Source: Thiobacillus sp. (GTDB lineage: Bacteria > Pseudomonadota > Gammaproteobacteria > Burkholderiales > Thiobacillaceae). From it: a stretch of DNA of 64,000 nucleotides. Where the stretch lies: NCBI GenBank assembly GCA_021166845.1, contig JAJPEP010000110.1, positions 1-64,000 on the forward strand, in the 5' to 3' direction. The notes below the pieces were generated by a model. That model had not been told where the DNA came from. It did not search any database and saw only the letters and a list, made by a program, of their open reading frames with translations. Both the position numbers and the translations under genes were made by a program. Below, piece after piece: positions 1 through 64,000 of the stretch (position 1 is the first letter of the stretch; each line of letters begins with the position of its first letter).

Positions 1-91
1 GAACGACCAAAAACCAGCAGAAAGGAGAAAAACACCGACCCATCGTGACCGACGGCATTACAATTTAACCGCGTAACACCACCTGATGCGC

Positions 92-135
92 AGCGGTCAC
101 GTTCGACCGGAATGAGCGGTCACGTTCACCGGAAT
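92..135. repeat. Imperfect 21-22 bp direct repeat
   Basis: Two adjacent copies of AGCGGTCACGTTC followed by ACCGGAAT (92-113 and 115-135) differ by one base. Closely spaced terminal repeats of this kind occur at the ends of IS21-family elements, so this may be the remnant end of an insertion sequence lying to the left. No transposase gene is visible, so this is inference. The rest of 1-204 shows no gene I can support. Confidence 0.45.
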
Positions 136-204
136 ACGCAGTAGCGGATTAAACGGATATGGGTGTAGCTTTAGTCTCTTTCAAACATCAAGGGATGGGT
201 TGCG

Positions 205-432
205 ATGAGAAAGATGCCTTCTGACGAGTACCTTGAAAAAGCCAGGCTTTTGAGCGAGGAAGAAACCGAGCGTTTGCTGTCGAGGACGCGATCAAAATTA
301 CTGCGCAGGCTGGAAAATGAAAAAATGACTGCGCTGGAAGTCGTGGCATTACAGCTTGAAATAGAGGATGAGGATCTGAGCGAATGGCGGGAGAAGATGG
401 CTGAAATGAGGAAAAAATCGAAAGCCAAATAA
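205..432 (+). CDS. Small hypothetical protein (75 aa)
   Basis: A 75-residue, highly charged, probably all-helical protein rich in Glu, Lys and Arg, with no signal peptide or membrane segment. It begins MRKMPSDEYLEKARLLSEEE. A purine-rich AAGGGATGGG stretch lies shortly upstream of the ATG and could serve as ribosome binding site. I do not recognise the family. The pattern of short charged helices is seen in small antitoxin-like or regulatory proteins, but no partner toxin is visible. It lies between a possible IS remnant and the phosphorylase gene, so it may be part of an acquired segment. Confidence 0.5.
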   Translation: MRKMPSDEYLEKARLLSEEETERLLSRTRSKLLRRLENEKMTALEVVALQLEIEDEDLSEWREKMAEMRKKSKAK

Positions 433-498
433 CCGGGCTGCAAGCCGGGGACAAACACTGCTTGCCGCTGCGCTTCATATTTGGGGCGGCGCTTATCG

Positions 499-2220
499 AT
501 GGAACGCGCGATGGCAGAAGCTGCGAACAAGACCGAAAAATTCACCCACAAGCTGCGGGTCGCCTATTTCTCCATGGAGATCGCCTTGGAGAACGATATC
601 CCTACCTACAGTGGCGGCCTGGGCGTGCTGGCGGGGGACAGCCTGCGCGCCGCGGCAGACATCGGCCTGCCGATGGTGGCGGTCACCCTGGTGTCCCGGG
701 CCGGCTATTTCCGCCAGGAAATCGACCCGCAGGGCAGGCAGATCGAGCATGCCGACGACTGGGATCCCGCCCGCTACGCGACGCGGCTGCAGGCCACCGT
801 GGCGCTGGAGCTGGAAGGTCGCCTGGTGTGGGTGGGGGGCTGGCTTTACGTGCTGAGCTCGCTGGTCGACAGCGGCATCCCCGTCCTGTTGCTGGACACC
901 GACCTGCCGGTGAACGACCCGTGCGACCGCGACATCACCCATCACCTGTACGGCGGCGATGAGGCTTATCGGATCAAACAGGAGGCGGTGTTGGGCGTGG
1001 GGGGCATTGCCATGCTTCAGGCCCTGGGCTTCAAGCTCATGGGATATCACATGAACGAAGGCCATTCGGCTTTTCTCACCCTGGCCCTGCTGCGACGCCA
1101 CGCCCATTCCAGCGAAGGCCTTCGGCCCGGCGAAAGCCCCTACGATCTGCCCCGGGTGCGGGAGCTGTGTACCTTCACCACCCACACGCCGGTGGAGGCG
1201 GGCCACGACAAATTCGACTATGAGCTGGTGCGGCGCATCTACGGCGATCCGCTGGATCCGGGCACGGTGAAGCTGCTGGCCGGCGAGGACAGTCTCAACA
1301 TGACGCGCCTGGCCCTGAATCTGTCCGAGTACGTCAACGGTGTGGCCAAGCGCCACGCCGAGGTTTCCCGGCTGATGTTCCCGGGTTATGCGGTGCACGC
1401 GGTGACGAACGGGGTGCATGCCGCCACCTGGACCAGCCCGTCCGTCGCAAAAGTGTACGACCAGCTTGTGCCGGGCTGGTGCCATGAGCCGGAACTGCTC
1501 TCCCGCGCCGACCGCATTCCGGACGGGAAGCTCTGGGCCGCCCACCAGGAAGCCAAACTGGCGCTGGTCGACAAGGTGCGGGAACTGACCGGGGTGGCGC
1601 TGAATCCGGACCGGCCCATCCTCGGCTTTGCGCGGCGCATGACCGCCTACAAGCGGGCGGATCTGCTGTTTGCCGATCTCGCGCGCCTCAAGGCCATCGC
1701 CCGGGAGCGTCCCTTTCAGATCGTCATGGGCGGCAAGGCGCACCCGAAGGACGCGGCGGGCAAGCAGCTCATCGAAGCGCTGCATGGCCACATGCGGGAC
1801 CTGGCCGGGGTGGTCCCCATGGCCTTCCTGCCCGATTACGATATGGCACTGGCACTGCTCATGGTGTCCGGCTCGGATGTCTGGATCAACACCCCCCTGC
1901 GACCGCTGGAGGCTTCCGGCACCAGCGGCATGAAGGCGGCCTTCAACGGCGTGCCCCAGCTCTCGGTGCTGGACGGCTGGTGGGTGGAGGGCTGCCTGGA
2001 GGGGGTGACCGGCTGGGCGGTGGGGGACGATTCGCCCACCGCCAACGGCCACGATGCCGTGGCCCTGTACGACAAGCTCGAACAGGTGGTCCTGCCGCTC
2101 TGGCATGACGAGCGGCCCGGTTGGATCGCCGTCATGAAGGGCGCCATCAGCAAGAATGCCGCCTACTTCAACAGTCATCGCATGATGCGCCGCTACGCCA
2201 CGGAGGCGTACCTGAGGTGA
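499..2220 (+). CDS. glgP: Alpha-glucan (glycogen/maltodextrin) phosphorylase, GT35
   Basis: Cytoplasmic enzyme that phosphorolyses alpha-1,4-glucans to glucose-1-phosphate. It belongs to the short bacterial alpha-glucan phosphorylase branch (about 570-600 residues), shorter than classical 800-residue GlgP. Visible landmarks are VAYFSMEIALEND followed by the glycine-rich YSGGLGVLAGD near the N-terminus, GYHMNEGHSAF in the middle, and the C-terminal ASGTSGMKAAFNG segment whose lysine (about residue 479) should carry pyridoxal phosphate. The frame is open from a TTG at 481, but ATG at 499 has a GGGGCGG stretch about 10 bases upstream and is preferred; ATG at 511 is also possible. No other glycogen genes are adjacent, so it appears to be a single-gene unit. 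Confidence 0.9.
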   Translation: MERAMAEAANKTEKFTHKLRVAYFSMEIALENDIPTYSGGLGVLAGDSLRAAADIGLPMVAVTLVSRAGYFRQEIDPQGRQIEHADDWDPARYATRLQATVALELEGRLVWVGGWLYVLSSLVDSGIPVLLLDTDLPVNDPCDRDITHHLYGGDEAYRIKQEAVLGVGGIAMLQALGFKLMGYHMNEGHSAFLTLALLRRHAHSSEGLRPGESPYDLPRVRELCTFTTHTPVEAGHDKFDYELVRRIYGDPLDPGTVKLLAGEDSLNMTRLALNLSEYVNGVAKRHAEVSRLMFPGYAVHAVTNGVHAATWTSPSVAKVYDQLVPGWCHEPELLSRADRIPDGKLWAAHQEAKLALVDKVRELTGVALNPDRPILGFARRMTAYKRADLLFADLARLKAIARERPFQIVMGGKAHPKDAAGKQLIEALHGHMRDLAGVVPMAFLPDYDMALALLMVSGSDVWINTPLRPLEASGTSGMKAAFNGVPQLSVLDGWWVEGCLEGVTGWAVGDDSPTANGHDAVALYDKLEQVVLPLWHDERPGWIAVMKGAISKNAAYFNSHRMMRRYATEAYLR

Positions 2221-2258
2221 GAACAGCGATGATCGTTTTCCGGGATTGTGAATTTTTT

Positions 2259-2305
2259 ATTCCAATGGATCAATCGCTTGAACATTGGAATTAACTAAAT
2301 ATACT
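2259..2305 (+). promoter_or_regulatory. Promoter with inverted repeat upstream of the histone-like gene
   Basis: A sigma-70-like promoter reads TTGAAC (2278-2283), 16-bp spacer, TATACT (2300-2305). A 9-bp perfect inverted repeat, ATTCCAATG (2259-2267) and CATTGGAAT (2283-2291), flanks and overlaps the -35 element and could be an operator. The region is AT-rich against the GC-rich background. No transcript data are available. Confidence 0.55.
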
Positions 2306-2341
2306 GTTTATTCCGTATAAATCATCTATGGGAGATTGATC

Positions 2342-2887
2342 ATGGCCGACGACACCAACAAACCCGCTGAAGCAAAATCCGCTGAAGCAAAACCCGCGAC
2401 GCCCACGGCGCGCACCACGACTGCTGCCCGTGCCAGGCCGGCCGCGCGGGCAAGGACCGCCAAAGCTGTTGCCCCTGCGGCTGGAAGCGCCGCCGCGCCA
2501 ACCAAGGCTGCGCCTGCGGCAGCAAAGAAAACGGCGGTGCGTCCTGCCGTCGCCAGGAAATCGCCTCCGGCAAGGAAAGCGGTCCCGTCAAAGAAGGCGG
2601 CGCACGAGCCAGCGCCGTTTGTCGCCAAGGACAAAAAGGCGGGCAAGCCTGCCAAGGCGAAAAAACCCAAGCTGGTCCGCGACAGCTTCACCATGCCGGA
2701 TGGGGAGTACGCCCTGATTGCAGCGCTCAAGAAGCGCTGCCTTGATGCGGGGGTGTCGGTGAAAAAAAGCGAGATCCTGCGTGCGGCGGTTGCGAATCTG
2801 GCGAAACTGAGCGACGCCTCGGTGCTTGCCGCGGTTCGTCGCCTTGAAGTCATCAAGACCGGGCGACCCGCCAAGGGCTCAAAGTAA
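2342..2887 (+). CDS. Ala/Lys/Pro-rich histone H1-like DNA-binding protein
   Basis: About 181 residues. The first 110 residues are a low-complexity Ala-Lys-Pro-Arg tail containing repeated AEAKPA, ARPAAR and AKKPK-like units, like eukaryotic histone H1 tails and bacterial AlgP/Hc1-type proteins. The last 70 residues form a compact domain (DSFTMPDGEYALIAALKKRC then KKSEILRAAVANLAKL) that looks like a ribbon-helix-helix or similar DNA-binding fold. The likely role is nucleoid association or regulation. ATG at 2342 follows a GGAG box (2331-2334); an in-frame TTG six bases upstream is less likely. It has its own promoter with an inverted repeat over the -35, suggesting autoregulation. Confidence 0.75.
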   Translation: MADDTNKPAEAKSAEAKPATPTARTTTAARARPAARARTAKAVAPAAGSAAAPTKAAPAAAKKTAVRPAVARKSPPARKAVPSKKAAHEPAPFVAKDKKAGKPAKAKKPKLVRDSFTMPDGEYALIAALKKRCLDAGVSVKKSEILRAAVANLAKLSDASVLAAVRRLEVIKTGRPAKGSK

Positions 2888-2959
2888 ACGCTTCGAAAAG
2901 GGAGAGCGCCGGCGCATCCGGGGTGGCCGAGCCGCCTGGCGCGACGCCGTCAGCGACGC

Positions 2960-4873
2960 TCAGGCCGCGGGCATTGCTGGCCGTGCGCCTGCCCAATCAG
3001 ATTGCCGGGGCGAGGGACTCGGTCTGAGCAAGAGGCTGGCAGTTCGTTCTTCTGTCGCGCTTTCTTTTGCCGGCTCGTCCTGCCCGATGGCGCGTGCGTC
3101 ATCCACCGGCTGCCGGCCAAAGGGCAAGCGGCGCTGGTCGATGAACAGGTTGCTGCCGTCGATGCGCTTGGCTATATGTTTGGCTTCAGAGGCGGCACGC
3201 GCCACTTCCTGGTACTGGTGGAAATGGGCGGGGTCGATCAGGACCGCGCCGATGGACAGCGATGTCAGGGCATGAAAGGCCATCGCGCCACGCCGGTCTT
3301 CGCTGTAGTAGCCGCCGGCCTCCACATGCTCGGGTTTGAACAGGGCCAGGCATTCGCGATCGAAGCGCGTCAGCATGCCGTGGCAGCGTATTTCCCAGTC
3401 GAGGCTTTGAAACAGCACCACGAAATCGTCGCCGCCGATGTGGCCGATAAAATCCAGTTCGGCGTTGCAGCTTTCGCGCAGGATGCGTGCCAGCAACTGG
3501 ATGATGACGTCGCCGCGGCGGAAGCCGTAGACGTCGTTGTATGGCTTGAAATGATCGAGGTCGAAATAGGCGGTGACAAAGGACTGTTCGTTGACCAGCA
3601 GGCGCTCCATGTGTTCCTGGATCGGCACGTTGCCGGGCAGGCCGGTCAGCGGGTTGGCATAGCGCGCGGCGACGATCTGCATTTCGGTAACCTCGCGCAT
3701 CAGGTCGAAGCCTGACCCCATCCCCAGGTAGCGTCCCTCGGAGGTGATGACAAAGCCCTGGGTGAAGGCCGCCTTGCCTTTATTCACCACCAGTTCCGAC
3801 AGTTCGGTCATGCGCGTGGCCTTGTCGACGACCAGCGGATTGGCGTCCATCAGGTCGCGGCATGGCTTGCGGCCATGAAGCTCGCGGGCGTACAGGCTGA
3901 TAAAGCGGTCGAGCAGGGCGGGGCGATGAATGATGCCGACCGGCGTCCCATTGTCCACCACCGCCACCGCATGGAGATCGGGATGCTTCATCATCAGGTC
4001 GAGCACATCCTGGCTGGCGGTCAGCGGGGTGACGGCCGGCGCGGAGGCCACCAGCTTGCCGGCCGATATGTGGAGGCTGTCGCGTGCCCGCGGCATGGGG
4101 AACACGCTGACCGTGCCGGACTCCAGGCACGCCACCACTTCGCGCGGCAGCAGACGGACCGGCACGGGTGACGGGCGGCCGATCAGGTAGCCCTGCGCAT
4201 AGCGGATGCCGAGGTCTTTCAGCACCGCCAGCTCGGATTGGTTCTCCACACCCTCGGCGATCACGCACGAGTGGGCGCCTTCGGCCATTTGCCTGATCGA
4301 GCGCACGAACTGGATCTTGTGGGGGTCCTGGTGAATGTCGGCGATGAAGTGCTTGTCGATCTTGACGAAGGCAGGTTTCAGCTCCGACCAGAGGCGCAGA
4401 CTGGAAAACCCTTCCCCGAGATCGTCGATGGCCACCTCGATCCCCGCCGCGTGCAACCGGGACGCGGCTTGCCGCAGATCCCCGTAATCGAGTGAGGTTG
4501 CGTTTTCGGTGATTTCGATCACGATCTGGCTGCCATCCAGGCCGAAATGATTCAGTTCGGCCAGCAGCGCATCCGGCGCGAAGATTGGATCCAGCAGGCT
4601 GCCCGGCGACAGATTCACAAACAGCCGTCCCGTCAGATTCAGCCGCGCGAAGGTCTTCAGCGCCATGCGCACGCAGGCCCGGTCCAGCGCCGTCAGCAGG
4701 CCGTGTTGCCCGGCAACGCGGAACAGCGCCTGCGGGGCGTGCAGCGGGCCGCTCGACGGCCCGCGCGACAAGGCCTCGTAGCCCATCACCCGCCCTTCGA
4801 CCATGTCGAGAATCGGCTGCAACAGCGTCATCAGCCGGGCGTTTTCCAGGATATGTTCCAGGTGCTGGCGCAT
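2960..4873 (-). CDS. EAL-CBS-GGDEF cyclic-di-GMP signalling protein
   Basis: Cytoplasmic protein of about 637 residues with domains in the order EAL (first 250 residues), a CBS pair and a C-terminal GGDEF domain. The EAL domain retains YEAL, the VNLSP asparagine, EITEN, DDLGEGFSSL, the KID lysine, AEGVEN and QGYLIGRP, so phosphodiesterase activity is plausible. The GGDEF signature reads GGDDF, and the position of the upstream RxxD inhibitory site reads AELD, so the arginine needed for product inhibition is absent. The CBS pair may sense adenine nucleotides. The frame stays open far upstream, but the sequence before this ATG is Pro/Ser-rich and overlaps the clpS leader. GTG at 4888 is an alternative start. 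The gene is monocistronic, divergent from clpS. Confidence 0.85.
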   Translation of the reverse strand: MRQHLEHILENARLMTLLQPILDMVEGRVMGYEALSRGPSSGPLHAPQALFRVAGQHGLLTALDRACVRMALKTFARLNLTGRLFVNLSPGSLLDPIFAPDALLAELNHFGLDGSQIVIEITENATSLDYGDLRQAASRLHAAGIEVAIDDLGEGFSSLRLWSELKPAFVKIDKHFIADIHQDPHKIQFVRSIRQMAEGAHSCVIAEGVENQSELAVLKDLGIRYAQGYLIGRPSPVPVRLLPREVVACLESGTVSVFPMPRARDSLHISAGKLVASAPAVTPLTASQDVLDLMMKHPDLHAVAVVDNGTPVGIIHRPALLDRFISLYARELHGRKPCRDLMDANPLVVDKATRMTELSELVVNKGKAAFTQGFVITSEGRYLGMGSGFDLMREVTEMQIVAARYANPLTGLPGNVPIQEHMERLLVNEQSFVTAYFDLDHFKPYNDVYGFRRGDVIIQLLARILRESCNAELDFIGHIGGDDFVVLFQSLDWEIRCHGMLTRFDRECLALFKPEHVEAGGYYSEDRRGAMAFHALTSLSIGAVLIDPAHFHQYQEVARAASEAKHIAKRIDGSNLFIDQRRLPFGRQPVDDARAIGQDEPAKESATEERTASLLLRPSPSPRQSDWAGARPAMPAA

Positions 4874-5060
4874 TTCTTTTTGGCTCACGGAGGGGGCGGG
4901 AGGTGGCAGAGATCCGGACGATAGGCGGGATGTGTTACGTGTGTGTGAAAGGGGCTGGGAGGGTCGTGAGGGGCCGCTCGCTATGGAAGGTCGAGCGCGG
5001 TCCCTGGAGAAAGCCGGGAAGGAAAACTGTTGCGCTGAACCAAAATGCCCGTATGGTGTG

Positions 5061-5152
5061 CTCGCTACCCCGCACCCGCGATTGGCGGGACGCAGGGTAG
5101 CGAGGCAATTTTTCTCTGCTTTTGGCCCCTTATCCATCGAATATCCATCGAA
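5061..5152. repeat. Hairpin-forming inverted repeat plus 11-bp tandem repeat upstream of clpS
   Basis: CTCGCTACCC (5061-5070) and its exact complement GGGTAGCGAG (5095-5104) enclose a second short CCCGC/GCGGG pair, forming a long potential hairpin. Just downstream TATCCATCGAA occurs twice in tandem (5131-5141, 5142-5152). Both lie in the roughly 350-base divergent spacer between the EAL-GGDEF gene and clpS, which otherwise shows no gene. The hairpin could be a REP-like element or a regulatory RNA structure. Confidence 0.55.
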
Positions 5153-5234
5153 TGCGTTGGCCCTACTTCCAGCAGGCTTGAAAATTCCCCGCATCATCTC
5201 AAAATAAGGCCAGTAATTGAGGCTTAATCCGGCT

Positions 5235-5543
5235 ATGGCAACCAAGCGAGAAAGCAGTACCCTACTGGAACCGACTGCGGCAAGAGTGAAGCCGCCGCCC
5301 CTGTACAAGGTGCTGCTGCTGAACGACGACTACACCCCGATGGAATTCGTGGTGCTTGTCCTGAAGAAGTTTTTTGGTATCGGCCAGGAACAGGCTACAC
5401 AAATCATGCTCAAAGTCCATACTGAAGGCGTAGGGGTGTGCGGGGTGTTTACGAAGGACATTGCGCATACCAAGGTGGAGCAGGTTGTGGATTTCGCGCG
5501 GCAGCATCAGCATCCGCTGCAATGTACGATGGAGGAAAGTTAG
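5235..5543 (+). CDS. clpS: ATP-dependent Clp protease adaptor ClpS
   Basis: Small cytoplasmic adaptor (102 aa) that binds N-degron substrates and delivers them to ClpAP. The diagnostic core [20 protein letters not shown] and the later [16 protein letters not shown] segment match the family, and length is typical. ATG at 5235 is chosen because the family begins with a short variable tail before the PPLYKV core; a GAGG box lies about 13 bases upstream. The stop codon abuts the clpA start, the usual clpS-clpA arrangement, so the two are co-transcribed. Confidence 0.95.
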
Positions 5544-7799
5544 ATGATCGCCCAGGAACTCGAAGTCACACTGCATATGGCCTTCATGGATGCCCGGCAG
5601 AAACGCCACGAATTCATTTCGGTGGAGCATCTGCTGATGGCGATGCTGGACAATCCGTCCGCGGTGGAGGTGTTGCGCGCCTGCGGCGCCAATATCGAGG
5701 CCATGCGCGAACAGCTTGGCGCCTTCATCGAGGAACACACCCCCAAGGTGGTGGGCGAGGGCGAGGTCGACACCCAGCCCACGCTCGGTTTCCAGCGCGT
5801 GATCCAGCGCGCCATCCTGCATGTGCAGTCGTCCGGCAAGAAGGAAGTGACCGGCGCCAACGTGCTGGTGGCGGTGTTCGGCGAGAAGGATTCGCACGCG
5901 GTGTATTTCCTGACCCAGCAGGGGGTGACGCGGCTCGATATCGTCAACTTCATCTCCCACGGCATCACCAAGACCCCGCAGGGCGAGCCGTTGCCGCGCT
6001 CGGATGAGCCTTCCGAGACCAGTTCCGAAGCGCCTGCCGCTTCGCCGCTCGACAGCTTTGCGCAGAACCTGAACACGCAGGCGCTGGCCGGCCGGATCGA
6101 CCCGTTGATCGGACGCGACCAGGAACTCGTGCGCGTGATCCAGACCCTGTGCCGTCGGCGCAAGAACAATCCCCTGCTGGTGGGCGAGGCCGGCGTGGGC
6201 AAGACCGCCATTGCCGAAGGCCTGGCGCGCCGCATCATTGAAGGCTCGGTGCCCGACATCCTGGCGCAAAGCACGGTATATGCGCTGGACATGGGCGCCC
6301 TGCTTGCCGGCACCAAATACCGCGGCGATTTCGAGCAGCGCCTGAAGGGCGTGCTGAAGCAGTTGACCGAAAATCCCAGGGCAATCCTGTTCATCGACGA
6401 AATCCACACCCTGGTCGGCGCCGGGGCGGCTTCCGGCGGCACGCTCGATGCATCCAATCTGCTGAAGCCGGCGCTGTCGTCGGGCAACCTGCGTTGCATC
6501 GGTGCGACCACGTACACCGAATATCGCGGCATTTTCGAGAAAGATCACGCCTTGTCGCGGCGTTTTCAGAAAATCGACGTGCCCGAGCCCTCGGGCGACG
6601 AAACCGTGGCAATCCTGCGCGGCTTGAAATCGCGTTTCGAAGACCATCATGGCGTCAAATCCACGGCGGCCGCGCTGACCACGGCGGCACAGCTGTCGGC
6701 GCGCTACATCAACGACCGCCATCTGCCGGACAAGGCGATCGACGTGATCGACGAGGCGGGCGCAGCGCAGCGCATCCTGCCGAAATCCAGGCAGAAACGG
6801 ACGATCACCCCGCGCGAGATCGAGGACATCATCGCCAGGATTGCGCGGATTCCGCCCAAGACCGTGTCGTCCGACGACAAGAGCTCGCTGAAGACGCTGG
6901 ACCGCGACCTGAAGGCGGTGGTGTTCGGCCAGGATGCGGCCATCGATGCGCTGGCCACCGCGATCAAGATGTCGCGCAGCGGCCTTGGCAATCCGCAGAA
7001 GCCGATCGGCAACTTCCTGTTCTCCGGCCCCACCGGGGTCGGCAAGACCGAGGTCGCTCGCCAGCTGGCTTATGTGCTGGGGGTCGAGCTGATCCGCTTC
7101 GACATGTCGGAATACATGGAGCGTCATGCGGTGTCGCGGCTGATCGGCGCGCCTCCCGGCTATGTCGGATTCGATCAGGGCGGACTGTTGACGGAATCTG
7201 TTAACAAGCACCCGTATGCTATTGTTTTGCTTGATGAGATTGAAAAGGCCCATCCGGATATCTTCAATGTGCTGTTGCAGGTGATGGACCACGGCACGCT
7301 GACCGATGCGAACGGGCGCAAGGCCGACTTCCGCAACGTGGTGCTCATCATGACGACCAATGCGGGTGCGGATATGCTCAACAAGGCGACCATCGGCTTT
7401 TCGGGTTCGCGTGAAAGCGGAGACGAAATGGGCGAAATCAAACGCATGTTCACCCCGGAGTTCCGTAACCGCCTCGACGCGATCATCCCGTTTGCTTCGC
7501 TTTCCGAGCCGGTCATTCTGCAGGTGGTGGACAAGTTCCTGATGCAGCTGGAAGAACAGTTGCATGAGAAGAAGGTCGAGGCGGTGTTTACCGACGCGTT
7601 GAAGGCCCATCTCGCCAAGCATGGCTTTGATCCGCTGATGGGCGCGCGGCCGATGGCGCGCCTGATCCAGGACACGATCCGCAAGGCGCTGGCCGACGAG
7701 CTGCTGTTCGGCAAGCTGGCGCATGGCGGGCGGGTGACCATCGATATCGACGCCAGCGACAAGGTCTGTCTGGAGTTCGAGGAGGCGGTTCCAGCGTAA
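5544..7799 (+). CDS. clpA: ATP-dependent Clp protease ATP-binding subunit ClpA
   Basis: Hexameric AAA+ unfoldase that feeds substrates into ClpP. At 751 residues it is the usual size. The N-terminal repeat domain is followed by AAA module 1 with Walker A GEAGVGKT near residue 214 and Walker B ILFIDEIHTLVGAG, then AAA module 2 with GPTGVGKT near residue 495, the VLLDEIEKAHPD Walker B, and a C-terminal sensor-2 region (GARPMARLIQ). It starts immediately after the clpS stop codon. No clpP is visible nearby. Nothing looks truncated. Confidence 0.97.
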   Translation: MIAQELEVTLHMAFMDARQKRHEFISVEHLLMAMLDNPSAVEVLRACGANIEAMREQLGAFIEEHTPKVVGEGEVDTQPTLGFQRVIQRAILHVQSSGKKEVTGANVLVAVFGEKDSHAVYFLTQQGVTRLDIVNFISHGITKTPQGEPLPRSDEPSETSSEAPAASPLDSFAQNLNTQALAGRIDPLIGRDQELVRVIQTLCRRRKNNPLLVGEAGVGKTAIAEGLARRIIEGSVPDILAQSTVYALDMGALLAGTKYRGDFEQRLKGVLKQLTENPRAILFIDEIHTLVGAGAASGGTLDASNLLKPALSSGNLRCIGATTYTEYRGIFEKDHALSRRFQKIDVPEPSGDETVAILRGLKSRFEDHHGVKSTAAALTTAAQLSARYINDRHLPDKAIDVIDEAGAAQRILPKSRQKRTITPREIEDIIARIARIPPKTVSSDDKSSLKTLDRDLKAVVFGQDAAIDALATAIKMSRSGLGNPQKPIGNFLFSGPTGVGKTEVARQLAYVLGVELIRFDMSEYMERHAVSRLIGAPPGYVGFDQGGLLTESVNKHPYAIVLLDEIEKAHPDIFNVLLQVMDHGTLTDANGRKADFRNVVLIMTTNAGADMLNKATIGFSGSRESGDEMGEIKRMFTPEFRNRLDAIIPFASLSEPVILQVVDKFLMQLEEQLHEKKVEAVFTDALKAHLAKHGFDPLMGARPMARLIQDTIRKALADELLFGKLAHGGRVTIDIDASDKVCLEFEEAVPA

Positions 7800-7957
7800 A
7801 GCGGTAAAGATTTTGGATGCGTGGCCGTAAAACGAGTACGGCGACAGGTACGTATTCAGCCGTTACTGAGGATTCTTCCGGCTTCATGCCCATGACGTCA
7901 GGAAGCCCGGGGAATACAGCGCCTGTTGCATATTCGTCAACACGGTAAGGAACAAGC

Positions 7958-8521
7958 ATGAACCCCAACCACGCATCGCGTATCGCCATTGTCGCGCTGA
8001 TCACCCTGTTGCCAGTCTGCGCGCTTTCGGCCGAAACGGGACACGATCAGGCCGCTTCTGAAAACCCCGCCGCTTCTGGCGAGGATCTGGCGGCAATTGG
8101 CGAGCGCATCCGCCAGACAGGGGAGAAGATGCGCGAGGACATCAAAAACGCACGCGCGCGCCTGGAAGCCAAGAAGGCCATTCAGGAAGCGGAGCGCAAG
8201 CGGGAAGCGGAGCGGGCGCGTCAGCAGGCCATGAAGGAAGCGGCTGAGCAGGCCGCGATCAAGGAACTCAAGCAACGTCAGGCCAGGGAAGCCGCCCAGC
8301 TGCAAGCCAGCCAGCGGGCTGAGCGTGAACGCCAGGCGGCTCTGGCAGCGCAACGCGTCCGGGACGAAAAGGCGGCCAGGGAGAGGGCGGCCAAGGCGCT
8401 GATGGAAGCCCGAAAATCATCCGATGTAAAAGCTTTTGCCGACGAGAGCAAAAAGGAAAGGGCGGCCCGCGCGTTGCTGGAAGCCCGTCAATCGGCTGGT
8501 CCGAAAGCGATGGCTGACTGA
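7958..8521 (+). CDS. Periplasmic coiled-coil protein of unknown function
   Basis: 187 residues. A Sec signal peptide (MNPNHASRIAIVALITLLPV, cleavage probably after CALSA) is followed by a long charged, Ala/Glu/Arg/Lys-rich region of about 150 residues with no proline or glycine breaks in its centre, predicting a single long coiled coil. Near the C-terminus a short motif is duplicated (RAAKALMEARKSS and RAARALLEARQSA). It resembles TolA-like or YbgF-like periplasmic helical proteins in composition only, and I cannot name a family. The gene stands alone between clpA and a roughly 400-base spacer. Confidence 0.7.
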   Translation: MNPNHASRIAIVALITLLPVCALSAETGHDQAASENPAASGEDLAAIGERIRQTGEKMREDIKNARARLEAKKAIQEAERKREAERARQQAMKEAAEQAAIKELKQRQAREAAQLQASQRAERERQAALAAQRVRDEKAARERAAKALMEARKSSDVKAFADESKKERAARALLEARQSAGPKAMAD

Positions 8522-8928
8522 AGTCTCTGAGTTGCTTGCGTCCGCAGGCACAAAGCAAAAGCGGCGCCGGAAGGCGCCACGAAAAATCCCCGGTGTGGCA
8601 GGGAGGAGCGCTTGGGGATTGACCCCATACCGGAGAATCCACAGGCAATGCATAGAACCAAATAACGGAATAACGGTATCAATTCATTTTTCTTTGACCT
8701 AGATTGTTCTTTAGACGATTTATCGCGGGGTGCTTCTGTGCACCGATACACGCCCGAAGATGCACGGAGTGCACCCTACGCAAAGCATCTCGCCTTAATG
8801 AACAATCGGGCCTGGAATCGTCCGGGCACGGGTGATTTCCCATCTTGTGTGAATTCGCGGCTCAAACCCGCTTGCCGAGTCCGGCGGAATCCCGCACCAT
8901 ACGACCACATTTTGCAATGAGAGTATTC
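8522..8928. other. 407-bp intergenic region before epsD, with partial REP-like copy
   Basis: No supportable gene. At 8761-8779 it contains TGCACGGAGTGCACCCTAC, identical to most of one arm of the long palindrome at 57789-57844, so this is a partial copy of a dispersed repeat. AT-rich sequence around 8670-8720 could hold the epsD promoter, but I cannot assign -35 and -10 boxes with confidence. Confidence 0.5.
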
Positions 8929-9828
8929 ATGAAATCCAAGCATGCATCGTTTATCGCGTTGGCCCTCCTGGCTGTGCTGGCGTCGGGCTGTGAAAAGCCT
9001 GCCATTGCTGTAAAAAGCGAGACGGTGGCAACGGTGGACGGCGACAAGATCGGCGAAGCCGAATTGAACCTGGCGCTTTCCGGCCTGGGCGCGCTGGGCG
9101 AGGCGCAGGCCGCCGAGGCCAAAATCAGGCTATTGCAGGCCTTGATCGATCAGCGTCTGGTGGCGCAGGCTGCCAAAAAAGCCGGGCTGGACAAGGCGCC
9201 CGAGGTGGCGATCGCAATGGAGCAGGCCAGCCGCCAGGTGCTGGTGGAAGCCTATGGGGAACGCAGCTTCAAGGGTGTCGAGAAACCCTCGGAAACCGAG
9301 GTCGCCGAGTATTACAACCAGCATCCCGAACTTTTTTCCCAGCGGCGGATCTACCGCATCCAGGAACTCGATCTGACGCTTGAGCCGTCGCGTTTGCCGG
9401 AAGTCGAGACCAAGCTTAAAAGCAGCCATTCCATGGGCGACTTCGTCAGCTGGGTCAAGGAACAGGGCATCAAGGGCAAGACCGCCGTGGCCGTCAAGCC
9501 GGCCGAACAGATTCCGGCACCCCTGCTGGGCCGCCTCAGCCAGATGAAGGACGGCCAGGTGATGATTTTACAGGGTCGCCCCGGGCATGTTCTGGTTCAG
9601 CAGTTGCAGGAAAGCCAATTGCAGCCTGTTTCGCTGGAACAGGCGCATAACGCCATCGAGCAGGCTATTGTGGTCGAGAAACGCAAGGTGTTGATGGCGG
9701 CGGGTCTGAAAAAGCTGCGCGAAACTGCAAAAATCGAGTACACAAGCGGCTATGCGCCGGCTTCGGAAGCAAACGCCGAGGATGAAAAGGCCGATAGCGA
9801 CAAGGCTGACGAAGAACCTGCCAACTGA
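8929..9828 (+). CDS. epsD: EpsD-family peptidyl-prolyl cis-trans isomerase lipoprotein
   Basis: Predicted outer-membrane or periplasmic lipoprotein foldase of about 299 residues. The signal peptide ends in a lipobox (LASGC, Cys about residue 20). A SurA/PpiC-like N-terminal domain ([15 protein letters not shown], then [20 protein letters not shown]) is followed by a parvulin-like segment and an acidic C-terminal tail rich in Glu, Asp and Lys. EpsD proteins accompany exopolysaccharide loci in betaproteobacteria, which fits the rml-manC genes that follow after 8 bp. ATG at 8929 is chosen because GAGAG lies 5 bases upstream; ATG at 8917 would lengthen the signal by four residues. Confidence 0.8.
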
Positions 9829-9836
9829 GTATCCAA

Positions 9837-10898
9837 ATGATTTTAGTGACCGGAGGCGCCGGTTTTATCGGCGCCAATTTCATTCTGGACTGGCTGGCGG
9901 CGAGCGACGAAGCCGTCGTCAATCTCGACAAGCTGACGTATGCGGGCAACCTCGAGAACCTGCGATCGTTGCAGGGCGACGCCCGGCATGTTTTCGTGCG
10001 GGGCGACATCGGCGACCGCGCAACGGTCGATGCATTGATGCAGCAATACCGCCCCCGCGCGGTGATCAACTTCGCGGCGGAAAGCCACGTCGACCGTTCC
10101 ATCCACGGTCCCGCCGAGTTCGTCCAGACCAATGTGGTCGGCGCCTTCAAGCTGCTGGAATCGGTGCGCGCGCATTGGTCGCAGCTGCCGGCGGACGGGC
10201 AGACGGCGTTCCGCTTCCTGCACGTGTCGACCGACGAGGTGTATGGCTCGCTTGGCCCCACCGATCCGCCGTTTTCAGAAACCACGCCGTATGCGCCGAA
10301 CAGCCCGTATTCGGCGTCGAAAGCCGCGTCGGACCATCTGGTGCGGGCCTACCATCACACCTACGGCCTGCCGGTGCTGACCACCAACTGCTCGAACAAC
10401 TACGGGCCGCTGCAGTTTCCGGAAAAGCTCGTCCCGCTGGTGATCCACAATGCGCTGGCGGGCAAGCCGCTGCCGATCTACGGCGACGGCAGCAATGTCC
10501 GCGACTGGCTGTACGTCGGCGACCATTGCAGCGCGATCCGACGGGTGCTTGAGGCCGGCCGGGTGGGAGAAACCTACAACATCGGCGGCTGCAACGAAAA
10601 AACCAATCTGGAGGTGGTGAAGACGCTGTGCGCCATCCTCGACGAACTGCATCCCGGTTCACCGGTCACTCCGCATGCCAGCCTGATGACCTTCGTCAAG
10701 GACCGGCCCGGCCATGACCAGCGCTATGCGATCGATGCCCGCAAAATCGAGCGCGAACTCGGTTGGACGCCCGCCGAGACTTTCGAGAGCGGGATCCGCA
10801 AGACGGTAGCCTGGTATCTGTCCAACCAGGACTGGGTGGATCACGTGACCAGCGGCGAATACCGCAACTGGGTTTCCGAAAACTACGCAGCACGCTAG
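9837..10898 (+). CDS. rfbB: dTDP-glucose 4,6-dehydratase
   Basis: Second enzyme of dTDP-L-rhamnose synthesis (RmlB), converting dTDP-glucose to dTDP-4-keto-6-deoxyglucose. It is an extended short-chain dehydrogenase of 353 residues. Visible are the NAD-binding GGAGFIG motif at the N-terminus, the [11 protein letters not shown] segment, STDEVYG, and the catalytic YSASKA. It is first of four consecutive rml genes, spaced 2 bp from rfbA, and only 8 bp downstream of epsD, so all probably form one transcript. Confidence 0.96.
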
Positions 10899-10900
10899 AC

Positions 10901-11785
10901 ATGACCTCACGCAAGGGCATCATCCTCGCCGGAGGCTCCGGCACCCGGCTCTATCCCATCACGCAGGTGGTATCCAAGCAGCTGCTGCCGGTCTACGACA
11001 AGCCCATGGTGTATTACCCGCTGACCACGCTGATGCTGGCGGGGATCCGCGACATCCTGCTGATTTCCACGCCGCAGGACACGCCGCGTTTCGAGCAGCT
11101 GCTGGGCGATGGCGCGCAGTGGGGGCTCAACATCCAGTACGCGGTGCAGGCCGCGCCCGAAGGACTGGCGCAGGCGTTCCTCATCGGCAGCGATTTCATC
11201 GGCAAGGCCCCCTGCGCCCTGGTGCTGGGCGACAACATCTTCTACGGCCACGAGCTGAGCCAGGACATGCAGGCGGCCGGGCAGCGCACGCACGGCGCCA
11301 CCGTGTTCGCCTATCCGGTGACCGACCCCGAGCGCTACGGCGTGGTTGAATTCGACGCCGCCGGGCGCGCGGTCAGCCTGGAGGAAAAGCCCGCCACACC
11401 GAAATCGCGCTATGCCGTCACCGGCCTGTATTTCTACGACAACCGGGTGATCGACATCGCGCGTGCCTTGAAACCGTCGCCGCGCGGCGAGCTGGAGATC
11501 ACCGACGTCAACCGCCAGTACCTGGAATGGGGCAAACTCGACGTGCAGGTGATGGGGCGCGGCCAGGCCTGGCTCGACACCGGCACCCACGACTCGCTGA
11601 TCGAGGCGGCGCTCTACATCCAGACCATCGAGAAGCGCCAGGGCCTGAAGATCGCCTGCCCCGAGGAGATCGCCTACCGCCAGGGCTTCATCGACGCCGC
11701 CCAACTGCAGGCGCTGGCGCAGCCCCTGCTGAAAAACGGCTACGGGCGCTACCTGATCGACGTACTGAACGACCGGGTGTTCTGA
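10901..11785 (+). CDS. rfbA: Glucose-1-phosphate thymidylyltransferase
   Basis: First enzyme of the dTDP-rhamnose pathway (RmlA), joining glucose-1-phosphate and dTTP. It has 294 residues, the normal length. The nucleotidyltransferase signature [20 protein letters not shown] is near the N-terminus, with [11 protein letters not shown] and the [16 protein letters not shown] and [10 protein letters not shown] segments further on. ATG at 10901 is chosen over an upstream open extension that would overlap rfbB. The stop codon shares one base with the rfbC start. Confidence 0.96.
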
Positions 11786-12327
11786 TGCAGGTGACTGCCA
11801 CCCAGCATCCCGAGGTGCTGCTGTTGCGTCCCCGTGTGTTCGGCGATGCGCGCGGTTTCTTTTTCGAGAGCTACAACCGCAAGGCTTTCACGGAGATCGG
11901 TATCGGTGCCGAGTTCGTGCAGGACAACCATTCGCGCTCGGCAAAGGGTGTGCTGCGCGGCCTGCATTACCAGATCAACCAGCCGCAGGGCAAGCTGGTA
12001 CGCGTGGTGGCGGGCGAGGTGTTCGACGTGGCGGTCGATCTGCGCCGCAGTTCACCGCACTTCGGCCATGTCGCCACGATGCATCTGTCGGCTGACGCAC
12101 ATGAGATGGCATGGATTCCACCCGGGTTTGCACACGGGTTCCTGGTGCTCTCCGAGCATGCCGAGTTTCTATACAAGACCACTGACTACTATGCGCCGGA
12201 GTTCGAGCGCAGCCTGCGGTGGAATGACCCGACGCTGAACATCGCCTGGCCGCTGGGCGGCGCGCCGCTCTTGTCCGCCAAGGACCAGGCCGGCTTGCCG
12301 CTCGCCGAATGCGAGGCGTTCGCGTGA
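11785..12327 (+). CDS. rfbC: dTDP-4-dehydrorhamnose 3,5-epimerase
   Basis: Third enzyme of the dTDP-rhamnose pathway (RmlC), a cupin epimerase of 180 residues. The conserved FVQDNHSRSAKGVLRGLHYQ segment carries the active-site His/Lys region, followed by GEVFDVAVDLRRSSPHFG and the WIPPGFAHGF and YKTTDYY motifs. It begins inside the rfbA stop codon (TGATG), and its own stop overlaps the rfbD start, indicating translational coupling through the operon. Confidence 0.96.
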   Translation: MQVTATQHPEVLLLRPRVFGDARGFFFESYNRKAFTEIGIGAEFVQDNHSRSAKGVLRGLHYQINQPQGKLVRVVAGEVFDVAVDLRRSSPHFGHVATMHLSADAHEMAWIPPGFAHGFLVLSEHAEFLYKTTDYYAPEFERSLRWNDPTLNIAWPLGGAPLLSAKDQAGLPLAECEAFA

Positions 12328-13220
12328 GGATCCTGCTCACCGGCGTCAACGGCCAGGTGGGTTGGGAGTTGCAGCGCACACTGGCGCCGCTGGGCGAAGT
12401 GGTCGCGGCCGACCACGGCCGCCTCGACCTCGCCGATACCGCTGCCATCCGCCGCGCGGTGGACGCGATCGCACCGGACCTGATCGTCAATCCAGCCGCC
12501 TACACCGCGGTCGACAAGGCCGAGACCGAGTCCGAACTGACGCACGCCATCAACGCGGCTGCGCCGGGCGAACTGGCGCAGGCCGCGGCGGCGCGCGGGA
12601 TTCCGCTGGTGCACTTTTCAACCGACTACGTGTTCGACGGGCGCAAACCAACGCCCTATACGGAAGCCGACGCGCCGAATCCGCTGGGCGTGTACGGCGC
12701 CACCAAGCTGGCGGGCGAGCGGGCGGTTGCGCGCGCCGGCGCGCCGCACCTGATCCTGCGCACCAGCTGGGTATACGGCCTGCGCGGACGCAATTTCCTG
12801 CTGACCATGCAGCGGCTGCTGCGCGAGCGCGACGCCCTGGCGGTGGTCGACGACCAGTTCGGCGCGCCGACCTGGTCGCGCCTGATCGCCGAGGCGACGG
12901 CGCTGGTGGTTGCGCGCTGGCTGGATCGGTCCGATCAAGCTGCAACGTCCGGGATATATCATCTGAGCTGCGGCGGGTGCACCAGCTGGCATGGCTTCAC
13001 CGCGGCGATCCGGGCGCACCTGGTCGAATCGGACGCGAAACTGGCCCGCCTCACGGCGATCCCGACCTCCGGCTATCCCACGCCCGCGGCGCGCCCGGCC
13101 AATTCGCAGCTGGACTGCGACAAGCTGGCGGCGACCTTCGGCGTGCGGCTGCCCGACTGGGAAAGCGCGCTGGCCCTGTGTCTGGAACAATTTGCCTCAG
13201 GCAACGAAATGACTTCTTAA
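12324..13220 (+). CDS. rfbD: dTDP-4-dehydrorhamnose reductase
   Basis: Last enzyme of the dTDP-L-rhamnose pathway (RmlD), reducing the keto intermediate with NAD(P)H. It has 298 residues. The GVNGQVGWEL nucleotide-binding motif is at the N-terminus, NPAAYTAVDKAE in the middle of the Rossmann domain, then STDYVFDG and the YGATKLAGE catalytic tyrosine-lysine. GTG at 12324 overlaps the rfbC TGA by four bases and gives the expected N-terminus MRILLTG. manC follows after 14 bp. Confidence 0.95.
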   Translation: MRILLTGVNGQVGWELQRTLAPLGEVVAADHGRLDLADTAAIRRAVDAIAPDLIVNPAAYTAVDKAETESELTHAINAAAPGELAQAAAARGIPLVHFSTDYVFDGRKPTPYTEADAPNPLGVYGATKLAGERAVARAGAPHLILRTSWVYGLRGRNFLLTMQRLLRERDALAVVDDQFGAPTWSRLIAEATALVVARWLDRSDQAATSGIYHLSCGGCTSWHGFTAAIRAHLVESDAKLARLTAIPTSGYPTPAARPANSQLDCDKLAATFGVRLPDWESALALCLEQFASGNEMTS

Positions 13221-13234
13221 ATAGAGCACACGAC

Positions 13235-14656
13235 ATGACCCCTATTCATCCCGTGATTCTTTCCGGTGGCTCGGGCACCCGCCTGTGGCCCTTGTCGCGC
13301 GCGGCGCTGCCCAAGCAGCTGCTGCCGCTCGCCAGCGACCACAGCCTGCTGCAGGACACCGTCAGCCGCCTGACGGAGATGCCGGAAATGACCGCGCCGC
13401 TGATGGTGTGCAACGTCGAGCACCGCTTCATGATCGCCGAGCAGATGCGCCAGATTGGCATCCAGCCGCATGCCATCGTGCTGGAGCCGGTGGGCCGCAA
13501 CACCGCGCCGGCGATAGCCGTGGCCGCGCTGATGCTGTCGCGCGACGACCTCGACGCGCTGATGCTGGTGCTGCCCGCCGATCATCTGATCGGGGATGTG
13601 GCGGCGTTCCATGCGGCCATCCTCACGGCGGCGCAGGCGGCGCGGAACGGCCACCTCGCCACTTTCGGCATCGTCGCCGCCACGCCGGAAACCGGCTATG
13701 GCTACATCCGTCGGGGCGCGCTGCTGGCGGATACCGCCGGCGCGCACCAGGTGGCAGCCTTCGTCGAGAAGCCTGACCTGGCCACCGCGCAGCAGTATGT
13801 CGACTCCGGCGACTATTTCTGGAACAGCGGCATGTTCCTGTTCCGCGCAGCGGATTTTCTCGACGAGCTGCAGGCGCTGCGCCCGGACATTCTGGACGCC
13901 AGCCGCGCTGCGCTCGATGCGGCCACGCCCGACCTCGATTTCGTGCGGCTGGACCCGTCGGCATTCGAGGCCTGCCCGTCCGAGTCGGTCGACTATGCGG
14001 TGATGGAGCACACCCGTCGCGCTGTCGTGGTGCCGGCCGACATCGCCTGGAACGACATCGGCGCCTGGACCGCGCTATGGGATGTGGCGGCAAAGGACGG
14101 GCAGGGCAACGCCACGCGCGGCGACGTCATGCTGGAAAACGCTCACAACAACTTCGTCCGCGCCGAAACCCGCATGGTGGCCATGCTCGGCGTGTCGGAC
14201 CTGGTGGTGGTGGAAACCGCCGATGTGGTGCTGGTGGCGCACAAGGACCAGGTGCAGGACGTGAAGAAGCTGGTCGACCGGCTGAAGGCCGAAAAACGCT
14301 GCGAGCATCTGGTCCACAAGCAGGTTTACCGCCCGTGGGGCTGGTACGAGGGCATCGACGAGGGCGAGCGTTTCCAGGTCAAGCGCATCATGGTCAAGCC
14401 GGGCGAAAAGCTCAGCCTGCAGATGCACCACCACCGCGCCGAGCACTGGATCGTGGTGTCCGGCACCGCCAGCGTCACCTGCGGCGAGGAGATCATGCTG
14501 CTGACCGAGAACCAGTCGACCTACATTCCTCTCGGCACGACGCACCGGCTGGAAAACCCCGGCAAGATCGACCTGCACATGATCGAGGTGCAGTCGGGCA
14601 CCTATCTGGGCGAGGACGATATCGTGCGCTTCGAGGATATCTACAAGCGCAATTGA
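13235..14656 (+). CDS. manC: Mannose-1-phosphate guanylyltransferase / mannose-6-phosphate isomerase
   Basis: Bifunctional type II enzyme making GDP-mannose for surface polysaccharide. It has 473 residues, typical of the family. The N-terminal nucleotidyltransferase domain begins ILSGGSGTRLWPLSRAALPK and includes FVEKP and WNSGMF. The C-terminal cupin isomerase domain contains RPWGWYEG, the GEKLSLQMHHHRAEHW metal-binding segment and IPLGTTHRLENPG. With the rml genes this suggests a polymer containing both rhamnose and mannose-derived sugars. Glycosyltransferases and export genes for it are not in the window. Confidence 0.95.
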   Translation: MTPIHPVILSGGSGTRLWPLSRAALPKQLLPLASDHSLLQDTVSRLTEMPEMTAPLMVCNVEHRFMIAEQMRQIGIQPHAIVLEPVGRNTAPAIAVAALMLSRDDLDALMLVLPADHLIGDVAAFHAAILTAAQAARNGHLATFGIVAATPETGYGYIRRGALLADTAGAHQVAAFVEKPDLATAQQYVDSGDYFWNSGMFLFRAADFLDELQALRPDILDASRAALDAATPDLDFVRLDPSAFEACPSESVDYAVMEHTRRAVVVPADIAWNDIGAWTALWDVAAKDGQGNATRGDVMLENAHNNFVRAETRMVAMLGVSDLVVVETADVVLVAHKDQVQDVKKLVDRLKAEKRCEHLVHKQVYRPWGWYEGIDEGERFQVKRIMVKPGEKLSLQMHHHRAEHWIVVSGTASVTCGEEIMLLTENQSTYIPLGTTHRLENPGKIDLHMIEVQSGTYLGEDDIVRFEDIYKRN

Positions 14657-14695
14657 GGCGCCTTCCTCTTCCCATGCTCCGTCATCGCGAGCGCA

Positions 14696-14744
14696 GCGCG
14701 GCAATCCAGCGCATTGATCAAGCAGGCTTTCTGGATTATCGCGC
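14696..14744. repeat. Imperfect inverted repeat (dispersed-repeat type)
   Basis: GCGCGGCAATCCAG (14696-14709) pairs with CTGGATTATCGCGC (14731-14744) with two mismatches. Sequence around it (CGTCATCGCGAGCGCAGCGC) resembles the small repeats found between genes in many proteobacteria. It lies between manC and flhD and may act as a weak transcription barrier. The remainder of the roughly 280-bp spacer should contain the flhDC promoter, which I could not place. Confidence 0.45.
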
Positions 14745-14939
14745 TACGCCTGGGAAGACGGCAGCTACCTCGATATGCGCAATTTTGTAAGACGGATGCC
14801 TACACTGGAAATCTGCAATATCCGACTGCGAATACAGTGCTAGTCCACGTTAACTTTGTCGGGTGTCGTCCGATAACGAATTCACCACGCTGACTTAAGT
14901 GTGAAATCGAAAAAAAGTTCAACGAAGAAGGACAGACAA

Positions 14940-15257
14940 ATGAAACTGGACGAAATGCTGGACGAAATGCGCGATGTCAATCTCAACTACCTGATGCTGG
15001 CGCAAAGCATGATCCAGCATGACAAGGCGACCGCCGTCTTTCGTCTGGGCATCAGCCAGGACGTCGCCGAGTTGATCGAGGCGCTGTCTCCCGCGCAGCT
15101 TCTCAAGCTTGCCGCCTCCGGCATGATGGTGTCGCGCTTCCGCTTCGACGACGGCATGGTGCTCAACATGCTGACCAGCTACACCAAGGATCGCGCCATG
15201 GCGCAGTCTCACGCCGCCATCCTGATGGCAGGTCAGGCTGTGGAAGCCTTCGCCTGA
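14940..15257 (+). CDS. flhD: Flagellar transcriptional activator FlhD
   Basis: Small subunit of the FlhD4C2 master regulator of class II flagellar promoters. It has 105 residues, the usual size. MRDVNLNYLMLAQSMIQHDK, FRLGISQD and the LAASGMMVSRFRF segment match the family. ATG at 14940 is preferred because AAGAAGGA sits seven bases upstream; an in-frame GTG at 14901 would add a Lys/Ser-rich tail unusual for FlhD. flhC follows after 39 bp. Confidence 0.93.
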   Translation: MKLDEMLDEMRDVNLNYLMLAQSMIQHDKATAVFRLGISQDVAELIEALSPAQLLKLAASGMMVSRFRFDDGMVLNMLTSYTKDRAMAQSHAAILMAGQAVEAFA

Positions 15258-15296
15258 TTCTGCCGCACAACGAAAAAGGAAAGAAAGCGCATCCCA

Positions 15297-16007
15297 ATGA
15301 GCAAGAAGAGTCTGCTGACCGAAATGCGCGACACCCAACTGGCGATCGAAATGATCGAACTCGGCGCCCGTCCGCAAGTGCTGGAATCCGAAACCACGCT
15401 GTCGCGCGAGCGCTTGCTCAAGCTGTACAAGGAAGTCAAAGGCGTGTCGCCGCCCAAGGGCATGCTGCCGTTCTCGACCGACTGGTTCCTGACCTGGCTG
15501 CCCAACGTGCATTCCTCGCTGTTCATCAACATTCACCGCTACATCACCCGGAACAGCGATTGCAGCGGCATCGAAGCCGTGCTCAAAAGCTATCGCCTGT
15601 ATCAGGAATACCTTCACACCAATCAGGCCGAAGCCGTGCTGAGTTTCACCCGAGCCTGGACCCTCAACCGTTTCTTCGAAAGCCGCATGCTCGAAACCGC
15701 TGTCTGCAGCGGATGCGGCGGCCACTTCGTGGTGCATCCGGACGACCTGCATGACCAATACGTGTGCGGCCTGTGCAACGTGCCTGCGCGTGCCGGCAAA
15801 ACCCGCAAGGCCAAGGCTGCGGAAGGGTCGCTGCGCAGCGGCGGGGCACCCGCCGGCGGTGTCAATTCCGCATCGGCTTTAGCCGATAGCGGATTGCCTA
15901 CCTTGGGTGTACCCCTTGCGGGTGCTGCGGAAGGGTCGCTGCGCAGCAGCGGGGCACCCGCCGGCGTACCCCTTGCGGGTGCCAAAATCGAACTGACCGC
16001 CGCCTGA
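15297..16007 (+). CDS. flhC: Flagellar transcriptional activator FlhC with expanded C-terminus
   Basis: DNA- and zinc-binding subunit of FlhDC. The core (residues 1-175) is normal: helical N-terminus, SYRLYQEYL, and the zinc cysteines in CSGCGGHFVVHP and CGLC. After about residue 173 the protein continues for some 60 residues of low-complexity sequence in which AEGSLRS(G/S)GAPAG occurs twice and VPLAGA twice. FlhC is usually about 190 residues, and this one has 236. The tail is encoded by a duplicated DNA repeat (15816-15982). FlhDC function is probably retained because the core is complete. Downstream is an unusual methyltransferase gene. Confidence 0.9.
   Translation: MSKKSLLTEMRDTQLAIEMIELGARPQVLESETTLSRERLLKLYKEVKGVSPPKGMLPFSTDWFLTWLPNVHSSLFINIHRYITRNSDCSGIEAVLKSYRLYQEYLHTNQAEAVLSFTRAWTLNRFFESRMLETAVCSGCGGHFVVHPDDLHDQYVCGLCNVPARAGKTRKAKAAEGSLRSGGAPAGGVNSASALADSGLPTLGVPLAGAAEGSLRSSGAPAGVPLAGAKIELTAA
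15816..15982. repeat. Duplicated 43-bp and 17-bp repeats inside the 3' end of flhC
   Basis: A 43-bp unit occurs at 15816-15858 and 15924-15966 with one mismatch. A 17-bp unit GTACCCCTTGCGGGTGC occurs at 15909-15925 and 15966-15982. Both keep the flhC frame open. The arrangement looks like intergenic-type dispersed repeats that inserted into and extended the end of a gene. Confidence 0.8.
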
Positions 16008-16029
16008 CGGATTCCCCTGTCGCCCGGTG

Positions 16030-16788
16030 ATGGCGCGCCTGCCGGTCAGCCTCCAGTCGCTTACCATCCAGTGCGTTGCCCTGCTGCTGGCCGCATTGCT
16101 GAACCGCCTGCTGCAATCCCCTTTTTCGTATCAACCCGCCCTGTGGCAACTTGCCCTCGTCCAGGGGGCGATCGCCGCCGGGCTCAGTCATCTCTGGCGG
16201 CAACCTGCCTGGTGGCCGCCGCTGCATTTCATTTTTTTGCCCGCCATCCTGCTGGCCCGGCAGGCAGGCGTGCCCGCCTGGATCTATCTGGCGGCATTCC
16301 TGCTGCTGGTCCTTTTTTACTGGAGCAGCTTCCGCACCCGGGTGCCCTTGTATCTGTCCGACCGCAAAGCCTGGCAGGCTGTGGCATCCTTGCTGCCCAC
16401 GGGGCAGGCGTTCCGTTTCATCGACCTCGGCAGCGGCCTGGGCGGTGTGCCGTTTTACCTGGCACAGCGTTTTCCGCAGGGTCTTTTTTACGGCACGGAA
16501 ACGGCCCCTGCACCCTGGCTCATCAGCCGTTTGCACGCAAAGTTCAAGCGCAGCCGGGTGACCTTCATGCGGCGCGATTACGCGACCCTCGACCTGGCCG
16601 ATTTCGACGTGGTATTTGCCTTTCTCTCGCCTGCGGCCATGCCCGCGCTGTGGTTGCAGGCGCAGGCCCAGATGCGCAGCGGCAGCCTGTTCATCAGCCT
16701 GTCGTTCCTCGTGGAAGGGCGGCTGCCCGATCGCGAAGTATCCCTGGCGGATGGCGCCCGTCACACCTTGTATGCGTGGCGGATGTGA
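16030..16788 (+). CDS. Membrane-anchored class I SAM-dependent methyltransferase-like protein
   Basis: About 252 residues. The N-terminal 105 residues contain three to four hydrophobic segments (CVALLLAALLNRLL; a stretch around HFIFLPAILLA; IYLAAFLLLVLFYW). These are followed by a soluble Rossmann-like domain with a methyltransferase motif I, FIDLGSGLGGVPFYLA, and a motif II-like GTETAP. The second half resembles class I SAM methyltransferases, but the target is unknown. It sits between flhC and motA in the same direction, so it may modify a flagellar, chemotaxis or envelope component; this is only contextual. GTG at 16027 precedes the ATG. Confidence 0.65.
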   Translation: MARLPVSLQSLTIQCVALLLAALLNRLLQSPFSYQPALWQLALVQGAIAAGLSHLWRQPAWWPPLHFIFLPAILLARQAGVPAWIYLAAFLLLVLFYWSSFRTRVPLYLSDRKAWQAVASLLPTGQAFRFIDLGSGLGGVPFYLAQRFPQGLFYGTETAPAPWLISRLHAKFKRSRVTFMRRDYATLDLADFDVVFAFLSPAAMPALWLQAQAQMRSGSLFISLSFLVEGRLPDREVSLADGARHTLYAWRM

Positions 16789-16943
16789 GGCGTCGCCACG
16801 CGGAAATACTCACGCTTCGCCATCAAGTTTCCTTCGATTCGGTCGAATCTTCATGCTGAGAGTCCTGGCTTTGGGTACAGAAAAAAACCGTGACAGGACG
16901 GGGCGGCTTCAGCCTGAAAAAGCGATGAAAGGAACTGACAGTC

Positions 16944-17804
16944 GTGCTAGTCATTGTTGGATATCTTGTGGTGGCCCTATGCGTGTTCGGCGGCTATGCG
17001 CTGGCCGGCGGTTACCTGGCGGCACTTTGGCACCCGATAGAACTCATCATCATTGGGGGCGGGGCGATCGGCGCCTTCGTCGTTGGCAACAATAGCAAGG
17101 CCCTTAAGGCGACCCTTAACGCGCTGCCCACCGTGTTCAAGGGCTCGAAATACACGCGGGCGCTTTACCTGGATATGATGGCGCTGCTCTACGAGTTGCT
17201 CACCAAAATCCGCAAGGAAGGCCTGATGTCGATTGAAGCCGACGTCGATTCGCCCGAAAACAGCCCGCTATTCACGAAATACCCGGCGATCATGGCTGAT
17301 CACCACATTGTCGAATTCCTCACCGACTATCTTCGTCTGATGGTTAGCGGCAGCATGAATGCCTTCGAAATCGAAAACCTGATGGACAATGAAATTGAAA
17401 CCCATCATCACGAGGGCGAGGTGCCGGTGCATGCCGTCGGCAAGGTTGGCGATGGCTTGCCGGCTTTCGGCATTATCGCGGCGGTCATGGGCGTGGTGAA
17501 GACCATGGGGTCGGTGGGTCTGCCGCCCGCGGAACTGGGGATTTTGATCGGGGCTGCGTTGACCGGCACTTTCATCGGCATTTTGCTGGCCTACGGTTTT
17601 GTAAGCCCGCTTGCCACGCTGCTCGAACAAAAACTCCACGAATCGACCAAAATGTTCCAGTGCGTCAAGGTCACCCTGCTGGCCAGCATCAACGGCTATG
17701 CGCCGGCGATTGCGGTCGAGTTCGGGCGCAAGGTGCTGTTCTCGACCGAGCGGCCGTCCTTTATTGAACTGGAAGAGCACGTCAAGGGCGCGAGATCGCG
17801 CTGA
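16944..17804 (+). CDS. motA: Flagellar motor stator protein MotA
   Basis: Proton-channel stator subunit of 286 residues with four membrane segments: two near the N-terminus (VIVGYLVVALCVFGGYALAG; LIIIGGGAIGAFVVG) and two after the cytoplasmic loop (FGIIAAVMGVVKTMG; ILIGAALTGTFIGILLAYGF). The charged loop that contacts FliG lies between them. It starts with GTG, with AAAGGA about 10 bases upstream. It is followed 33 bp later by motB. It belongs to the classical E. coli-type MotA branch and differs from the shorter second MotA-like protein at 24998. Confidence 0.94.
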   Translation: MLVIVGYLVVALCVFGGYALAGGYLAALWHPIELIIIGGGAIGAFVVGNNSKALKATLNALPTVFKGSKYTRALYLDMMALLYELLTKIRKEGLMSIEADVDSPENSPLFTKYPAIMADHHIVEFLTDYLRLMVSGSMNAFEIENLMDNEIETHHHEGEVPVHAVGKVGDGLPAFGIIAAVMGVVKTMGSVGLPPAELGILIGAALTGTFIGILLAYGFVSPLATLLEQKLHESTKMFQCVKVTLLASINGYAPAIAVEFGRKVLFSTERPSFIELEEHVKGARSR

Positions 17805-17837
17805 TTTTTCGCTGCCAGGCCTGCATAAAATCACCTC

Positions 17838-18779
17838 ATGAGCGAGCAAAAAGCGCCCATCGTCGTCAAGCGCATCAAGAAGGCGGCGGGCGGGCGTCAT
17901 GGCGGCGCGTGGAAAATCGCCTATGCTGACTTCGTGACAGCGATGATGGCGTTCTTCCTGCTGATGTGGTTGCTGGGCTCGACCACCAAGGGCGATCTCG
18001 AAGGCATTGCCGAGTATTTCAAGACGCCGCTCAAAGTGGCCATGCAGGGGGGCTCAGGCAGCGGCGACAGTTCCAGCGTCATCAAGGGCGGCGGCGCCGA
18101 CCTCACACGCAAGGCCGGACAGATCAAGCGGGGCGAGACCGAGGCCGAGAAAAAGTCCTACAACCTGAAGGCGGCGCAGGCCGAGCTCGAACGCCGTGAA
18201 ACTGAAAATCTGAAGCAGTTGAAAAAGCGGCTGGAAGTGGCGATCGATGCCAATCCCACCCTGAAACAATTCAAGCGGCAGCTGCTGATCGATATCACCA
18301 GCGAAGGCCTGCGCATCCAGATCGTCGACGAGCAGAACCGGCCCATGTTCAACCTGGCCAGCGCCGAGTTGCAGCCTTACACCAAGATCATCCTGCACGA
18401 GATCGGCCAGGTTCTGAACGACGTGCAGAACCGCGTCAGCCTGTCGGGCCACACCGATGCCAAGCCGTATGCCAATCGCGAACGCGGCTACAGCAACTGG
18501 GAGCTGTCGGCCGACCGTGCCAATGCCTCGCGGCGCGAATTGATCGCCGGCGGCATGGCCGAAGAGAAGATGCTGCGGGTGGTCGGACTGGCCTCATCGG
18601 TGCCGTTCAACAATGCCGGACCGCACGATCCGGTCAATCGCCGCATCAGCATCATCGTCATGAACAAGCGTACCGAAGACGCTGTCACCAAGGAAGCTTC
18701 AGGCGTCAGCGTCGCCGACGAGACCGGGAATGGCGGCACGCCTCCCGCGCCTCCTTCCGCGCCGCCTGGCGTTAAATAG
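17838..18779 (+). CDS. motB: Flagellar motor stator protein MotB
   Basis: Inner-membrane stator subunit of 313 residues. A single membrane helix contains the proton-accepting aspartate in IAYADFVTAMMAFFLLMW (Asp31). After a linker, an OmpA-like peptidoglycan-binding domain shows LSGHTDAKPY, NWELSADRANASRREL and PVNRRISIIV. The C-terminal tail is rich in Gly and Pro. It is partner of the MotA just upstream. Confidence 0.94.
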   Translation: MSEQKAPIVVKRIKKAAGGRHGGAWKIAYADFVTAMMAFFLLMWLLGSTTKGDLEGIAEYFKTPLKVAMQGGSGSGDSSSVIKGGGADLTRKAGQIKRGETEAEKKSYNLKAAQAELERRETENLKQLKKRLEVAIDANPTLKQFKRQLLIDITSEGLRIQIVDEQNRPMFNLASAELQPYTKIILHEIGQVLNDVQNRVSLSGHTDAKPYANRERGYSNWELSADRANASRRELIAGGMAEEKMLRVVGLASSVPFNNAGPHDPVNRRISIIVMNKRTEDAVTKEASGVSVADETGNGGTPPAPPSAPPGVK

Positions 18780-18903
18780 CAGGCCAAATCCACCCTTATT
18801 CCCCTGATTGCCCGTGCCGGGCATGGCCAATAATTCAGCCTGAAGAAAGCCCGCTTCTGCTTAACGTGGATGGCAGGGCCCCCACCAACGGGTGAAATCA
18901 GGG

Positions 18904-20052
18904 ATGGCTGAAGAAAGCGATCAGGAAAAAACCGAACCAGCCTCGCCACAGAGGCTGCAAAAGGCACGTGAGGAAGGGCAGGTCGTGCAATCGCGCGAAT
19001 TGTCCACCTTTGTCGTGCTGATGATGGGGGGCGCGACCCTGTGGACGATGGCCAGCGGTCTCGGCCAGACCCTGTCGCATATCGTGCGCGACGGCCTGCA
19101 GTTCAATCCCGGCATTGCCCGCGACAGCGCGCACGTCATGGCGCAGCTGTCGAACCAGTTTCTTGAGGCGACTCTGGCATTGTCGCCCTTTCTGGCGGCG
19201 GTGGTGGTTGCCACCGTGGCTACCCCGTTGCTGCTGCGCGGCTGGCTGTTCAGCGCCAAGGCCTTTGCCCCGAATTTCAATCGCCTGAACCCGTTTTCCG
19301 GCATCAAGCGCATGTTTTCCAGCCAGGGACTGATCGAGCTGGTCAAGGCGCTGGCCAAGGCCGGTCTGCTGGGCGGGGTCGCCGTGTGGCTGATCTGGTC
19401 CAATGTCGGCGCGATTTTTTCGCTCAGCCTGGAGTCGCCTTCAGTCGCCATCCTGCACATGGGCGACCTCATCGGCAAGGTGTTCCTGCTGGTCTCGGGG
19501 GCGATGATTTTCGTCGTCGTGATCGACCTGCCGTACCAGCTCTGGAGCCACTTCAAGAAGCTGAGGATGAGCAAGGAAGAGCTGCGCCGGGAAAGCAAGG
19601 AGTCTGAGGGCGACCCTCACCTGAAGGCGCACATTCGCGCCCAGCAGCGCGAAGTGGCGCGTCGCCGCATGATGTCCGAGATCCCCACAGCCGACGTGGT
19701 GGTGACCAACCCGACCCATTACGCCGTCGCGCTCAAATACAGCGAAGGCAAGATGGGCGCGCCGCGCGTGGTGGCCAAGGGCGCCGACGCCGTCGCCGCG
19801 AAGATTCGGGAGCTGGCCGCCGAGCACAAGGTGCCCTTGCTGGAAGCGCCACCGCTGGCGCGCGCGTTGTTCCGCCACACCGAACTCGGCGACGAAATTC
19901 CGGCCACGCTCTACGCAGCGGTGGCCGAAGTGCTGGCCTACGTGTTCCAGCTGCGTCATTTCCAGCAAGCCGGCGGCGCCTACCCCAATGCGCCGACCGC
20001 CTTGCCGGTGCCGCCCGAACTTGATCCGTTGCAGGCTGGCGCTCAGGCATGA
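18904..20052 (+). CDS. flhB: Flagellar type III export switch protein FlhB
   Basis: Export-gate protein of 382 residues that switches secretion from rod-hook to filament substrates. The N-terminal half has four membrane segments. The cytoplasmic domain contains the autocleavage motif NPTH at residues 269-272, exactly where it lies in E. coli FlhB. The typical N-terminus SDQEKTEPASPQRLQKAREE is present. ATG at 18904 is chosen over GTG at 18892. The stop overlaps the flhA start by four bases. Confidence 0.96.
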   Translation: MAEESDQEKTEPASPQRLQKAREEGQVVQSRELSTFVVLMMGGATLWTMASGLGQTLSHIVRDGLQFNPGIARDSAHVMAQLSNQFLEATLALSPFLAAVVVATVATPLLLRGWLFSAKAFAPNFNRLNPFSGIKRMFSSQGLIELVKALAKAGLLGGVAVWLIWSNVGAIFSLSLESPSVAILHMGDLIGKVFLLVSGAMIFVVVIDLPYQLWSHFKKLRMSKEELRRESKESEGDPHLKAHIRAQQREVARRRMMSEIPTADVVVTNPTHYAVALKYSEGKMGAPRVVAKGADAVAAKIRELAAEHKVPLLEAPPLARALFRHTELGDEIPATLYAAVAEVLAYVFQLRHFQQAGGAYPNAPTALPVPPELDPLQAGAQA

Positions 20053-22133
20053 ACGGCACCCTGAGCCTCTCCGGCCTGTTCAGCGGCGCCAACGCCCGCG
20101 CGATGGCCGCGCCGATTTTCATCGTCCTCATCCTGGCGATGCTGGTGCTGCCGCTGCCGCCGTTTGCGCTGGACATGCTGTTCACCTTCAATATCGCACT
20201 CTCCATCATGGTGCTGCTGGTGGGCCTGTCGACCAAGAAGGCGCTCGAATTTGCGGCCTTTCCCACGGTGCTGCTGCTCTCCACCTTGCTGCGCCTGTCG
20301 CTCAACGTGGCCTCGACCCGCGTCGTGCTGCTGGAAGGCCACACCGGACCGGATGCGGCGGGCAAGGTGATCGAAGCCTTCGGCCATTTCCTGGTCGGCG
20401 GCGATTACACGGTGGGCATCATCGTGTTCGTCATCCTTGTGGTGATCAACTTCATCGTCATCACCAAGGGCGCCGGGCGCATCGCCGAGGTCAGCGCGCG
20501 CTTCACCCTCGATGCGATGCCGGGCAAGCAGATGGCGATCGACGCCGACCTCAATGCCGGCCTGATCAATGAGGACGAGGCGCGCAAACGGCGTGCCGAA
20601 ATCTCCCAGGAGGCCGATTTTTACGGCTCGATGGACGGCGCCTCGAAATTCGTCCGCGGCGACGCCATCGCCGGCATCCTGATCCTGCTGATCAACATCG
20701 TCGGCGGCCTGCTGGTCGGCGTGATGCAGCACGACCTGACGGTGGCCGATGCGGCGCGCAACTACACCCTGCTGGCGATCGGCGACGGCCTGGTGGCGCA
20801 GATTCCGGCACTGGTGATTTCGATCGCCGCCGGCATCATCGTCAGCCGCGTCAGCACCGATGAGGACATCACCGGCCAGATGATGTCCAACGTCTTCAAC
20901 AAGACGCAGGCGCTCTACATCACCGCCGCGATCCTCGGCATGATGGGCATGATCCCGGGAATGCCGAACTTTGCCTTCCTGCTGCTGGCGGGCGGCATGG
21001 TCTGGCTGGCCTGGAAGAACGGCAAGCGGCAACAGGCGGTCGAGGCCGCGCCGGACGTGCAGGCCACGCCCGTCGCCGCGGCCGAGTCCCAGGAAGCCAG
21101 CTGGGAAGACGTCGCGCCGATCGACACCCTGGGGCTGGAAGTCGGCTATCGCCTGATCCCGCTGGTGGACAGCGCCGCCGACGGCGAACTGGTGCGCCGC
21201 ATCAAGGGCATCCGCAAGAAATTCGCCCGCGAAATCGGTTTCCTGCCGCCCGCCGTGCATATCCGCGACAACCTGGAAATCAATCCGAACAGTTACCGCA
21301 TTACCTTGAAGGGCGTGGAAATCGGCAGCGGCGAAGTGCGCACCGGACTGTTTCTTGCCATCGACCCGGGCAGCATCACCGCCAGCCTGCCGGGCGTCGC
21401 CACGACGGATCCCGCGTTCGGCCTGCCGGCGGTATGGATCGAACCCAATCTGCGCGAACAGGCGCAGGCCATGGGCTACACCGTGGTCGACCCCGGCACC
21501 GTGGTCGCCACCCATTTGAATCATCTGGTGACCCAGCATGCCGCCGAACTGCTCGGCCGCCAGGAAGCGCAGGCGCTGCTCGACCACCTGGGCAAGAGCG
21601 CGCCCAAGCTGGTGGAAGACCTGGTGCCGAAACTGCTCACGCTCTCCACCGTGCAGAAGGTGCTGCAGAACCTTCTCACCGAAGGCGTGGCCATCCGCGA
21701 CATGCGGACCGTCATCGACACCCTGCTGGAGAACGCCGCACGGGTTCAGGATCCGCACGAACTCACCGCGCTGGTGCGGGTGGCGCTGGGCCGCTCGATC
21801 GTGCAGCAGATTTACGGCTCGGCCAGCGAGCTGCCGGTGATTGCGCTGGACCAGGGGTTGGAGCGCCTGCTGCTGCAAACCCTGCAGATCGGCAACGACG
21901 CCGGCGGCATGGAGCCGGGATTGGCCGACACCCTGCTGGAGCGGACCCAGACTTCGACGCAGCGGCAAGAAGCGCTGGGCCATCCCCCCGTATTGCTGAC
22001 GCCGGCCGTTTTGCGTCCGCTACTCGCACGATTCCTGCGGCGCACCGTGCCGCAACTCAAGGTGCTTTCGCACGCTGAAGTGCCCGAAGGCAAGCAGATC
22101 AAAGTGACTTCCCTGATAGGAGGAGCAGCATGA
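20049..22133 (+). CDS. flhA: Flagellar export-gate protein FlhA
   Basis: 694-residue export-gate component with about eight N-terminal membrane helices (for example PLPPFALDMLFTFNIALSIM and the LRLSLNVASTRVVL region) and a large C-terminal cytoplasmic domain that docks export chaperones. GRIAEVSARFTLDAMPGKQM and the DADLNAGLI segment are family hallmarks. It overlaps flhB and flhF by four bases each, consistent with tight translational coupling. Confidence 0.97.
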   Translation: MNGTLSLSGLFSGANARAMAAPIFIVLILAMLVLPLPPFALDMLFTFNIALSIMVLLVGLSTKKALEFAAFPTVLLLSTLLRLSLNVASTRVVLLEGHTGPDAAGKVIEAFGHFLVGGDYTVGIIVFVILVVINFIVITKGAGRIAEVSARFTLDAMPGKQMAIDADLNAGLINEDEARKRRAEISQEADFYGSMDGASKFVRGDAIAGILILLINIVGGLLVGVMQHDLTVADAARNYTLLAIGDGLVAQIPALVISIAAGIIVSRVSTDEDITGQMMSNVFNKTQALYITAAILGMMGMIPGMPNFAFLLLAGGMVWLAWKNGKRQQAVEAAPDVQATPVAAAESQEASWEDVAPIDTLGLEVGYRLIPLVDSAADGELVRRIKGIRKKFAREIGFLPPAVHIRDNLEINPNSYRITLKGVEIGSGEVRTGLFLAIDPGSITASLPGVATTDPAFGLPAVWIEPNLREQAQAMGYTVVDPGTVVATHLNHLVTQHAAELLGRQEAQALLDHLGKSAPKLVEDLVPKLLTLSTVQKVLQNLLTEGVAIRDMRTVIDTLLENAARVQDPHELTALVRVALGRSIVQQIYGSASELPVIALDQGLERLLLQTLQIGNDAGGMEPGLADTLLERTQTSTQRQEALGHPPVLLTPAVLRPLLARFLRRTVPQLKVLSHAEVPEGKQIKVTSLIGGAA

Positions 22134-23401
22134 ACGTCAAGCGTATCGTTGCAAAAACATCCCGTGAAGCCATGCGCCAGTTGCGCGAGGCGCTCGGACC
22201 CGATGCGGTCATCCTCTCCAACCGCGCCGTCGAAGGCGGGGTCGAAGTGCTGGCCCTGGCGGCGGACGACATCGCCGCGATGGCGCCGCCAGTGAACGAT
22301 GCGCCCGCACCGGCTGCCGCCGCGCCTCGATCCCCGGCAGTGTGGCCGCCGGCGCCGGAAGAGCCGGCCGAGCCGGCGCCCGCGGTCACCATCAAGCGCC
22401 GCCTGATCGAGCGGGTCGCCGTGCCCAGCCAGGACAGCGCCCAGCTTGCACAAAGCGTCATCAGCGAAATCAAGTCGATGCAGACGTGCCTGGAGAGCCA
22501 GCTCGCAGACCTGGTGTGGCGCGACCTGCCGGGACGCGATCCGTCCGGCGCCACGGTGATGCGCGACATGCTGGCGGCCGGATTTTCCGCCACCCTGGCG
22601 CGCGAACTGCTGGAAAGCCTCCCCAAGGGCGGCGCCGAACAGGCGCAGGCCTGGATGAAGAACACCCTGATGCAGCGCCTGCAGGTGATGCAGAGCGAAA
22701 CCGACATGCTCGACGGCGGTGGCGTGTTTGCCCTGATGGGACCGACCGGGGCCGGCAAGACCACCACCACCGCCAAGCTGGCCGCGCGTTTCGTTGTGCG
22801 CCACGGCGCCGACAAGCTGGCGCTCCTGACCACCGACAGCTACCGGATTGGCGGCCACGAACAGCTGCGCATCTACGGCAAGATTCTCGGCGTGACCGTG
22901 CACGCGGTGCGCGACGCCGCCGACCTGCGGCTGGCGTTGTCCGAGCTGCGCAACAAGCACACCGTGCTGATCGACACCGTCGGCATGAGCCAGCGCGACC
23001 AGGCCGTCGCCGAGCAGGTCGAAATGCTGTGCCAGGCCGGCAAGCAGATCAAGCGTCTGCTGGTTCTCAACGCCACCAGCCACGGCGATACGCTGGACGA
23101 AGTGGTGCAGGCGTACCGGACCCGCGGGCTCGACGGCTGCATCCTGTCGAAGATCGACGAGGCGGCGAGCCTGGGCCCGGCGCTCGATTGCGCGATCCGC
23201 CACGACTTGAACGTGCACTATCTGGCGACCGGTCAGCGCGTGCCCGAAGACCTGCACCTGGCCAACCGCCAGGCTCTCATTCACCGCGCCTTCAAGGCTC
23301 GCACGCACGCCTCGCCCTGGCAGCTGGACGACAGCGAACTGGGGTTCGCGCTCTCCGGCATGCAAACCATGCAGCGTGAAAGCGCGGTGTCCCTTGGATA
23401 A
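22130..23401 (+). CDS. flhF: Flagellar SRP-like GTPase FlhF
   Basis: 423-residue SRP54/FtsY-type GTPase that places flagella, usually at the pole. The N-terminal region (MNVKRIVAKTSREAMRQLRE, then DAVILSNRAVEGGVEVLAL) and a Pro/Ala linker precede the NG domain. P-loop GPTGAGKTTTTAKLAARF lies near residues 203-220, then TTDSYRIGGHEQL and ILSKIDEAASLG. Presence with FlhG implies controlled flagellar number and position, even though the organism also uses the FlhDC master regulator. Confidence 0.95.
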   Translation: MNVKRIVAKTSREAMRQLREALGPDAVILSNRAVEGGVEVLALAADDIAAMAPPVNDAPAPAAAAPRSPAVWPPAPEEPAEPAPAVTIKRRLIERVAVPSQDSAQLAQSVISEIKSMQTCLESQLADLVWRDLPGRDPSGATVMRDMLAAGFSATLARELLESLPKGGAEQAQAWMKNTLMQRLQVMQSETDMLDGGGVFALMGPTGAGKTTTTAKLAARFVVRHGADKLALLTTDSYRIGGHEQLRIYGKILGVTVHAVRDAADLRLALSELRNKHTVLIDTVGMSQRDQAVAEQVEMLCQAGKQIKRLLVLNATSHGDTLDEVVQAYRTRGLDGCILSKIDEAASLGPALDCAIRHDLNVHYLATGQRVPEDLHLANRQALIHRAFKARTHASPWQLDDSELGFALSGMQTMQRESAVSLG

Positions 23402-24275
23402 ATTCGTCAGCGATCAGGCCGCCGGATTGCGCCGCCTGCTGGGGCAGCCCGGGTTTCAGGTCATTACCGTGATGTCGGGACAGCAGGGCGCGGGCAAGAC
23501 CGCCGCGACCGCCAATCTGGCGGTCGCCCTGGCGCGTTCCGGGCGCGACGTGCTCATCGTCGACCAGGACCGGCATGGCCGCGGCGCCTGCGCGGCGCTG
23601 GGGCTGACGCCGCGCTACGACGTGGCGGACGTGCTCGAAGGCCGCTGCACCCTGGATGCGTTGTTGCTCAACGGCCCCGACAATGTGCAGGTGCTGCCGA
23701 TCGGCGGCGGCTTCAACCGGCTGGGGCGATTGTCCGAGCGTGACCAGGAATGGCTGGCGCAGAGCTTCAACCGTCTGCAGTGCGGCGTCGACGTGGTGCT
23801 GGTCGACATGGAAGAAGCCACCGATCCCGATGCGCTGCCGCTGGGTCTTGCCGCCTCCGAGATCATGGTGGTGCTGCCGCCCGGCGGCACGGCGATCACC
23901 CGGGGCTACACCCTGGTCAAACGGCTGGCGCACAACTTCGGCAAACGCCAGTTCCGCCTGCTGCTCAACCGCATGGAGTCGCCGGAGCAGGCGCAGGCCG
24001 TGGCGCACAATTTCGCCCACACCGCCGAGCGCTATCTGGGCGTGTCGGTCGATTATCTGGGTTATATTCCGCTGGACGAGCGCCTTGCCCGTGCGGGTCA
24101 TTTGCATACCTCGGTGGTGGACGCATTTCCGGTTGCGCAGTCCACCTCGCAGTTTCGCAAACTGGCCGACGGCCTGCTGCGCTGGCCGCAGCCGCCCACC
24201 CTGGGCAGTGTCGGCGGATTCATGCAGCGCGTGATACAGGGCAGCAGCCTGGCGGACGCCTGCAGAAGGGGATAA
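23376..24275 (+). CDS. flhG: FlhG/FleN-type flagellar number regulator (MinD/ParA ATPase)
   Basis: ParA/MinD-like ATPase that antagonises FlhF and limits flagellar number. It begins with the diagnostic DQAAGLRRLL. The deviant Walker A reads GQQGAGKTAATANLAVALA rather than the more common GKGGVGKT form, keeping the catalytic lysines. VLIVDQDRHG follows. GTG at 23376 gives 299 residues and overlaps flhF by 26 bp; TTG at 23394 would give a shorter N-terminus closer to homologues. Neither has a clear ribosome binding site. fliA follows after 9 bp. Confidence 0.88.
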   Translation: MKARCPLDKFVSDQAAGLRRLLGQPGFQVITVMSGQQGAGKTAATANLAVALARSGRDVLIVDQDRHGRGACAALGLTPRYDVADVLEGRCTLDALLLNGPDNVQVLPIGGGFNRLGRLSERDQEWLAQSFNRLQCGVDVVLVDMEEATDPDALPLGLAASEIMVVLPPGGTAITRGYTLVKRLAHNFGKRQFRLLLNRMESPEQAQAVAHNFAHTAERYLGVSVDYLGYIPLDERLARAGHLHTSVVDAFPVAQSTSQFRKLADGLLRWPQPPTLGSVGGFMQRVIQGSSLADACRRG

Positions 24276-24284
24276 TTCAGGATC

Positions 24285-25016
24285 ATGTACACCGCAAGCG
24301 GCAAAAGTGAGAGAAGCGATCTGCTGACGCTGCACATGCCCATGGTCAAGCGGTTGGCTCATCACATGATGGGGCGGCTGCCGCCCAGCGTCGAGGAAGA
24401 CGACCTGGTGCAGGCCGGCATGATCGGCCTGCTCGACGCCATCAGCCGCTACGACGAGGCGCAGAGCGCACAGTTCGAGGCCTACGCCATCCAGCGCATC
24501 CGCGGCTCGATGATCGACGAACTGCGCCAATCGGACTGGCTGCCGCGTAGCGCGCGGCAGTCGATGCGGAGGATCGAACAGGCCATCGGCGCCTTGCAGC
24601 ATCAGCTGGGACGCCAGCCCAGCGAAACCGAAATCGCCGCGGCCATGAAAATCCCGCTGGCCGAATATCAGGCCATGCTGGCCGACGCGCGCGGCCATCA
24701 GTTGCTGTATTTCGAGGATTTCGGCGACACCGACGAGGACGATTCCTTCCTCGACAAGCAGTCGGCGAACGAAGCCAGCATGCCCTTGCCGCAATTGCTC
24801 GACGCCAACCTGCGCGCCTGCGTCATCGCCGGGATCGAGAACCTGCCCGAGCGTGAACAGCTGCTGATGTCGCTGTATTACGAACAGGAACTCAACCTGC
24901 GTGAAATCAGCGAAGTGTTCGGCGTCACCGAATCGCGCGTCTGCCAGCTGCACGGCCAGGCCATCGCGCGGCTGCGCGCCAAACTCAAGGAAGATGCATG
25001 GATCGCGGCAGCCTGA
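24285..25016 (+). CDS. fliA: RNA polymerase sigma factor FliA (sigma-28)
   Basis: Sigma factor for late flagellar and chemotaxis genes. It has 243 residues, standard length. Region 2 is recognisable (RLPPSVEEDDLVQAGMIGLL, then FEAYAIQRIRGSMIDELRQ), with region 3 (RQPSETEIAAAMKIPLAEYQ) and region 4 (NLREISEVFGVTESRVCQLH) following. It is normally held by the anti-sigma factor FlgM, not seen here. Its 3' end overlaps the next motor gene by 19 bp. Confidence 0.96.
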   Translation: MYTASGKSERSDLLTLHMPMVKRLAHHMMGRLPPSVEEDDLVQAGMIGLLDAISRYDEAQSAQFEAYAIQRIRGSMIDELRQSDWLPRSARQSMRRIEQAIGALQHQLGRQPSETEIAAAMKIPLAEYQAMLADARGHQLLYFEDFGDTDEDDSFLDKQSANEASMPLPQLLDANLRACVIAGIENLPEREQLLMSLYYEQELNLREISEVFGVTESRVCQLHGQAIARLRAKLKEDAWIAAA

Positions 25017-25735
25017 TCGGGCTCGGCCTGGCCGGGGTCGCCATCCTCGGCGGCCAGGCGATGGAAGGCGGGCAGATCGACCTGTTTCTGCAGCCGGCCG
25101 CATTCGTCATCGTGGTGATCGGCACCCTGGGCGCGGTGCTGCTGCATCATCCGCTGCCGGTTTTCATGCAGGGGCTGCGCATGGCGAAGTGGGTTTTTCG
25201 TCCGCCCGAGGCGGAAGCCGGCTCGCTGATCCGCCGCGTCGTCCAGTGGTCGCATACCGTGCGCCAGGAGGGCGTGCTGGCGCTGGAGAAATACGTCAAC
25301 ATGACCCAGGATCCGTTCCAGAAGTCGAGCCTGCAGTTGCTGATCGACGGCGCCGACGCCGACAAGCTGCGCGACACGCTCGACGTGCAGATCGCCAGTT
25401 TCGAAACGTCCGAGCGCCAGGCTGCGCGGGTATGGGAGGCGGCGGGCGGTTATGCGCCCACGCTCGGCATTCTGGGCGCGGTGATCGGCCTGATCCACGT
25501 CATGGAAAACCTGGCGGATCCGGGCAAGCTGGGCGCCGGCATCGCGGTCGCCTTTGTCGCCACCATCTACGGCGTCGGGCTGGCCAACCTGGTGTTCCTG
25601 CCGATCGCCAACAAGATCAAGTTCACCATCGCGCGACGCGTGGCCGAGCGCGAGATCATCTGCGACGGCCTCATTGGCATTGCCCTGGGCGACAATCCGC
25701 GCATCATCGAGGCGCGCCTCAAAGGCTACCTCTAG
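24998..25735 (+). CDS. motC: Second stator subunit, MotA/MotC/PomA family
   Basis: 245-residue MotA-family protein of the shorter branch found next to fliA in many proteobacteria (MotC of Pseudomonas, PomA/MotP of others). Four membrane segments are visible, with the last two around YAPTLGILGAVIGLIHVMEN and AFVATIYGVGLANLVFLP. Its partner motD follows 4 bp after its stop. With motAB the cell would have two exchangeable stator sets, known in Pseudomonas and Shewanella to serve swimming and swarming or different ions. Confidence 0.88.
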   Translation: MDRGSLIGLGLAGVAILGGQAMEGGQIDLFLQPAAFVIVVIGTLGAVLLHHPLPVFMQGLRMAKWVFRPPEAEAGSLIRRVVQWSHTVRQEGVLALEKYVNMTQDPFQKSSLQLLIDGADADKLRDTLDVQIASFETSERQAARVWEAAGGYAPTLGILGAVIGLIHVMENLADPGKLGAGIAVAFVATIYGVGLANLVFLPIANKIKFTIARRVAEREIICDGLIGIALGDNPRIIEARLKGYL

Positions 25736-25739
25736 GATC

Positions 25740-26558
25740 ATGCGCCGTCGCCGCCGCATCGCCGCCGACCACGACAACCACGACCGCTGGCTGATTTCCT
25801 ACGCCGACTTCATCACGCTGCTGTTCGCTTTCTTCGTGGTGATGTACGCCATTTCGGCGGTCAATGAAAACAAGTTCCGCGTGCTGGCCGGCGCGCTCGG
25901 CGACGCCTTCGGCAGGTCGCCGACGGGCGATGCCCCGGTGCCGCAGCTGACTCCGGCCGCGCTGCCGCCCGAGGTCAGGCAACGCACCCTCAAACAGCAG
26001 CAGGCGATCGAAGAGCAGGCGCACATGACCGAGGTGGCGAGCAGCCTGCTCGACGTGATGGGCCCGCTGGTGAAGGAGGGCAAGGTGCGGGTCACCCAGA
26101 GCCGGCGCGGCGTCAGCATCGAAATCAATGCCAACGTGCTGTTCGAGCCGGGACGCGCCGAACTGGACCCGGGCTCGCTGGAAGTGCTGCGCGCGGTGGC
26201 GGAAACCTTGAAGAACGAGCCGTTCAACCTGGAAATCACCGGCCACACCGACGTCGTGCCGATCAGCAATTCGGTGTTCGCCTCCAACTGGGAATTGTCG
26301 GCGGTGCGCGCCAGCAGCGTGGTGCGCCTGCTGGCCGACAGCGGCATCGCACCGGCGCGCCTGCTTGCCATCGGGCGCGAGGCCAGCCAGCCGATTGCCG
26401 CCAACGACACGGCCGAAGGGCGCGCGCGCAACCGCCGGGTCGAACTGATGATCCTGTCCGGCCTGCCGGACACGGTCGAGGAAATTCCGCTGCGGCCCGA
26501 CGCGGTCAAGCAACCGCTCCAGCCAGAAGACGAACCCATACTCAAAAGGGTGCTTTGA
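25740..26558 (+). CDS. motD: Second stator subunit, MotB/MotD family
   Basis: 272-residue MotB-like protein, partner of the preceding gene. An Arg-rich start (MRRRRR) leads to the membrane helix with the ion-binding aspartate in LISYADFITLLFAFFVVMYA (Asp23). The C-terminal OmpA-like domain has ITGHTDVVPI, NWELSAVRASSVVRLL and RARNRRVELMI. ATG at 25740 follows the motC stop directly. It is the last gene of the flagellar run; the next genes are on the opposite strand. Confidence 0.9.
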   Translation: MRRRRRIAADHDNHDRWLISYADFITLLFAFFVVMYAISAVNENKFRVLAGALGDAFGRSPTGDAPVPQLTPAALPPEVRQRTLKQQQAIEEQAHMTEVASSLLDVMGPLVKEGKVRVTQSRRGVSIEINANVLFEPGRAELDPGSLEVLRAVAETLKNEPFNLEITGHTDVVPISNSVFASNWELSAVRASSVVRLLADSGIAPARLLAIGREASQPIAANDTAEGRARNRRVELMILSGLPDTVEEIPLRPDAVKQPLQPEDEPILKRVL

Positions 26559-26608
26559 ACGAGAAAAGTCCTGCCGGAAGGATAAGCCCCCATTCAATCG
26601 AATTCCCT

Positions 26609-26722
26609 TCAGGCGATCCAGATCAGATAGACGCCCGCCGCGAACAGCATCAACCCCATGCCTTGTCGAAGGATGCCGTATGCCACCTCGCCAAACAGGG
26701 CAAGCAAAGCAGCAGGTCTCAT
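26609..26722 (-). CDS. Tiny single-pass membrane protein (37 aa)
   Basis: Very short gene whose ATG overlaps the stop codon of the upstream metallo-beta-lactamase-fold gene (ATGA), so it is probably translationally coupled. The product begins MRPAALLALFGEVAYGILRQ and ends GLMLFAAGVYLIWIA, giving one hydrophobic helix with a short mid-segment containing one Arg. I do not recognise it. Small membrane partners of this kind often stabilise or localise a neighbouring protein. The overlap and clean hydrophobic profile are the only support. Confidence 0.5.
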   Translation of the reverse strand: MRPAALLALFGEVAYGILRQGMGLMLFAAGVYLIWIA

Positions 26723-27648
26723 TTGCCCTCGAACTGGATATAGGTCTGGTTGATGTTGCGGCGATGCCAGCCGTCGTAGTGTTCCAGATGCTTGAACCCG
26801 GGCTGATCGGCCAGGCGCGCGGTCACGTCGTCGAGCGGTTCCCAGTCGCGCGCGGCGCGCGCCACCTTGTCGACGAGAAAGTCGAGGTAGTTGCCGGTAT
26901 CCTTGCGCGCCTTCGCCATGTCGCCCGGATAGCCGTGCCCCGGCACCACGACCCGGGCAGGCAGTTTTTCCATGGCACGGAAGGTGTCGCGCCAGTCTTC
27001 CACCGGGCTGTGCGGCCACACGCCCAGCATGCGGTCGTGGAACACCACGTCGCCGGCGAACAGCACGCCGCTTTGCGGCAGGAACAGCACAGCGTCGCCG
27101 CGATAGTGCGCATCGCCCAGCCATTTGAGCTCGAACTTCACGCCGCCCAGTTCGAAATCGGCCGCATCGGCCTCGACAGGTTCGGGCGCGGTCAGCGCGC
27201 GCGTGCCGGCAAAACGATCCTTCAGGACATTGGACACCAGCGCGAGGTGATCCACCGCGTGGTGTTTCTGCGAATCGACCGTGCGCTTGAGCGCGATGAT
27301 CTTCGTACCCCGGTCGGCGAAATAGGCATTGCCCAGCCAGCGGTGATCCTGCACGCCGAGATTGATCACCCAGCGGATGGGCTTGTCGCAGACCTTGCGC
27401 ACCGCGGTTTCAATCAACTGCGCGCCCTGCGTGCTTGCGCCCGAGTCGATCAGCGCCACGCCGTTCGCCGTGACGACGAATCCCAGCGTGTTGTTGAGTG
27501 CGTGGTTGTCGTAGGTCCGGTTCTGCGTCGAGCCGACCAGCGCGTACACGCCGTCGGCGACCTGGCGCGTTTCCAGCTGGAAAGCCTGCGCCCATCCGGC
27601 CAGCCCCAGCAAGCCCAGACCCAGGAAAAAATTTCTCACCGCGAACAT
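26719..27648 (-). CDS. Exported metallo-beta-lactamase-fold protein with altered zinc motif
   Basis: 309 residues with a Sec signal peptide (MFAVRNFFLGLGLLGLAGWA, cut after AQA) and an MBL fold resembling the SoxH-like or quinoprotein-relay-associated hydrolases. The downstream ligands GDAHYRGD, AGDVVFHD and PGHG are present. The first zinc motif, normally HxHxDH, reads LGVQDH at residues 97-102, so both site-1 histidines are missing while Asp-His remains. Activity may be changed or lost. ATG at 27648 follows GAGGAG with four bases between; a TTG 12 bases upstream is less likely. It lies just beyond the porin terminator and is coupled to a tiny membrane protein gene. Confidence 0.8.
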   Translation of the reverse strand: MFAVRNFFLGLGLLGLAGWAQAFQLETRQVADGVYALVGSTQNRTYDNHALNNTLGFVVTANGVALIDSGASTQGAQLIETAVRKVCDKPIRWVINLGVQDHRWLGNAYFADRGTKIIALKRTVDSQKHHAVDHLALVSNVLKDRFAGTRALTAPEPVEADAADFELGGVKFELKWLGDAHYRGDAVLFLPQSGVLFAGDVVFHDRMLGVWPHSPVEDWRDTFRAMEKLPARVVVPGHGYPGDMAKARKDTGNYLDFLVDKVARAARDWEPLDDVTARLADQPGFKHLEHYDGWHRRNINQTYIQFEGK

Positions 27649-27658
27649 GATGCTCCTC

Positions 27659-27687
27659 AAAAAAAACGGGCGGCCCCCGGGCCGCCC
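27659..27687 (-). terminator. Rho-independent terminator of the porin gene
   Basis: GGGCGGCCC (27668-27676) and GGGCCGCCC (27679-27687) form a 9-bp perfect GC stem with a 2-base loop. Read on the minus strand it is followed by one G and eight T (27659-27666). It lies 25 bases after the porin stop codon, directly before the metallo-beta-lactamase-fold gene. Confidence 0.88.
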
Positions 27688-27712
27688 AGATCAACCCTGA
27701 TCGATTGGTATG

Positions 27713-28981
27713 TTATTTACTGCTGAAGTTCGTGACCAGCCCGATCGACAGCGTATCGAACTTGTCCTGGACGCCGGCCATGTTGCTGTTGGTATCCCGA
27801 TCCTGCTTGCGGCTGTTGTACACGGCGAAGAGATCGGAATTCTTCGCGATGCGGTAGCGCGCACCCAAGCTCCAGGTCTTGGCGTCGTTGTAGGTATTTG
27901 CGGCAGTCATGAAGGTGCGTGCATCTTCGTTTACGCCATAAGTGCCGATCAGCCTCAGCTTGTCGATGACATAGATGCCGTTGAGATAGTAGTTCTTGCC
28001 GAGACCGGTATCTTCCGCATCCTCGTAATGCGCGGCGACCGACCAGGCCTTGGTCTTGTAGCGACCCGTCAGCTTGTATGCGGCGTCATTCGCCAGACGC
28101 TTGTAAACCGCAGGCGTGGTTGAAATGGCATCGGCGTCGAATTCCACCCAGTCAAGCGAGGCCAGCCACGGGCCTTTCTCGAATTTCGCGCCCAGGCCGT
28201 AGGCGCTGCCGCCCTTGTACTGCGTGAGCGAGCCTGCGTTGTGGAGGAAGCCGGTCGTGGTGGTGTCCTCATCGTCGAACTGCTTCGAAACCCAGCCCGA
28301 CAGGTTCACCATGTCGCCCAGCTTGGGGCTGACATATTCGAAAGTGTTGTTGAAATAGTTGGCATTCAGTGCCGACGCGCCTTGTCGTCCGCCTTGCCGT
28401 GCCTGGGGGACATGATCGGTCCAGGGATCAATGGCGGCGTAGACGCCCTTGTAAGGCACGGTCACACGGCCCAGACGGGTCTGCCCCCAGTCGCCTTTCA
28501 ACCCGGCAAAAGCCTCCCGCATCAACCATTCATTGCTAGCGTCCGGTTCATCCGCTGCACCGTATTGCACTTCTGCCGTGTAAATAATGTTGGTATTGCC
28601 GGGTAGCGTAGTTGGGACGGTGCCGCGAAAGCCGAAACGCGAAGCATTGCTCTTGATGCTGACACCATTGGTGCCCGCACCATTGCTGTCCGCACCGAAG
28701 TCGTCGGAATTGTGATCAGCCGAGAGACTCAGACGGCCGTACACCTCGGCCGCCGCGTTGCGCGCCTTTTCTTCCTTCTCGACCTTGGCCACCGTATCAA
28801 CCACTTTTTTCTGGCTCTCAGCCTGTTCGGCAAGTTTTCCTGTCAGCGCGTCGATCTGCGCCTGCATCTGTTTCATCTGGTTCTGCATCTGCCGCAGCAG
28901 GGCTGCGTCATCGGCATGAACGGGGGCGCTCAGGCCGGCGGCCAGCAATGCCAGCGCGATGGGGCTAAGAATTCGGGGCAT
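27713..28981 (-). CDS. Outer-membrane porin (Gram-negative porin family)
   Basis: 422-residue porin. A signal peptide (MPRILSPIALALLAAGLSAP, cut after VHA) is followed by a coiled-coil segment of about 45 residues (LLRQMQNQMKQMQAQIDAL) and then a beta-barrel with alternating hydrophobic strands, starting EVYGRLSLSADHN and including NASRFGFRGT and TRLGRVTVPYKG. The coiled-coil-plus-barrel layout resembles betaproteobacterial porins that trimerise through the N-terminal region. The C-terminus ends NFSSK, not the usual aromatic residue. An FNR-like site lies about 75 bases upstream. It has its own terminator. Confidence 0.85.
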   Translation of the reverse strand: MPRILSPIALALLAAGLSAPVHADDAALLRQMQNQMKQMQAQIDALTGKLAEQAESQKKVVDTVAKVEKEEKARNAAAEVYGRLSLSADHNSDDFGADSNGAGTNGVSIKSNASRFGFRGTVPTTLPGNTNIIYTAEVQYGAADEPDASNEWLMREAFAGLKGDWGQTRLGRVTVPYKGVYAAIDPWTDHVPQARQGGRQGASALNANYFNNTFEYVSPKLGDMVNLSGWVSKQFDDEDTTTTGFLHNAGSLTQYKGGSAYGLGAKFEKGPWLASLDWVEFDADAISTTPAVYKRLANDAAYKLTGRYKTKAWSVAAHYEDAEDTGLGKNYYLNGIYVIDKLRLIGTYGVNEDARTFMTAANTYNDAKTWSLGARYRIAKNSDLFAVYNSRKQDRDTNSNMAGVQDKFDTLSIGLVTNFSSK

Positions 28982-29055
28982 GTGTACTCCTCTCCGGTTA
29001 TTGACTTGTTCGCAAATGCGAGCGAGGAGCCTACCAAGTCAGGTCGCAATCAAAC

Positions 29056-29069
29056 ATGATTCAAATCAT
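29056..29069. promoter_or_regulatory. Candidate FNR/CRP-type operator upstream of the porin
   Basis: ATGATTCAAATCAT contains TGAT-N4-ATCA, the core of FNR-type boxes (TTGAT-N4-ATCAA), with the outermost base on each side changed. It lies about 75 bases upstream of the porin start, in the spacer (28982-29205) between the porin gene and the 3' end of the broken rhodanese gene. Two Crp/Fnr regulators are encoded nearby, but their recognition helices do not match FNR, so the pairing is uncertain. Confidence 0.45.
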
Positions 29070-29205
29070 ATTGGTCTGCGCCATATTTGATGTATCGCTC
29101 AATCGCAGCATCAGCTTGCAGCCAGGGGAAAAAGCCGCCACGGGATCGGAGAATGGAGGAGAGCCCCCGGGGCGGAAACCTGGCGTCGAACGTGCAGCGA
29201 TGGCG

Positions 29206-29671
29206 TCAGAGTTGCGGTGCGGTATGCGGGCCGACGATTTCAGCCAGGCCCTTGGTGCCGGGGTGCAGGTACTTGGTGTTCTTGAAACCGATGTTTTGCA
29301 GCATGACGTGCACCATGGGCGAGCGGACGCCGCTGGTGCAAACCGCCACGACCATGCCGTCCGTCGGCAGTTTGCGCAGGTTGTCCGGTTTGAACACGTC
29401 GGTCATCGGAATGCACAGGGTATTCGGTAGGGTGTGTGATGCCGTAGATCGCGGCCTCGTTGGGCGTGCGAATGTCGAGCACCGTGATCTTCTTGCCGGA
29501 TTTCAGGGCTTCCAGGAATTTCGCCGGCGGGATGCCGCCGGCGGTCAGACCGTCCTGCGTCATCGGCGCCACGTACCCGTCGAATTGAGCGGCCAGTTTG
29601 GCGTCGTAGGTCAGGGCTGCGTGGGAGGCCAGCGCGACGGCCGAGAAAATTGCGAGACCGCTGAATTTCAT
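29206..29671 (-). pseudogene. Exported rhodanese-like protein, frameshifted
   Basis: The N-terminal part (signal peptide MKFSGLAIFSAVALASHAAL, then FLEALKSGKKITVLDIRTPN) and the C-terminal part (MTDVFKPDNLRKLPTDGMVV, catalytic loop CTSGVRS, then LHPGTKGLAEIVG) lie in different frames. They join around 29405-29430, where a small insertion or deletion must have occurred. If intact this would be a periplasmic single-domain sulfurtransferase with active-site cysteine in CTSGVRS. It may be a genuine pseudogene or a sequencing or assembly indel. It follows the haem-protein gene on the same strand. Confidence 0.75.
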
Positions 29672-29750
29672 GACCACTCTTTTGGGTACTGCGGTTGAAG
29701 AACACCAAAAGCGGCAAGATTTATTTGGCCTCAATGCGAATGCCGCCCGG

Positions 29751-30188
29751 TCAGGGGCTCTCCCGCCGAACGCTGACGCGATAGGTGGCGTGACAGCGCA
29801 CGCAATGATTCAGGGTGGCGGCGAGTTGATTCAGCGTATGACTAGGCCGGCCTATCGCGCGCGCGTCGCGGGCGATACGGTCGAAGCCTTGGTGAACCGA
29901 TTGACCGGTAAGCAGAAAATCCACTGGCAGGCGATTGCAGAAATTTCCCCTCTCGACCTGGCGCGTCATGCTCGAGCCCAGTTTGCCGGCATGACGGGTG
30001 ACGCCACGCATGTCCCTGCGCGCGAGGGCGTCCAGGATGGCCTGGGCGCCTGTCAGCAATGCGCGCATTTCCTGCTTCAGGTGCGCGCGTTCGCCCTCGC
30101 TCAATTCGACGACGCGCGAATTGGCGGGCTCCCGCGCGTGCGCGGACAGGCTCGCGGCCATGAGCGACAGTACAAGTATCCGGCGCAT
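29751..30188 (-). CDS. Periplasmic c-type haem protein, cytochrome c'-like
   Basis: 145 residues: signal peptide (MRRILVLSLMAASLSAHA), a mostly helical body, and a single haem-binding CVRCH near the C-terminus. A C-terminal CXXCH after four helices is the layout of cytochrome c' and cytochrome c556 proteins, which bind gases or serve in electron transfer. The similarity is by architecture only. An additional Cys (GNFCNRLP) lies mid-chain. ATG at 30188 is chosen to place the signal peptide at the N-terminus. It starts 18 bp downstream of the preceding gene's stop, so they probably form one operon with the broken rhodanese gene. Confidence 0.65.
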   Translation of the reverse strand: MRRILVLSLMAASLSAHAREPANSRVVELSEGERAHLKQEMRALLTGAQAILDALARRDMRGVTRHAGKLGSSMTRQVERGNFCNRLPVDFLLTGQSVHQGFDRIARDARAIGRPSHTLNQLAATLNHCVRCHATYRVSVRRESP

Positions 30189-30206
30189 CGTCACCGCCCG
30201 GAACAC

Positions 30207-30872
30207 TCAGCTCGATCTGCAGGACGGCGGCACGCTGTGCCCCGCCGCATCCTGGCCGGGGATGACGACGTGCGCATGGATGTTGTAGCCCTTCATCATG
30301 TGCAGGCTTTCCTTGTCGGTTTTCGAATAAATGCCGACCACCGTCACCCCCACGTCCTTGCTGGTGACGATCTTGTCCTTGCCGGAGCCGTCGACCACGC
30401 TCCAGGTCACCGAGTTGGCGTGGGTGGTGGTCTTGAACGGCACGCGCGCGCTGTCGTCGCACTTCACGTCGTCCACGGCGTCGAGCAGGAAGTTGAGCCC
30501 GTCGAAGGAGCCCACGCCGTCCGCCTTGCCGAATGCCTTCCATGCGGCGGGCGCGCCCGCCACCAGCACGACGGCGCCTTCGCCCTTGTCCGCCTTGTGG
30601 CGGGTCTTGAGCGATTCGCCCTCGCTCTTGACCAGGAACAATTTCCCGTCGACCAAAGTAATTTCCTGCGAACGCCCGGTGGTGGCGCCGAAGCCGACCA
30701 TGGTCGGCTGAATTTTCAATGCGTCGAATTTCACCGAAGGCGAAAAATCGCCCTTCATCACGTTGGGATTGTCGTGCGCGATCATCGGCGAATTGCAGGT
30801 AAAGCCAGACGCCATTGCAACGGGCGCCAGCGCCAGCAGGGGCAGCGCGATAAAACCGGGGCGAAATTTCTT
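30207..30872 (-). CDS. Exported hypothetical protein with missing canonical start codon
   Basis: About 221 residues, with a clear Sec signal peptide (KFRPGFIALPLLALAPVAMA) followed by a soluble domain beginning SGFTCNSPMIAHDNPNVMKG and ending in a Cys- and His-containing tail (GYNIHAHVVIPGQDAAGHS). I do not recognise the family. A strong Shine-Dalgarno AAAGGA (30879-30884 on the minus strand) and six-base spacer are followed by AAG (30870-30872) exactly where ATG would be expected, immediately before AAATTTCGC. The only upstream in-frame ATG starts at the end of the crp-like gene (31009) and would bury the signal peptide. The start was probably lost by mutation or miscalled. Confidence 0.6.
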   Translation of the reverse strand, partial: KKFRPGFIALPLLALAPVAMASGFTCNSPMIAHDNPNVMKGDFSPSVKFDALKIQPTMVGFGATTGRSQEITLVDGKLFLVKSEGESLKTRHKADKGEGAVVLVAGAPAAWKAFGKADGVGSFDGLNFLLDAVDDVKCDDSARVPFKTTTHANSVTWSVVDGSGKDKIVTSKDVGVTVVGIYSKTDKESLHMMKGYNIHAHVVIPGQDAAGHSVPPSCRSS

Positions 30873-31009
30873 TTTTATTCCTTTACGACCGGACAGCAGT
30901 GATTCGGTGGGTTTTTTTAGCGTGAAAGTCGAACGAAACCTCGCGCGCGACAAGATTTCGCGCCTTGCGATACACGCAGCGGGGCAAACGAAAAAACGAA
31001 AATCGCGCA

Positions 31010-31669
31010 TCAGACGATGTGTGCGTAATGCATGCCCGTCGGGCAGGCCAGCCGGATACGCCGTTTGTCGCGCACGATCTTGCCGGTTTCTTCCAACTGC
31101 GACAGGGTACGGTATAGCGTGGCTGGTTCGAGCCCCAGTTCGCAGGCCCATTCCTGGATTGTGCCGGGCAGCGCGATCCAGTTTTCCGCGTCGGCGCCGC
31201 AGGTCATGTAGTGCAGCACGCGTTCGTGTGCGTGCTTGAGGCGCAGGCGTTCGAGGCGCGAACATTGCAGCCGCATCTTGGTGATGACGTGCTGCATGAA
31301 CGCCAGCGAAAACGCGGGGTCGTTGAGCAGCGCGTTTTTGAAAGCGGCCAGCGGCCAGGCGATCAGCAGGGAATCGGCCAGCGCACGCGCCTCGCAGGTA
31401 TGGCTCGCCATGAACAGGCTGGGCTCGCCGAAAAATTCGCCCGAGCGCGCGGTCAGCATGATGGCCTCGCCGCCGTCAACCATGGGCCGGATCGCGGCAA
31501 GCTCGCCGTGCCGCACGAAATACAGTTTTTCGACCGTGCCGCCATGGCAGAACAGGTTGTCACCGCGCGCGAGTTGTAGCTCCCCGGCCTGCGCGGCCAG
31601 TGCGTCGGGGATGGCGATGGGCGGCAGGCAGGGGCCGCCGCGCGGCGAATGACAGGATGTGTTTCCCAT
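31010..31669 (-). CDS. Crp/Fnr-family transcriptional regulator (copy 1)
   Basis: 219 residues. A cyclic-nucleotide-binding-type beta-roll (GDNLFCHGG, VRHGELAAIRP, GEFFGEPSLF) leads through a dimerisation helix to a winged helix with LGLEPATLYRTLSQLEETGK as recognition region. The FNR N-terminal cysteine cluster is absent, although several scattered cysteines exist. It is closely similar over its length to the regulator at 37387-38046, indicating a duplication. It lies in a minus-strand run with a small thioredoxin, permease and sigma factor, and could respond to redox or oxyanion stress. Confidence 0.88.
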   Translation of the reverse strand: MGNTSCHSPRGGPCLPPIAIPDALAAQAGELQLARGDNLFCHGGTVEKLYFVRHGELAAIRPMVDGGEAIMLTARSGEFFGEPSLFMASHTCEARALADSLLIAWPLAAFKNALLNDPAFSLAFMQHVITKMRLQCSRLERLRLKHAHERVLHYMTCGADAENWIALPGTIQEWACELGLEPATLYRTLSQLEETGKIVRDKRRIRLACPTGMHYAHIV

Positions 31670-31681
31670 GATGCGCCTCTC

Positions 31682-31981
31682 TCAGCTGCACTTGCCGCCG
31701 CTGCAGCAGCCGCCGGCGGGTGCGGCCGGCGGCGCGGACAGGCTGCCCGCCAGCCAGCCGGCGATCTTCTCGCGGCTGGGCACGCCGCCGGCATGCACCA
31801 CCTTGCCGGCGATGACGACGCCGGGCGTAGACATGACGCCATAGCCCATGATGGCCTGAATGTCCTCGACCTTTTCGAGTTGCACGGCCGCGCCCTTCTC
31901 GGCGGCGACGTCCTCGATCAGCTTGAGGGTGGTCTTGCAGTTGGCACAGCCGGTGCCCAGTACCTTGATGTTGGTGCTCAT
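31682..31981 (-). CDS. Small thioredoxin-fold redox protein (thioredoxin_3 type)
   Basis: 99-residue cytoplasmic protein. LGTGCANCKTTLKLIEDVA carries a CXXC active site, and YGVMSTPGVVIAGKVVHAG the cis-proline region typical of small redox-active disulfide proteins. The tail is Cys-rich (GGCCSGGKCS) and may bind metal. Such proteins often accompany DUF318 permeases like the one at 32553 in arsenic or metal resistance loci. It lies 12 bp upstream of the crp-like gene. Confidence 0.85.
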   Translation of the reverse strand: MSTNIKVLGTGCANCKTTLKLIEDVAAEKGAAVQLEKVEDIQAIMGYGVMSTPGVVIAGKVVHAGGVPSREKIAGWLAGSLSAPPAAPAGGCCSGGKCS

Positions 31982-32004
31982 GGTTTTCTCCAGTCAATAA
32001 AGGG

Positions 32005-32293
32005 TTAACAACAGGATTGCCCTGACGTGGTGGGCGTGCAGCAGGCCCCGTCCTCGGCGGGTGCGGCGACGACGCCGCCCATCGCCTGGTCGAAGCTGAA
32101 ATCGAGTTTCTCGCCAGCTTCGTTGCGGATGTGGCGAGCGATTTCGGCCACGGCGTCGATGTGCGCCTGCGACACGTCCATGGCCTTCAGCCGGTCGAGC
32201 TGGCACAGCCCCCTGTTTGGAGTGGTTGGCGGCGATGTTCGCGGCCAGCGACACCAGTGCGACGATGGAGGGATGCGGAGTGGCTTCGCTCAT
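32005..32293 (-). pseudogene. Small AhpD/carboxymuconolactone decarboxylase-like protein, frameshifted
   Basis: The start (MSEATPHPSIVALVSLAANI) and the rest (LDRLKAMDVSQAHIDAVAEI, then the Cys-rich tail ACCTPTTSGQSCC) lie in adjacent frames. The shift falls at a run of five C on the plus strand (32209-32213), consistent with a one-base insertion. Restored, the product would be about 95 residues, with the helical pattern of the AhpD family but without an obvious CXXC. It may be a real pseudogene or a homopolymer error. It sits between the DUF2892-like and thioredoxin genes. Confidence 0.65.
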
Positions 32294-32310
32294 GGGGGTC
32301 TTCTGACGCG

Positions 32311-32529
32311 TCAATTGCCGCAGCACGCGCCGGATTTCTTCCCTTCGCCCAGCATCCTGCTGGCCGGGCAGAAGCCGGTGAAGGTGGCCTGGAAGGCCAT
32401 GAAGCCGACAAAGGCGGCCAGCCACAACCAGGTGGGGGCGAACAGGTTCATCTGGCCGGTAAAGTGGGTCAGCGCCAGGGCGATCAGGATCATGGCGGAC
32501 ATCATGCGAACGGCTTTGTTGCCTTTCAT
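32311..32529 (-). CDS. Small DUF2892-type membrane protein
   Basis: 72 residues with two hydrophobic segments (MMSAMILIALALTHFTG and WLWLAAFVGFMAFQATFTGF) and a CPASRMLG motif followed by a Gly/Cys tail (GACCGN). This pattern matches the inner-membrane DUF2892/YgaP-C-terminal family often found with rhodaneses and sulfur or metal resistance genes. It follows the permease after 23 bp on the same strand. Confidence 0.75.
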   Translation of the reverse strand: MKGNKAVRMMSAMILIALALTHFTGQMNLFAPTWLWLAAFVGFMAFQATFTGFCPASRMLGEGKKSGACCGN

Positions 32530-32552
32530 TGCTTTAACTCCTTGTGTGAAAA

Positions 32553-33608
32553 TCAAATCAATACGTTGAACACATAGCCGACCAGCAGGATGCCGGCGGC
32601 CACCACCCCCGCGAAGGTGGCGATCAAGCGGGGCTTGAGCACCTTGCGCAGAATGATCATTTCCGGCGCCGACAGCGCGATCACGCTCATCATGAACGCC
32701 AGCACGGTGCCCAGCGCCGCGCCCTTGGCGAGCAGCGCCTGGACGATGGGGATGACGCCCGCCGCGTTGGTGTACATCGGCACGCCGATCAGCACGGCGG
32801 CGGGTAGCGCCCACCACGGCGCATCGTGGCCCATGATCGAGGCCATGAAATCCTCCGGCACGTAGCCGTGGATGCCGGCGCCGAGCGCCACGCCCAGCAC
32901 GATGTAGATCCACACCTTGGCGACGATCTCGCGCACATGGTGGAAACCGTTTTCGACGCGCTCGCCCCAGCCCATCGTGCCTTCGACCGCGGCGGACGGG
33001 ATCTGCGAGTTCTGCATGGCGCGCACCCAGTCTTCGAGGTGGCGCTCCATGCCCAGCTTGCCGATGACGATGCCGGCGACGATGGCGACCGCGAGCCCCA
33101 TGACCAGATAGAGCGCCGCGATCTTCCAGCCGAACAGGCCGAACAGCATCGCCAGCGCGATTTCATTGACCATCGGCGCGGCGATCAGGAACGAGAACGT
33201 CACCCCCAGCGGCACGCCGGCCTGCAGAAAACCGATGAAGAGCGGCACCGCCGAGCAGGAGCAGAACGGCGTCACGATCCCCAGGCTGGCGGCCATCGCA
33301 TTGCCCGTGCCAAGCCGGCGGCCGGACAGCAGCGCGCGGGTGCGTTCAGGCGACACGAAGGTGTGCACGATGCCCATGACGAAGACGATGCCGGTCAGAA
33401 GCAGCAGCACCTTGGGTGTGTCGTAGAAGAAGAACTGCAGCGCGCCGCCCAGATGGCTGTCGCGTGCCACCGGCAACGCGGCGACCAGCGCCTCGGAAGC
33501 CGGGATCAGCGACTGATACAGGGCAAACCAGATCGCGGCGGCCACGACCAGGAACAGGATCGGCTGGCGGCCGGGCCAGCGTCTGAGTTGTAGGGCAAGG
33601 GGTTGCAT
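32553..33608 (-). CDS. DUF318/ArsP-like permease
   Basis: 351 residues, about eight to ten membrane segments. The signature TPFCSCSAVPLFIGFLQAG, with cysteines in the membrane, and the second half repeat GVPMYTNAAGVIPIVQALL match the YraQ/ArsP permease family, members of which export trivalent organoarsenicals. Substrate here is unknown. Downstream genes encode a small CXXC protein and a DUF2892 protein with Cys-rich tails, fitting a thiol-reactive metalloid or sulfur role. Confidence 0.85.
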   Translation of the reverse strand: MQPLALQLRRWPGRQPILFLVVAAAIWFALYQSLIPASEALVAALPVARDSHLGGALQFFFYDTPKVLLLLTGIVFVMGIVHTFVSPERTRALLSGRRLGTGNAMAASLGIVTPFCSCSAVPLFIGFLQAGVPLGVTFSFLIAAPMVNEIALAMLFGLFGWKIAALYLVMGLAVAIVAGIVIGKLGMERHLEDWVRAMQNSQIPSAAVEGTMGWGERVENGFHHVREIVAKVWIYIVLGVALGAGIHGYVPEDFMASIMGHDAPWWALPAAVLIGVPMYTNAAGVIPIVQALLAKGAALGTVLAFMMSVIALSAPEMIILRKVLKPRLIATFAGVVAAGILLVGYVFNVLI

Positions 33609-33690
33609 GATGGTCGGCTTTCGTTCTGGTCTTGCTGAGAAGACGAACGATGCGGCAAAAGGATGCAGGCTTGCTGAAAATAAATCGCCG

Positions 33691-34224
33691 TCAGGGTTGG
33701 TCGTCGCGCGGCACGAAGCAGCAGACTTTGCCCGCTGCGTCGAATTTCACCTGGCAGGCGCCGCTGAGATGCTCGCGCAGCCGCTTGCGTGCGCGCTGCA
33801 CGCGCGACTTCGCGCCGGGCAGGGTGATCCCTTTCAGTCGCGCGTAGTCTTCCTGGCTCAGGCCTTCGATGTCGCAGCGGGTGATGGCCTCGCGGTCCCC
33901 CTCCGACAGTTCGGACAGCGCGCGCGGCAGGCAGGCGGCCAGTGATTCAACGGCGGGTGTTTCTTCATGTTCGGCCGCCAGGTCGTCCGGCAATTCCACT
34001 TGCTCCTTCTTCAGGCGCAGGCGGTCGGCCATCGCGTTCCTCGCCACTTCGAACAGCCAGGCGCGGGCGTTGGTCAGCTCGCAGAACTTCCTGTCCTGAC
34101 GCATCGCCTTGAGAAACAGATCCTGCAGTATGTCCTCGGCGTCGTGCGCATTGCCTAACCTGCCGCGCAGCCAGGCACGCAGCTCGGCCTCGTTTCCGTC
34201 CCAGGCCGTCATCAGGCAGCGCAT
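33691..34224 (-). CDS. sigZ: SigZ-like ECF sigma factor
   Basis: 177-residue extracytoplasmic-function sigma factor. Region 2 is visible as GNAHDAEDILQDLFLKAM and ARAWLFEVARNAMADRLRLK. Region 4 is SELSEGDREAITRCDIEGLS then GAKSRVQRARKRLREHL. The C-terminus has a Cys-containing extension (GACQVKFDAAGKVCCFVPRD), typical of SigZ and possibly metal- or redox-sensing. The start at 34224 has GGGGAGG just upstream; the alternative ATG at 34212 overlaps the preceding stop as TGATG. No anti-sigma gene is evident. Confidence 0.82.
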   Translation of the reverse strand: MRCLMTAWDGNEAELRAWLRGRLGNAHDAEDILQDLFLKAMRQDRKFCELTNARAWLFEVARNAMADRLRLKKEQVELPDDLAAEHEETPAVESLAACLPRALSELSEGDREAITRCDIEGLSQEDYARLKGITLPGAKSRVQRARKRLREHLSGACQVKFDAAGKVCCFVPRDDQP

Positions 34225-34499
34225 GCAGCCTCCCCGTCACGGGCCTTACCAGTTCCGAATCGCGCACGCAGTAACGGTACAATCTCCTCGGTACGCATAA
34301 GCCCGCTGAACAGCAGCGCATTTCCCGCCATGACCGCCGGAGTCTGCGCGAAATCGAGGCCGCAGGCCTCGGGTTGTTTCGCTTCGACAATATCGAGCCG
34401 CAGTCCCAGCTCGCGGGCGGCACAGCCCAGGCGCTTGCGCAGGCGGATCGCGGATTCGCCCGTCCCCACCAGGGTCAGCCGGATTGCAGAATCATTCAT
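34212..34499 (-). CDS. Small thioredoxin-fold-like hypothetical protein (95 aa)
   Basis: 95 residues with a beta-alpha-beta start (MNDSAIRLTLVGTGESAIRL) and a QTPAVMAGNALLFSG segment reminiscent of the cis-proline part of a thioredoxin fold, but without a CXXC. It has several cysteines (LGCAARELG, EACGLD). It may be the partner of the overlapping sigma factor, for example in sensing, but that is speculation. It begins just downstream of a strong terminator. Confidence 0.6.
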   Translation of the reverse strand: MNDSAIRLTLVGTGESAIRLRKRLGCAARELGLRLDIVEAKQPEACGLDFAQTPAVMAGNALLFSGLMRTEEIVPLLRARFGTGKARDGEAACAA

Positions 34500-34517
34500 G
34501 CCCCAAGGATAAACCAT

Positions 34518-34543
34518 AAAAAAGCCCGTGCCGGGGCACGGGC
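34518..34543 (-). terminator. Rho-independent terminator after the pentahaem cytochrome gene
   Basis: GCCCGTGCC (34524-34532) and GGCACGGGC (34535-34543) form a 9-bp perfect stem with a 2-base loop, followed on the minus strand by six T (34518-34523). It is 18 bases beyond the cytochrome stop codon. Confidence 0.9.
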
Positions 34544-34561
34544 TTACCGGCACACGTGGTT

Positions 34562-35953
34562 CTACTTGAGACGCGCGGCCTGGCTGCCCGATGCCTGCGG
34601 CACAGCGGCACGCACGGTCTTGAGTTTGCCCACGGCGAGGTTCAGGGTGTTTTCCGCCATGAAGGAGGGGCGTTCGTCCAGGCTCCAACCCTTGCGGTCG
34701 ACGATGGGTTTGAACGCGTAGCGGTAGGCCAGCTTGGCCCGCACCTTGATTCCCTTCACGCCTTCGGGCAGCTCGAACTGGTACTCGCTGGTGTCCGGCG
34801 CGAAAGGTTCGAGACCGTTGTCCAGCACCACCGTGTCGGCGGCGAAGCCGCCCACGCCCAGCATGGGCTTGCCGGTCTGCGGATTGGGTTTGGAAGCGAA
34901 GATCTTGGCGTACATCTTGCCGGGCAGACCGGCCCAGTCGTTTTCGTCGCGCGCGCCGGTCTTGGGGTTGCCCATGCCGGCGAGCGGGTGCAGCTTGCCG
35001 CTGTCGGGGCCGGCGAAGACGAGCGGTTTGCCGGTTTCGTCCCAGGCGTCGATCTTCAGGATGACATTGCGGATGGGGCCGGAGCCGGGCACCTTGTGGC
35101 CGGCGCCGACGTTCTCCACCGTGGCGCGCACCAGCAGCTTGCCGTCCGGCGTCTTGCCCAGCGCGGTCTTGAGCGAGAGCGCTTTCTTGAGCATGTCGGA
35201 ATCCCGCGCGCCGACGAAGGTGTGCGCGCGCACGCCGCTGCGCTTGGCCCCGCCGATCGCCAGCTCCTGTTTGTTCTTGTGCAGGGGCATGTGGCATTCC
35301 TGGCAAGTCTGCTTCACCTTGCCGGCGGTGAAGTAGCGGTTCCAGTCGTCGTAAGTGGAAATCGACAGGTGCTTCTCCTGGTTCAGGTGGCAGCTGGCAC
35401 ACACATTCGAGGATTTATGCAGCTGGGTTTCCACCACCGGGTGCGGCGCCTTCACGCCCTTGCGCGGGCCATAGCTCGATCCCGATTCCTGGTCGAGCGT
35501 CACGCTGTCGAAGATGCGCGTCTTGTATTTGCCTTCCGCGTCCTTCTCGATTTTGGCTTCTTTCATCGAGTGGCAGAAGTAGCAGGAAATGCCGTGGTCG
35601 GTCTTGTTCGCCATGGCGTGGCCCAGGTCGACCTCCTTGCCTGCCTTGTGGGCGTCGATGACCTGCACCGGCACGTGACAGTCGGCGCAGTCGCCCGCCT
35701 TGCCGGGAAACATGCCCTGATAGCCCAGGCCGTCTTTTTCACCCTTGGGATTGGTCGCGGTATAGAACTGGTAGACCTTGGGGTTGTCGAGGTCGTGCCC
35801 CATGGCCGAGGATTTCCATTCGTCGTAAATCCGGGTGTGGCAGGCGGCGCAGGTTTTCGGATCCTGGTCGGGGTTGGGCCGGTGGACGTCGTCCGCGGCG
35901 AGCGCCGGCGCGGCGAGGAGCCAGGCGGCGACAAGAGCGATGAAGCGTTTCAT
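34562..35953 (-). CDS. Exported pentahaem cytochrome c
   Basis: 463 residues, signal peptide MKRFIALVAAWLLAAPALA. Five CXXCH motifs are present in the first 250 residues: CAACH, CADCH, CYFCH, CASCH and CQECH, with several additional histidines that could be distal ligands. The C-terminal 220 residues have no haem site and look like a beta-rich domain (LLVRATVENVGAGHKVPGSG, FQFELPEG-like region). It resembles multihaem electron-transfer proteins of the cytochrome c554/NapC-partner type, but the exact family is unclear. ATG at 35953 has AAGGAG six bases upstream. It follows a FadL-like gene and a tiny lipoprotein gene. Confidence 0.82.
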   Translation of the reverse strand: MKRFIALVAAWLLAAPALAADDVHRPNPDQDPKTCAACHTRIYDEWKSSAMGHDLDNPKVYQFYTATNPKGEKDGLGYQGMFPGKAGDCADCHVPVQVIDAHKAGKEVDLGHAMANKTDHGISCYFCHSMKEAKIEKDAEGKYKTRIFDSVTLDQESGSSYGPRKGVKAPHPVVETQLHKSSNVCASCHLNQEKHLSISTYDDWNRYFTAGKVKQTCQECHMPLHKNKQELAIGGAKRSGVRAHTFVGARDSDMLKKALSLKTALGKTPDGKLLVRATVENVGAGHKVPGSGPIRNVILKIDAWDETGKPLVFAGPDSGKLHPLAGMGNPKTGARDENDWAGLPGKMYAKIFASKPNPQTGKPMLGVGGFAADTVVLDNGLEPFAPDTSEYQFELPEGVKGIKVRAKLAYRYAFKPIVDRKGWSLDERPSFMAENTLNLAVGKLKTVRAAVPQASGSQAARLK

Positions 35954-35999
35954 GTGCATCTCCTTACGATGATGGCCGGGCCGCGGGGCCCGGCCGGTT

Positions 36000-36143
36000 T
36001 CACAGCGGCAGGTACAGCAGGCCGCCGGGCTTGAGCTCGAAGCCGTCGACATGTCCGGCCTTCATGTGGATGTGCGCGCGAACCGGCGGGCTCATGCAGG
36101 CCGAAAGTCCGCGAGCGAGCGCGATTGCTGCCAGGTGTTTCAC
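36000..36143 (-). CDS. Tiny putative lipoprotein (47 aa)
   Basis: Short GTG-initiated gene with an excellent GAGGAG ribosome binding site six bases upstream. The product starts MKHLAAIALARGLSACMSPP, giving a short signal with a possible lipobox (LSAC), followed by a His-containing mature part (HIHMKAGHVDG) and ending LLYLPL. It lies between the FadL-like gene and the pentahaem cytochrome, all on the minus strand. No family is recognised. The strong ribosome binding site and position support a real gene. Confidence 0.5.
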   Translation of the reverse strand: MKHLAAIALARGLSACMSPPVRAHIHMKAGHVDGFELKPGGLLYLPL

Positions 36144-36153
36144 GCTCGCCTCC

Positions 36154-37305
36154 TCAGAACACGTAGGTCACGTTCAGGTTGTACTGGTTCTGATCCATCT
36201 CGATGGACTGGACGCCGTTGCTCACCTTGTTGTGGAAGGCGTGGGTGTAGGCGAAATTGCCGCGTACGCGCTTGCCCAGCTTGCGGGTCAGGCCGATGGA
36301 AGCGTGCTTCTCGACGATGGCGGTGGAGCCAAGATTGGTAGCCACATCCTCGGAACCGATCGGCGACTTGCCGTAGTTGAAGCCCGCCAGCAGCGTCATC
36401 TTGTCGTTCATGATCTTGCGTACGCCAATGGCGTAAACGGTCTGATCGTCCCAGCCGAAGTTAAACGAGGGAATGCCGGTCAGCCCGGTTACGGCGATGC
36501 GATCCATCACATCGGCAAACTGGATGCGCTTGATGTCGAATTCCACCAGCAGGGTATCGCTGGGCTTGAACGCCACGCCCAGGGAATAGCTTGCCGGCAT
36601 GTCCATGTCGAAGCTGACCGGGCCCGAAGTGGTGTTGTATTCCATGTCATTGATATCGGTCTTGCTGGTATACACCGCACCCAGCTGGACCTTGTCGTTG
36701 ACCTTGTAGACCGCGCCCAGAGTCGCGCCGAAGCCGAACTGCTGGTTTTGCGGCAGGGAGAAGCCAGCGTTGTAAAGCGCCAGGCTCTGGTAGCCGATGT
36801 TCAGCGACGCGCCCAGGGTCAGGTTTTCGTTCACCTTCAACGCAGCGCCGGGAGACAAGCGGAACACCTGCTTGGTGGTCACCATCGGCTGCGCGGGCGA
36901 ACCTGACACGATATCGGGCACGTTCACGCCCATGCCGGACACCCCGCCCATGCCCATGCCCAGATACAGCCGGTCCGTCGCCTTGAAGGTCACCGCGCCG
37001 GTGGGCATGAGGTACCAGTTGGAATCGCTCTCGTTGCCGTTGACCTTGCGCGGCGGATTCAGCAGGCCAAAGCCGAAATCCATGCGCACCTCCTCGATGC
37101 CCTTGCCCTCCTCGGCACCCACCAGATGGGCAAGTCCGGCCGGGTTGAGCAGCACGGTCAGCGCGTCACGCGGCGCGGCCACGGTGGCGCCGCCCATCGC
37201 GGCGGTCGGCGCGGATAGCGCGATCATCTGGTCGCCGTTGGTGGCGAGGGCGGCGGCGGGAACGAGGGCCGCCACGAGGGCGGCGCTTAACGGGCGGAAT
37301 TGCAT
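36154..37305 (-). CDS. FadL/OmpP1/TodX-family outer-membrane protein
   Basis: 383-residue outer-membrane barrel. Signal peptide MQFRPLSAALVAALVPAAAL is followed by the family-typical N-terminal hatch region ATNGDQMIALSAPTAAMGGA and NPAGLAHL. Many amphipathic strands follow, ending in the canonical C-terminal aromatic YNLNVTYVF. FadL proteins carry hydrophobic compounds across the outer membrane. ATG at 37305 has AGGAGA five bases upstream. It is the first gene of a run that continues with a tiny lipoprotein and a pentahaem cytochrome. Confidence 0.85.
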   Translation of the reverse strand: MQFRPLSAALVAALVPAAALATNGDQMIALSAPTAAMGGATVAAPRDALTVLLNPAGLAHLVGAEEGKGIEEVRMDFGFGLLNPPRKVNGNESDSNWYLMPTGAVTFKATDRLYLGMGMGGVSGMGVNVPDIVSGSPAQPMVTTKQVFRLSPGAALKVNENLTLGASLNIGYQSLALYNAGFSLPQNQQFGFGATLGAVYKVNDKVQLGAVYTSKTDINDMEYNTTSGPVSFDMDMPASYSLGVAFKPSDTLLVEFDIKRIQFADVMDRIAVTGLTGIPSFNFGWDDQTVYAIGVRKIMNDKMTLLAGFNYGKSPIGSEDVATNLGSTAIVEKHASIGLTRKLGKRVRGNFAYTHAFHNKVSNGVQSIEMDQNQYNLNVTYVF

Positions 37306-37377
37306 GAGGATCTCCTGTGGTTTGTGTGCCGGCTGATGCCGAGCGCGCAACTTACAGAAGGTCGATTCGCCCCGGTA

Positions 37378-37389
37378 TGATCGAAATCA
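37378..37389. promoter_or_regulatory. Possible FNR/CRP-type site upstream of the fadL-like gene
   Basis: TGATCGAAATCA is a perfect TGAT-N4-ATCA core, 73 bases upstream of the FadL-like start. It overlaps the final codon of the upstream crp-like gene, so chance occurrence is possible. It matches the core of the site before the porin (29057-29068). Confidence 0.35.
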
Positions 37390-38046
37390 GGTTTTGGGAG
37401 AAAGACTGGCGCAGGCCATCACGCTGTGTCCGAGCAGGCGCAGACGGCGCTGTTCGCGCGCCAGCGTGCCTTCCTTTTCCAGCTGAGCCAGGGTGCGATA
37501 GAGCGTCTCGGGTTCGAGCGCGAGTTCCGCCGCCCATTCCTGCAGGGTGCCGCCCAGCTCCGCCCAGCCGGAAGGACCAGTCTCGCACGCCAGGTAGTGC
37601 AACACCCGGTCGGACGCGCTTTTCAGTCGCAGACGTTCGACGCGCGAACATTGCTTGCGCAGGGACATCGCCACCGTACGGGTGAACGCCAGCGCAAACG
37701 CCGGGTCGCCCGCCATTGCCTTGCGGAAGCGTTCCGAGCTGAAAGAAACCAGCACGCTTGCGGACAGCGCGCGCGCCTCGCAGGTATAGGCCGGCTGGAA
37801 CAGGCTCGCCTCGCCGAAGAATTCCCCCGCGCGCGCGGTGAGCATGATGGCCTCGGCGCCGTTGGGCATGCAGCGCACCGCCGCCAGTTCCCCGGCACGC
37901 ACGAAATGGAAGGACTCGACGCTGTCGCCCGTGTGGAACAGCGACTGCCCTTTGGCCATCTGGGTCGTGTTTGCCGTCTCGACGAGTTCGGCGGGCAGGT
38001 GGGCAGGCAGACCGGTCCAGTTCGAAGGAGGAGATGTGTCGGACAT
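37387..38046 (-). CDS. Crp/Fnr-family transcriptional regulator (copy 2)
   Basis: 219 residues, same length as the regulator at 31010-31669 and strongly similar in the effector domain (GELAAVR, EAIMLTARAGEFFGEASLF, TCEARAL) and in the recognition region (ALEPETLYRTLAQLEKEG). FNR-type N-terminal iron-sulfur cysteines are lacking. ATG at 38046 is chosen so that it begins MSDTSPPSNW like a compact family member; an upstream extension to 38250 runs through repeat sequence. It lies upstream of the FadL-cytochrome genes and may control them. Confidence 0.87.
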   Translation of the reverse strand: MSDTSPPSNWTGLPAHLPAELVETANTTQMAKGQSLFHTGDSVESFHFVRAGELAAVRCMPNGAEAIMLTARAGEFFGEASLFQPAYTCEARALSASVLVSFSSERFRKAMAGDPAFALAFTRTVAMSLRKQCSRVERLRLKSASDRVLHYLACETGPSGWAELGGTLQEWAAELALEPETLYRTLAQLEKEGTLAREQRRLRLLGHSVMACASLSPKT

Positions 38047-38110
38047 GCAAGTTATGCGGAGTGGATATATAGGGGCGATTGTACGTCGCCGTATAGGTTG
38101 AAACCGCTTG

Positions 38111-38126
38111 AGGCGCAGAGGCGCAG
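38111..38126. repeat. Short tandem repeat in the crp to response-regulator spacer
   Basis: AGGCGCAG occurs twice in tandem (38111-38118, 38119-38126) in the 205-bp spacer 38047-38251. This GCAGAGGCGCAGAGG-like sequence is a common intergenic motif in bacteria. No gene is evident in this spacer; the response-regulator gene ends at its right border. Confidence 0.4.
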
Positions 38127-38251
38127 AGGAAAAACAACACCTTGCATGGTCGGTGCGTCCACCCGATGGGTGAAGGCTGGTTGACCGACAACCCATTGAT
38201 TCCCTGCCGTTCTCCGTACCTCCGTGGAGGGGTTTTAGCGTTAGGTTCAAT

Positions 38252-39576
<1,325 letters not shown>

Positions 39577-39580
<4 letters not shown>

Positions 39581-41025
39581 GATTCTTTCTGCAAGGGCAG
39601 GGTGACGGCGAAACGGGTTTCGCCGGGTTCGCTTTCCACCACGATGCCGCCGTTCAACTGGCGCGCGATCTGGTAGGTGACCCACAGGCCCAGACCATGG
39701 CCGTTGCGGCTCAAACGCGAAAAAGGTTCGAACAGGTAGGCCATGTCTTCATCCTCGATGTGGGTTCCATCGTTTTTCACCACCAGGGTGAAGCTGCGGC
39801 TGTCACGGTAAACCTGGCACTCGACCCGAGTGTTCGCGGCACGGATGGCATTGAGCAACAGATTGAGGAGAATTTGCCGCACCAGGGTGGACGGTAGCGG
39901 CAAGTCTTCTGCAATGTCGTTTTCCCATGTCAGTTCAAGCCCCTTTTCAGCCGCTTCCGCAGCCACCAGGGTGCGCGTGTCCTCGATGTCGCGGCGCGAC
40001 AGCGGGTGGTTCTCCACCTTGGTTTCCACCAGCAGGGCGGCGACCGTATCCTTGATCTGGGTCAGGCCGCGCTCCAGCAAAGCCAGCGTTTTCAGCGTGA
40101 GCGGGTCGTCCGATCCGTGCCGTTTGAAGGTGCTGATGGCGTTGAGCATGCCGCCCAGGGGGTTGTTGATCTCGTGGGCGATGCCGGCGGAAAGCCGCCC
40201 CACCGCCGCCAGCCGCTCGCTTGCCATGATCTCCTGTTCCAACTGTTCCTTTTCCTTGAGTTCGTTCAGCATGCGCTTGAAGGACGCCCCGGCTCGACCG
40301 ATTTCGTCATGCGATTCAAACAGGTCGCAATGCAGGTTTTCCGGCACGCTGGGCCCGATCTGGTCCATGCATCCTGCCAGTCGGACCAGCGGCCCAGCCA
40401 TGCGATGGCCCCAGTACCAGGCGACGGGAAGCAGCACCGCCAAGGCCAGCAGAGTCATCAGAGCGGCGCGCTGGGCGATGCCGACGAAGCGGGGGATGAA
40501 CAGACTCTTGGAAAAACCCATCACCAGGGTTCCCAGGCGTGTCCCTTCGGAAGTGATGGGAATGGTGACGAACAGCCTGCTGGAATCGGGTGGGTCAACG
40601 ACGCTGGGCTTCACATCGTTCCGGTCCGTCGCCAGATCGCTGATCGCGGCATATTCAGGATCAAGCCGCCCCGGATCGGACAGCATGGGGTACTGGGTGG
40701 GGCGGGTGGAAACATATACCTGGCCCCGGGTGTCCAGCACCAGGATGGTTTCCGCAATCCGGGTCTGGTCCTGGCTTCCCCCCTGGAAGGGCGAATTGAT
40801 GATTTCATACGCGCGCCAGACATCGTCATGGGTGATGGGGCCGACCAGGGTGTTGGCCAGTACCCGGCCCATGCTTTCGGCGTGACGCAGCAGGTCGTTG
40901 CGGGTTTCGTCATAGACCCGGAACAGGATGGAAGCCGTCACCAGAATGGCCGTGATGCTGGCGAGCATGAGCACCCGCAGGGGAATCTTGTAGCGCAGGC
41001 TGAGGTCGCGCAGGAAATGTTTCAT
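39577..41025 (-). CDS. Membrane sensor histidine kinase (AioS/ArxS-like)
   Basis: 482 residues. A membrane helix (about 15-36) and a second one around residues 187-206 flank a periplasmic domain of roughly 150 residues. A HAMP-like region, a helical stretch and a kinase core follow, with the H-box GIAHEINNPLGGML (His about 284), and an ATPase domain with LLLNAIRAAN and GHGLGLWVTYQIARQL. It overlaps the upstream binding-protein gene and the downstream regulator by four bases each, a three-component arrangement. Confidence 0.92.
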
Positions 41026-41882
41026 GGTCGGTTTGCCACGTCCTTAACCATGCGCGCGATGCCATCGAACAGCTTGCGCTCGCCCGGCGTGAAGCCGTCC
41101 AGATTGAGCTGGCGCAGTAATTTCCTTCCCTCATCGTTACCGCGCATATCAATCAGGGCTTGCCGCAGCGCCGCGAAATCGCCACCGGAAAGGGTGGCAC
41201 GGGCGACAAAGGGCGGAAAACCGAACTCGGGCGAGTGCGCCACGACCCGGGTTCTGGCCGTGAGTTGCGGATGGGAACGTTGCAGGGTTTCCCATACATA
41301 ACCGTCCACTGCGCCGCCCTGGGCCAGTTCGACGGCGACTGCGTCCACTACCTTGCGATGCGACCAGGTGTAGAACGTGCGCGAAAAGAAGGTCTCGGAA
41401 CGCTCCCTGAGCTGCGCCAGCGCAAACTGGGTATAGAGAAAACCGGAATTGGAATCAGGGTCGGAATAGGCGAAGACCTTGCCGCGCAGGTCGAGCAGGG
41501 ACTTGGTGGCCGTGTCGCCGGCAGGAACGATGAGATAGGAGCGGTACAGAGGCTTGCCATGGAACAGCGGCACGGCCAGAAGCCTGAGTCGCCGTTCGTG
41601 ACGCACGAACGGCGAACCGCACAGCCATGCCGCGTCGAGCTGGTCCTGGCTGAGCAGATCGACAATTTCGCGGTAGCTGCCGCGCTGCACGAAAACCACC
41701 GGCCGTTGCAGACGCTCGGTCAGGTAAACGCGCCAGGCCTCCAGGAAAGTGGACTGGTCGTCGAGAAAAACGGGGGTCAGGCCAATGCGCAGTGTAGGCC
41801 CCTCGCCGGCAAGCGCTGCCGCGAATGCGTGGGGGGCAAGCCCGCACAGGGCCAATGTTGCGCAAAACCGCCTTCTCGACAC
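41022..41882 (-). CDS. PhnD/AioX-type periplasmic substrate-binding sensor protein
   Basis: 286 residues. An N-terminal export signal with a twin-arginine-like SRRRFCATLALCG leads into a phosphate/phosphonate-binding-protein fold (LRIGLTPVFLDDQSTFLEAW, RGSYREIVDLLSQDQLDAAW, GSPFVRHER, FAYSDPDSNSGFLY). No ABC transporter genes are adjacent; instead it is fused in operon with a histidine kinase and a sigma-54 activator, as AioX is with AioSR in arsenite sensing. It probably binds an oxyanion and signals through the kinase. Confidence 0.88.
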   Translation of the reverse strand: MSRRRFCATLALCGLAPHAFAAALAGEGPTLRIGLTPVFLDDQSTFLEAWRVYLTERLQRPVVFVQRGSYREIVDLLSQDQLDAAWLCGSPFVRHERRLRLLAVPLFHGKPLYRSYLIVPAGDTATKSLLDLRGKVFAYSDPDSNSGFLYTQFALAQLRERSETFFSRTFYTWSHRKVVDAVAVELAQGGAVDGYVWETLQRSHPQLTARTRVVAHSPEFGFPPFVARATLSGGDFAALRQALIDMRGNDEGRKLLRQLNLDGFTPGERKLFDGIARMVKDVANRP

Positions 41883-41922
41883 GTTTCATCCTCCGTCTGG
41901 ATTGGCTGCTTGTTGCCGATGT

Positions 41923-41969
41923 TTACCAAATGGTAATACCGGAATTCATGATTTGTAACCATCAGGTAA
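41923..41969. promoter_or_regulatory. Tandem palindromic activator sites (candidate UAS)
   Basis: TTACCAAATGGTAA (41923-41936) has perfect TTACC/GGTAA arms. TAACCATCAGGTAA (41956-41969) is the same pattern with one arm mismatch. Centres are 33 bp apart, about three helical turns, and lie 55-110 bp upstream of the sigma-54 promoter, as expected for dimers of an NtrC-type activator. Confidence 0.65.
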
Positions 41970-42022
41970 CGACGTTCGCGCTCCCTATGAAAAATATATC
42001 AATTAAACAATGGGTTGTGTTC

Positions 42023-42038
42023 TGGCATAGATGCTGCT
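42023..42038 (+). promoter_or_regulatory. Sigma-54 (-24/-12) promoter of the molybdoenzyme operon
   Basis: TGGCATAGATGCTGCT matches the sigma-54 consensus (TGGCAC-N5-TTGCW) with the invariant GG and GC separated by 10 bp. It points toward the FeS gene starting at 42144. The divergently encoded regulator carries the GAFTGA sigma-54 loop, which fits. Confidence 0.72.
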
Positions 42039-42143
42039 TTCTAGATAAGCAACCCGAACATGAACAGGGTTATGGCTGCCCGCCGACAGGGATGCGTGCA
42101 TCGAGGCGGGCCGGAAACGGAATCTAGGAGGAGACCAACAAAC

Positions 42144-42851
42144 ATGAGCGAAACGCGCTTGTCTTCCAGCGAAACCCATGGCGTGCCCGGTAAAAAAAGG
42201 TACGCCATGGTGATCGACCTGCGCCGCTGCATCGGCTGCGATGCCTGCATGGTCGCGTGCAAGGCCGAATTCGACGTGCCACTCGGGGTTTTCAGAACCT
42301 GGGTGCCCTACAGGGTCGTGGGCACTTACCCCAATGTGCGCAAGCATTTCATGCCGCGCCTGTGCAACCACTGCGAAGACCCGCCCTGCGTGCGTGCCTG
42401 TCCGGTAGGCGCCACGTATGTCGTGGAAGACGGCGGCTTCGTGCTCCAGCGCTATGAACGCTGCATCGGCTGCAAGGCCTGCATGGCGTCCTGCCCCTAC
42501 AACGCCCGCTTCATGCTGCCCAAGAGCCGCACCTACACCGACATCACCAGCGTGGTGGACAAATGCACCTTCTGCCACCACCGGGTAACCCAGGGGCTCA
42601 CACCGGCCTGCGTGCAGACCTGCATCGGCCGGGCGCGTATTTTTGGCGACCTCAACGATCCCGCGAGCGAAGTGTCGCATCTGGTGTCCACCCTGCCGAC
42701 CCAGGTGCTGCGCCCCGAGGAAGGCACCAAGCCGCATGTGTTCTACATCGGCCTGGACCGCAATCTGTCGGAGCATGGCCGCACGATTTACGACCCGCCC
42801 GAGGTGCTGGAACAGGACCGTAAGGCCTTCAACAAGAACCATCAGGGATAG
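42144..42851 (+). CDS. Molybdoenzyme electron-transfer subunit, four [4Fe-4S] (DmsB/NrfC type)
   Basis: 235 residues with 16 cysteines in four groups: C29/32/35/39, C74/77/82/86, C107/110/113/117 and C141/144/156/160, enough for four [4Fe-4S] clusters. It has no export signal, so it would be carried across the membrane with the Tat-targeted catalytic subunit. It transfers electrons between the molybdopterin subunit and the NrfD anchor. A strong GGAGGAG lies about 10 bases upstream of ATG. It is first gene of the operon (B-C-A order), 106 bp from the sigma-54 promoter. Confidence 0.92.
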   Translation: MSETRLSSSETHGVPGKKRYAMVIDLRRCIGCDACMVACKAEFDVPLGVFRTWVPYRVVGTYPNVRKHFMPRLCNHCEDPPCVRACPVGATYVVEDGGFVLQRYERCIGCKACMASCPYNARFMLPKSRTYTDITSVVDKCTFCHHRVTQGLTPACVQTCIGRARIFGDLNDPASEVSHLVSTLPTQVLRPEEGTKPHVFYIGLDRNLSEHGRTIYDPPEVLEQDRKAFNKNHQG

Positions 42852-42860
42852 GAGCGAATC

Positions 42861-43718
42861 ATGGGTGACTTCAATATTTTCCATCACATGCCGTGGTCGA
42901 GTGCCTATTCGATCTACTTCTTCACCATCGGCATTTCGGCGGCGCTGTTCTTCATGTCCGCGCTGTCCTGGTATCGGGCGGAATTCAGGACCCTGCGTGC
43001 CAGCGCGTTCTATCTCTCGTTCGTGCTGCTGGCGGTGAGCGGTTTGCTGCTGATCGGCGACTTGTCGAAACCGGCCCGTTTCCTGAACATCCTGAATCCG
43101 GCCTACCTCAACTTCGCCTCGCCGCTGGCCTGGGGCGGTCTCAACCTGATCGCGTTCGGCGCGGTGTCGGTGGCCTATTTCTTCATGATGCGCAAGAACG
43201 ACGATGGGATGAGCCGCAAGCTGGCTGTCGTGGGTTCGCTGCTGGCCTTGGGACTGCCGATCTACACCGGCTTCGACCTTACCGTGCATCAGAACCGACC
43301 GGTATGGAACACGCCGCTGATGCCCATCCTGTTTGTCGCCCTGTCGCTGGTATCGGGTGCGGCGGTGGCGTCTTTCCTGGCAGGGGCGAACGAAAAACTG
43401 CTCGTCATGCTGCGCCGCTTCATGTTGTGGTCGGCTGCGGCAGTGGGCGTGATGCTGATCTCGATGCTCGGCACCACGGCCTACGGCGGCACCGGCGAGG
43501 AGCTGACCTTCATGTTCATGACCAGCGGCACGCTCGGCATGATTTTTATCGGCATCGGCATCCTGCTCGGCACCGCCGCGCCCATCCTGCTCCTGCTCGC
43601 GCCCTTCGGACGCCAGCAGGGCGGCGTGATGCTCGCTGCCCTGCTGCTGCTGGTGGGCGGAATGGCGTTGCGCTATTCCATCCTGGTCGGCGGCCAGATC
43701 GTGCAGACCTATTTCTGA
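42861..43718 (+). CDS. NrfD/PsrC-type quinol-interacting membrane anchor
   Basis: 285 residues with about eight membrane helices, starting MGDFNIFHHMPWSSAYSIYF. Helices are visible around FYLSFVLLAVSGLLLIGDLS, LNLIAFGAVSVAYFFMM, FVALSLVSGAAVASFLAG and ILLGTAAPILLLLAPFG. The acidic and basic residues near the first helices (GDLSKPAR) are as in NrfD proteins that exchange electrons with quinones. It sits between the FeS and catalytic subunit genes with 9 and 19 bp spacers. Confidence 0.92.
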   Translation: MGDFNIFHHMPWSSAYSIYFFTIGISAALFFMSALSWYRAEFRTLRASAFYLSFVLLAVSGLLLIGDLSKPARFLNILNPAYLNFASPLAWGGLNLIAFGAVSVAYFFMMRKNDDGMSRKLAVVGSLLALGLPIYTGFDLTVHQNRPVWNTPLMPILFVALSLVSGAAVASFLAGANEKLLVMLRRFMLWSAAAVGVMLISMLGTTAYGGTGEELTFMFMTSGTLGMIFIGIGILLGTAAPILLLLAPFGRQQGGVMLAALLLLVGGMALRYSILVGGQIVQTYF

Positions 43719-43737
43719 ATATCGGGGAGACCGGAAC

Positions 43738-46386
43738 ATGGACATGTTGAATTTCAAGATTTCACGGCGCACCTTCCTCCAGGCAAGCGCCGCGACCACG
43801 GCCGCTGCCGCGGCTTCACCCAGGCTGCTCAGGGCAATGGAAACGGAACTGGGCGGCAGGGATTTCAACCCGGTGAATTTCGCCGAACGCAAGGCGATTC
43901 CCATTACCTGCCACGTCTGCAACATCCAGGACGGCGCCATGGCTTACGTGGAGAACGGCCGCATCGTCAAGCTGGAGGGCAACCCGGAGCACGTCTCCAC
44001 GCGCGGCCGACTGTGCGCCAAGGGCAACTCCGGCATGTGGTACACCTATGATCCGGACCGCATCCTTTATCCCCTGAAGCGCGTCGGTGCGCGCGGCGAG
44101 GGCAAGTGGAAGCGCATCACCTGGGACGAGGCGCTGACGGAAATCGCGCAGAAGCTGGATGCGGCGCTCAAGGAAGATCCCAACACCATCATGCTGAAAT
44201 ACGGCCGCAACCGGACCGGCGGCGTGATCGACCGTTTCATGAATACCCTGGGATCGGCCACGGTGGTCAACCACACCGCGGTGTGCGAATCGTCGAAGAA
44301 AATAGGCATGGAGCCGACCTGGGGGCCGGATATCGAGACGCCGGATTTCGCCAACGCCAAGTACATCCTCAACTTCGGCTCCAACATCATGGAAGCGGCC
44401 TACTTCCATAACCCCTATTCGCAGCGGCTCGCCGACGGCATGGCCGACAACAAGGCCAAGCTGGTGACGTTCGACGTGCGCCTGTCCAATACCGCCGGGC
44501 GTTCGGATGAGTGGATCCCGGTGTTCCCCGGCACCGATGGGGCGGTGGCGCTGGCCCTCGGTCACGTCATCCTGCGCGACGACCTGCAGGACAGTGATTT
44601 CATCGAAACCTGGACCAACGTCACGGTGGCGGAGCTGAAGGCGCATTACCAGCAGTTCACGCCGGAATGGGCTTCCGCACTGTCCGGCGTGCCGGTGGCG
44701 ACGATCGAGCGCATCGCGCACGAGTTCGCCACCACCAAGCCGGCGACGACCTACACCTACCGCGGCCCGGCCAAGCACCTGTATGGCTCCTACAACGAGA
44801 AGGCCACCATGATGCTGCCCATCATGACCGGCAACATCGAGACCCGCGGCGGCTACTGCATGCCGCGCGGCATGGGCTGGCCGCAGCCCCAGCCGGAACC
44901 GCCCAAGCCGGCCAAGCCGTCCTATCTGTCCCATCCGAGCGAATATCCGCTGGCTGGGCACAAGGTCAGCCACCTGACGCCGTTCTGGATCGCCGAGGGC
45001 AAGCAGAAGATCAACGTCTACTTCACCTACCAGGACAACCCGGTGTACACCAACCCCGGCTCGGACGCGGTGTGGGGCAAGCTGTTCCGCGACGAGAAGC
45101 TGATTCCGTTCTATGTTTCCATGAGCCCCTTCATGGGCGAGGAAACCGCGCTGGCCGACATCATCCTGCCTGACTGTCCTTACCTGGAGCGCTGGGAGCC
45201 GGAATCCATGCCCAATTCGCTGTGGCCATGGCTGGGGATTCGCCAACCAGTGATCAAGCCGCTGGGCGAGTCGCGCGAAAACCGCATCATCATGCGCGAC
45301 ATCATCCACAAGCTGGATCCGGACGGCAGCCGTGGCATGAAGCAGTACTGGAACTTCAAGGACGGCGAGGACTATATGCGCCAGCATTTCGACAACGTGC
45401 CGGGGCTGAAGGAAGCCGGCGGCCTGGATTTCCTCAAGAAGCACGGGGTATGGCCAATTTACGGCAAGCTCGACCCGGCCACCGGCAAGATCGTGGACAA
45501 GACCGGGCGCGAGATCCAGCCGGAATACGGCCTGCACAAGAAGGAATTGTCGTCCGCCGACATGACCGGCGCCGTGGTGGGGAAGGGCGGAACCATCATG
45601 AAAAACGGCAAGGCCATCGGCGTCCAGCGCAAGGGCAGGAACTACGCCGGCTTCCCGACCGGCAACCGCCTCATCAACGTGCGCGTGGACGAGTGGGCCG
45701 ATTTTGGCTTCAATCCCATGCCCACCTTCAAGCAGATCCCCTGGCACAAGGAGATGAAGGACGACGAGATGATCCTCACCACCTACAAGATCAACGTGCA
45801 CAAGCAGTCGCGCACCGCGGCGGTGAAATGGCTGGCGGAGATCATGCACAGCAACCCGGTGTGGATGAACACCGAGACCGGCAAAAAGCTGGGGGTCAAG
45901 ACCGGCGATCTGGTGCGGGTGGAAAGCAAAGTCGGCCATCTGGTGACCAAGGCTTATGTGTTCGAGGGCATTCATCCCAAGGTGGTGGCCATCCCGACGG
46001 CATTCGGCCACTGGGCCTACGGCAGGCTGGCCCAGCTCAAGCTGAAGAGCGAGAAGGCTGGCGCCTGGGGCGCGCAGGACGATCCCGACCTGAACAACGT
46101 GTGGTGGGAAGACAAGGGCGTTCACCCCAATCAGATCATCCCGGTGGTGGCCGATCCCATCGGCGGCTCTCAGGGCTGGTACGACACGGTGGTCAAGGTG
46201 ACCAAGGCCGGTCCGAACGACAAGTACGGCGACGTCAAGGCATCATGGGAGAAACACGTGGAAGCCTTCAAGGAAACCATGCGCTACGCCTACACCGGTG
46301 ACCTGCACCGCACGATGCACCCCGAAATGGCGGCCTGGGGCGGGCCGGAAAGCGTCAAGCACAAGGAGGGCGGAGGCGGCCATTGA
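43738..46386 (+). CDS. Tat-exported molybdopterin oxidoreductase catalytic subunit with CCDC FeS motif
   Basis: 882 residues, DMSO-reductase (CISM) superfamily. Tat signal SRRTFLQA is at residues 9-16. The N-terminal FeS motif is C58-X2-C61-X3-D65-X27-C93: spacing is canonical but the third cysteine is aspartate. The likely molybdenum ligand is Cys183 (NHTAVCESSKK), which points to the PsrA/PhsA/ArrA/SrdA side of the family, not the Asp- or Ser-ligated enzymes. The C-terminal domain binds the second pterin (VVAIPTAFGHWAYGR). Gene order FeS-anchor-catalytic recalls, from memory, selenate reductase srdBCA of Bacillus. The substrate is not determinable from sequence; sulfur, selenium or arsenic oxyanions are candidates. 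Confidence 0.88.
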   Translation: MDMLNFKISRRTFLQASAATTAAAAASPRLLRAMETELGGRDFNPVNFAERKAIPITCHVCNIQDGAMAYVENGRIVKLEGNPEHVSTRGRLCAKGNSGMWYTYDPDRILYPLKRVGARGEGKWKRITWDEALTEIAQKLDAALKEDPNTIMLKYGRNRTGGVIDRFMNTLGSATVVNHTAVCESSKKIGMEPTWGPDIETPDFANAKYILNFGSNIMEAAYFHNPYSQRLADGMADNKAKLVTFDVRLSNTAGRSDEWIPVFPGTDGAVALALGHVILRDDLQDSDFIETWTNVTVAELKAHYQQFTPEWASALSGVPVATIERIAHEFATTKPATTYTYRGPAKHLYGSYNEKATMMLPIMTGNIETRGGYCMPRGMGWPQPQPEPPKPAKPSYLSHPSEYPLAGHKVSHLTPFWIAEGKQKINVYFTYQDNPVYTNPGSDAVWGKLFRDEKLIPFYVSMSPFMGEETALADIILPDCPYLERWEPESMPNSLWPWLGIRQPVIKPLGESRENRIIMRDIIHKLDPDGSRGMKQYWNFKDGEDYMRQHFDNVPGLKEAGGLDFLKKHGVWPIYGKLDPATGKIVDKTGREIQPEYGLHKKELSSADMTGAVVGKGGTIMKNGKAIGVQRKGRNYAGFPTGNRLINVRVDEWADFGFNPMPTFKQIPWHKEMKDDEMILTTYKINVHKQSRTAAVKWLAEIMHSNPVWMNTETGKKLGVKTGDLVRVESKVGHLVTKAYVFEGIHPKVVAIPTAFGHWAYGRLAQLKLKSEKAGAWGAQDDPDLNNVWWEDKGVHPNQIIPVVADPIGGSQGWYDTVVKVTKAGPNDKYGDVKASWEKHVEAFKETMRYAYTGDLHRTMHPEMAAWGGPESVKHKEGGGGH

Positions 46387-46410
46387 TCCATACCTGAGCA
46401 AGTGCAGTGC

Positions 46411-46452
46411 CCCGGTCATGAAGTCCTTCCCTTCTTCATGACCGGGTTTTTT
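46411..46452 (+). terminator. Rho-independent terminator within the molybdoenzyme operon
   Basis: CCCGGTCATGAAG (46411-46423) and CTTCATGACCGGG (46434-46446) form a perfect 13-bp stem with a 10-base loop, followed by six T. It lies between the catalytic gene and the TorD-like gene. It should reduce transcription of the downstream accessory genes relative to the structural ones. Confidence 0.92.
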
Positions 46453-46464
46453 GAGAGGATTGCC

Positions 46465-47232
46465 ATGCAGAATCAGAATGCAGTTTCAGTTGACCCCATG
46501 AAAGATAGCCCCCCTCTGGAATTGCGTGCCCGCGCCGGGCACTACCAGTTGCTGGCTGGCGCTTTCGTCGAAGAGCCGGGGGGCGATTATCTGGCAGCCC
46601 TGCGCGCGCCGGAAGCGCTGGCCGAGCTGGGTCTGGCGTTCGACGCGGATGTGACCGACATCCCCCTGGACCAGCTTCAGGAGGTTCTGGCGTGCGAATA
46701 CGCCACCCTTTTCACCACCTCCGGCGGCTGCCCGCCGGTGGAGTCGTCGCGCCTCACCGGGCGTTTCCAGCAGGAGCCCTTTCACGATGTGAAGGCCATA
46801 TATCAGCGTTGTGGCTTCGCGCTGCAACAGGGTAAATTTGCCGTATTCGAGGACCAGCTCGGGGTCGAACTATCCTTCGTTGCGGTGCTGCTGGAAAACC
46901 AGGCGGCCGCACTGGAACACGGCGACATGGCAGCGGCCAGGCAACTGGAAAAGGAAATCAAGCGCTTCTGGGCTACCCACCTCGGCCGCTGGGTGCGCGG
47001 CTACGCGACGCTGCTGGAGCGGGTGACGGAGCATTCCTTCTACCGTGAAATCGCCCGCCTGTTGCGTGATTTTTCCGAGGCCGAACTGGCCCTGCTGAAG
47101 GTGGGGGTCGACGATGCGGACGGCGGTCGGGAAGTGGTGCCGAAAACTGAAATCGATGTGTTGTTCAATCCCGACGAACCTGTATGCGGCGGCTGCGACC
47201 ATGGCAGGCAAGAGAACAGGGTTGTCGCATGA
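46465..47232 (+). CDS. TorD/DmsD-family molybdoenzyme maturation chaperone
   Basis: 255 residues, mostly helical. The TorD-type core is visible as LRARAGHYQLLAGAFVEEPG, the LACEYATLFTTSGGCPPVES acidic-aromatic motif (compare EYxxLF) and the later DQLGVELSFVAVLL. Such chaperones guard the Tat signal and help insert the molybdenum cofactor. A Cys-containing C-terminal tail (VCGGCDHG) is unusual. It starts after the terminator with a GAGAGGAT ribosome binding site, and its stop overlaps the next gene by four bases. Confidence 0.87.
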   Translation: MQNQNAVSVDPMKDSPPLELRARAGHYQLLAGAFVEEPGGDYLAALRAPEALAELGLAFDADVTDIPLDQLQEVLACEYATLFTTSGGCPPVESSRLTGRFQQEPFHDVKAIYQRCGFALQQGKFAVFEDQLGVELSFVAVLLENQAAALEHGDMAAARQLEKEIKRFWATHLGRWVRGYATLLERVTEHSFYREIARLLRDFSEAELALLKVGVDDADGGREVVPKTEIDVLFNPDEPVCGGCDHGRQENRVVA

Positions 47233-47630
47233 ATCATGAATTCGCCTGGGACGAGCTGGAACTATTGTGGAACGCCAATAACTTCGGCGCGGTCCACGAC
47301 TGGCTGGGCGAACGCTGGAATCACCTGATCCAGTCCCGGCCGGACGGGCACGAAGATCCGGATGCCCGGTTCCTGCAGGGGCTGGCGTTCGCAGCGCTGG
47401 CTTTCCATTTCACCCAGAACCACAATCAGGACGGTGCGGCACTGCTTGCCGATGACGCCCTGACCCTGTTGCCGCAATTTGTTCCGGCGTATCGCGGGGT
47501 GGCGCTCGGCCCCGTCCTGGAAACGCTCAATACCTTGAGGCCGTTGCTGGCTGGATTGGACCACGAGGCGGACTGTCCCCTGCAGCCTTTTGTTTTCAGG
47601 AAGTTCGAATGCCGGATGATGAACCGATGA
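47229..47630 (+). CDS. Conserved-looking hypothetical protein (133 aa), DUF309-like
   Basis: 133 residues, helical, cytoplasmic. ELLWNANNFGAVHDWLGERW and ARFLQGLAFAALAFHFTQNH recall the DUF309 pattern (helix-rich, with FLQGL motif), but the assignment is weak. ATGA overlaps tie it to the TorD-like gene upstream and the next gene downstream, so it is part of the molybdoenzyme accessory set. It could serve in maturation. Confidence 0.65.
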   Translation: MNHEFAWDELELLWNANNFGAVHDWLGERWNHLIQSRPDGHEDPDARFLQGLAFAALAFHFTQNHNQDGAALLADDALTLLPQFVPAYRGVALGPVLETLNTLRPLLAGLDHEADCPLQPFVFRKFECRMMNR

Positions 47631-48319
47631 CGCACGCCATACCGGAAATCGTCCTGCGCCGCTGGGCCGAGCCAGAAGATGGCCCCTTTGCCGAGCCTGT
47701 TTTTCTGTTTGACAGCGACGACCTGCCCGAGGAACTGTCCCACGTTTCCGTGGTGCTTCGCACTGCCGGCCGGGAACGTGCCCGCGAATTGCTGGCACGG
47801 GGCGCGGAGCGCGTGCTGCCAGGCGAGGCAGCCTTGCTTGACGGCAGTCTGGTCGAGGCGCTGAGCCTGGAATTCGGCAACGAGCGAGTGGGGGTATGGG
47901 TTCCAGCGCGGCGCCTGGAGGTTAGCTGGACGCTGGACCTGCATTCCAATGCCGATTTTCGCTGCGTGACGCCCTCCTGCGCCAAACCGGCGTGGGAAGT
48001 GTTGAAAAGCGATGGCAGTCGTAGCGGCGCCGATGCCGGCTGGTGGTTGGGGCAAATGCTGGCGCGCGGCGCTTCGCTGGCGCTGCTCGGGGCGGACATC
48101 GCCGACGACACCGACCTCAACCTGTGCGCCGAGTTGGTGGAGCAGTCTGGCGCCTGTCTATGGCTGACGCCGTTGGCGAATCCGGAGGCGGACCTGCTTC
48201 CATGGATTCAATTTGGCCAGGCCAGAAACCTGGTCATTCCCAATAGCGAACATTACGATGAAGCAGCGATGTTGGCCCTGTGTCAGGCACTGGAACCTGC
48301 GATGGAGGTCGTGGCATGA
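47627..48319 (+). CDS. Hypothetical protein of the molybdoenzyme operon (230 aa)
   Basis: 230 residues, soluble, no signal. The N-terminal half is strand-rich (EIVLRRWAEPEDGP, EPVFLFDSDDLPEE) and the C-terminal half has Rossmann-like alternation (GASLALLGADIADDTDLNLC, GACLWLTPLANPEADLLPW). Three cysteines are spread through the second half. No family recognised. ATG at 47627 overlaps the preceding stop as ATGA; an ATG at 47609 is less economical. It is coupled to the rhodanese-like gene by another ATGA. Confidence 0.65.
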   Translation: MTHAIPEIVLRRWAEPEDGPFAEPVFLFDSDDLPEELSHVSVVLRTAGRERARELLARGAERVLPGEAALLDGSLVEALSLEFGNERVGVWVPARRLEVSWTLDLHSNADFRCVTPSCAKPAWEVLKSDGSRSGADAGWWLGQMLARGASLALLGADIADDTDLNLCAELVEQSGACLWLTPLANPEADLLPWIQFGQARNLVIPNSEHYDEAAMLALCQALEPAMEVVA

Positions 48320-48768
48320 ACGGGCTGGGAAGATTCGTGATTGTCCTGGCATGTGTCGTGTCGGCGCCGGCGTGGGCCGCCCGGGCAGAGCTGCTGGACG
48401 GCCCCCAGCTTGCGGAAGTGCTGAAAAAGGGCCAGCCCTGCTGCATCATCGATGCGCGTGAGGAGGGGCGGCGCAAACAGCAGCCGATTCCTTTCGCCGT
48501 GACCTACAAGGAAGGCGTCAAACCCAAGCCGGGTGGATTCGCAGTGGTGGTGGGCAACAACGACCGGCAGGCGCTGGAAGTTGCACAAGTCATTGTCAAA
48601 AGCAGCGGGCAGGACGTGTTCGCCGTGAAAGGCGGGTACGCCATATTGAAGCAGGTGCGGTCGGGTGGCGAGGCATCCTCGGCCGGGCCGGAAATCCTCA
48701 TGCCGCAGAACTTCACCATCCCCAGCAATACCTGCGAGCAGGGGCAGGCTTTGCATGAATACAAGTAA
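48316..48768 (+). CDS. Periplasmic rhodanese-like protein lacking the active-site cysteine loop
   Basis: 150 residues with signal peptide MNGLGRFVIVLACVVSAPAW (cut after AWA). The rhodanese fold is suggested by CCIIDAREEGRRKQQPIPFA and VFAVKGGYAILKQ. The loop where a rhodanese would have CxxGxR reads VVVGNNDRQA, so no catalytic cysteine is there; other cysteines are in GQPCCIID and SNTCEQG. It could bind a sulfur or selenium species without being a standard sulfurtransferase. It is within the operon, 3 bp before the ferredoxin gene. Confidence 0.7.
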   Translation: MNGLGRFVIVLACVVSAPAWAARAELLDGPQLAEVLKKGQPCCIIDAREEGRRKQQPIPFAVTYKEGVKPKPGGFAVVVGNNDRQALEVAQVIVKSSGQDVFAVKGGYAILKQVRSGGEASSAGPEILMPQNFTIPSNTCEQGQALHEYK

Positions 48769-48771
48769 TCG

Positions 48772-49863
48772 ATGCTGACCCAGCCGGAATACCGCGCCAG
48801 CCGCTGCACCCGTTTTCGCTACCGCTACAGCGGGTGCAGCCGCTGTGCCGACGCCTGTCCTCACGAAGCGGTGGAACTGGGTGACGAGGGCATCAAAATC
48901 AGCGTTACGGCGTGCCGGAATTGCGCGCTGTGCGCCGCCGCCTGCCCCACCGAAGCGCTGCTGGCGGACAACCTGCCGCGTATCGAGGTGCTGAAGCGCG
49001 CCGCCACGCGGCCCGAAGTCACTTTCGCCTGCGCACCTTCCGAATCCAGGGGGGACGAGATCGTCCCCTGCCTGGGCGCCCTGGACGCGGCGATGCTGGC
49101 CTATCTCGCTAGCCGCGGCATCGCGGTCACGCTGGCCGGCACGCAGCATTGCGCAGAATGTGCCCATGGTGCGCGCGGGGAAGCGATGCTGGGCCTCAAC
49201 CTGGAAGCGGCCGAAAGCCTGCGACACGTTGCCGGTAACGACAAGTGGGCCGAAATAGCCGTGCCTGACGAAAGCGAAGCCGAACCGGACAAGGGCGGAC
49301 ACAATGCCTCCCGCCGCCACCTGTTCCGCCGCTTCGTCGGCCGCGGCGCCGACCAGTTGTCGCGCCCGGTTTCAGCAAGCGAGGCCTCTCCTGTTCCCCT
49401 CAAGGCGATCCGCTTCGCCGCGCCGTTTTCCACCGCCGGACGGGAATTGCTGCAAATCCTGTTCAATACGCCACGGGAACCCCCCACACCCTTGCCCGTC
49501 CATGCCGCCCTGCTCGCCGCACAGGTCGGCATCCGGCCCGGTTGCACCGCCTGCGAGGCCTGTGCCCGCGCCTGTCCCACCGGCGCGATGCAGATCAGGG
49601 AGAGTGCCACGGCCTGGCAATTGGGGTTCGCATTCACGCGCTGCGTCGGCTGCGGCGTATGCGTCGAGGTGTGCCAGCCCAATGTGCCGTATTTCAAGGA
49701 CGAGATGGAAAACCTTGCCAAGTCGCCAGAACCGGTGATCCTGCATGCCTTGGGCAAACAGCGATGCACCCGCTGCGACCGCTTTTTCATCTCCCCCGCG
49801 CCGGAGGAAATCTGCCCGATCTGCGAGGGGGATGACGCAGATTTTACTTCGCTGTTCGGATAG
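48772..49863 (+). CDS. Multi-cluster ferredoxin-type protein
   Basis: 363 residues without a signal. Two [4Fe-4S] motifs near the N-terminus (CSRCADACPHE with an earlier Cys12; CRNCALCAAACPTE) and two in the C-terminal third (CTACEACARACPTG; CVGCGVCVEVCQP) are separated by a Cys-containing domain that looks like a degraded oxidoreductase segment (QHCAECAHG). The C-terminus has paired CTRC and CPIC, likely a zinc or rubredoxin-like knuckle. It probably donates electrons for cofactor maturation or reduction in the cytoplasm. Confidence 0.8.
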   Translation: MLTQPEYRASRCTRFRYRYSGCSRCADACPHEAVELGDEGIKISVTACRNCALCAAACPTEALLADNLPRIEVLKRAATRPEVTFACAPSESRGDEIVPCLGALDAAMLAYLASRGIAVTLAGTQHCAECAHGARGEAMLGLNLEAAESLRHVAGNDKWAEIAVPDESEAEPDKGGHNASRRHLFRRFVGRGADQLSRPVSASEASPVPLKAIRFAAPFSTAGRELLQILFNTPREPPTPLPVHAALLAAQVGIRPGCTACEACARACPTGAMQIRESATAWQLGFAFTRCVGCGVCVEVCQPNVPYFKDEMENLAKSPEPVILHALGKQRCTRCDRFFISPAPEEICPICEGDDADFTSLFG

Positions 49864-49883
49864 CCATCTGGAAGGAAACAAGC

Positions 49884-50264
49884 ATGGAATGGGAATTCAC
49901 ACCGCAGCAAGTGGTGAAGGGCGAAATCGATTATGGTCTGGACGCATTCCGGCATGACTTGATGCAGGAAGTGGCGTTGAACATACCGGGCCTTGGCAAT
50001 GAACAACTGGAGCCCCTTTTTCGTCTGGCATACGATCTCTGCTACTGGCTTGCCACGGGCAAGGACTATGACGAGTTCGAGGAACGTTTCCAGGATATCA
50101 ATACCGTGATGTTCCTGCGCGCCTTGAGGGAGCACGGCAAGGCCAATGTGGAAATGCTGGGCGCCATCCTGCAGCGGATGATCATGGACGGGGTGGAAGA
50201 AGGGCTTTCTGTGGAGGACGCGGTGGCGCAAGTGGCATGGCATCAGGAGCAGTCAGCATCTTGA
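49884..50264 (+). CDS. Hypothetical protein at the end of the molybdoenzyme operon (126 aa)
   Basis: 126 residues, acidic and mostly helical, starting MEWEFTPQQVVKGEIDYGLD, with RLAYDLCYWLATGKDYDEFE in the middle. No signal peptide or membrane segment. Family not recognised. It follows the ferredoxin gene after 20 bp with GGAAGGAAAC-like sequence as ribosome binding site, and is the last plus-strand gene before the convergent selO. Confidence 0.6.
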   Translation: MEWEFTPQQVVKGEIDYGLDAFRHDLMQEVALNIPGLGNEQLEPLFRLAYDLCYWLATGKDYDEFEERFQDINTVMFLRALREHGKANVEMLGAILQRMIMDGVEEGLSVEDAVAQVAWHQEQSAS

Positions 50265-50361
50265 ATGCTCAATCGCCAGTGATGCATTTGCGGCAAGGCC
50301 GCTGCGCCGCAGCCACTGGCCGCTCGTCAGTGCGGTGCGGCGTGAGGGGCGGGGGTGCGGT

Positions 50362-51825
50362 TCACGAGGAGCAGCTTATCTCGATCCGCTTTGCCCAGTC
50401 AGGCGGCTCGGCGGCGTAGGGCTCGTATTCCGGCTGTTCGTCGAACGGATGCGTCAGCAGCGCGTGCAGGCGATTGATCTCGCTGTAATCGCGCTCGTCT
50501 GTCGCCCGGCGGATGGCGATTTCGGCCAGATGGTTGCGCAGGATGTATTTGGGATTGACCGCGCGCATCGCCTTGCTGCGTTCAGCGTCGAGGGAGCCCT
50601 GCTGGCGCAGCGCAGCGGCGTAGCGCGCCGCCCAGGCATCGAAGGCCGCGCGGTCGAGGAAGAGGTCGCGCAGCGTGTTGTGCGAATTTTCCCCATTGTC
50701 GAAGTCGCACAGGCGGCGCAGGAAGATCGTGTAGTCGACATGGTTCTGCGCCAAGAGCTGCAGCGCGTCCATCGCGAGCGAGGCCGTTTCGCTGCCCGGC
50801 GGCAGGCCGAACTTGGCGGCCATGCGTTCGAGGTAGGCGCGGCCGAACGCCTGCGGATACTCGCTGATCGCGCCGGATGCGGCTTCCACCGACATCAGCG
50901 GCACCAGCGTCTGGGCCAGCTTGGTGAGGTTCCAGGCCGCGACGTCGGGCTGCTGGTCGAAGGCGTAGCGCCCGCTGGTGTCGGAATGGTTGCAGACATA
51001 GCCGGGGTCGAAGGCGTCGAGAAAGCCGAACGGGCCATAGTCGAGCGTGAGGCCGAGGATGGACATGTTGTCGGTATTCATCACCCCGTGCGAGAAGCCC
51101 ACCGCCTGCCACTGCGCCATCAGCTCGGCGGTGCGCAGTGCGACCTGGCGCAGGAACTCGGGGTAGGGATCGGCCAGCGCCGTCAGCTCGGGGTAGTAGC
51201 GCGCGATGACGTAATCGGCCAGGTGCTTGATCGACTCGATCTGGTTGCGGTAGTAGAACACCTCGAACGAACCGAAGCGCACGAAGCTGGGCGCCAGCCT
51301 GGTGACCAGCGCGGCGGTCTCCTGATCCTCGCGGTAGACCGGGCGGTCGCTGCCGACGATGGCGAGGGCGCGGGTGGTCGGAATGCCGAGCGCATGCATC
51401 GCTTCGGAACACAGAAACTCGCGGATGCTCGAGCGCAGCACCGCGCGGCCGTCGCCGCCGCGCGAGTAGGGGGTGCGGCCGGCGCCCTTCAGCTGCACTT
51501 CCCAGCCTTGGCCCGCCGCATTCCTCACTTCGCCCAGCAGGATCGCGCGGCCGTCGCCCAACTGCGGCACGTAATGGCCGAACTGGTGCCCGGCGTACAG
51601 CGCGGCGATCGCGTCCATGCCCGGCAGCAGCTGGTTGCCGGCCAGCGTCTCGATCAGTTCGGGGCGGGTGATTTCGCGATCGTCGAGGTCGAGCAGCGCC
51701 AGCGCTTGCGGGCTGTAGCAGACCAGATAGGGGTCGGGAACGGGGGTCGGGCAGACGCGCGAGTAATAGGCTTCCGGCAGGCGGGCGAAGCCGTTGTCGA
51801 AGGTGAGCGATTCAAGGCTGGACAT
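50362..51825 (-). CDS. selO: Protein adenylyltransferase SelO (YdiU)
   Basis: 487-residue pseudokinase-fold enzyme that AMPylates proteins in redox stress response. It shows the family N-terminus (FARLPEAYYSRVCPTPVPDP), GHQFGHYVPQLGDGRA, and SHGVMNTDNMSILGLTLDYG with the metal-binding Asn/Asp. The C-terminus ends in EISCSS, a cysteine at the position of selenocysteine in eukaryotic SelO, so this is not a selenoprotein. It is the only gene convergent with the molybdoenzyme operon. Confidence 0.95.
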   Translation of the reverse strand: MSSLESLTFDNGFARLPEAYYSRVCPTPVPDPYLVCYSPQALALLDLDDREITRPELIETLAGNQLLPGMDAIAALYAGHQFGHYVPQLGDGRAILLGEVRNAAGQGWEVQLKGAGRTPYSRGGDGRAVLRSSIREFLCSEAMHALGIPTTRALAIVGSDRPVYREDQETAALVTRLAPSFVRFGSFEVFYYRNQIESIKHLADYVIARYYPELTALADPYPEFLRQVALRTAELMAQWQAVGFSHGVMNTDNMSILGLTLDYGPFGFLDAFDPGYVCNHSDTSGRYAFDQQPDVAAWNLTKLAQTLVPLMSVEAASGAISEYPQAFGRAYLERMAAKFGLPPGSETASLAMDALQLLAQNHVDYTIFLRRLCDFDNGENSHNTLRDLFLDRAAFDAWAARYAAALRQQGSLDAERSKAMRAVNPKYILRNHLAEIAIRRATDERDYSEINRLHALLTHPFDEQPEYEPYAAEPPDWAKRIEISCSS

Positions 51826-51880
51826 GGATCGATTTTAAGGCCGCGCAAGCCTTGCGCGACCCGTGCGGCGGCAGGGGTAA

Positions 51881-52020
51881 TGGCCGCTTCCAACGATAAC
51901 GATGCAGCTGGATAGCGAACCCGTCGTGTTCCCCTTCGCCGGCCAGTTGCCAACCGGCGCTGTTCGCAAACGCGCTGAATTCGTCGCGGCGGAACTTGCA
52001 GGAATGCGCACTCAGGGCCC
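51881..52020 (-). pseudogene. Remnant resembling the C-terminus of histidine methyltransferase EgtD
   Basis: In a frame different from selD and starting inside its last codons, the minus strand reads ALSAHSCKFRRDEFSAFANS, then AGWQLAGEGEHDGFAIQLH. This resembles the end of EgtD-type L-histidine methyltransferases (SCKFR..., then an alpha-helix, then FxLxL). No start codon or N-terminal domain is present. If correct, a hercynine synthase gene once lay next to selD and was largely deleted. The similarity is short and from memory. Confidence 0.4.
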
Positions 52021-53082
52021 GATTGAAACCTGGCTGCCGGCATCCAGCCGGCCGATTTCTGTCGCTTGGTCAAAGCCGTGCCGGTGGAAAATTTCCAGCA
52101 CGGCTTCCCTTGATCCGGGCGCGCAACTCACCAAGAGGCCGCCGCTGGTTTGCGGATCGGTCAGGAGGGCGCGCTGCCAGTCGGCGATGCCCTCGGCCAG
52201 GCGCACTTCGCCGCCGTAGCTCGCCCAGTTGCGCTCGCTGGCGCCGGTGATATGGCCGTTTTGCGCCAACTCGCCCACGCCCGGAAAGAGGGGCAGGCGC
52301 GCCAATTCAACGCGCGCCGCCAGCGCCGACGCGCGGGTGATTTCAAGCAGGTGGCCGAGCAGGCCGAAGCCGGTGATGTCGGTCATCGCGTGCACGCCGT
52401 CGATTGCGGCCAGGTCGGCGCCCGCGGTGTTGAGCTGGGTGGTGGCTTTGATCATCGCCGTGTACTGGTCGGCGCTCAGCAGGTCTTTTTTCAGCGCCGC
52501 GCTGTAGATGCCGACGCCCAGCGGCTTGCCGAGGATGAGGTGGTCGCCGGCGCGGCCGCCTGAATTCTGCTTGACCTTGCGCGGATTCACCACGCCGATG
52601 CCGACCAGGCCGTAGATCGGCTCCGGCGCGTCGATGGAATGGCCGCCGGCGATGGGAATCCCGGCCTGCTTGCATACAGCCTCGCCGCCGGCGAGGATCT
52701 GCCGGATGACCTCGTTGGGCAGCTTGCCGATCGGCATGCCGACGATGGCCAGGGCGAACAGCGGCCGCCCGCCCATGGCATAGACGTCGGACAGTGCATT
52801 GGTGGCGGCGATGCGGCCGAACTCGTAGGGGTCGTCGACGATAGGCATGAAGAAGTCGGTGGTCGCCACGATCGCCTGCTCGTCGTTCAGCCGGTAGACG
52901 GCGGCGTCGTCGCCGTGCTCGATGCCGACCAGGAGGTCGGGATAGGCCGCCGCCAGATGCGATGCGAAGGGCGTGTCGGACAGGATGTCGCGCAACACCG
53001 AAGGCGCGATCTTGCAGCCGCAGCCGCCGCCGTGGGAAAACTGGGTCAGGCGGATGGGAGGTGTGAGAAGGGTATCGTTCAT
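52012..53082 (-). CDS. selD: Selenide, water dikinase SelD (SenC-like context)
   Basis: 356-residue enzyme making selenophosphate from selenide and ATP. The glycine-rich active loop HGGGCGCK has Cys21, Cys23 and Lys24, and EHGDDAAVYRL, ATTDFFMPIVDDPYEFGRIA and AGGHSIDAPEPIYGL follow, all typical. ATG at 53082. It is divergent from an EgtB-like gene, as SelD homologues (SenC) are neighbours of senA in selenoneine clusters. It could also serve selenouridine or selenocysteine synthesis; selA, selB and mnmH are not in the window. Confidence 0.94.
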   Translation of the reverse strand: MNDTLLTPPIRLTQFSHGGGCGCKIAPSVLRDILSDTPFASHLAAAYPDLLVGIEHGDDAAVYRLNDEQAIVATTDFFMPIVDDPYEFGRIAATNALSDVYAMGGRPLFALAIVGMPIGKLPNEVIRQILAGGEAVCKQAGIPIAGGHSIDAPEPIYGLVGIGVVNPRKVKQNSGGRAGDHLILGKPLGVGIYSAALKKDLLSADQYTAMIKATTQLNTAGADLAAIDGVHAMTDITGFGLLGHLLEITRASALAARVELARLPLFPGVGELAQNGHITGASERNWASYGGEVRLAEGIADWQRALLTDPQTSGGLLVSCAPGSREAVLEIFHRHGFDQATEIGRLDAGSQVSIGP

Positions 53083-53131
53083 AATCAGAATTCGTTGAGA
53101 GGTGGGTGCCCGGAATGGTAGTTTATATAGC

Positions 53132-54289
53132 ATGAACCGAACCCGACCCGTCAGTGCTTGCACCGCGGACCAGCTCATCGGCCGGCTGGCGCAGGCGCGC
53201 GGCCGCCTGCGCGCGCTGATCGACTGCCTGCCGGCCGGCGGCCTGCTGGGGCCGCGCGCCGAACACCTGAACCCGCCGCTGTGGGAATACGGGCACATCG
53301 TCTGGTTCCAGGAACGCTGGTGCCTGCGCGCGCGGCCCGATGGCGGTTTTGCGGCCAGTCTGCTGGCCGGCGCCGATGCCTTGTACGACTCCTCCAGCGT
53401 AGCGCACGACACGCGCTGGGATTTGCCCTTGCCGGAACCCGCGGCGGTCGACGACTACGCGGCCGGAGTGGCCGAAGCCGTGGCCGCCCGCCTGCGCAAC
53501 GCATTCACCCATGAACTGGCGTATTTCGCCGAGCTGAGCCTGTATCACGAGCTGATGCACATCGAGGCCTGGTGGATGGCTTTCCAGAATCTGGGCTATG
53601 CGCCGCCGGGGCGGCCCGATGCGGCCGCTTTGCCGCGCGGTCGGCGGCTGGCGTTTGCCGCGGGCGAGGTTGTGCTGGGCAGCGGTGCGGACGAAGGGTT
53701 CATTTTCGACAACGAAAAATGGCGCCACACGGTGGCGGTTCCGGCATTCGACATCGACGCGAGTCCAGTGTCCGAGGCGGCCTTCGCCGAATTCGTCGAT
53801 GCGGGCGGCTACCAGCGCAGGGACGAATGGTCGGACGAGGGATGGGCCTGGCGCGAGGCCTCGGGCGCCCGCCATCCGCTTTACTGGCGGCAGCTAAACG
53901 GCGATTGGCAGGCGCGCCGCTTCGACCGCTGGATGCCGCTGAGTGCGGATGCGCCCATGCTGCATGTGAACCGTTACGAGGCCGAGGCCTGTGCCGCCTG
54001 GATGGGCAGGCGTCTGCCCACGGCTGCGCAGTGGCTGCGCGCGGCGGCACGGCCGGAATTTCAACGGGGCATGGGCTGGGACTGGCTGCGCGACGCCTTC
54101 GCGCCGTATCCGGGGTTTTCGCCCGATCCCTACCAGGAGTATTCCCGGCCCTGGTTCCACACGCATGCGGAATTGCGCGGCGGCGGGCCGGTCACCGATC
54201 CGGCTCTCAAACGTCCCGGCTTCCGCAATTTCTATCTGCCGCACCGGCGCGATCCGTTCGCGGGGTTCCGCACCGTCGGTCCGGGTTAG
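53132..54289 (+). CDS. EgtB/SenA-like sulfoxide- or selenoneine-type synthase
   Basis: 385 residues with DinB_2 domain (about 1-165) then formylglycine-generating-enzyme-type domain. The iron-binding histidine motif is HELMHIEAW, with EYGHIVWFQERW near the N-terminus. The FGE domain has NRYEAEACAAWMGRRLP and GFRNFYLPHRRDPFAGFRT. EgtB homologues join hercynine to a sulfur or selenium donor. The 49-bp divergent arrangement with selD makes the selenoneine enzyme SenA the leading guess, but no SenB glycosyltransferase is present, so an ergothioneine-type role is possible. Confidence 0.7.
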   Translation: MNRTRPVSACTADQLIGRLAQARGRLRALIDCLPAGGLLGPRAEHLNPPLWEYGHIVWFQERWCLRARPDGGFAASLLAGADALYDSSSVAHDTRWDLPLPEPAAVDDYAAGVAEAVAARLRNAFTHELAYFAELSLYHELMHIEAWWMAFQNLGYAPPGRPDAAALPRGRRLAFAAGEVVLGSGADEGFIFDNEKWRHTVAVPAFDIDASPVSEAAFAEFVDAGGYQRRDEWSDEGWAWREASGARHPLYWRQLNGDWQARRFDRWMPLSADAPMLHVNRYEAEACAAWMGRRLPTAAQWLRAAARPEFQRGMGWDWLRDAFAPYPGFSPDPYQEYSRPWFHTHAELRGGGPVTDPALKRPGFRNFYLPHRRDPFAGFRTVGPG

Positions 54290-54300
54290 GGGCGGCCCGG

Positions 54301-55284
54301 CTAGCCGCCTGTCATCGACATGAAGCGCAGGACTTTTTGCGGCGCCTCGTTGAATTCGTGGCGTTCCGGCTTGAGATTGATCGCTTCGAGTATGGCGTCA
54401 TCCAATTCGGCGTCGGAACAGCCGCTCCGCAGCAGCGGGCGGAATTCGAATTTCTCATCCTGGCCCAGGCACATGTAGGCGGTGCCGTCGACGGCGATAC
54501 GGATGCGGTTGCAGGTCTGGCAGAAGTGCTGCGAGATGGGCGTGATGAAGCCGACGTTGAAGCGGCCGTCCGCGGTGCCCAGATAGCGCGCCGGCCCGGC
54601 GCCGTGCAGGGCGGTTTCGACGAGGTCGAACTCTTTGCGCAGGCGTTCCTTCACCGGCTGCAGGTCCAGGTATTCGGCGTTGCGGCCGGTGTCGCCCATC
54701 GGCATCGCCTCGATCAGCCGCAGCACGAAGCCGCGCTGCATGCAGAAGGCGACCATTTCGTCGATCTCGTCGTCGTTGGTGCCGGCCAGCGCCACCATAT
54801 TGAGCTTGATCGGCGCAAAGCCCGCGTCCTGCGCCACGGCGAGGCCGGCCATCACCTTGGCGAGCACGTCGCGGCCGTTGATCTTTTCCACCCGCGCCTG
54901 CTGCAGCGAGTTGAGGCTGACGTTGAGCCGCGTCACCCCCGCGGCTTTCAGTGCATGGGCGTGGCGTTCGAGCTGGGTGGCGTTGGTCGACAGCGACAAG
55001 TCTTCGATGCCGGGCAGGGCGGCGATGCGTCCGGCCAGCCCGGCAATGTCGCGCCGCAGCAGCGGTTCGCCGCCGGTCAGGCGGATGCGGCTTACGCCGA
55101 GCCGTGCAAATGCGCCGATCAGGCGTTCGATCTCGTCGAAATTGAGCCAGTGTCCGGGCTCCTCGAAGCCCGTGAAACCTTCCGGGATGCAGTAGCTGCA
55201 GCGCAGGTCGCAACGGTCGGTCACCGACAGCCGCAAGTAGTCGATGCGGCGTCCGAACTGATCGGTAAGAACGGGTGCATTCAT
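54301..55284 (-). CDS. moaA: GTP 3',8-cyclase MoaA
   Basis: Radical SAM enzyme for the first step of molybdenum cofactor synthesis. 327 residues. The N-terminal CDLRCSYC (Cys25, 29, 32) binds the SAM cluster, and the C-terminal FCQTCNRIRI plus a later Cys (YMCLGQ) binds the second cluster. The protein ends in the conserved Gly-Gly (MTGG), important for activity. RLTGGEPLLR is also typical. ATG at 55284 overlaps no other gene. It is divergent from mobB with a ModE-like operator between. Confidence 0.96.
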   Translation of the reverse strand: MNAPVLTDQFGRRIDYLRLSVTDRCDLRCSYCIPEGFTGFEEPGHWLNFDEIERLIGAFARLGVSRIRLTGGEPLLRRDIAGLAGRIAALPGIEDLSLSTNATQLERHAHALKAAGVTRLNVSLNSLQQARVEKINGRDVLAKVMAGLAVAQDAGFAPIKLNMVALAGTNDDEIDEMVAFCMQRGFVLRLIEAMPMGDTGRNAEYLDLQPVKERLRKEFDLVETALHGAGPARYLGTADGRFNVGFITPISQHFCQTCNRIRIAVDGTAYMCLGQDEKFEFRPLLRSGCSDAELDDAILEAINLKPERHEFNEAPQKVLRFMSMTGG

Positions 55285-55313
55285 GATGAGAGTAGAAGTG
55301 GTTGGCAGGAACA

Positions 55314-55337
55314 GGTTATATATGAAAAAATATAACC
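55314..55337. promoter_or_regulatory. ModE-like operator between moaA and mobB
   Basis: GGTTATAT (55314-55321) and ATATAACC (55330-55337) form a perfect 8-bp inverted repeat with an 8-bp spacer, close to the known ModE box (GTTATAT...ATATAAC). It lies 30-53 bp upstream of moaA and 41-64 bp upstream of mobB. A ModE-like regulator is encoded at 63716-64000. Confidence 0.72.
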
Positions 55338-55377
55338 CAATTATCCAATCCAGACCAGCCAGACTCACCATTCAGGC

Positions 55378-55878
55378 ATGAAAATATTCGGCATCGCAGG
55401 CTACAGCGGCAGCGGCAAGACCACGTTGATCGAGCGCGTGCTGCCGCAGCTGGTCGCGCGCGGGCTCCGGGTGGCGGTGATCAAGCACACCCATCACGAT
55501 TTCGACATCGACCGCCCCGGCAAGGACAGCTGGCGTGCGCGCAAGGCGGGCGCAGCGGCGGTGCTGCTGGCATCCGACCACCGCACCGCGGTGCTGACCG
55601 AGCATCGCGACGCGCCGCCGCTGCTGAACGATCTGCTTGCGCGGCTGCCTTCGTGCGATCTGGTGCTGGTCGAGGGCTGCAAGCGCGAGGCCATCCCCAA
55701 GCTGGAAGTGCACCGTGCCGAGACCGCCAAGCCCTGGCTGTTTCCAGACGATCCGAATATTCTGGCGGTGGCGTCCGACGTCGAACCCCCAGACGGTTTT
55801 CCCCGCATCGACCTCGATGCCGTTTCCCAACTCACCGACTTTATCCTGAACCATGCTTACAGCCGACCAACTGCTTGA
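55378..55878 (+). CDS. mobB: Molybdopterin-guanine dinucleotide biosynthesis protein MobB
   Basis: 166-residue P-loop GTPase-like protein that assists MobA in making the guanine dinucleotide cofactor. GYSGSGKTTLIERVLPQL is the Walker A. VAVIKHTHHDFDIDRPGKDS and LVLVEGCKREAIPKLEV are family hallmarks. It overlaps moeA by 26 bp. mobA itself is not in the window. Bis-MGD is the form used by DMSO-reductase-family enzymes such as the one at 43738. Confidence 0.94.
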   Translation: MKIFGIAGYSGSGKTTLIERVLPQLVARGLRVAVIKHTHHDFDIDRPGKDSWRARKAGAAAVLLASDHRTAVLTEHRDAPPLLNDLLARLPSCDLVLVEGCKREAIPKLEVHRAETAKPWLFPDDPNILAVASDVEPPDGFPRIDLDAVSQLTDFILNHAYSRPTA

Positions 55879-57046
55879 TGCCCTGCTCGAACGCGCGCGC
55901 GGGGTGACCGAAACCGAGACCGTGTCCATTACGGATGCGCTCGGACGCGTGCTCGCCGCGCCGCAGACTTCCGCCATCACCGTGCCGCCGCTCGACAACA
56001 GCGCGATGGACGGCTATGCCGTGCGCGTTGCCGACGTGGTCGTGGCCGGCGTGCGTCTGCCGGTGTCGCAGCGCATTCTCGCCGGCGCGGTCGGCGCGCC
56101 CCTGCAGCCCGGCACCGCGGCGCGCATCTTCACCGGGGCGCCGGTGCCGCCCGGGGCCGACGCCGTGCTGATGCAGGAATACTGCATGGCCGAGGGCGAA
56201 TCCGTCGCCATCAACAAACTGCCGCAGCCGGGCGAAAACATCCGCCGCGCCGGCGAGGATATCGAGGCGGGCGGGCAAGTCCTCGCTGCAGGTGTCCGCA
56301 TCGGCGCGGCGGAAATGGGCCTTGCCGCCTCGGTCGGGCTGGCTGCGCTGCCGGTGTTCAAGCGGCTGAAAGTGGCGTGTTTCTTCACCGGCGACGAGCT
56401 GGTGACGCCGGGTACGGCGCTCGCGCCCGGTCAGATCTACAACTCCAACCGCTACCTGTTGGCCGGACTGCTGAAGTCGTTGGGCTGCGAGCTGACCGAT
56501 TTTGGCATTGTTCCCGACTCGCTGGAAGCGACCAGGGCCGCTCTGGAAGGCGCGGCCAGCATTGCCGACGTCGTCATCACCAGCGGCGGGGTGTCGGTGG
56601 GCGAGGCCGACTACGTCAAGGCGGCGGTCGAGAAACTCGGCCGCGTCGAGATGTGGAAGGTCGCCATGAAGCCCGGCAAGCCGCTCGTCTACGGCCGCGT
56701 GAATGACGCCGATTTCATCGGCCTGCCCGGCAACCCGGTATCGGCCTTCGTCACCTTCTGTCTGTTCGTGCGGCCGTTTTTGCTCAAGCGCATGGGCGCG
56801 GCCGACGTGCTGTACCGCGCCTTCGCCATGCAGGCGGATTTCGCCTGGAACAAGGCGGGCGCACGGCGCGAATTCCTGCGGGTGAAAATTCAGCCAGATG
56901 GCAGGCTGGCGCTGTTCCCCAACCAGAGCTCGGGCGTGCTGACCTCGTGCGCCTGGGCCGACGGGCTGGTTGACCTCGGCGTTGGTCATACGGTGCATTC
57001 GGGTGACTGGGTGCGGTTCATTCCCTTTTCGGAGTTACTGTCATGA
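55853..57046 (+). CDS. moeA: Molybdopterin molybdenumtransferase MoeA
   Basis: 397 residues; inserts molybdenum into adenylylated molybdopterin. PPLDNSAMDGYAVRVAD is the family signature near the N-terminus, followed by FTGAPVPPGADAVLMQE, GDELVTPG, ITSGGVSVGEADYVK and GLPGNPVSAFVTF. Length is normal. It overlaps mobB by 26 bp and moaD by 4 bp, so the mobB-moeA-moaD-moaE genes are coupled. Confidence 0.96.
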   Translation: MLTADQLLDALLERARGVTETETVSITDALGRVLAAPQTSAITVPPLDNSAMDGYAVRVADVVVAGVRLPVSQRILAGAVGAPLQPGTAARIFTGAPVPPGADAVLMQEYCMAEGESVAINKLPQPGENIRRAGEDIEAGGQVLAAGVRIGAAEMGLAASVGLAALPVFKRLKVACFFTGDELVTPGTALAPGQIYNSNRYLLAGLLKSLGCELTDFGIVPDSLEATRAALEGAASIADVVITSGGVSVGEADYVKAAVEKLGRVEMWKVAMKPGKPLVYGRVNDADFIGLPGNPVSAFVTFCLFVRPFLLKRMGAADVLYRAFAMQADFAWNKAGARREFLRVKIQPDGRLALFPNQSSGVLTSCAWADGLVDLGVGHTVHSGDWVRFIPFSELLS

Positions 57047-57294
57047 AATTACGTGTGCTGTATTTCGCCCGCCTGCGTGAGCACTTCGGTGTGGCCGAAG
57101 AATCCCTGGATTTCGCCGGCGCCACCGCTGCCGATCTGGTCGCCGCTTTGCGGACCCGCGGCGGCGTGTGGGCGGAAGATCTGGCTGCGGGGCGCGCGTT
57201 CCGGGTGGCGGTCAACCAGGACGTCGTCGCGCTCGATGCACTGCTGCCGGACAATGCCGAAGTCGCGATTTTCCCGCCGGTGACCGGAGGCTGA
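57043..57294 (+). CDS. moaD: Molybdopterin synthase sulfur carrier subunit MoaD
   Basis: 83 residues, ubiquitin-like fold, ending in the required Gly-Gly (PPVTGG) that is thiocarboxylated to donate sulfur. It begins MKLRVLYFARLREHFGVAEE, the standard MoaD start. It partners with MoaE, encoded 3 bp downstream, and overlaps moeA by four bases. Confidence 0.95.
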   Translation: MKLRVLYFARLREHFGVAEESLDFAGATAADLVAALRTRGGVWAEDLAAGRAFRVAVNQDVVALDALLPDNAEVAIFPPVTGG

Positions 57295-57297
57295 GCA

Positions 57298-57753
57298 ATG
57301 AAAATCCTGGTCCAGACCGATACCTTCGATCTCGGCGCCGAAGTCGCCGCGATGAGCCGGGGCCGCACCGACATCGGCGCCATCGCCAGCTTCGTCGGCC
57401 TGGCGCGCGACCTCAACGAAGGCAGCGGCGTTGCGGCGATGACGCTGGAACACTATCCCGGCATGACCGAGAAGGCGCTCGCCGCTGTGGTCGACGATGC
57501 GTGCTCGCGCTGGGCCCTGCTCGACGTCACCGTGATCCACCGCGTCGGCCGCCTGTTGCCGGGCGATCCCATCGTGCTGGTGGCAGTGGCCGGCAGCCAT
57601 CGCGGCGAAGCCTTCGCCGCCTGCGAATTCATCATGGATTACCTGAAGACGCAGGCGCCGTTCTGGAAGAAGGAAGAAACGACGGAAGGCGACCGCTGGG
57701 TCGAGGCCCGCGCCAGCGACGATGCGGCGGCGGCGCGCTGGCAGGCGAGCTGA
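57298..57753 (+). CDS. moaE: Molybdopterin synthase catalytic subunit MoaE
   Basis: 151 residues. ALEHYPGM-like segment (LEHYPGMTEKAL), VIHRVGRLLPGD, VAGSHRGEAFAACEFIMDYL and the catalytic lysine in PFWKKE are all visible. With MoaD it converts cyclic pyranopterin monophosphate to molybdopterin. Last gene of the mobB-moeA-moaDE run; a long palindromic repeat follows 35 bp downstream and may end the transcript. Confidence 0.95.
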   Translation: MKILVQTDTFDLGAEVAAMSRGRTDIGAIASFVGLARDLNEGSGVAAMTLEHYPGMTEKALAAVVDDACSRWALLDVTVIHRVGRLLPGDPIVLVAVAGSHRGEAFAACEFIMDYLKTQAPFWKKEETTEGDRWVEARASDDAAAARWQAS

Positions 57754-57788
57754 TCGCTTTTTTATCCGGGTGGTTCATTCGGTAGAGC

Positions 57789-57844
57789 GTAGGGTGCACT
57801 CCGTGCACCTTCCGGCATCAATCGGTGCACGGAGTGCACCCTAC
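57789..57844. repeat. Long REP-like palindrome after moaE
   Basis: Two perfectly complementary 21-bp arms (57789-57809 and 57824-57844) beginning GTAGGGTGCACTCCGTGCA enclose a 14-base loop. A 19-bp part of one arm recurs at 8761-8779. This is a dispersed intergenic repeat of the GGTGCACGGAGTGCACC type. Its hairpin could stabilise or end the moaE transcript. Confidence 0.82.
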
Positions 57845-57902
57845 AAACCCGACCTTGCAATTACCGCAACGTGACCTCAACCGGCCTGGCCGCCGACGGG
57901 GC

Positions 57903-57951
57903 TTGACTTTTGTTCTAACACGAACTAAATTCCGTTCTTGTTAGAACAAAA
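57903..57951 (+). promoter_or_regulatory. marR promoter and operator
   Basis: TTGACT (57903-57908), a 17-bp spacer and TAAATT (57926-57931) form a sigma-70-like promoter. Perfect 13-bp inverted repeats TTTTGTTCTAACA (57908-57920) and TGTTAGAACAAAA (57939-57951) flank the -10, a typical autoregulatory MarR operator. It lies just 10 bp before marR. Confidence 0.8.
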
Positions 57952-57961
57952 TACGTGAGCG

Positions 57962-58402
57962 ATGAGCCAGCCAGCCGAATTCCTGCCGACCGTACAAGCC
58001 CTGGTGCAGTGCTATCAGGCCTTCGAGGCCTATTCCGCCGCGCACATTCGCACCCTGGGGCTGACGCCGCCGCAGTTCGACATCATTGCCACCCTCGGCA
58101 ACACCTCCGGCATGACCGCCACCGAGCTTGGCGAAAAGACGCTCATCACCAAGGGCACGCTCACCGGCGTGGTCGACCGTCTGGTCGATCGCGGCTGGGT
58201 CGAGCGTGCCGCGCACGACAGTGACCGCCGCTGCCAGATCATCCGCCTGACGCAATCCGGCGAGGCCCTGTTCGCGAGGGTTTTTCCCGCGCACCTGGCG
58301 CATCTGGCGGCATGTTTTTCCGGCACGGGCGCAGCCGGGCACAAGCGCTGGCAAACCGCCCTGCGCGGGCTGGAACAGGTTTTCAGAAAGGGGGCTGCAT
58401 GA
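57962..58402 (+). CDS. MarR-family transcriptional regulator
   Basis: 146-residue winged-helix repressor. LGLTPPQFDIIATLGNTSGM leads into the helix-turn-helix (TATELGEKTLITKGTLTGVV) and the wing with DRLVDRGWVERAAHDSDRRC. A cysteine in the N-terminal helix (LVQCYQAFE) and one after the wing could allow redox sensing. It overlaps the cytochrome b561 gene by four bases and is preceded by a perfect palindrome, so it probably controls its own cytochrome-yceI operon. Confidence 0.9.
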   Translation: MSQPAEFLPTVQALVQCYQAFEAYSAAHIRTLGLTPPQFDIIATLGNTSGMTATELGEKTLITKGTLTGVVDRLVDRGWVERAAHDSDRRCQIIRLTQSGEALFARVFPAHLAHLAACFSGTGAAGHKRWQTALRGLEQVFRKGAA

Positions 58403-58947
58403 GCGCCGTGATGCGTTATTCGACCCCGGCCATCGTGCTGCACTGGCTGGTGGCGCTGCTGATTTTTGCAGCCTTCCCGCTCGGCGTTTACATGCATGAG
58501 CTGCCGCTGTCGCCCGACAAGCTGAAACTCTACAGCTACCACAAGTGGATCGGCGTCACGGTGCTGATGCTGGTTGCCGTCCGGCTGGGCTGGCGGCTGA
58601 CGCACATGCCGCCGCCGCTGCCGGACGGCATCGCCCCCTGGCAGCGCCGCGCGAGCGCAATCACGCACGGACTGCTGTACGGGCTGACGATCGCGATCCC
58701 GCTGTCGGGCTGGCTGATGAGTTCGGCCAAGGGTTTTCAGACGGTGTGGTTCGGCGTGCTGCCGCTGCCCGACCTGGTCGGCAAGGACAAGGCATTGGGC
58801 GACCTGCTCGCCGGGGTGCACCAGGCGCTGAATTTCACGCTGCTGGCGCTGGTTATCCTGCACGTGGCCGCGGCGCTGCAGCATCATTTCATCGAACGCC
58901 GGCCGTTTTTGCGGCGCATGGCCTGGGGCGGAAAGGAGCGAACATGA
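58399..58947 (+). CDS. Cytochrome b561 family membrane protein
   Basis: 182 residues with four membrane helices. Haem-ligand histidines are in YSTPAIVLHWLVALLIFAAF, YSYHKWIGVTVLMLVAVRL, ALNFTLLALVILHVAAALQ and the AGVHQ segment. It probably oxidises quinol and hands electrons to superoxide or a periplasmic partner. It starts in the marR stop and overlaps yceI by four bases. Cytochrome b561 plus YceI is a recurrent pair. Confidence 0.92.
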   Translation: MSAVMRYSTPAIVLHWLVALLIFAAFPLGVYMHELPLSPDKLKLYSYHKWIGVTVLMLVAVRLGWRLTHMPPPLPDGIAPWQRRASAITHGLLYGLTIAIPLSGWLMSSAKGFQTVWFGVLPLPDLVGKDKALGDLLAGVHQALNFTLLALVILHVAAALQHHFIERRPFLRRMAWGGKERT

Positions 58948-59498
58948 GAATGACGGTTTTGATTTTGCTGGCGGCGCTGGCCGCGCCCGCGGCGAATGCG
59001 GTGGAATACCAGACGGTGCTGCAGAAGCAGAGCACGATCCATTTCGAGTTCCGCCAGATGGGCGTGCCGATCAAGGGCGGTTTCAAGCGCTTTACCACGC
59101 GGATGGCGTTCGACCCGGCCAGGCCCGAGGCCGCCCGTGCGCAGATCGAAATCGACCTCGCCAGCATCGACGCCGGTTCGCCCGAGGCCGACGAGGAATC
59201 CGCCGGCAAGCTGTGGTTCAACCGCGGCGTCCACCCGAAGGCGACCTTCGTCTCCAGCCAGGTGCGCGCGCTGGGCGACAACCGCTACGAGATGCGCGGC
59301 ACCCTCACCCTCAAGGGCAGGAGCCGTGACATGGTCGTGCCGGTGACCTTCGCGCCCGGCACTAAAGCCGCCGTATTCGACGGCGCGTTCGTCCTCAGGC
59401 GCCTCGACTTCGGCATCGGCGAAGGCATGTGGGCGGACGTCGCCACTGTCGCCGACGAGGTCCAGGTCAGATTCCGCATTGCCGCCACCGGCAATTAG
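58944..59498 (+). CDS. YceI-family periplasmic lipid-binding protein (copy 1)
   Basis: 184 residues: signal peptide MRMTVLILLAALAAPAANA and the YceI beta-barrel (STIHFEFRQMGVPIKGGFKR, ARAQIEIDLASIDAGSPEAD, FNRGVHPKATFVSSQVRALG, RGTLTLKGRSRDMVVPV). Family members bind isoprenoids such as ubiquinone. Its TAG stop codon (59496-59498) is part of the left terminal repeat of a MITE-like element, so the original end may have been altered. Coupled to the cytochrome b561 gene. Confidence 0.93.
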   Translation: MRMTVLILLAALAAPAANAVEYQTVLQKQSTIHFEFRQMGVPIKGGFKRFTTRMAFDPARPEAARAQIEIDLASIDAGSPEADEESAGKLWFNRGVHPKATFVSSQVRALGDNRYEMRGTLTLKGRSRDMVVPVTFAPGTKAAVFDGAFVLRRLDFGIGEGMWADVATVADEVQVRFRIAATGN

Positions 59499-59765
59499 GG
59501 CGTGTTAACACTCATTTCGCGTCCGCGTTGGCGCGAGAAAGCGATGGATGCAAGGCGCGTCGCGCCGGCAAGGGCCATCCCTTGCCAAGCGGCGCAACGC
59601 CGCAGACGCGCTTTCTCGCGACAACCCGAAGGGACGGTCCGATTCGGGCGCATCCCTTTGTCGCGAGCCGCTTGCAGTAAACGACACTGCGGCGCGTCTC
59701 GCTTCGCGGCCTGCATCCCGAATCGGCCTCGTCGCGGGCGTGAAATGAGTGTTAACACGCCCTAA
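59495..59765. mobile_element. MITE-like element (271 bp) with 24-bp perfect terminal repeats
   Basis: Left end 59495-59518 and right end 59742-59765 are perfectly complementary over 24 bp (GGGCGTGTTAACACTCATTTC plus flanking TTA/TAA); a TA dinucleotide at each edge could be a target duplication as in Tc1/IS630-type elements. The interior is GC-rich and has no credible gene. It provides the stop codon of the upstream yceI and separates it from the second copy. Confidence 0.8.
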
Positions 59766-59794
59766 CCCACTGTTCATCCCTCAAGGAGCAAAAC

Positions 59795-60376
59795 ATGAAG
59801 CATCTCGCACTTCTCTCCGCACTTGCTGCGTTTGCCGCCACCGCCCAGGCCGCGCCGGTCACCTACGTCATCGACAACAGCCACACCTACCCGCACTTCA
59901 CCTATAACCACCTCGGCTTTTCCAACCAGACCCACAAGTTCGACAAGACCCGCGGCAAGGTGGTGCTCGACCGCGTCGGGAAAGCCGGTTCGGTTGCCGT
60001 GATCATCGACGCCACCTCGGTCAACACCGGCCATGCGGTGTTCAACGAGCACATCCAGGCGGCGGATTTCTTCGACACCGCCAACCACCCGACGATCACG
60101 TTCATGGCGGACAAGATGGCGTTCAGGGACGACCAGCCCGTGAGCCTGGCGGGCGACCTGACGATCAAGGGCGTAACGAAGCCGGTGACGCTCGCCATTA
60201 CCCACTTCAAATGCCAGCCGCATCCGATGCTGAAAGTCGAAGCCTGCGGCGCCAACGCAAGTACGCAGATCAAGCGTTCGGAATTCAACATGGGCAAGAA
60301 CGCGCCCTTCGTCAGCGACGAGGTCACGCTGACCATGGCGATCGAGGCGGTCAGGGAACAGCCGGCTGCGCAATAA
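59795..60376 (+). CDS. YceI-family periplasmic lipid-binding protein (copy 2)
   Basis: 193 residues: signal peptide MKHLALLSALAAFAATAQA and the YceI fold (YVIDNSHTYPHFTYNHLGFS, VAVIIDATSVNTGHAVFNEH, ADFFDTANHPTITFMADKM, KGVTKPVTLAITHFKCQPHP). It has Cys residues (FKCQPH, EACGAN) that may form a disulfide. AAGGAG lies eight bases upstream of ATG. It begins just after the MITE-like element, which may carry or have interrupted its promoter. It differs clearly from copy 1 in sequence. Confidence 0.93.
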   Translation: MKHLALLSALAAFAATAQAAPVTYVIDNSHTYPHFTYNHLGFSNQTHKFDKTRGKVVLDRVGKAGSVAVIIDATSVNTGHAVFNEHIQAADFFDTANHPTITFMADKMAFRDDQPVSLAGDLTIKGVTKPVTLAITHFKCQPHPMLKVEACGANASTQIKRSEFNMGKNAPFVSDEVTLTMAIEAVREQPAAQ

Positions 60377-60432
60377 GCCGGGCGGGGCGGGCTCCGGTAA
60401 AATGCTGCTTTAGCTGTCCGGAACACCGCCTC

Positions 60433-62385
60433 GTGGAACCCCATCAACTTGAACTGCTCGCGCCCGCGCGCGACGCCGATATCGGCATCGAGGCCGTCAA
60501 CCACGGCGCCGATGCGGTGTACATCGGCGGGCCATCGTTCGGCGCGCGCGCGGCGGCGTCCAACGAAGTCGCCGACATCGCGCGGCTGGCCGAATACGCG
60601 CACCGCTTCAACGCGCGCGTATTCGTCACCCTCAATACCATCCTCACCGACGACGAACTGGAACCGGCGCGCCGGCAGATCGTTCGACTGTACGAAGCCG
60701 GCGCCGATGCCCTGATCATCCAGGACATGGGCCTGCTGGAACTCGACCTGCCGCCGATCCAGCTGCATGCCAGCACCCAGACCGACATCCGCACGCCGGA
60801 AAAGGCCCGCTTCCTGCAGGACGTTGGGCTGTCGCAGATCGTGCTGGCACGCGAACTCGACCTCGAACAGATCGCCGCCATCCGCGCCGCCACCGACCCT
60901 GCGCGCTGCACCCTGGAATTTTTCGTCCATGGCGCGCTGTGCGTCGCCTACAGCGGCCAGTGCTACATCAGCCACGCCCACACCGGGCGCAGCGCCAACC
61001 GCGGCGACTGCTCGCAGTCCTGCCGCCTGCCGTACCAGGTCACCGACCTGGAGGGGCGCATCGTCGCGCACGACAAGCATGTTCTTTCCATGAAGGACAA
61101 CAACCAGAGCGGCAACCTCGAAGCGCTGATCGACGCCGGCATTCGCAGCTTCAAGATCGAGGGCCGTTACAAGGACATGGGCTACGTGAAGAACATCACC
61201 GCCCATTACCGTACCTTGCTGGACAAAATCATTGAACGCCGCCCGGAATTCGCGCGCGCGTCCGCGGGCCGCACCGCGTTTGCCTTCACCCCCGACCCCG
61301 AGCAGAACTTCAACCGCGAGTTCACCGACTACTTCGTCGGCGGCCGCCGCGACGATATCGGCGCGTTCGACACGCCGAAGAACCCCGGTCTTTCCATCGG
61401 CTACGTCAGCAAGGTCGGCGACAAATGGATCGAACTGCACACCGACGCGCCCGATATCGTGCTCAACAACGGCGACGGCCTCTGCTACTACACCTTGCAG
61501 AAAGACCTGGCCGGCCTCGCCATCAACCGCGCCGAAAAGCTGGGCGAGGGCGCCTGGCGCGTATTCCCGAAAGACGCCATCGCGGGTTTCAGGGACTTGC
61601 GCGCCGGCACGATGGTCAGCCGCAACCGCGACATGAACTGGACGCGCCTGCTCGATAAGCCGTCGGGCGAACGCAGCATCGGCGTGTGGCTGCGGCTGGA
61701 AGAAACAACGGACGGCTTCGCGCTGACGCTGACCGACGAGGACGGCCATGCCGCGACAGTCGAGGCCGCGCACGCCAAAGAGCCGGCCAGGGACGCCGCC
61801 AAAGCGGAGGCCGCCCTGCGCGAGCACCTCGGCAAGCTCGGCGCCACGCCGTTTGCGTCCATGGGAATCGCGCTTGAGCTGTCGCAGGACTGGTTCGTGC
61901 CGGCGTCCTTCGTCAACGCCCTGCGCCGCGACGCCGTCGCCGCGCTGGAAGCCGCACGCGCCGCAGCCTACCGGCGTCCGCCGCGCGCGCAAGCGGTCGA
62001 GCCGCCGGCGGTCTATCCCGAGGACACGCTTTCCTATCTCGCCAACGTCTACAACCACAAGGCGCGCGACTTCTACGCGAAGCACGGCGTCAAGGTCATT
62101 GCCGCCGCCTACGAGAGCCACGAGGAAAAAGGCGAGGTCTCGCTGATGATCACCAGGCACTGCGTGCGCTATTCGCTTTCCCTCTGCCCCAGGCAGGCCA
62201 AGGGCGTCACCGGCGTGCAGGGCACCGTGCGCGCCGCGCCGCTGACGCTGATCAACGGCAGCGAGAAGCTCACCCTGCGCTTCGACTGCAAGGCCTGCGA
62301 GATGCACGTGGTGGGGAAACTGAAACCGGCCGTCGCCAAAAACAGCGCGCCGCTGAACTTTTATACAACGCAGCCCATTGCGTGA
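60433..62385 (+). CDS. rlhA: 23S rRNA 5-hydroxycytidine C2501 synthase RlhA (U32 peptidase family)
   Basis: 650 residues, matching E. coli RlhA (about 650). The N-terminal domain LLAPARDADIGIEAVNHGAD and FFVHGALCVAYSGQCYI lead into the four-cysteine iron-sulfur site C-X6-C-X15-C-X3-C (CVAYSGQC, then CSQSC). ADALIIQDMG and FKIEGRYKDMGYVKNITAHY are family motifs. It hydroxylates cytidine 2501 of 23S rRNA with prephenate-linked chemistry. GTG at 60433 is chosen to begin MEPHQLELLAPA. Confidence 0.9.
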   Translation: MEPHQLELLAPARDADIGIEAVNHGADAVYIGGPSFGARAAASNEVADIARLAEYAHRFNARVFVTLNTILTDDELEPARRQIVRLYEAGADALIIQDMGLLELDLPPIQLHASTQTDIRTPEKARFLQDVGLSQIVLARELDLEQIAAIRAATDPARCTLEFFVHGALCVAYSGQCYISHAHTGRSANRGDCSQSCRLPYQVTDLEGRIVAHDKHVLSMKDNNQSGNLEALIDAGIRSFKIEGRYKDMGYVKNITAHYRTLLDKIIERRPEFARASAGRTAFAFTPDPEQNFNREFTDYFVGGRRDDIGAFDTPKNPGLSIGYVSKVGDKWIELHTDAPDIVLNNGDGLCYYTLQKDLAGLAINRAEKLGEGAWRVFPKDAIAGFRDLRAGTMVSRNRDMNWTRLLDKPSGERSIGVWLRLEETTDGFALTLTDEDGHAATVEAAHAKEPARDAAKAEAALREHLGKLGATPFASMGIALELSQDWFVPASFVNALRRDAVAALEAARAAAYRRPPRAQAVEPPAVYPEDTLSYLANVYNHKARDFYAKHGVKVIAAAYESHEEKGEVSLMITRHCVRYSLSLCPRQAKGVTGVQGTVRAAPLTLINGSEKLTLRFDCKACEMHVVGKLKPAVAKNSAPLNFYTTQPIA

Positions 62386-62399
62386 TCCGGTAATTCCGC

Positions 62400-63677
62400 T
62401 TGAAACACACCGAAATACGCCAACCCGAACTGCTGGCCCCCGCCGGCTCGCAAACCATGCTGGAAACCGCGCTCGCCTTCGGCGCCGATGCGGTGTATGC
62501 CGGCCAGCCGCGCTACAGCCTGCGCGTGCGCAACAACAGCTTCCGCGACGAAGTTGCGCTGGGAATCGGCATCGACTACGCGCACAGCCTGGGCAAGCGG
62601 TTCTACGTCGTCAGCAACATTTTTCCGCACAACGCCAAAATCAAAACCTACCTGGCGGACATGGCGCCGGTCGTCGCCCTCAAGCCGGACGCGCTGATCA
62701 TGGCCGACCCGGGCCTGATCGACATGATTCGCGAGACCTGGCCCGACATGCCCGTCCATCTTTCGGTGCAGGCCAACACCGTCAACTACGCGGCAGTGCG
62801 GTTCTGGAAAAAGCTCGGCATCCGCCGCGTCATTCTTTCGCGCGAACTCTCGCTCGACCAGGTCGCCGAGATCCGCCAGGAATGCCCGGACATGGAGCTT
62901 GAGGTCTTCGTGCATGGCGCGCTGTGCATCGCCTATTCCGGGCGCTGCCTGCTCTCGGGCTACTTCAACCACCGCGATCCCAACCAGGGCGCCTGCACCA
63001 ATTCCTGCCGCTGGGAGTTCAACACCCACCCCGGCAAGGAAGCGCCGGATGGCGACGTGTACCTGCTGGAAGAGCGCAAACGCGCCGGCAGCTACATGCC
63101 CATCGAGGAGGACGAGCACGGCACCTACATCCTCAACTCGAAAGACCTGCGCGCCATCGAACACGTGCAGCGGTTGACGGAAATCGGCATCGACTCGCTC
63201 AAGATCGAAGGCCGCACCAAGTCGCCCTACTACGTGGCGCGCACCTGCCAGACCTATCGCCAGGCCATCGACGATGCGGTCGCCGGCCGCCCGCTCGATC
63301 CGGCCCTGCTGCGCGAGCTCGACGGCCTGGCCAACCGGGGATATACCGGGGGCTTCTATGAGCGCCACCCGGATCGCGAATACCAGAGCTACCTGAAGAG
63401 CCATTCCGGGTCGGACCGCAGCCTCTATGTCGGCGATGTCGTGGGGTACGACGCAGAAGGCCTGGCCGAAATCGACGTGAAGAACAGGTTTTCAGTCGGC
63501 GACCGCATCGAGATCATCCACCCCAGGGGCAACCTGGAACTGACGATCGCTATCATGCACGGCAAAAACAGCACCCCGGTCAAGGTCGCGCCGGGTAGCG
63601 GCCATCGTGTAGGCATTCCCCTGCCGGCGGGGTACGAGGGGGCATTCGTCGCGCGTTTTGTTGCGGAGCGCGAATGA
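62400..63677 (+). CDS. trhP: tRNA 5-hydroxyuridine synthase TrhP (U32 family)
   Basis: 425 residues, second U32 paralogue in tandem. QPELLAPAGSQTMLETALAF is the family N-terminus, and the iron-sulfur site is CIAYSGRC then CTNSC with the same C-X6-C-X15-C-X3-C spacing as the gene upstream. KIEGRTKSPYYVARTCQTYR is characteristic. It makes 5-hydroxyuridine at the wobble position of tRNA. It starts with TTG at 62400, 14 bp after rlhA, so the two are co-transcribed. Confidence 0.9.
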   Translation: MKHTEIRQPELLAPAGSQTMLETALAFGADAVYAGQPRYSLRVRNNSFRDEVALGIGIDYAHSLGKRFYVVSNIFPHNAKIKTYLADMAPVVALKPDALIMADPGLIDMIRETWPDMPVHLSVQANTVNYAAVRFWKKLGIRRVILSRELSLDQVAEIRQECPDMELEVFVHGALCIAYSGRCLLSGYFNHRDPNQGACTNSCRWEFNTHPGKEAPDGDVYLLEERKRAGSYMPIEEDEHGTYILNSKDLRAIEHVQRLTEIGIDSLKIEGRTKSPYYVARTCQTYRQAIDDAVAGRPLDPALLRELDGLANRGYTGGFYERHPDREYQSYLKSHSGSDRSLYVGDVVGYDAEGLAEIDVKNRFSVGDRIEIIHPRGNLELTIAIMHGKNSTPVKVAPGSGHRVGIPLPAGYEGAFVARFVAERE

Positions 63678-63715
63678 ACGCCACCTTCAGCAAATCTGGT
63701 TGCGCGGTGGACTTT

Positions 63716-64000
63716 TTACAGGTCGATGGTGAGTTTCAGCATGAACGCGGTGTGACGCGCTTCGGCTTTTTGAAACGTCGCGATCAGCCGCTCGGCTTCT
63801 TCGGTTAGCCGGCTGCCGGCGGGGCCGCTTTCCACCAGTGGCGAGCGCCACGCGGTATTCATCGCATCGATCGCATCCCATGCCGCCTTGTAGCTCATCT
63901 TCATCGCCTTGGCGGCTTTGGAGATGGAGCCTGTTTCGCGGATGCGCTGCAGCAGTTCGATGCGGCCGCGGCCGAGGAAATTCCTGCCTTCCAGGGTCAG
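63716..64000 (-). CDS. ModE-like molybdate-responsive regulator (partial, cut by window edge)
   Basis: 95 visible residues at the C-terminal end; the N-terminus lies beyond position 64000. GRNFLGRGRIELLQRIRETG, SISKAAKAMKMSYKAAWDAI and SGPAGSRLTEEAERLIATFQ match the winged-helix DNA-binding domain of ModE. It stops after that domain without molybdate-binding TOBE repeats, so it is the short form. It probably binds the palindrome between moaA and mobB. Confidence 0.82.
   Translation of the reverse strand: MTLEGRNFLGRGRIELLQRIRETGSISKAAKAMKMSYKAAWDAIDAMNTAWRSPLVESGPAGSRLTEEAERLIATFQKAEARHTAFMLKLTIDL

Follow-up and report, generated by a model that had tools for sequence, protein, structure and literature searches.

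A gene cluster in a 64,000-nucleotide stretch of a Thiobacillus sp. contig (the whole stretch analysed, hereafter the window) is predicted, in the reading that we favor by a modest measure, to encode an arsenite-responsive, quinone-linked periplasmic molybdoenzyme for arsenic in a clade distinct from those of Aio, Arx and Arr. In this best reading the substrate would be an As(III) species, either arsenite or an As-S species, and the enzyme would be a third type of arsenic molybdoenzyme beside Aio and Arx/Arr; the cluster probably represents a new bacterial way to use or detoxify arsenic. Arsenic is the best-supported substrate class because of the AioX-type X-S-R module beside the operon, the ArxB2-like ferredoxin within it, and the neighboring arx operons and ars genes. 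A preliminary description had judged the combination of genes to be unrecognized, a view that the distinct clade and its accessory genes bear out, but it missed this arsenic link. It also took positions 42144..50264 as the system, and the divergent regulatory genes that lie outside this span (38252-41882) are what decide the interpretation. Surveys of arsenic redox genes commonly rely on aio, arx and arr as markers, and a further marker would change which organisms count as arsenic-active. Operon hosts include groups named as iron and sulfur oxidizers from groundwater and sediment bins, and the operon may account for arsenic conversion in strains that lack the known oxidases.

Operon content and the aspartate of the catalytic subunit

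All genes of the operon lie on the forward strand. An FeS electron-transfer subunit of the PsrB/TtrB type (42144..42851) and an NrfD/PsrC-type membrane anchor with a presumed quinone site (42861..43718; PF03916, 102 bits) precede the 882-residue, Tat-exported molybdopterin catalytic subunit (43738..46386), which is followed by a TorD/NarJ-type assembly chaperone (46462..47232; PF02613, 67 bits). Next come a DUF309-like protein (47229..47630, with the start set at the ATG giving MNHEF; PF03745, 27.5 bits against a cut-off of 27), a HisF/HisA-like TIM-barrel protein (47609..48319, modelled as a HisF-like barrel) and an exported rhodanese-like protein (48316..48768; PF00581, E 0.07, a weak match under the cut-off). 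The cluster ends with a polyferredoxin with C-terminal Cys pairs (48772..49863), homologous to ArxB2 (26% over most of both lengths, E 5e-16, in a single comparison), and a conserved 126-aa protein (49884..50264). The preliminary gene list of FeS, NrfD, catalytic, TorD-like, three unnamed, rhodanese-like and ferredoxin genes was correct. Both the DUF309-like and rhodanese-like proteins occur in 25/25 loci given and the 126-aa protein in 22/25, and gene order is largely kept in other contigs, mostly proteobacterial, and on an Azoarcus plasmid. Among the literature matches listed, we recognized no paper describing this operon. Two ORFs that come after the operon in the window are SelO- and SelD-like, as judged by their sequences.

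The catalytic subunit carries Molybdopterin (PF00384), Molydop_binding (PF01568) and Molybdop_Fe4S4 (PF04879) domains, all over cut-off, which place it in the DMSO reductase (MopB) superfamily, together with a Tat signal (PF10518). A four-Cys N-terminal cluster motif is usual, not universal, in FeS-bearing members of this superfamily. Here the motif is C58-X2-C61-X3-D65-X27-C93 (codons TGC58, TGC61, GAC65 and TGC93), as the preliminary description had read it, and Asp occupies the third ligand place in every clade row that spans the site: 34/34 rows, made up of the window and 33 close homologues; two further homologues, L047 and L051, do not contain the region, and L011 and L040 represent one gene. 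A wider alignment has Asp in 16/16 clade rows given and in 0/35 outer rows, of which 34 have Cys and one has Thr (L022). Since the step from Cys (TGC/TGT) to Asp (GAC/GAT) requires two base changes and Asp recurs in all 34 rows, a sequencing error is very unlikely; the earlier concern that resequencing might reveal Cys at codon 65 was thereby rejected. Asp65 is a likely ligand of the N-terminal cluster, and this invariant residue is a natural experiment on how a non-Cys ligand affects the tuning of the first cluster in these enzymes. Cys183 (TGC183), proposed earlier as the probable Mo ligand, aligns with the corresponding Cys of the PDB structures of ArrA and PsrA, a position that we take to be the Mo ligand across the family. 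An AlphaFold model of the catalytic subunit from 16 rows reached a pLDDT of only 49 and was dropped.

In the tree made here, the clade containing the catalytic subunit is distinct (100/100) and lies outside ArxA/ArrA and PhsA/PsrA. The nine ArxA-clade rows group together (100/100), ArrA is their sister, and the operon's clade falls elsewhere; of the named families this tree covered ArxA, ArrA, PhsA and PsrA, and TtrA as a single row. The profile models, all scoring below cut-off, give 186.6 bits for ArrA (NF041714, cut-off 1600), 34.7 bits for AioA (TIGR02693, cut-off 359), 129.9 bits for TtrA (NF011567, cut-off 1750) and 357 bits for PhsA/PsrA (NF012032, cut-off 694), the last being the best NCBIfam model. 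The Tat signal sets the protein apart from SoeA as described in PMC6620896, where SoeA is given as cytoplasmic and lacking a Tat signal. A clade of its own, with the Asp and the accessory genes retained, was what the preliminary description named as support for a new subfamily; relative to ArrA/ArxA and PsrA/PhsA such a clade was found, and placement inside any of these characterized clades was not seen. No relative was found in viral contigs. The nearest sister clades (30-42% identity) include molybdoenzymes of Thermomicrobium, Rhodococcus RHA1, Natrinema plasmids, L095/L096, L017-L020 and L093, and join the Asp clade in a 26-row clade (100/100). Like the operon, the contexts of L095 and L096 (L106/L107) encode an FeS protein and a TorD-like protein; unlike it, the sisters have Cys as third ligand. 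No X homologue was found in the sister stretches examined (L053-L055, L058-L060, L066 and L106-L108), nor were genes for the DUF309-like, barrel, rhodanese-like and small proteins.

One alternative is that the enzyme is a polysulfide, thiosulfate or other sulfur oxidoreductase with a captured arsenite-responsive regulator, for example one supplying sulfide that precipitates arsenic. The best PDB match of the catalytic subunit is PsrA (2vpw, 201 bits, versus 178 for ArrA), the top NCBIfam model is PhsA at its sub-cut-off score, and some sister-clade genes adjoin sulfur genes (TauE, TusA, DsrE). We nevertheless regard this alternative as unlikely, as the subunit lies outside the PhsA/PsrA clade, the operon has an arx and ars neighborhood, and a GR pair before the Mo ligand, common to the clade and the ArrA/ArxA rows, is absent from PhsA rows and PsrA; the GR pair is a weak point because the unrelated rows L094 and L097 have it too. 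In ArrA the places of Arg157 and His179 are likewise taken by Arg and His, a correspondence that would suit an arsenate reductase working in the opposite direction. The same residues are present in ArxA rows and are common to the whole wider clade, the ArrA model score of 187 bits falls far below 1600, and the sensor described below keeps a loop that is reported to be missing in ArrX, so that this direction appears very improbable. Lys188, which lines up with an ArrA Lys, was dropped as proof of an arsenic site because it is absent from ArxA rows and in some sisters the Lys is shifted by one position. A literature search found no paper on the roles of the ArrA counterparts of Arg157, His179 and Lys188.

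The divergent sensor module and its genomic neighborhood

Upstream of the operon, on the reverse strand, lie genes for a predicted periplasmic AioX/ArxX-type arsenite-binding sensor protein, X (41022..41882), an AioS/ArxS-type sensor histidine kinase (39577..41025) and an AioR/ArxR-type sigma-54-dependent response regulator (38252..39685). Homologues of the kinase and regulator occur in many loci, and those of KH32C are annotated as a sensor histidine kinase and a sigma-54 dependent regulator. Against the PDB, X matches AioX at 210 bits (E 4e-61), ArrX at 120 and PtxB at 44. The AioX pocket residues Tyr88, Cys106, Tyr131, Ser161, Ser163, His192 and Asp210 and the loop residues V56 and F57 are identical in 28/28 complete operon-linked copies (18 plus 10 more distinct ones), and a cut copy, L027, agrees at the 8 sites it covers, which assigns X to the AioX family; the published ArxX-linked copies compared here are not uniform at sites 56 and 163. 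In a published account, the V56/F57 loop is described for arsenite-binding AioX and as missing in arsenate-binding ArrX. A sigma-54 -24/-12 promoter-like site, TGGCATAGATGCTGC (42023..42037, forward strand), begins 121 bases before the FeS start and matches 8/10 consensus bases; sites of at least 8/10 occur in 30/33 loci versus 5.4% of shuffles. No X-S-R homologue is present in the 22.6 kb of L031, which has ars genes, and none was found in the short upstream stretches of L046 and L037.

How specific is this module? Among 300 genomes of the order, X lies beside the operon in 8/8 genomes with a close copy, beside arxA in 10/11 ArxA genomes and beside aioA in 8 more places. X-type modules also adjoin three TtrA-like enzymes and one ArrA-like enzyme (4/39 places), and in 9/39 places no molybdoenzyme was found within about 8 kb. 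Five of these nine unaccompanied copies have Ser at 106, and two (L130 and L137) keep all nine pocket residues. Given such placements, neither sensor type nor pocket proves the substrate. The TtrA-like neighbors, along with the SelO- and SelD-like ORFs after the operon, would be compatible with an enzyme acting on a different metalloid oxyanion (antimony, selenium or tellurium) under a promiscuous sensor. We consider this quite unlikely, and rejected its selenium version, as the other loci searched, in stretches of up to 22.6 kb, yielded no homologue of selO or selD.

ArxA is present in 9/36 operon-bearing genomes or records versus 11/300 in the order (Fisher p 5e-5), in 6/28 versus 8/293 without shared members of the order sample (p 5e-4), and within that sample the overlap has p 0.0012, or 0.042 when taken by genus. 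In five genomes (G020, G150, G182, G302 and G320) ArxA and the catalytic gene share a contig and are about 9-16 kb apart, with full arx gene sets in G302 and G320 and, on the G302 contig, aioA and an arsR-C-D-A-ACR3 set as well; G322 (C56) is among the nine ArxA genomes outside these five. Shared ancestry accounts for part of this co-presence (G020 and G150 belong to one genus), which could also reflect hitch-hiking in arsenic islands. No ArxA was found in 27/36 genomes or records and no AioA in 32/36, many of them incomplete bins; G148, a single contig of 92% completeness, has the operon with no ArxA or AioA match at the thresholds used, and the plasmid of Azoarcus sp. KH32C likewise gave no match to either. 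Genes of the ars type flank L029, L031, L033, L052 and L065, a raw count of 5/34 loci searched (29 plus 5). In L029 both ACR3 and ArsM score over the NCBIfam cut-off, and the L065 ACR3 range contains one stop codon in the coordinates used. No ars gene was found in the window; a permease at 32553-33608 (PF03773), only SaoE-like below cut-off, was not used as an arsenic gene.

Candidate substrates and a proposed mechanism

What reaction might such an enzyme catalyze? One possibility, which we hold with low confidence, is a thioarsenate-active enzyme that cleaves or forms an As-S bond with the rhodanese-like Cys protein as sulfur carrier. By analogy with thiosulfate reductase, monothioarsenate would be converted to or from arsenite and sulfide, and arsenite, as co-product or precursor, would for that reason serve as the signal. 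Several hosts bear the names of sulfur oxidizers, sulfur-handling genes lie near some sister-clade genes, and co-presence with ArxA in 9/36 points to a different task from plain arsenite oxidation. The rhodanese-like protein, found at every locus given, was described earlier as lacking a catalytic Cys; by eye the usual loop Cys is indeed absent, but a single Cys in a C-terminal IPxNTCExG stretch is kept in 26/26 rows, and a PDB search with the protein returned nothing usable. In PMC6620896, a Soe-like enzyme is suggested to oxidize thioarsenate in Thioalkalivibrio. Against these points stand the loss of the loop Cys, the Thermomicrobium sister, which has no sulfur gene annotated alongside, and the lack of a direct link to any As-S compound. 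In its fullest and similarly tentative form, this alternative would describe a third energy-conserving arsenic molybdoenzyme family acting on thioarsenate or thioarsenite under arsenite-sensor control, with an Asp-ligated N-terminal cluster (possibly 4Fe with one Asp, or 3Fe) tuning electron transfer. If this is true, no enzyme before it would have been assigned to dissimilatory thioarsenic chemistry, as far as our searches show.

For the favored arsenite-responsive molybdoenzyme, we propose that arsenite would bind the AioX-type protein at its counterpart of Cys106, and that the kinase and sigma-54 activator would then turn the operon on from the -24/-12 site. The TorD-type chaperone would aid cofactor loading, and the Tat system would export the catalytic/FeS pair. 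The Mo centre, with Cys183 as ligand, would oxidize an As(III) species that Arg157 and His179 may bind, either arsenite or perhaps a thio-arsenic compound. Electrons would pass through the N-terminal cluster, with Asp65 as a likely ligand, to the FeS subunit, NrfD and quinone, and the rhodanese-like Cys protein, ArxB2-like ferredoxin and barrel protein may act in sulfur handling or maturation. Parts for sensing, activation, cofactor loading, export and electron transfer are present as judged from sequence; what we infer is that they act in this way, which substrate is used, which way the reaction runs, and the entire role in sulfur handling or maturation.

Comparison with known systems

The operon resembles Aio arsenite oxidase in its AioX-type sensor and sigma-54 activator and differs from it in the catalytic subunit, which reaches 35 bits with the AioA model against 359; Aio is not known to have an NrfD-type architecture. 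With PsrA/PhsA it shares subunit architecture and the best single PDB and NCBIfam matches, and it differs in its separate clade, its score below the PhsA cut-off and its Asp where PsrA and PhsA have Cys as third ligand. The closest parallels are with the Arx operon (arxXSR-B2ABCD), as on the Sulfuricella denitrificans plasmid pSCD (L056). The catalytic subunit matches ArxA only in parts (24-30%) and lies outside the ArxA clade, the operon has Asp at the third cluster-ligand place, a B-C-A order and four extra genes, and its chaperone gave no significant match to the Arx chaperone. Both systems nonetheless have a divergent X-S-R module with a predicted arsenite pocket, the X proteins being 51% identical, an ArxB2-type polyferredoxin in the cluster, and an FeS subunit, NrfD anchor, Tat-exported molybdoenzyme and TorD-type chaperone, and in five genomes they share a contig.

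A molybdoenzyme of a distinct clade with Asp in its cluster motif

The preliminary description placed a molybdoenzyme operon at window positions 42144-50264, and its catalytic gene (43738-46386) and neighbours were found at those places. The 882-residue product carries a Tat signal and MopB domains and contains the reported cluster motif, C58-X2-C61-X3-D65-X27-C93, in which codon 65 reads GAC. The third ligand position is Asp in all 34 rows covering the site in an alignment of fetched relatives; in a wider alignment it is Asp in 16 of 16 rows of the operon's clade and in none of 35 other rows, 34 of which have Cys and one Thr. With Asp as a ligand, the cluster may be of the 3Fe type or a 4Fe cluster bound through Asp; precedents exist in ferredoxins and in the 3Fe cluster of the arsenite oxidase Aio. 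A molybdoenzyme at locus L022 (G045:C75:13573-15144) has Thr in this place (CQMCGGTTG).

The proposed separate lineage was recovered in a maximum-likelihood tree of 50 rows, built without SrdA, SrrA and SoeA for lack of named sequences. The operon's clade (support 100/100) is nested in a clade of 26 rows (100/100) that also holds three unnamed groups, namely the Thermomicrobium, Rhodococcus RHA1 and Natrinema plasmid enzymes, the pair L095/L096, and L017-L020 with L093, and stands apart from the ArxA/ArrA (100/100) and PhsA/PsrA (99/98) clades. The deep branching order is not settled, and the tree program warned of long branches meeting, including the one that joins the ArxA/ArrA group to the operon's wider clade. 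The catalytic subunit falls under every curated cut-off shown (PhsA, DmsA, ArrA, TtrA and AioA), and no published description of the operon was recognised among the literature matches listed. On a Sulfurovum mangrovi plasmid (L105, 2964-10017), in Campylobacterota, a relative of the catalytic gene, unannotated and with a broken frame, lies between FeS/NrfD and TorD/polyferredoxin-like genes; the layout is similar to the operon's, and the motif has four Cys.

The divergent sensor and a promoter-like site

Divergent from the operon at 38252-41882 (-) is an X-S-R set encoding a periplasmic binding protein (X), a histidine kinase (S) and a sigma-54-dependent response regulator (R). Against the PDB, the binding protein scored 210 bits with AioX, 120 with ArrX and 44 with the phosphite-binding PtxB, and it is 51% identical to Sulfuricella ArxX. 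PMC5908839 describes AioX, ArxX and ArrX as each binding the substrate of its cognate enzyme, gives the arsenite pocket of AioX as Tyr88, Cys106, Tyr131, Ser161, Ser163, His192 and Asp210, and notes a hydrophobic loop (56-57) in AioX that is missing from ArrX. All nine pocket and loop residues are AioX-identical in 28 of 28 complete operon-linked X copies (18 plus 10 further distinct), and the cut copy of L027 matches at the eight sites covered; at L031, an X-S-R homologue was not found in the 22.6 kb available. Three of six arx-linked copies keep all nine residues and three have Ala56 and Thr163. Among nine copies without a molybdoenzyme found nearby, two (L130, L137) keep all nine, and in five (the X-S-R sets of L127, L129, L132, L133 and L135) the arsenite-binding Cys106 is replaced by Ser; these may sense a different ligand.

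A TGGCAC-N5-TTGC-like site scoring at least 8/10 is present in 30 of 33 upstream regions of related loci (two rows being one gene) versus 5.4% of mononucleotide shuffles, and in 23 of the 30 it lies 109-123 bases before the FeS match start. This agrees with the sigma-54 type of the regulator. A Crp/FNR-type regulator gene (37387-38250, -; cNMP-binding and HTH domains) adjoins the response regulator gene.

How specific is this sensor? Across 300 genomes sampled evenly from the window's order, X was found at 39 places in 32 genomes: 8 at this operon, 10 at arxA (of 11 ArxA genomes), 8 at aioA, 4 at other molybdoenzymes (TtrA-like in three cases, two at 35% and one at 27%, and ArrA-like in one, at 27%) and 9 with no molybdoenzyme found within about 8 kb by the queries used. 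By these counts, the sensor accompanies arsenite oxidases for the most part, though not exclusively. At L125 (G045) and L136 (G161), about 2250-11550, the set is divergent from a TtrA-like molybdoenzyme gene (35% to TtrA) and an FeS gene; since its X protein is 64-70% identical to Sulfuricella ArxX, this enzyme is a candidate for another arsenic enzyme. At L128 (G145, 2662-11622), X-S-R lies beside a TtrA-like enzyme of lower similarity (27%), together with an FeS gene and a polyferredoxin that shares 29% identity with that of the operon; at L126 (G088, 4881-12994), the neighbours of X-S-R are an ArxB-like gene and the gene of an ArrA-like enzyme (27%).

Distribution and gene neighbourhood

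One scan of genome contigs found 28 loci at 74-96% identity, mainly in metagenome bins with names including Gallionella, Sulfuricella, Sulfuritalea, Sideroxydans and Thiobacillus, one bin being named Bradyrhizobium; Herbaspirillum sp. ST 5-3 and Hydrogenophilus thiooxidans SS56 are strains among them. Plasmid pAZKH of Azoarcus sp. KH32C bears a copy. Close copies (79% or more) occur in 8 of the 300 order-sample genomes, the window's own included, and in 0 of the 8 other same-family genomes in that sample, one of the same genus. Both this patchy distribution and the presence of a copy on a plasmid suggest horizontal transfer.

Directly after the operon (50362-53412, -) are two ORFs that we take from their sequences to be SelO-like and SelD-like; no homologues were found in the other loci searched. 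Encoded in the stretch 31010-34224 (-) are a sigma-70-type factor (33694-34224), a PF03773 permease (SaoE-like, below cut-off) and a YgaP-like membrane protein; inspection by eye adds a Crp-like ORF and a small thioredoxin-like ORF rich in Cys. At L038, a permease and sigma-factor pair of similar kind lies close to the operon. A 496-aa ORF (34562-36052, -) has CxxCH heme motifs by eye, and Pfam and NCBIfam gave nothing for it at the thresholds used. A Gram-negative porin gene lies in the window at 27713-28981, and such genes flank the operon at L030:2657-3700, L031:17000-18082 and L043:18022-19098. A chemotaxis receptor gene adjoins it at L026:17683-19701 and L042:17182-19347, as in an arsenic island of Agrobacterium GW4 (PMC5335332).

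Arsenic genes and the likely reaction

Of 36 genomes or records that have the operon, among them one duplicate genome, a single plasmid record and many bins that are incomplete, 9 have ArxA (57-92% to ArxA of the Sulfuricella denitrificans plasmid pSCD), versus 11 of 300 in the order. With the window's genome removed from the order sample, ArxA occurs in 3 of the 7 genomes with the operon (hypergeometric p 0.0012); because two of these genomes share one genus, the overlap was recounted by genus (p 0.042). In G020, G150, G182, G302 and G320, ArxA is on the operon's contig, about 9-16 kb away; tblastn found arxB2-A-B-C-D homologues with an X-S pair in G320 and with X-S-R in G302, and aioA and an arsR-C-D-A-ACR3 set lie on the G302 contig as well. 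Flanking ars genes were found at 5 of 34 loci searched (L029, L031, L033, L052 and L065), with ACR3 and ArsM of L029 both above the NCBIfam cut-off. The queries used for these flanks found no ars gene in the window; its genome (86% complete) has ACR3 on another contig, and neither ArxA nor AioA matched there. Neither Arx nor Aio matched in G148, another genome with the operon.

Arsenite control of the operon is well supported at the sequence level, and there is a strong inference that arsenic is the substrate of its enzyme. For an enzyme of this architecture, the simplest proposal is that it oxidises an As(III) species and passes the electrons to quinone. The frequent occurrence of ArxA in the same genomes, and the sulfur genes found close to some members of the sister clades, argue against plain arsenite oxidation, and the substrate may instead be a thioarsenic species. 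We class the enzyme as a MopB enzyme that forms a new clade and whose regulatory and accessory genes are Arx-like. The operon resembles Arx operons in its polyferredoxin, a homologue (26%, E 5e-16) of ArxB2, whose gene, according to PMC6549141, appears specific to arx clusters.
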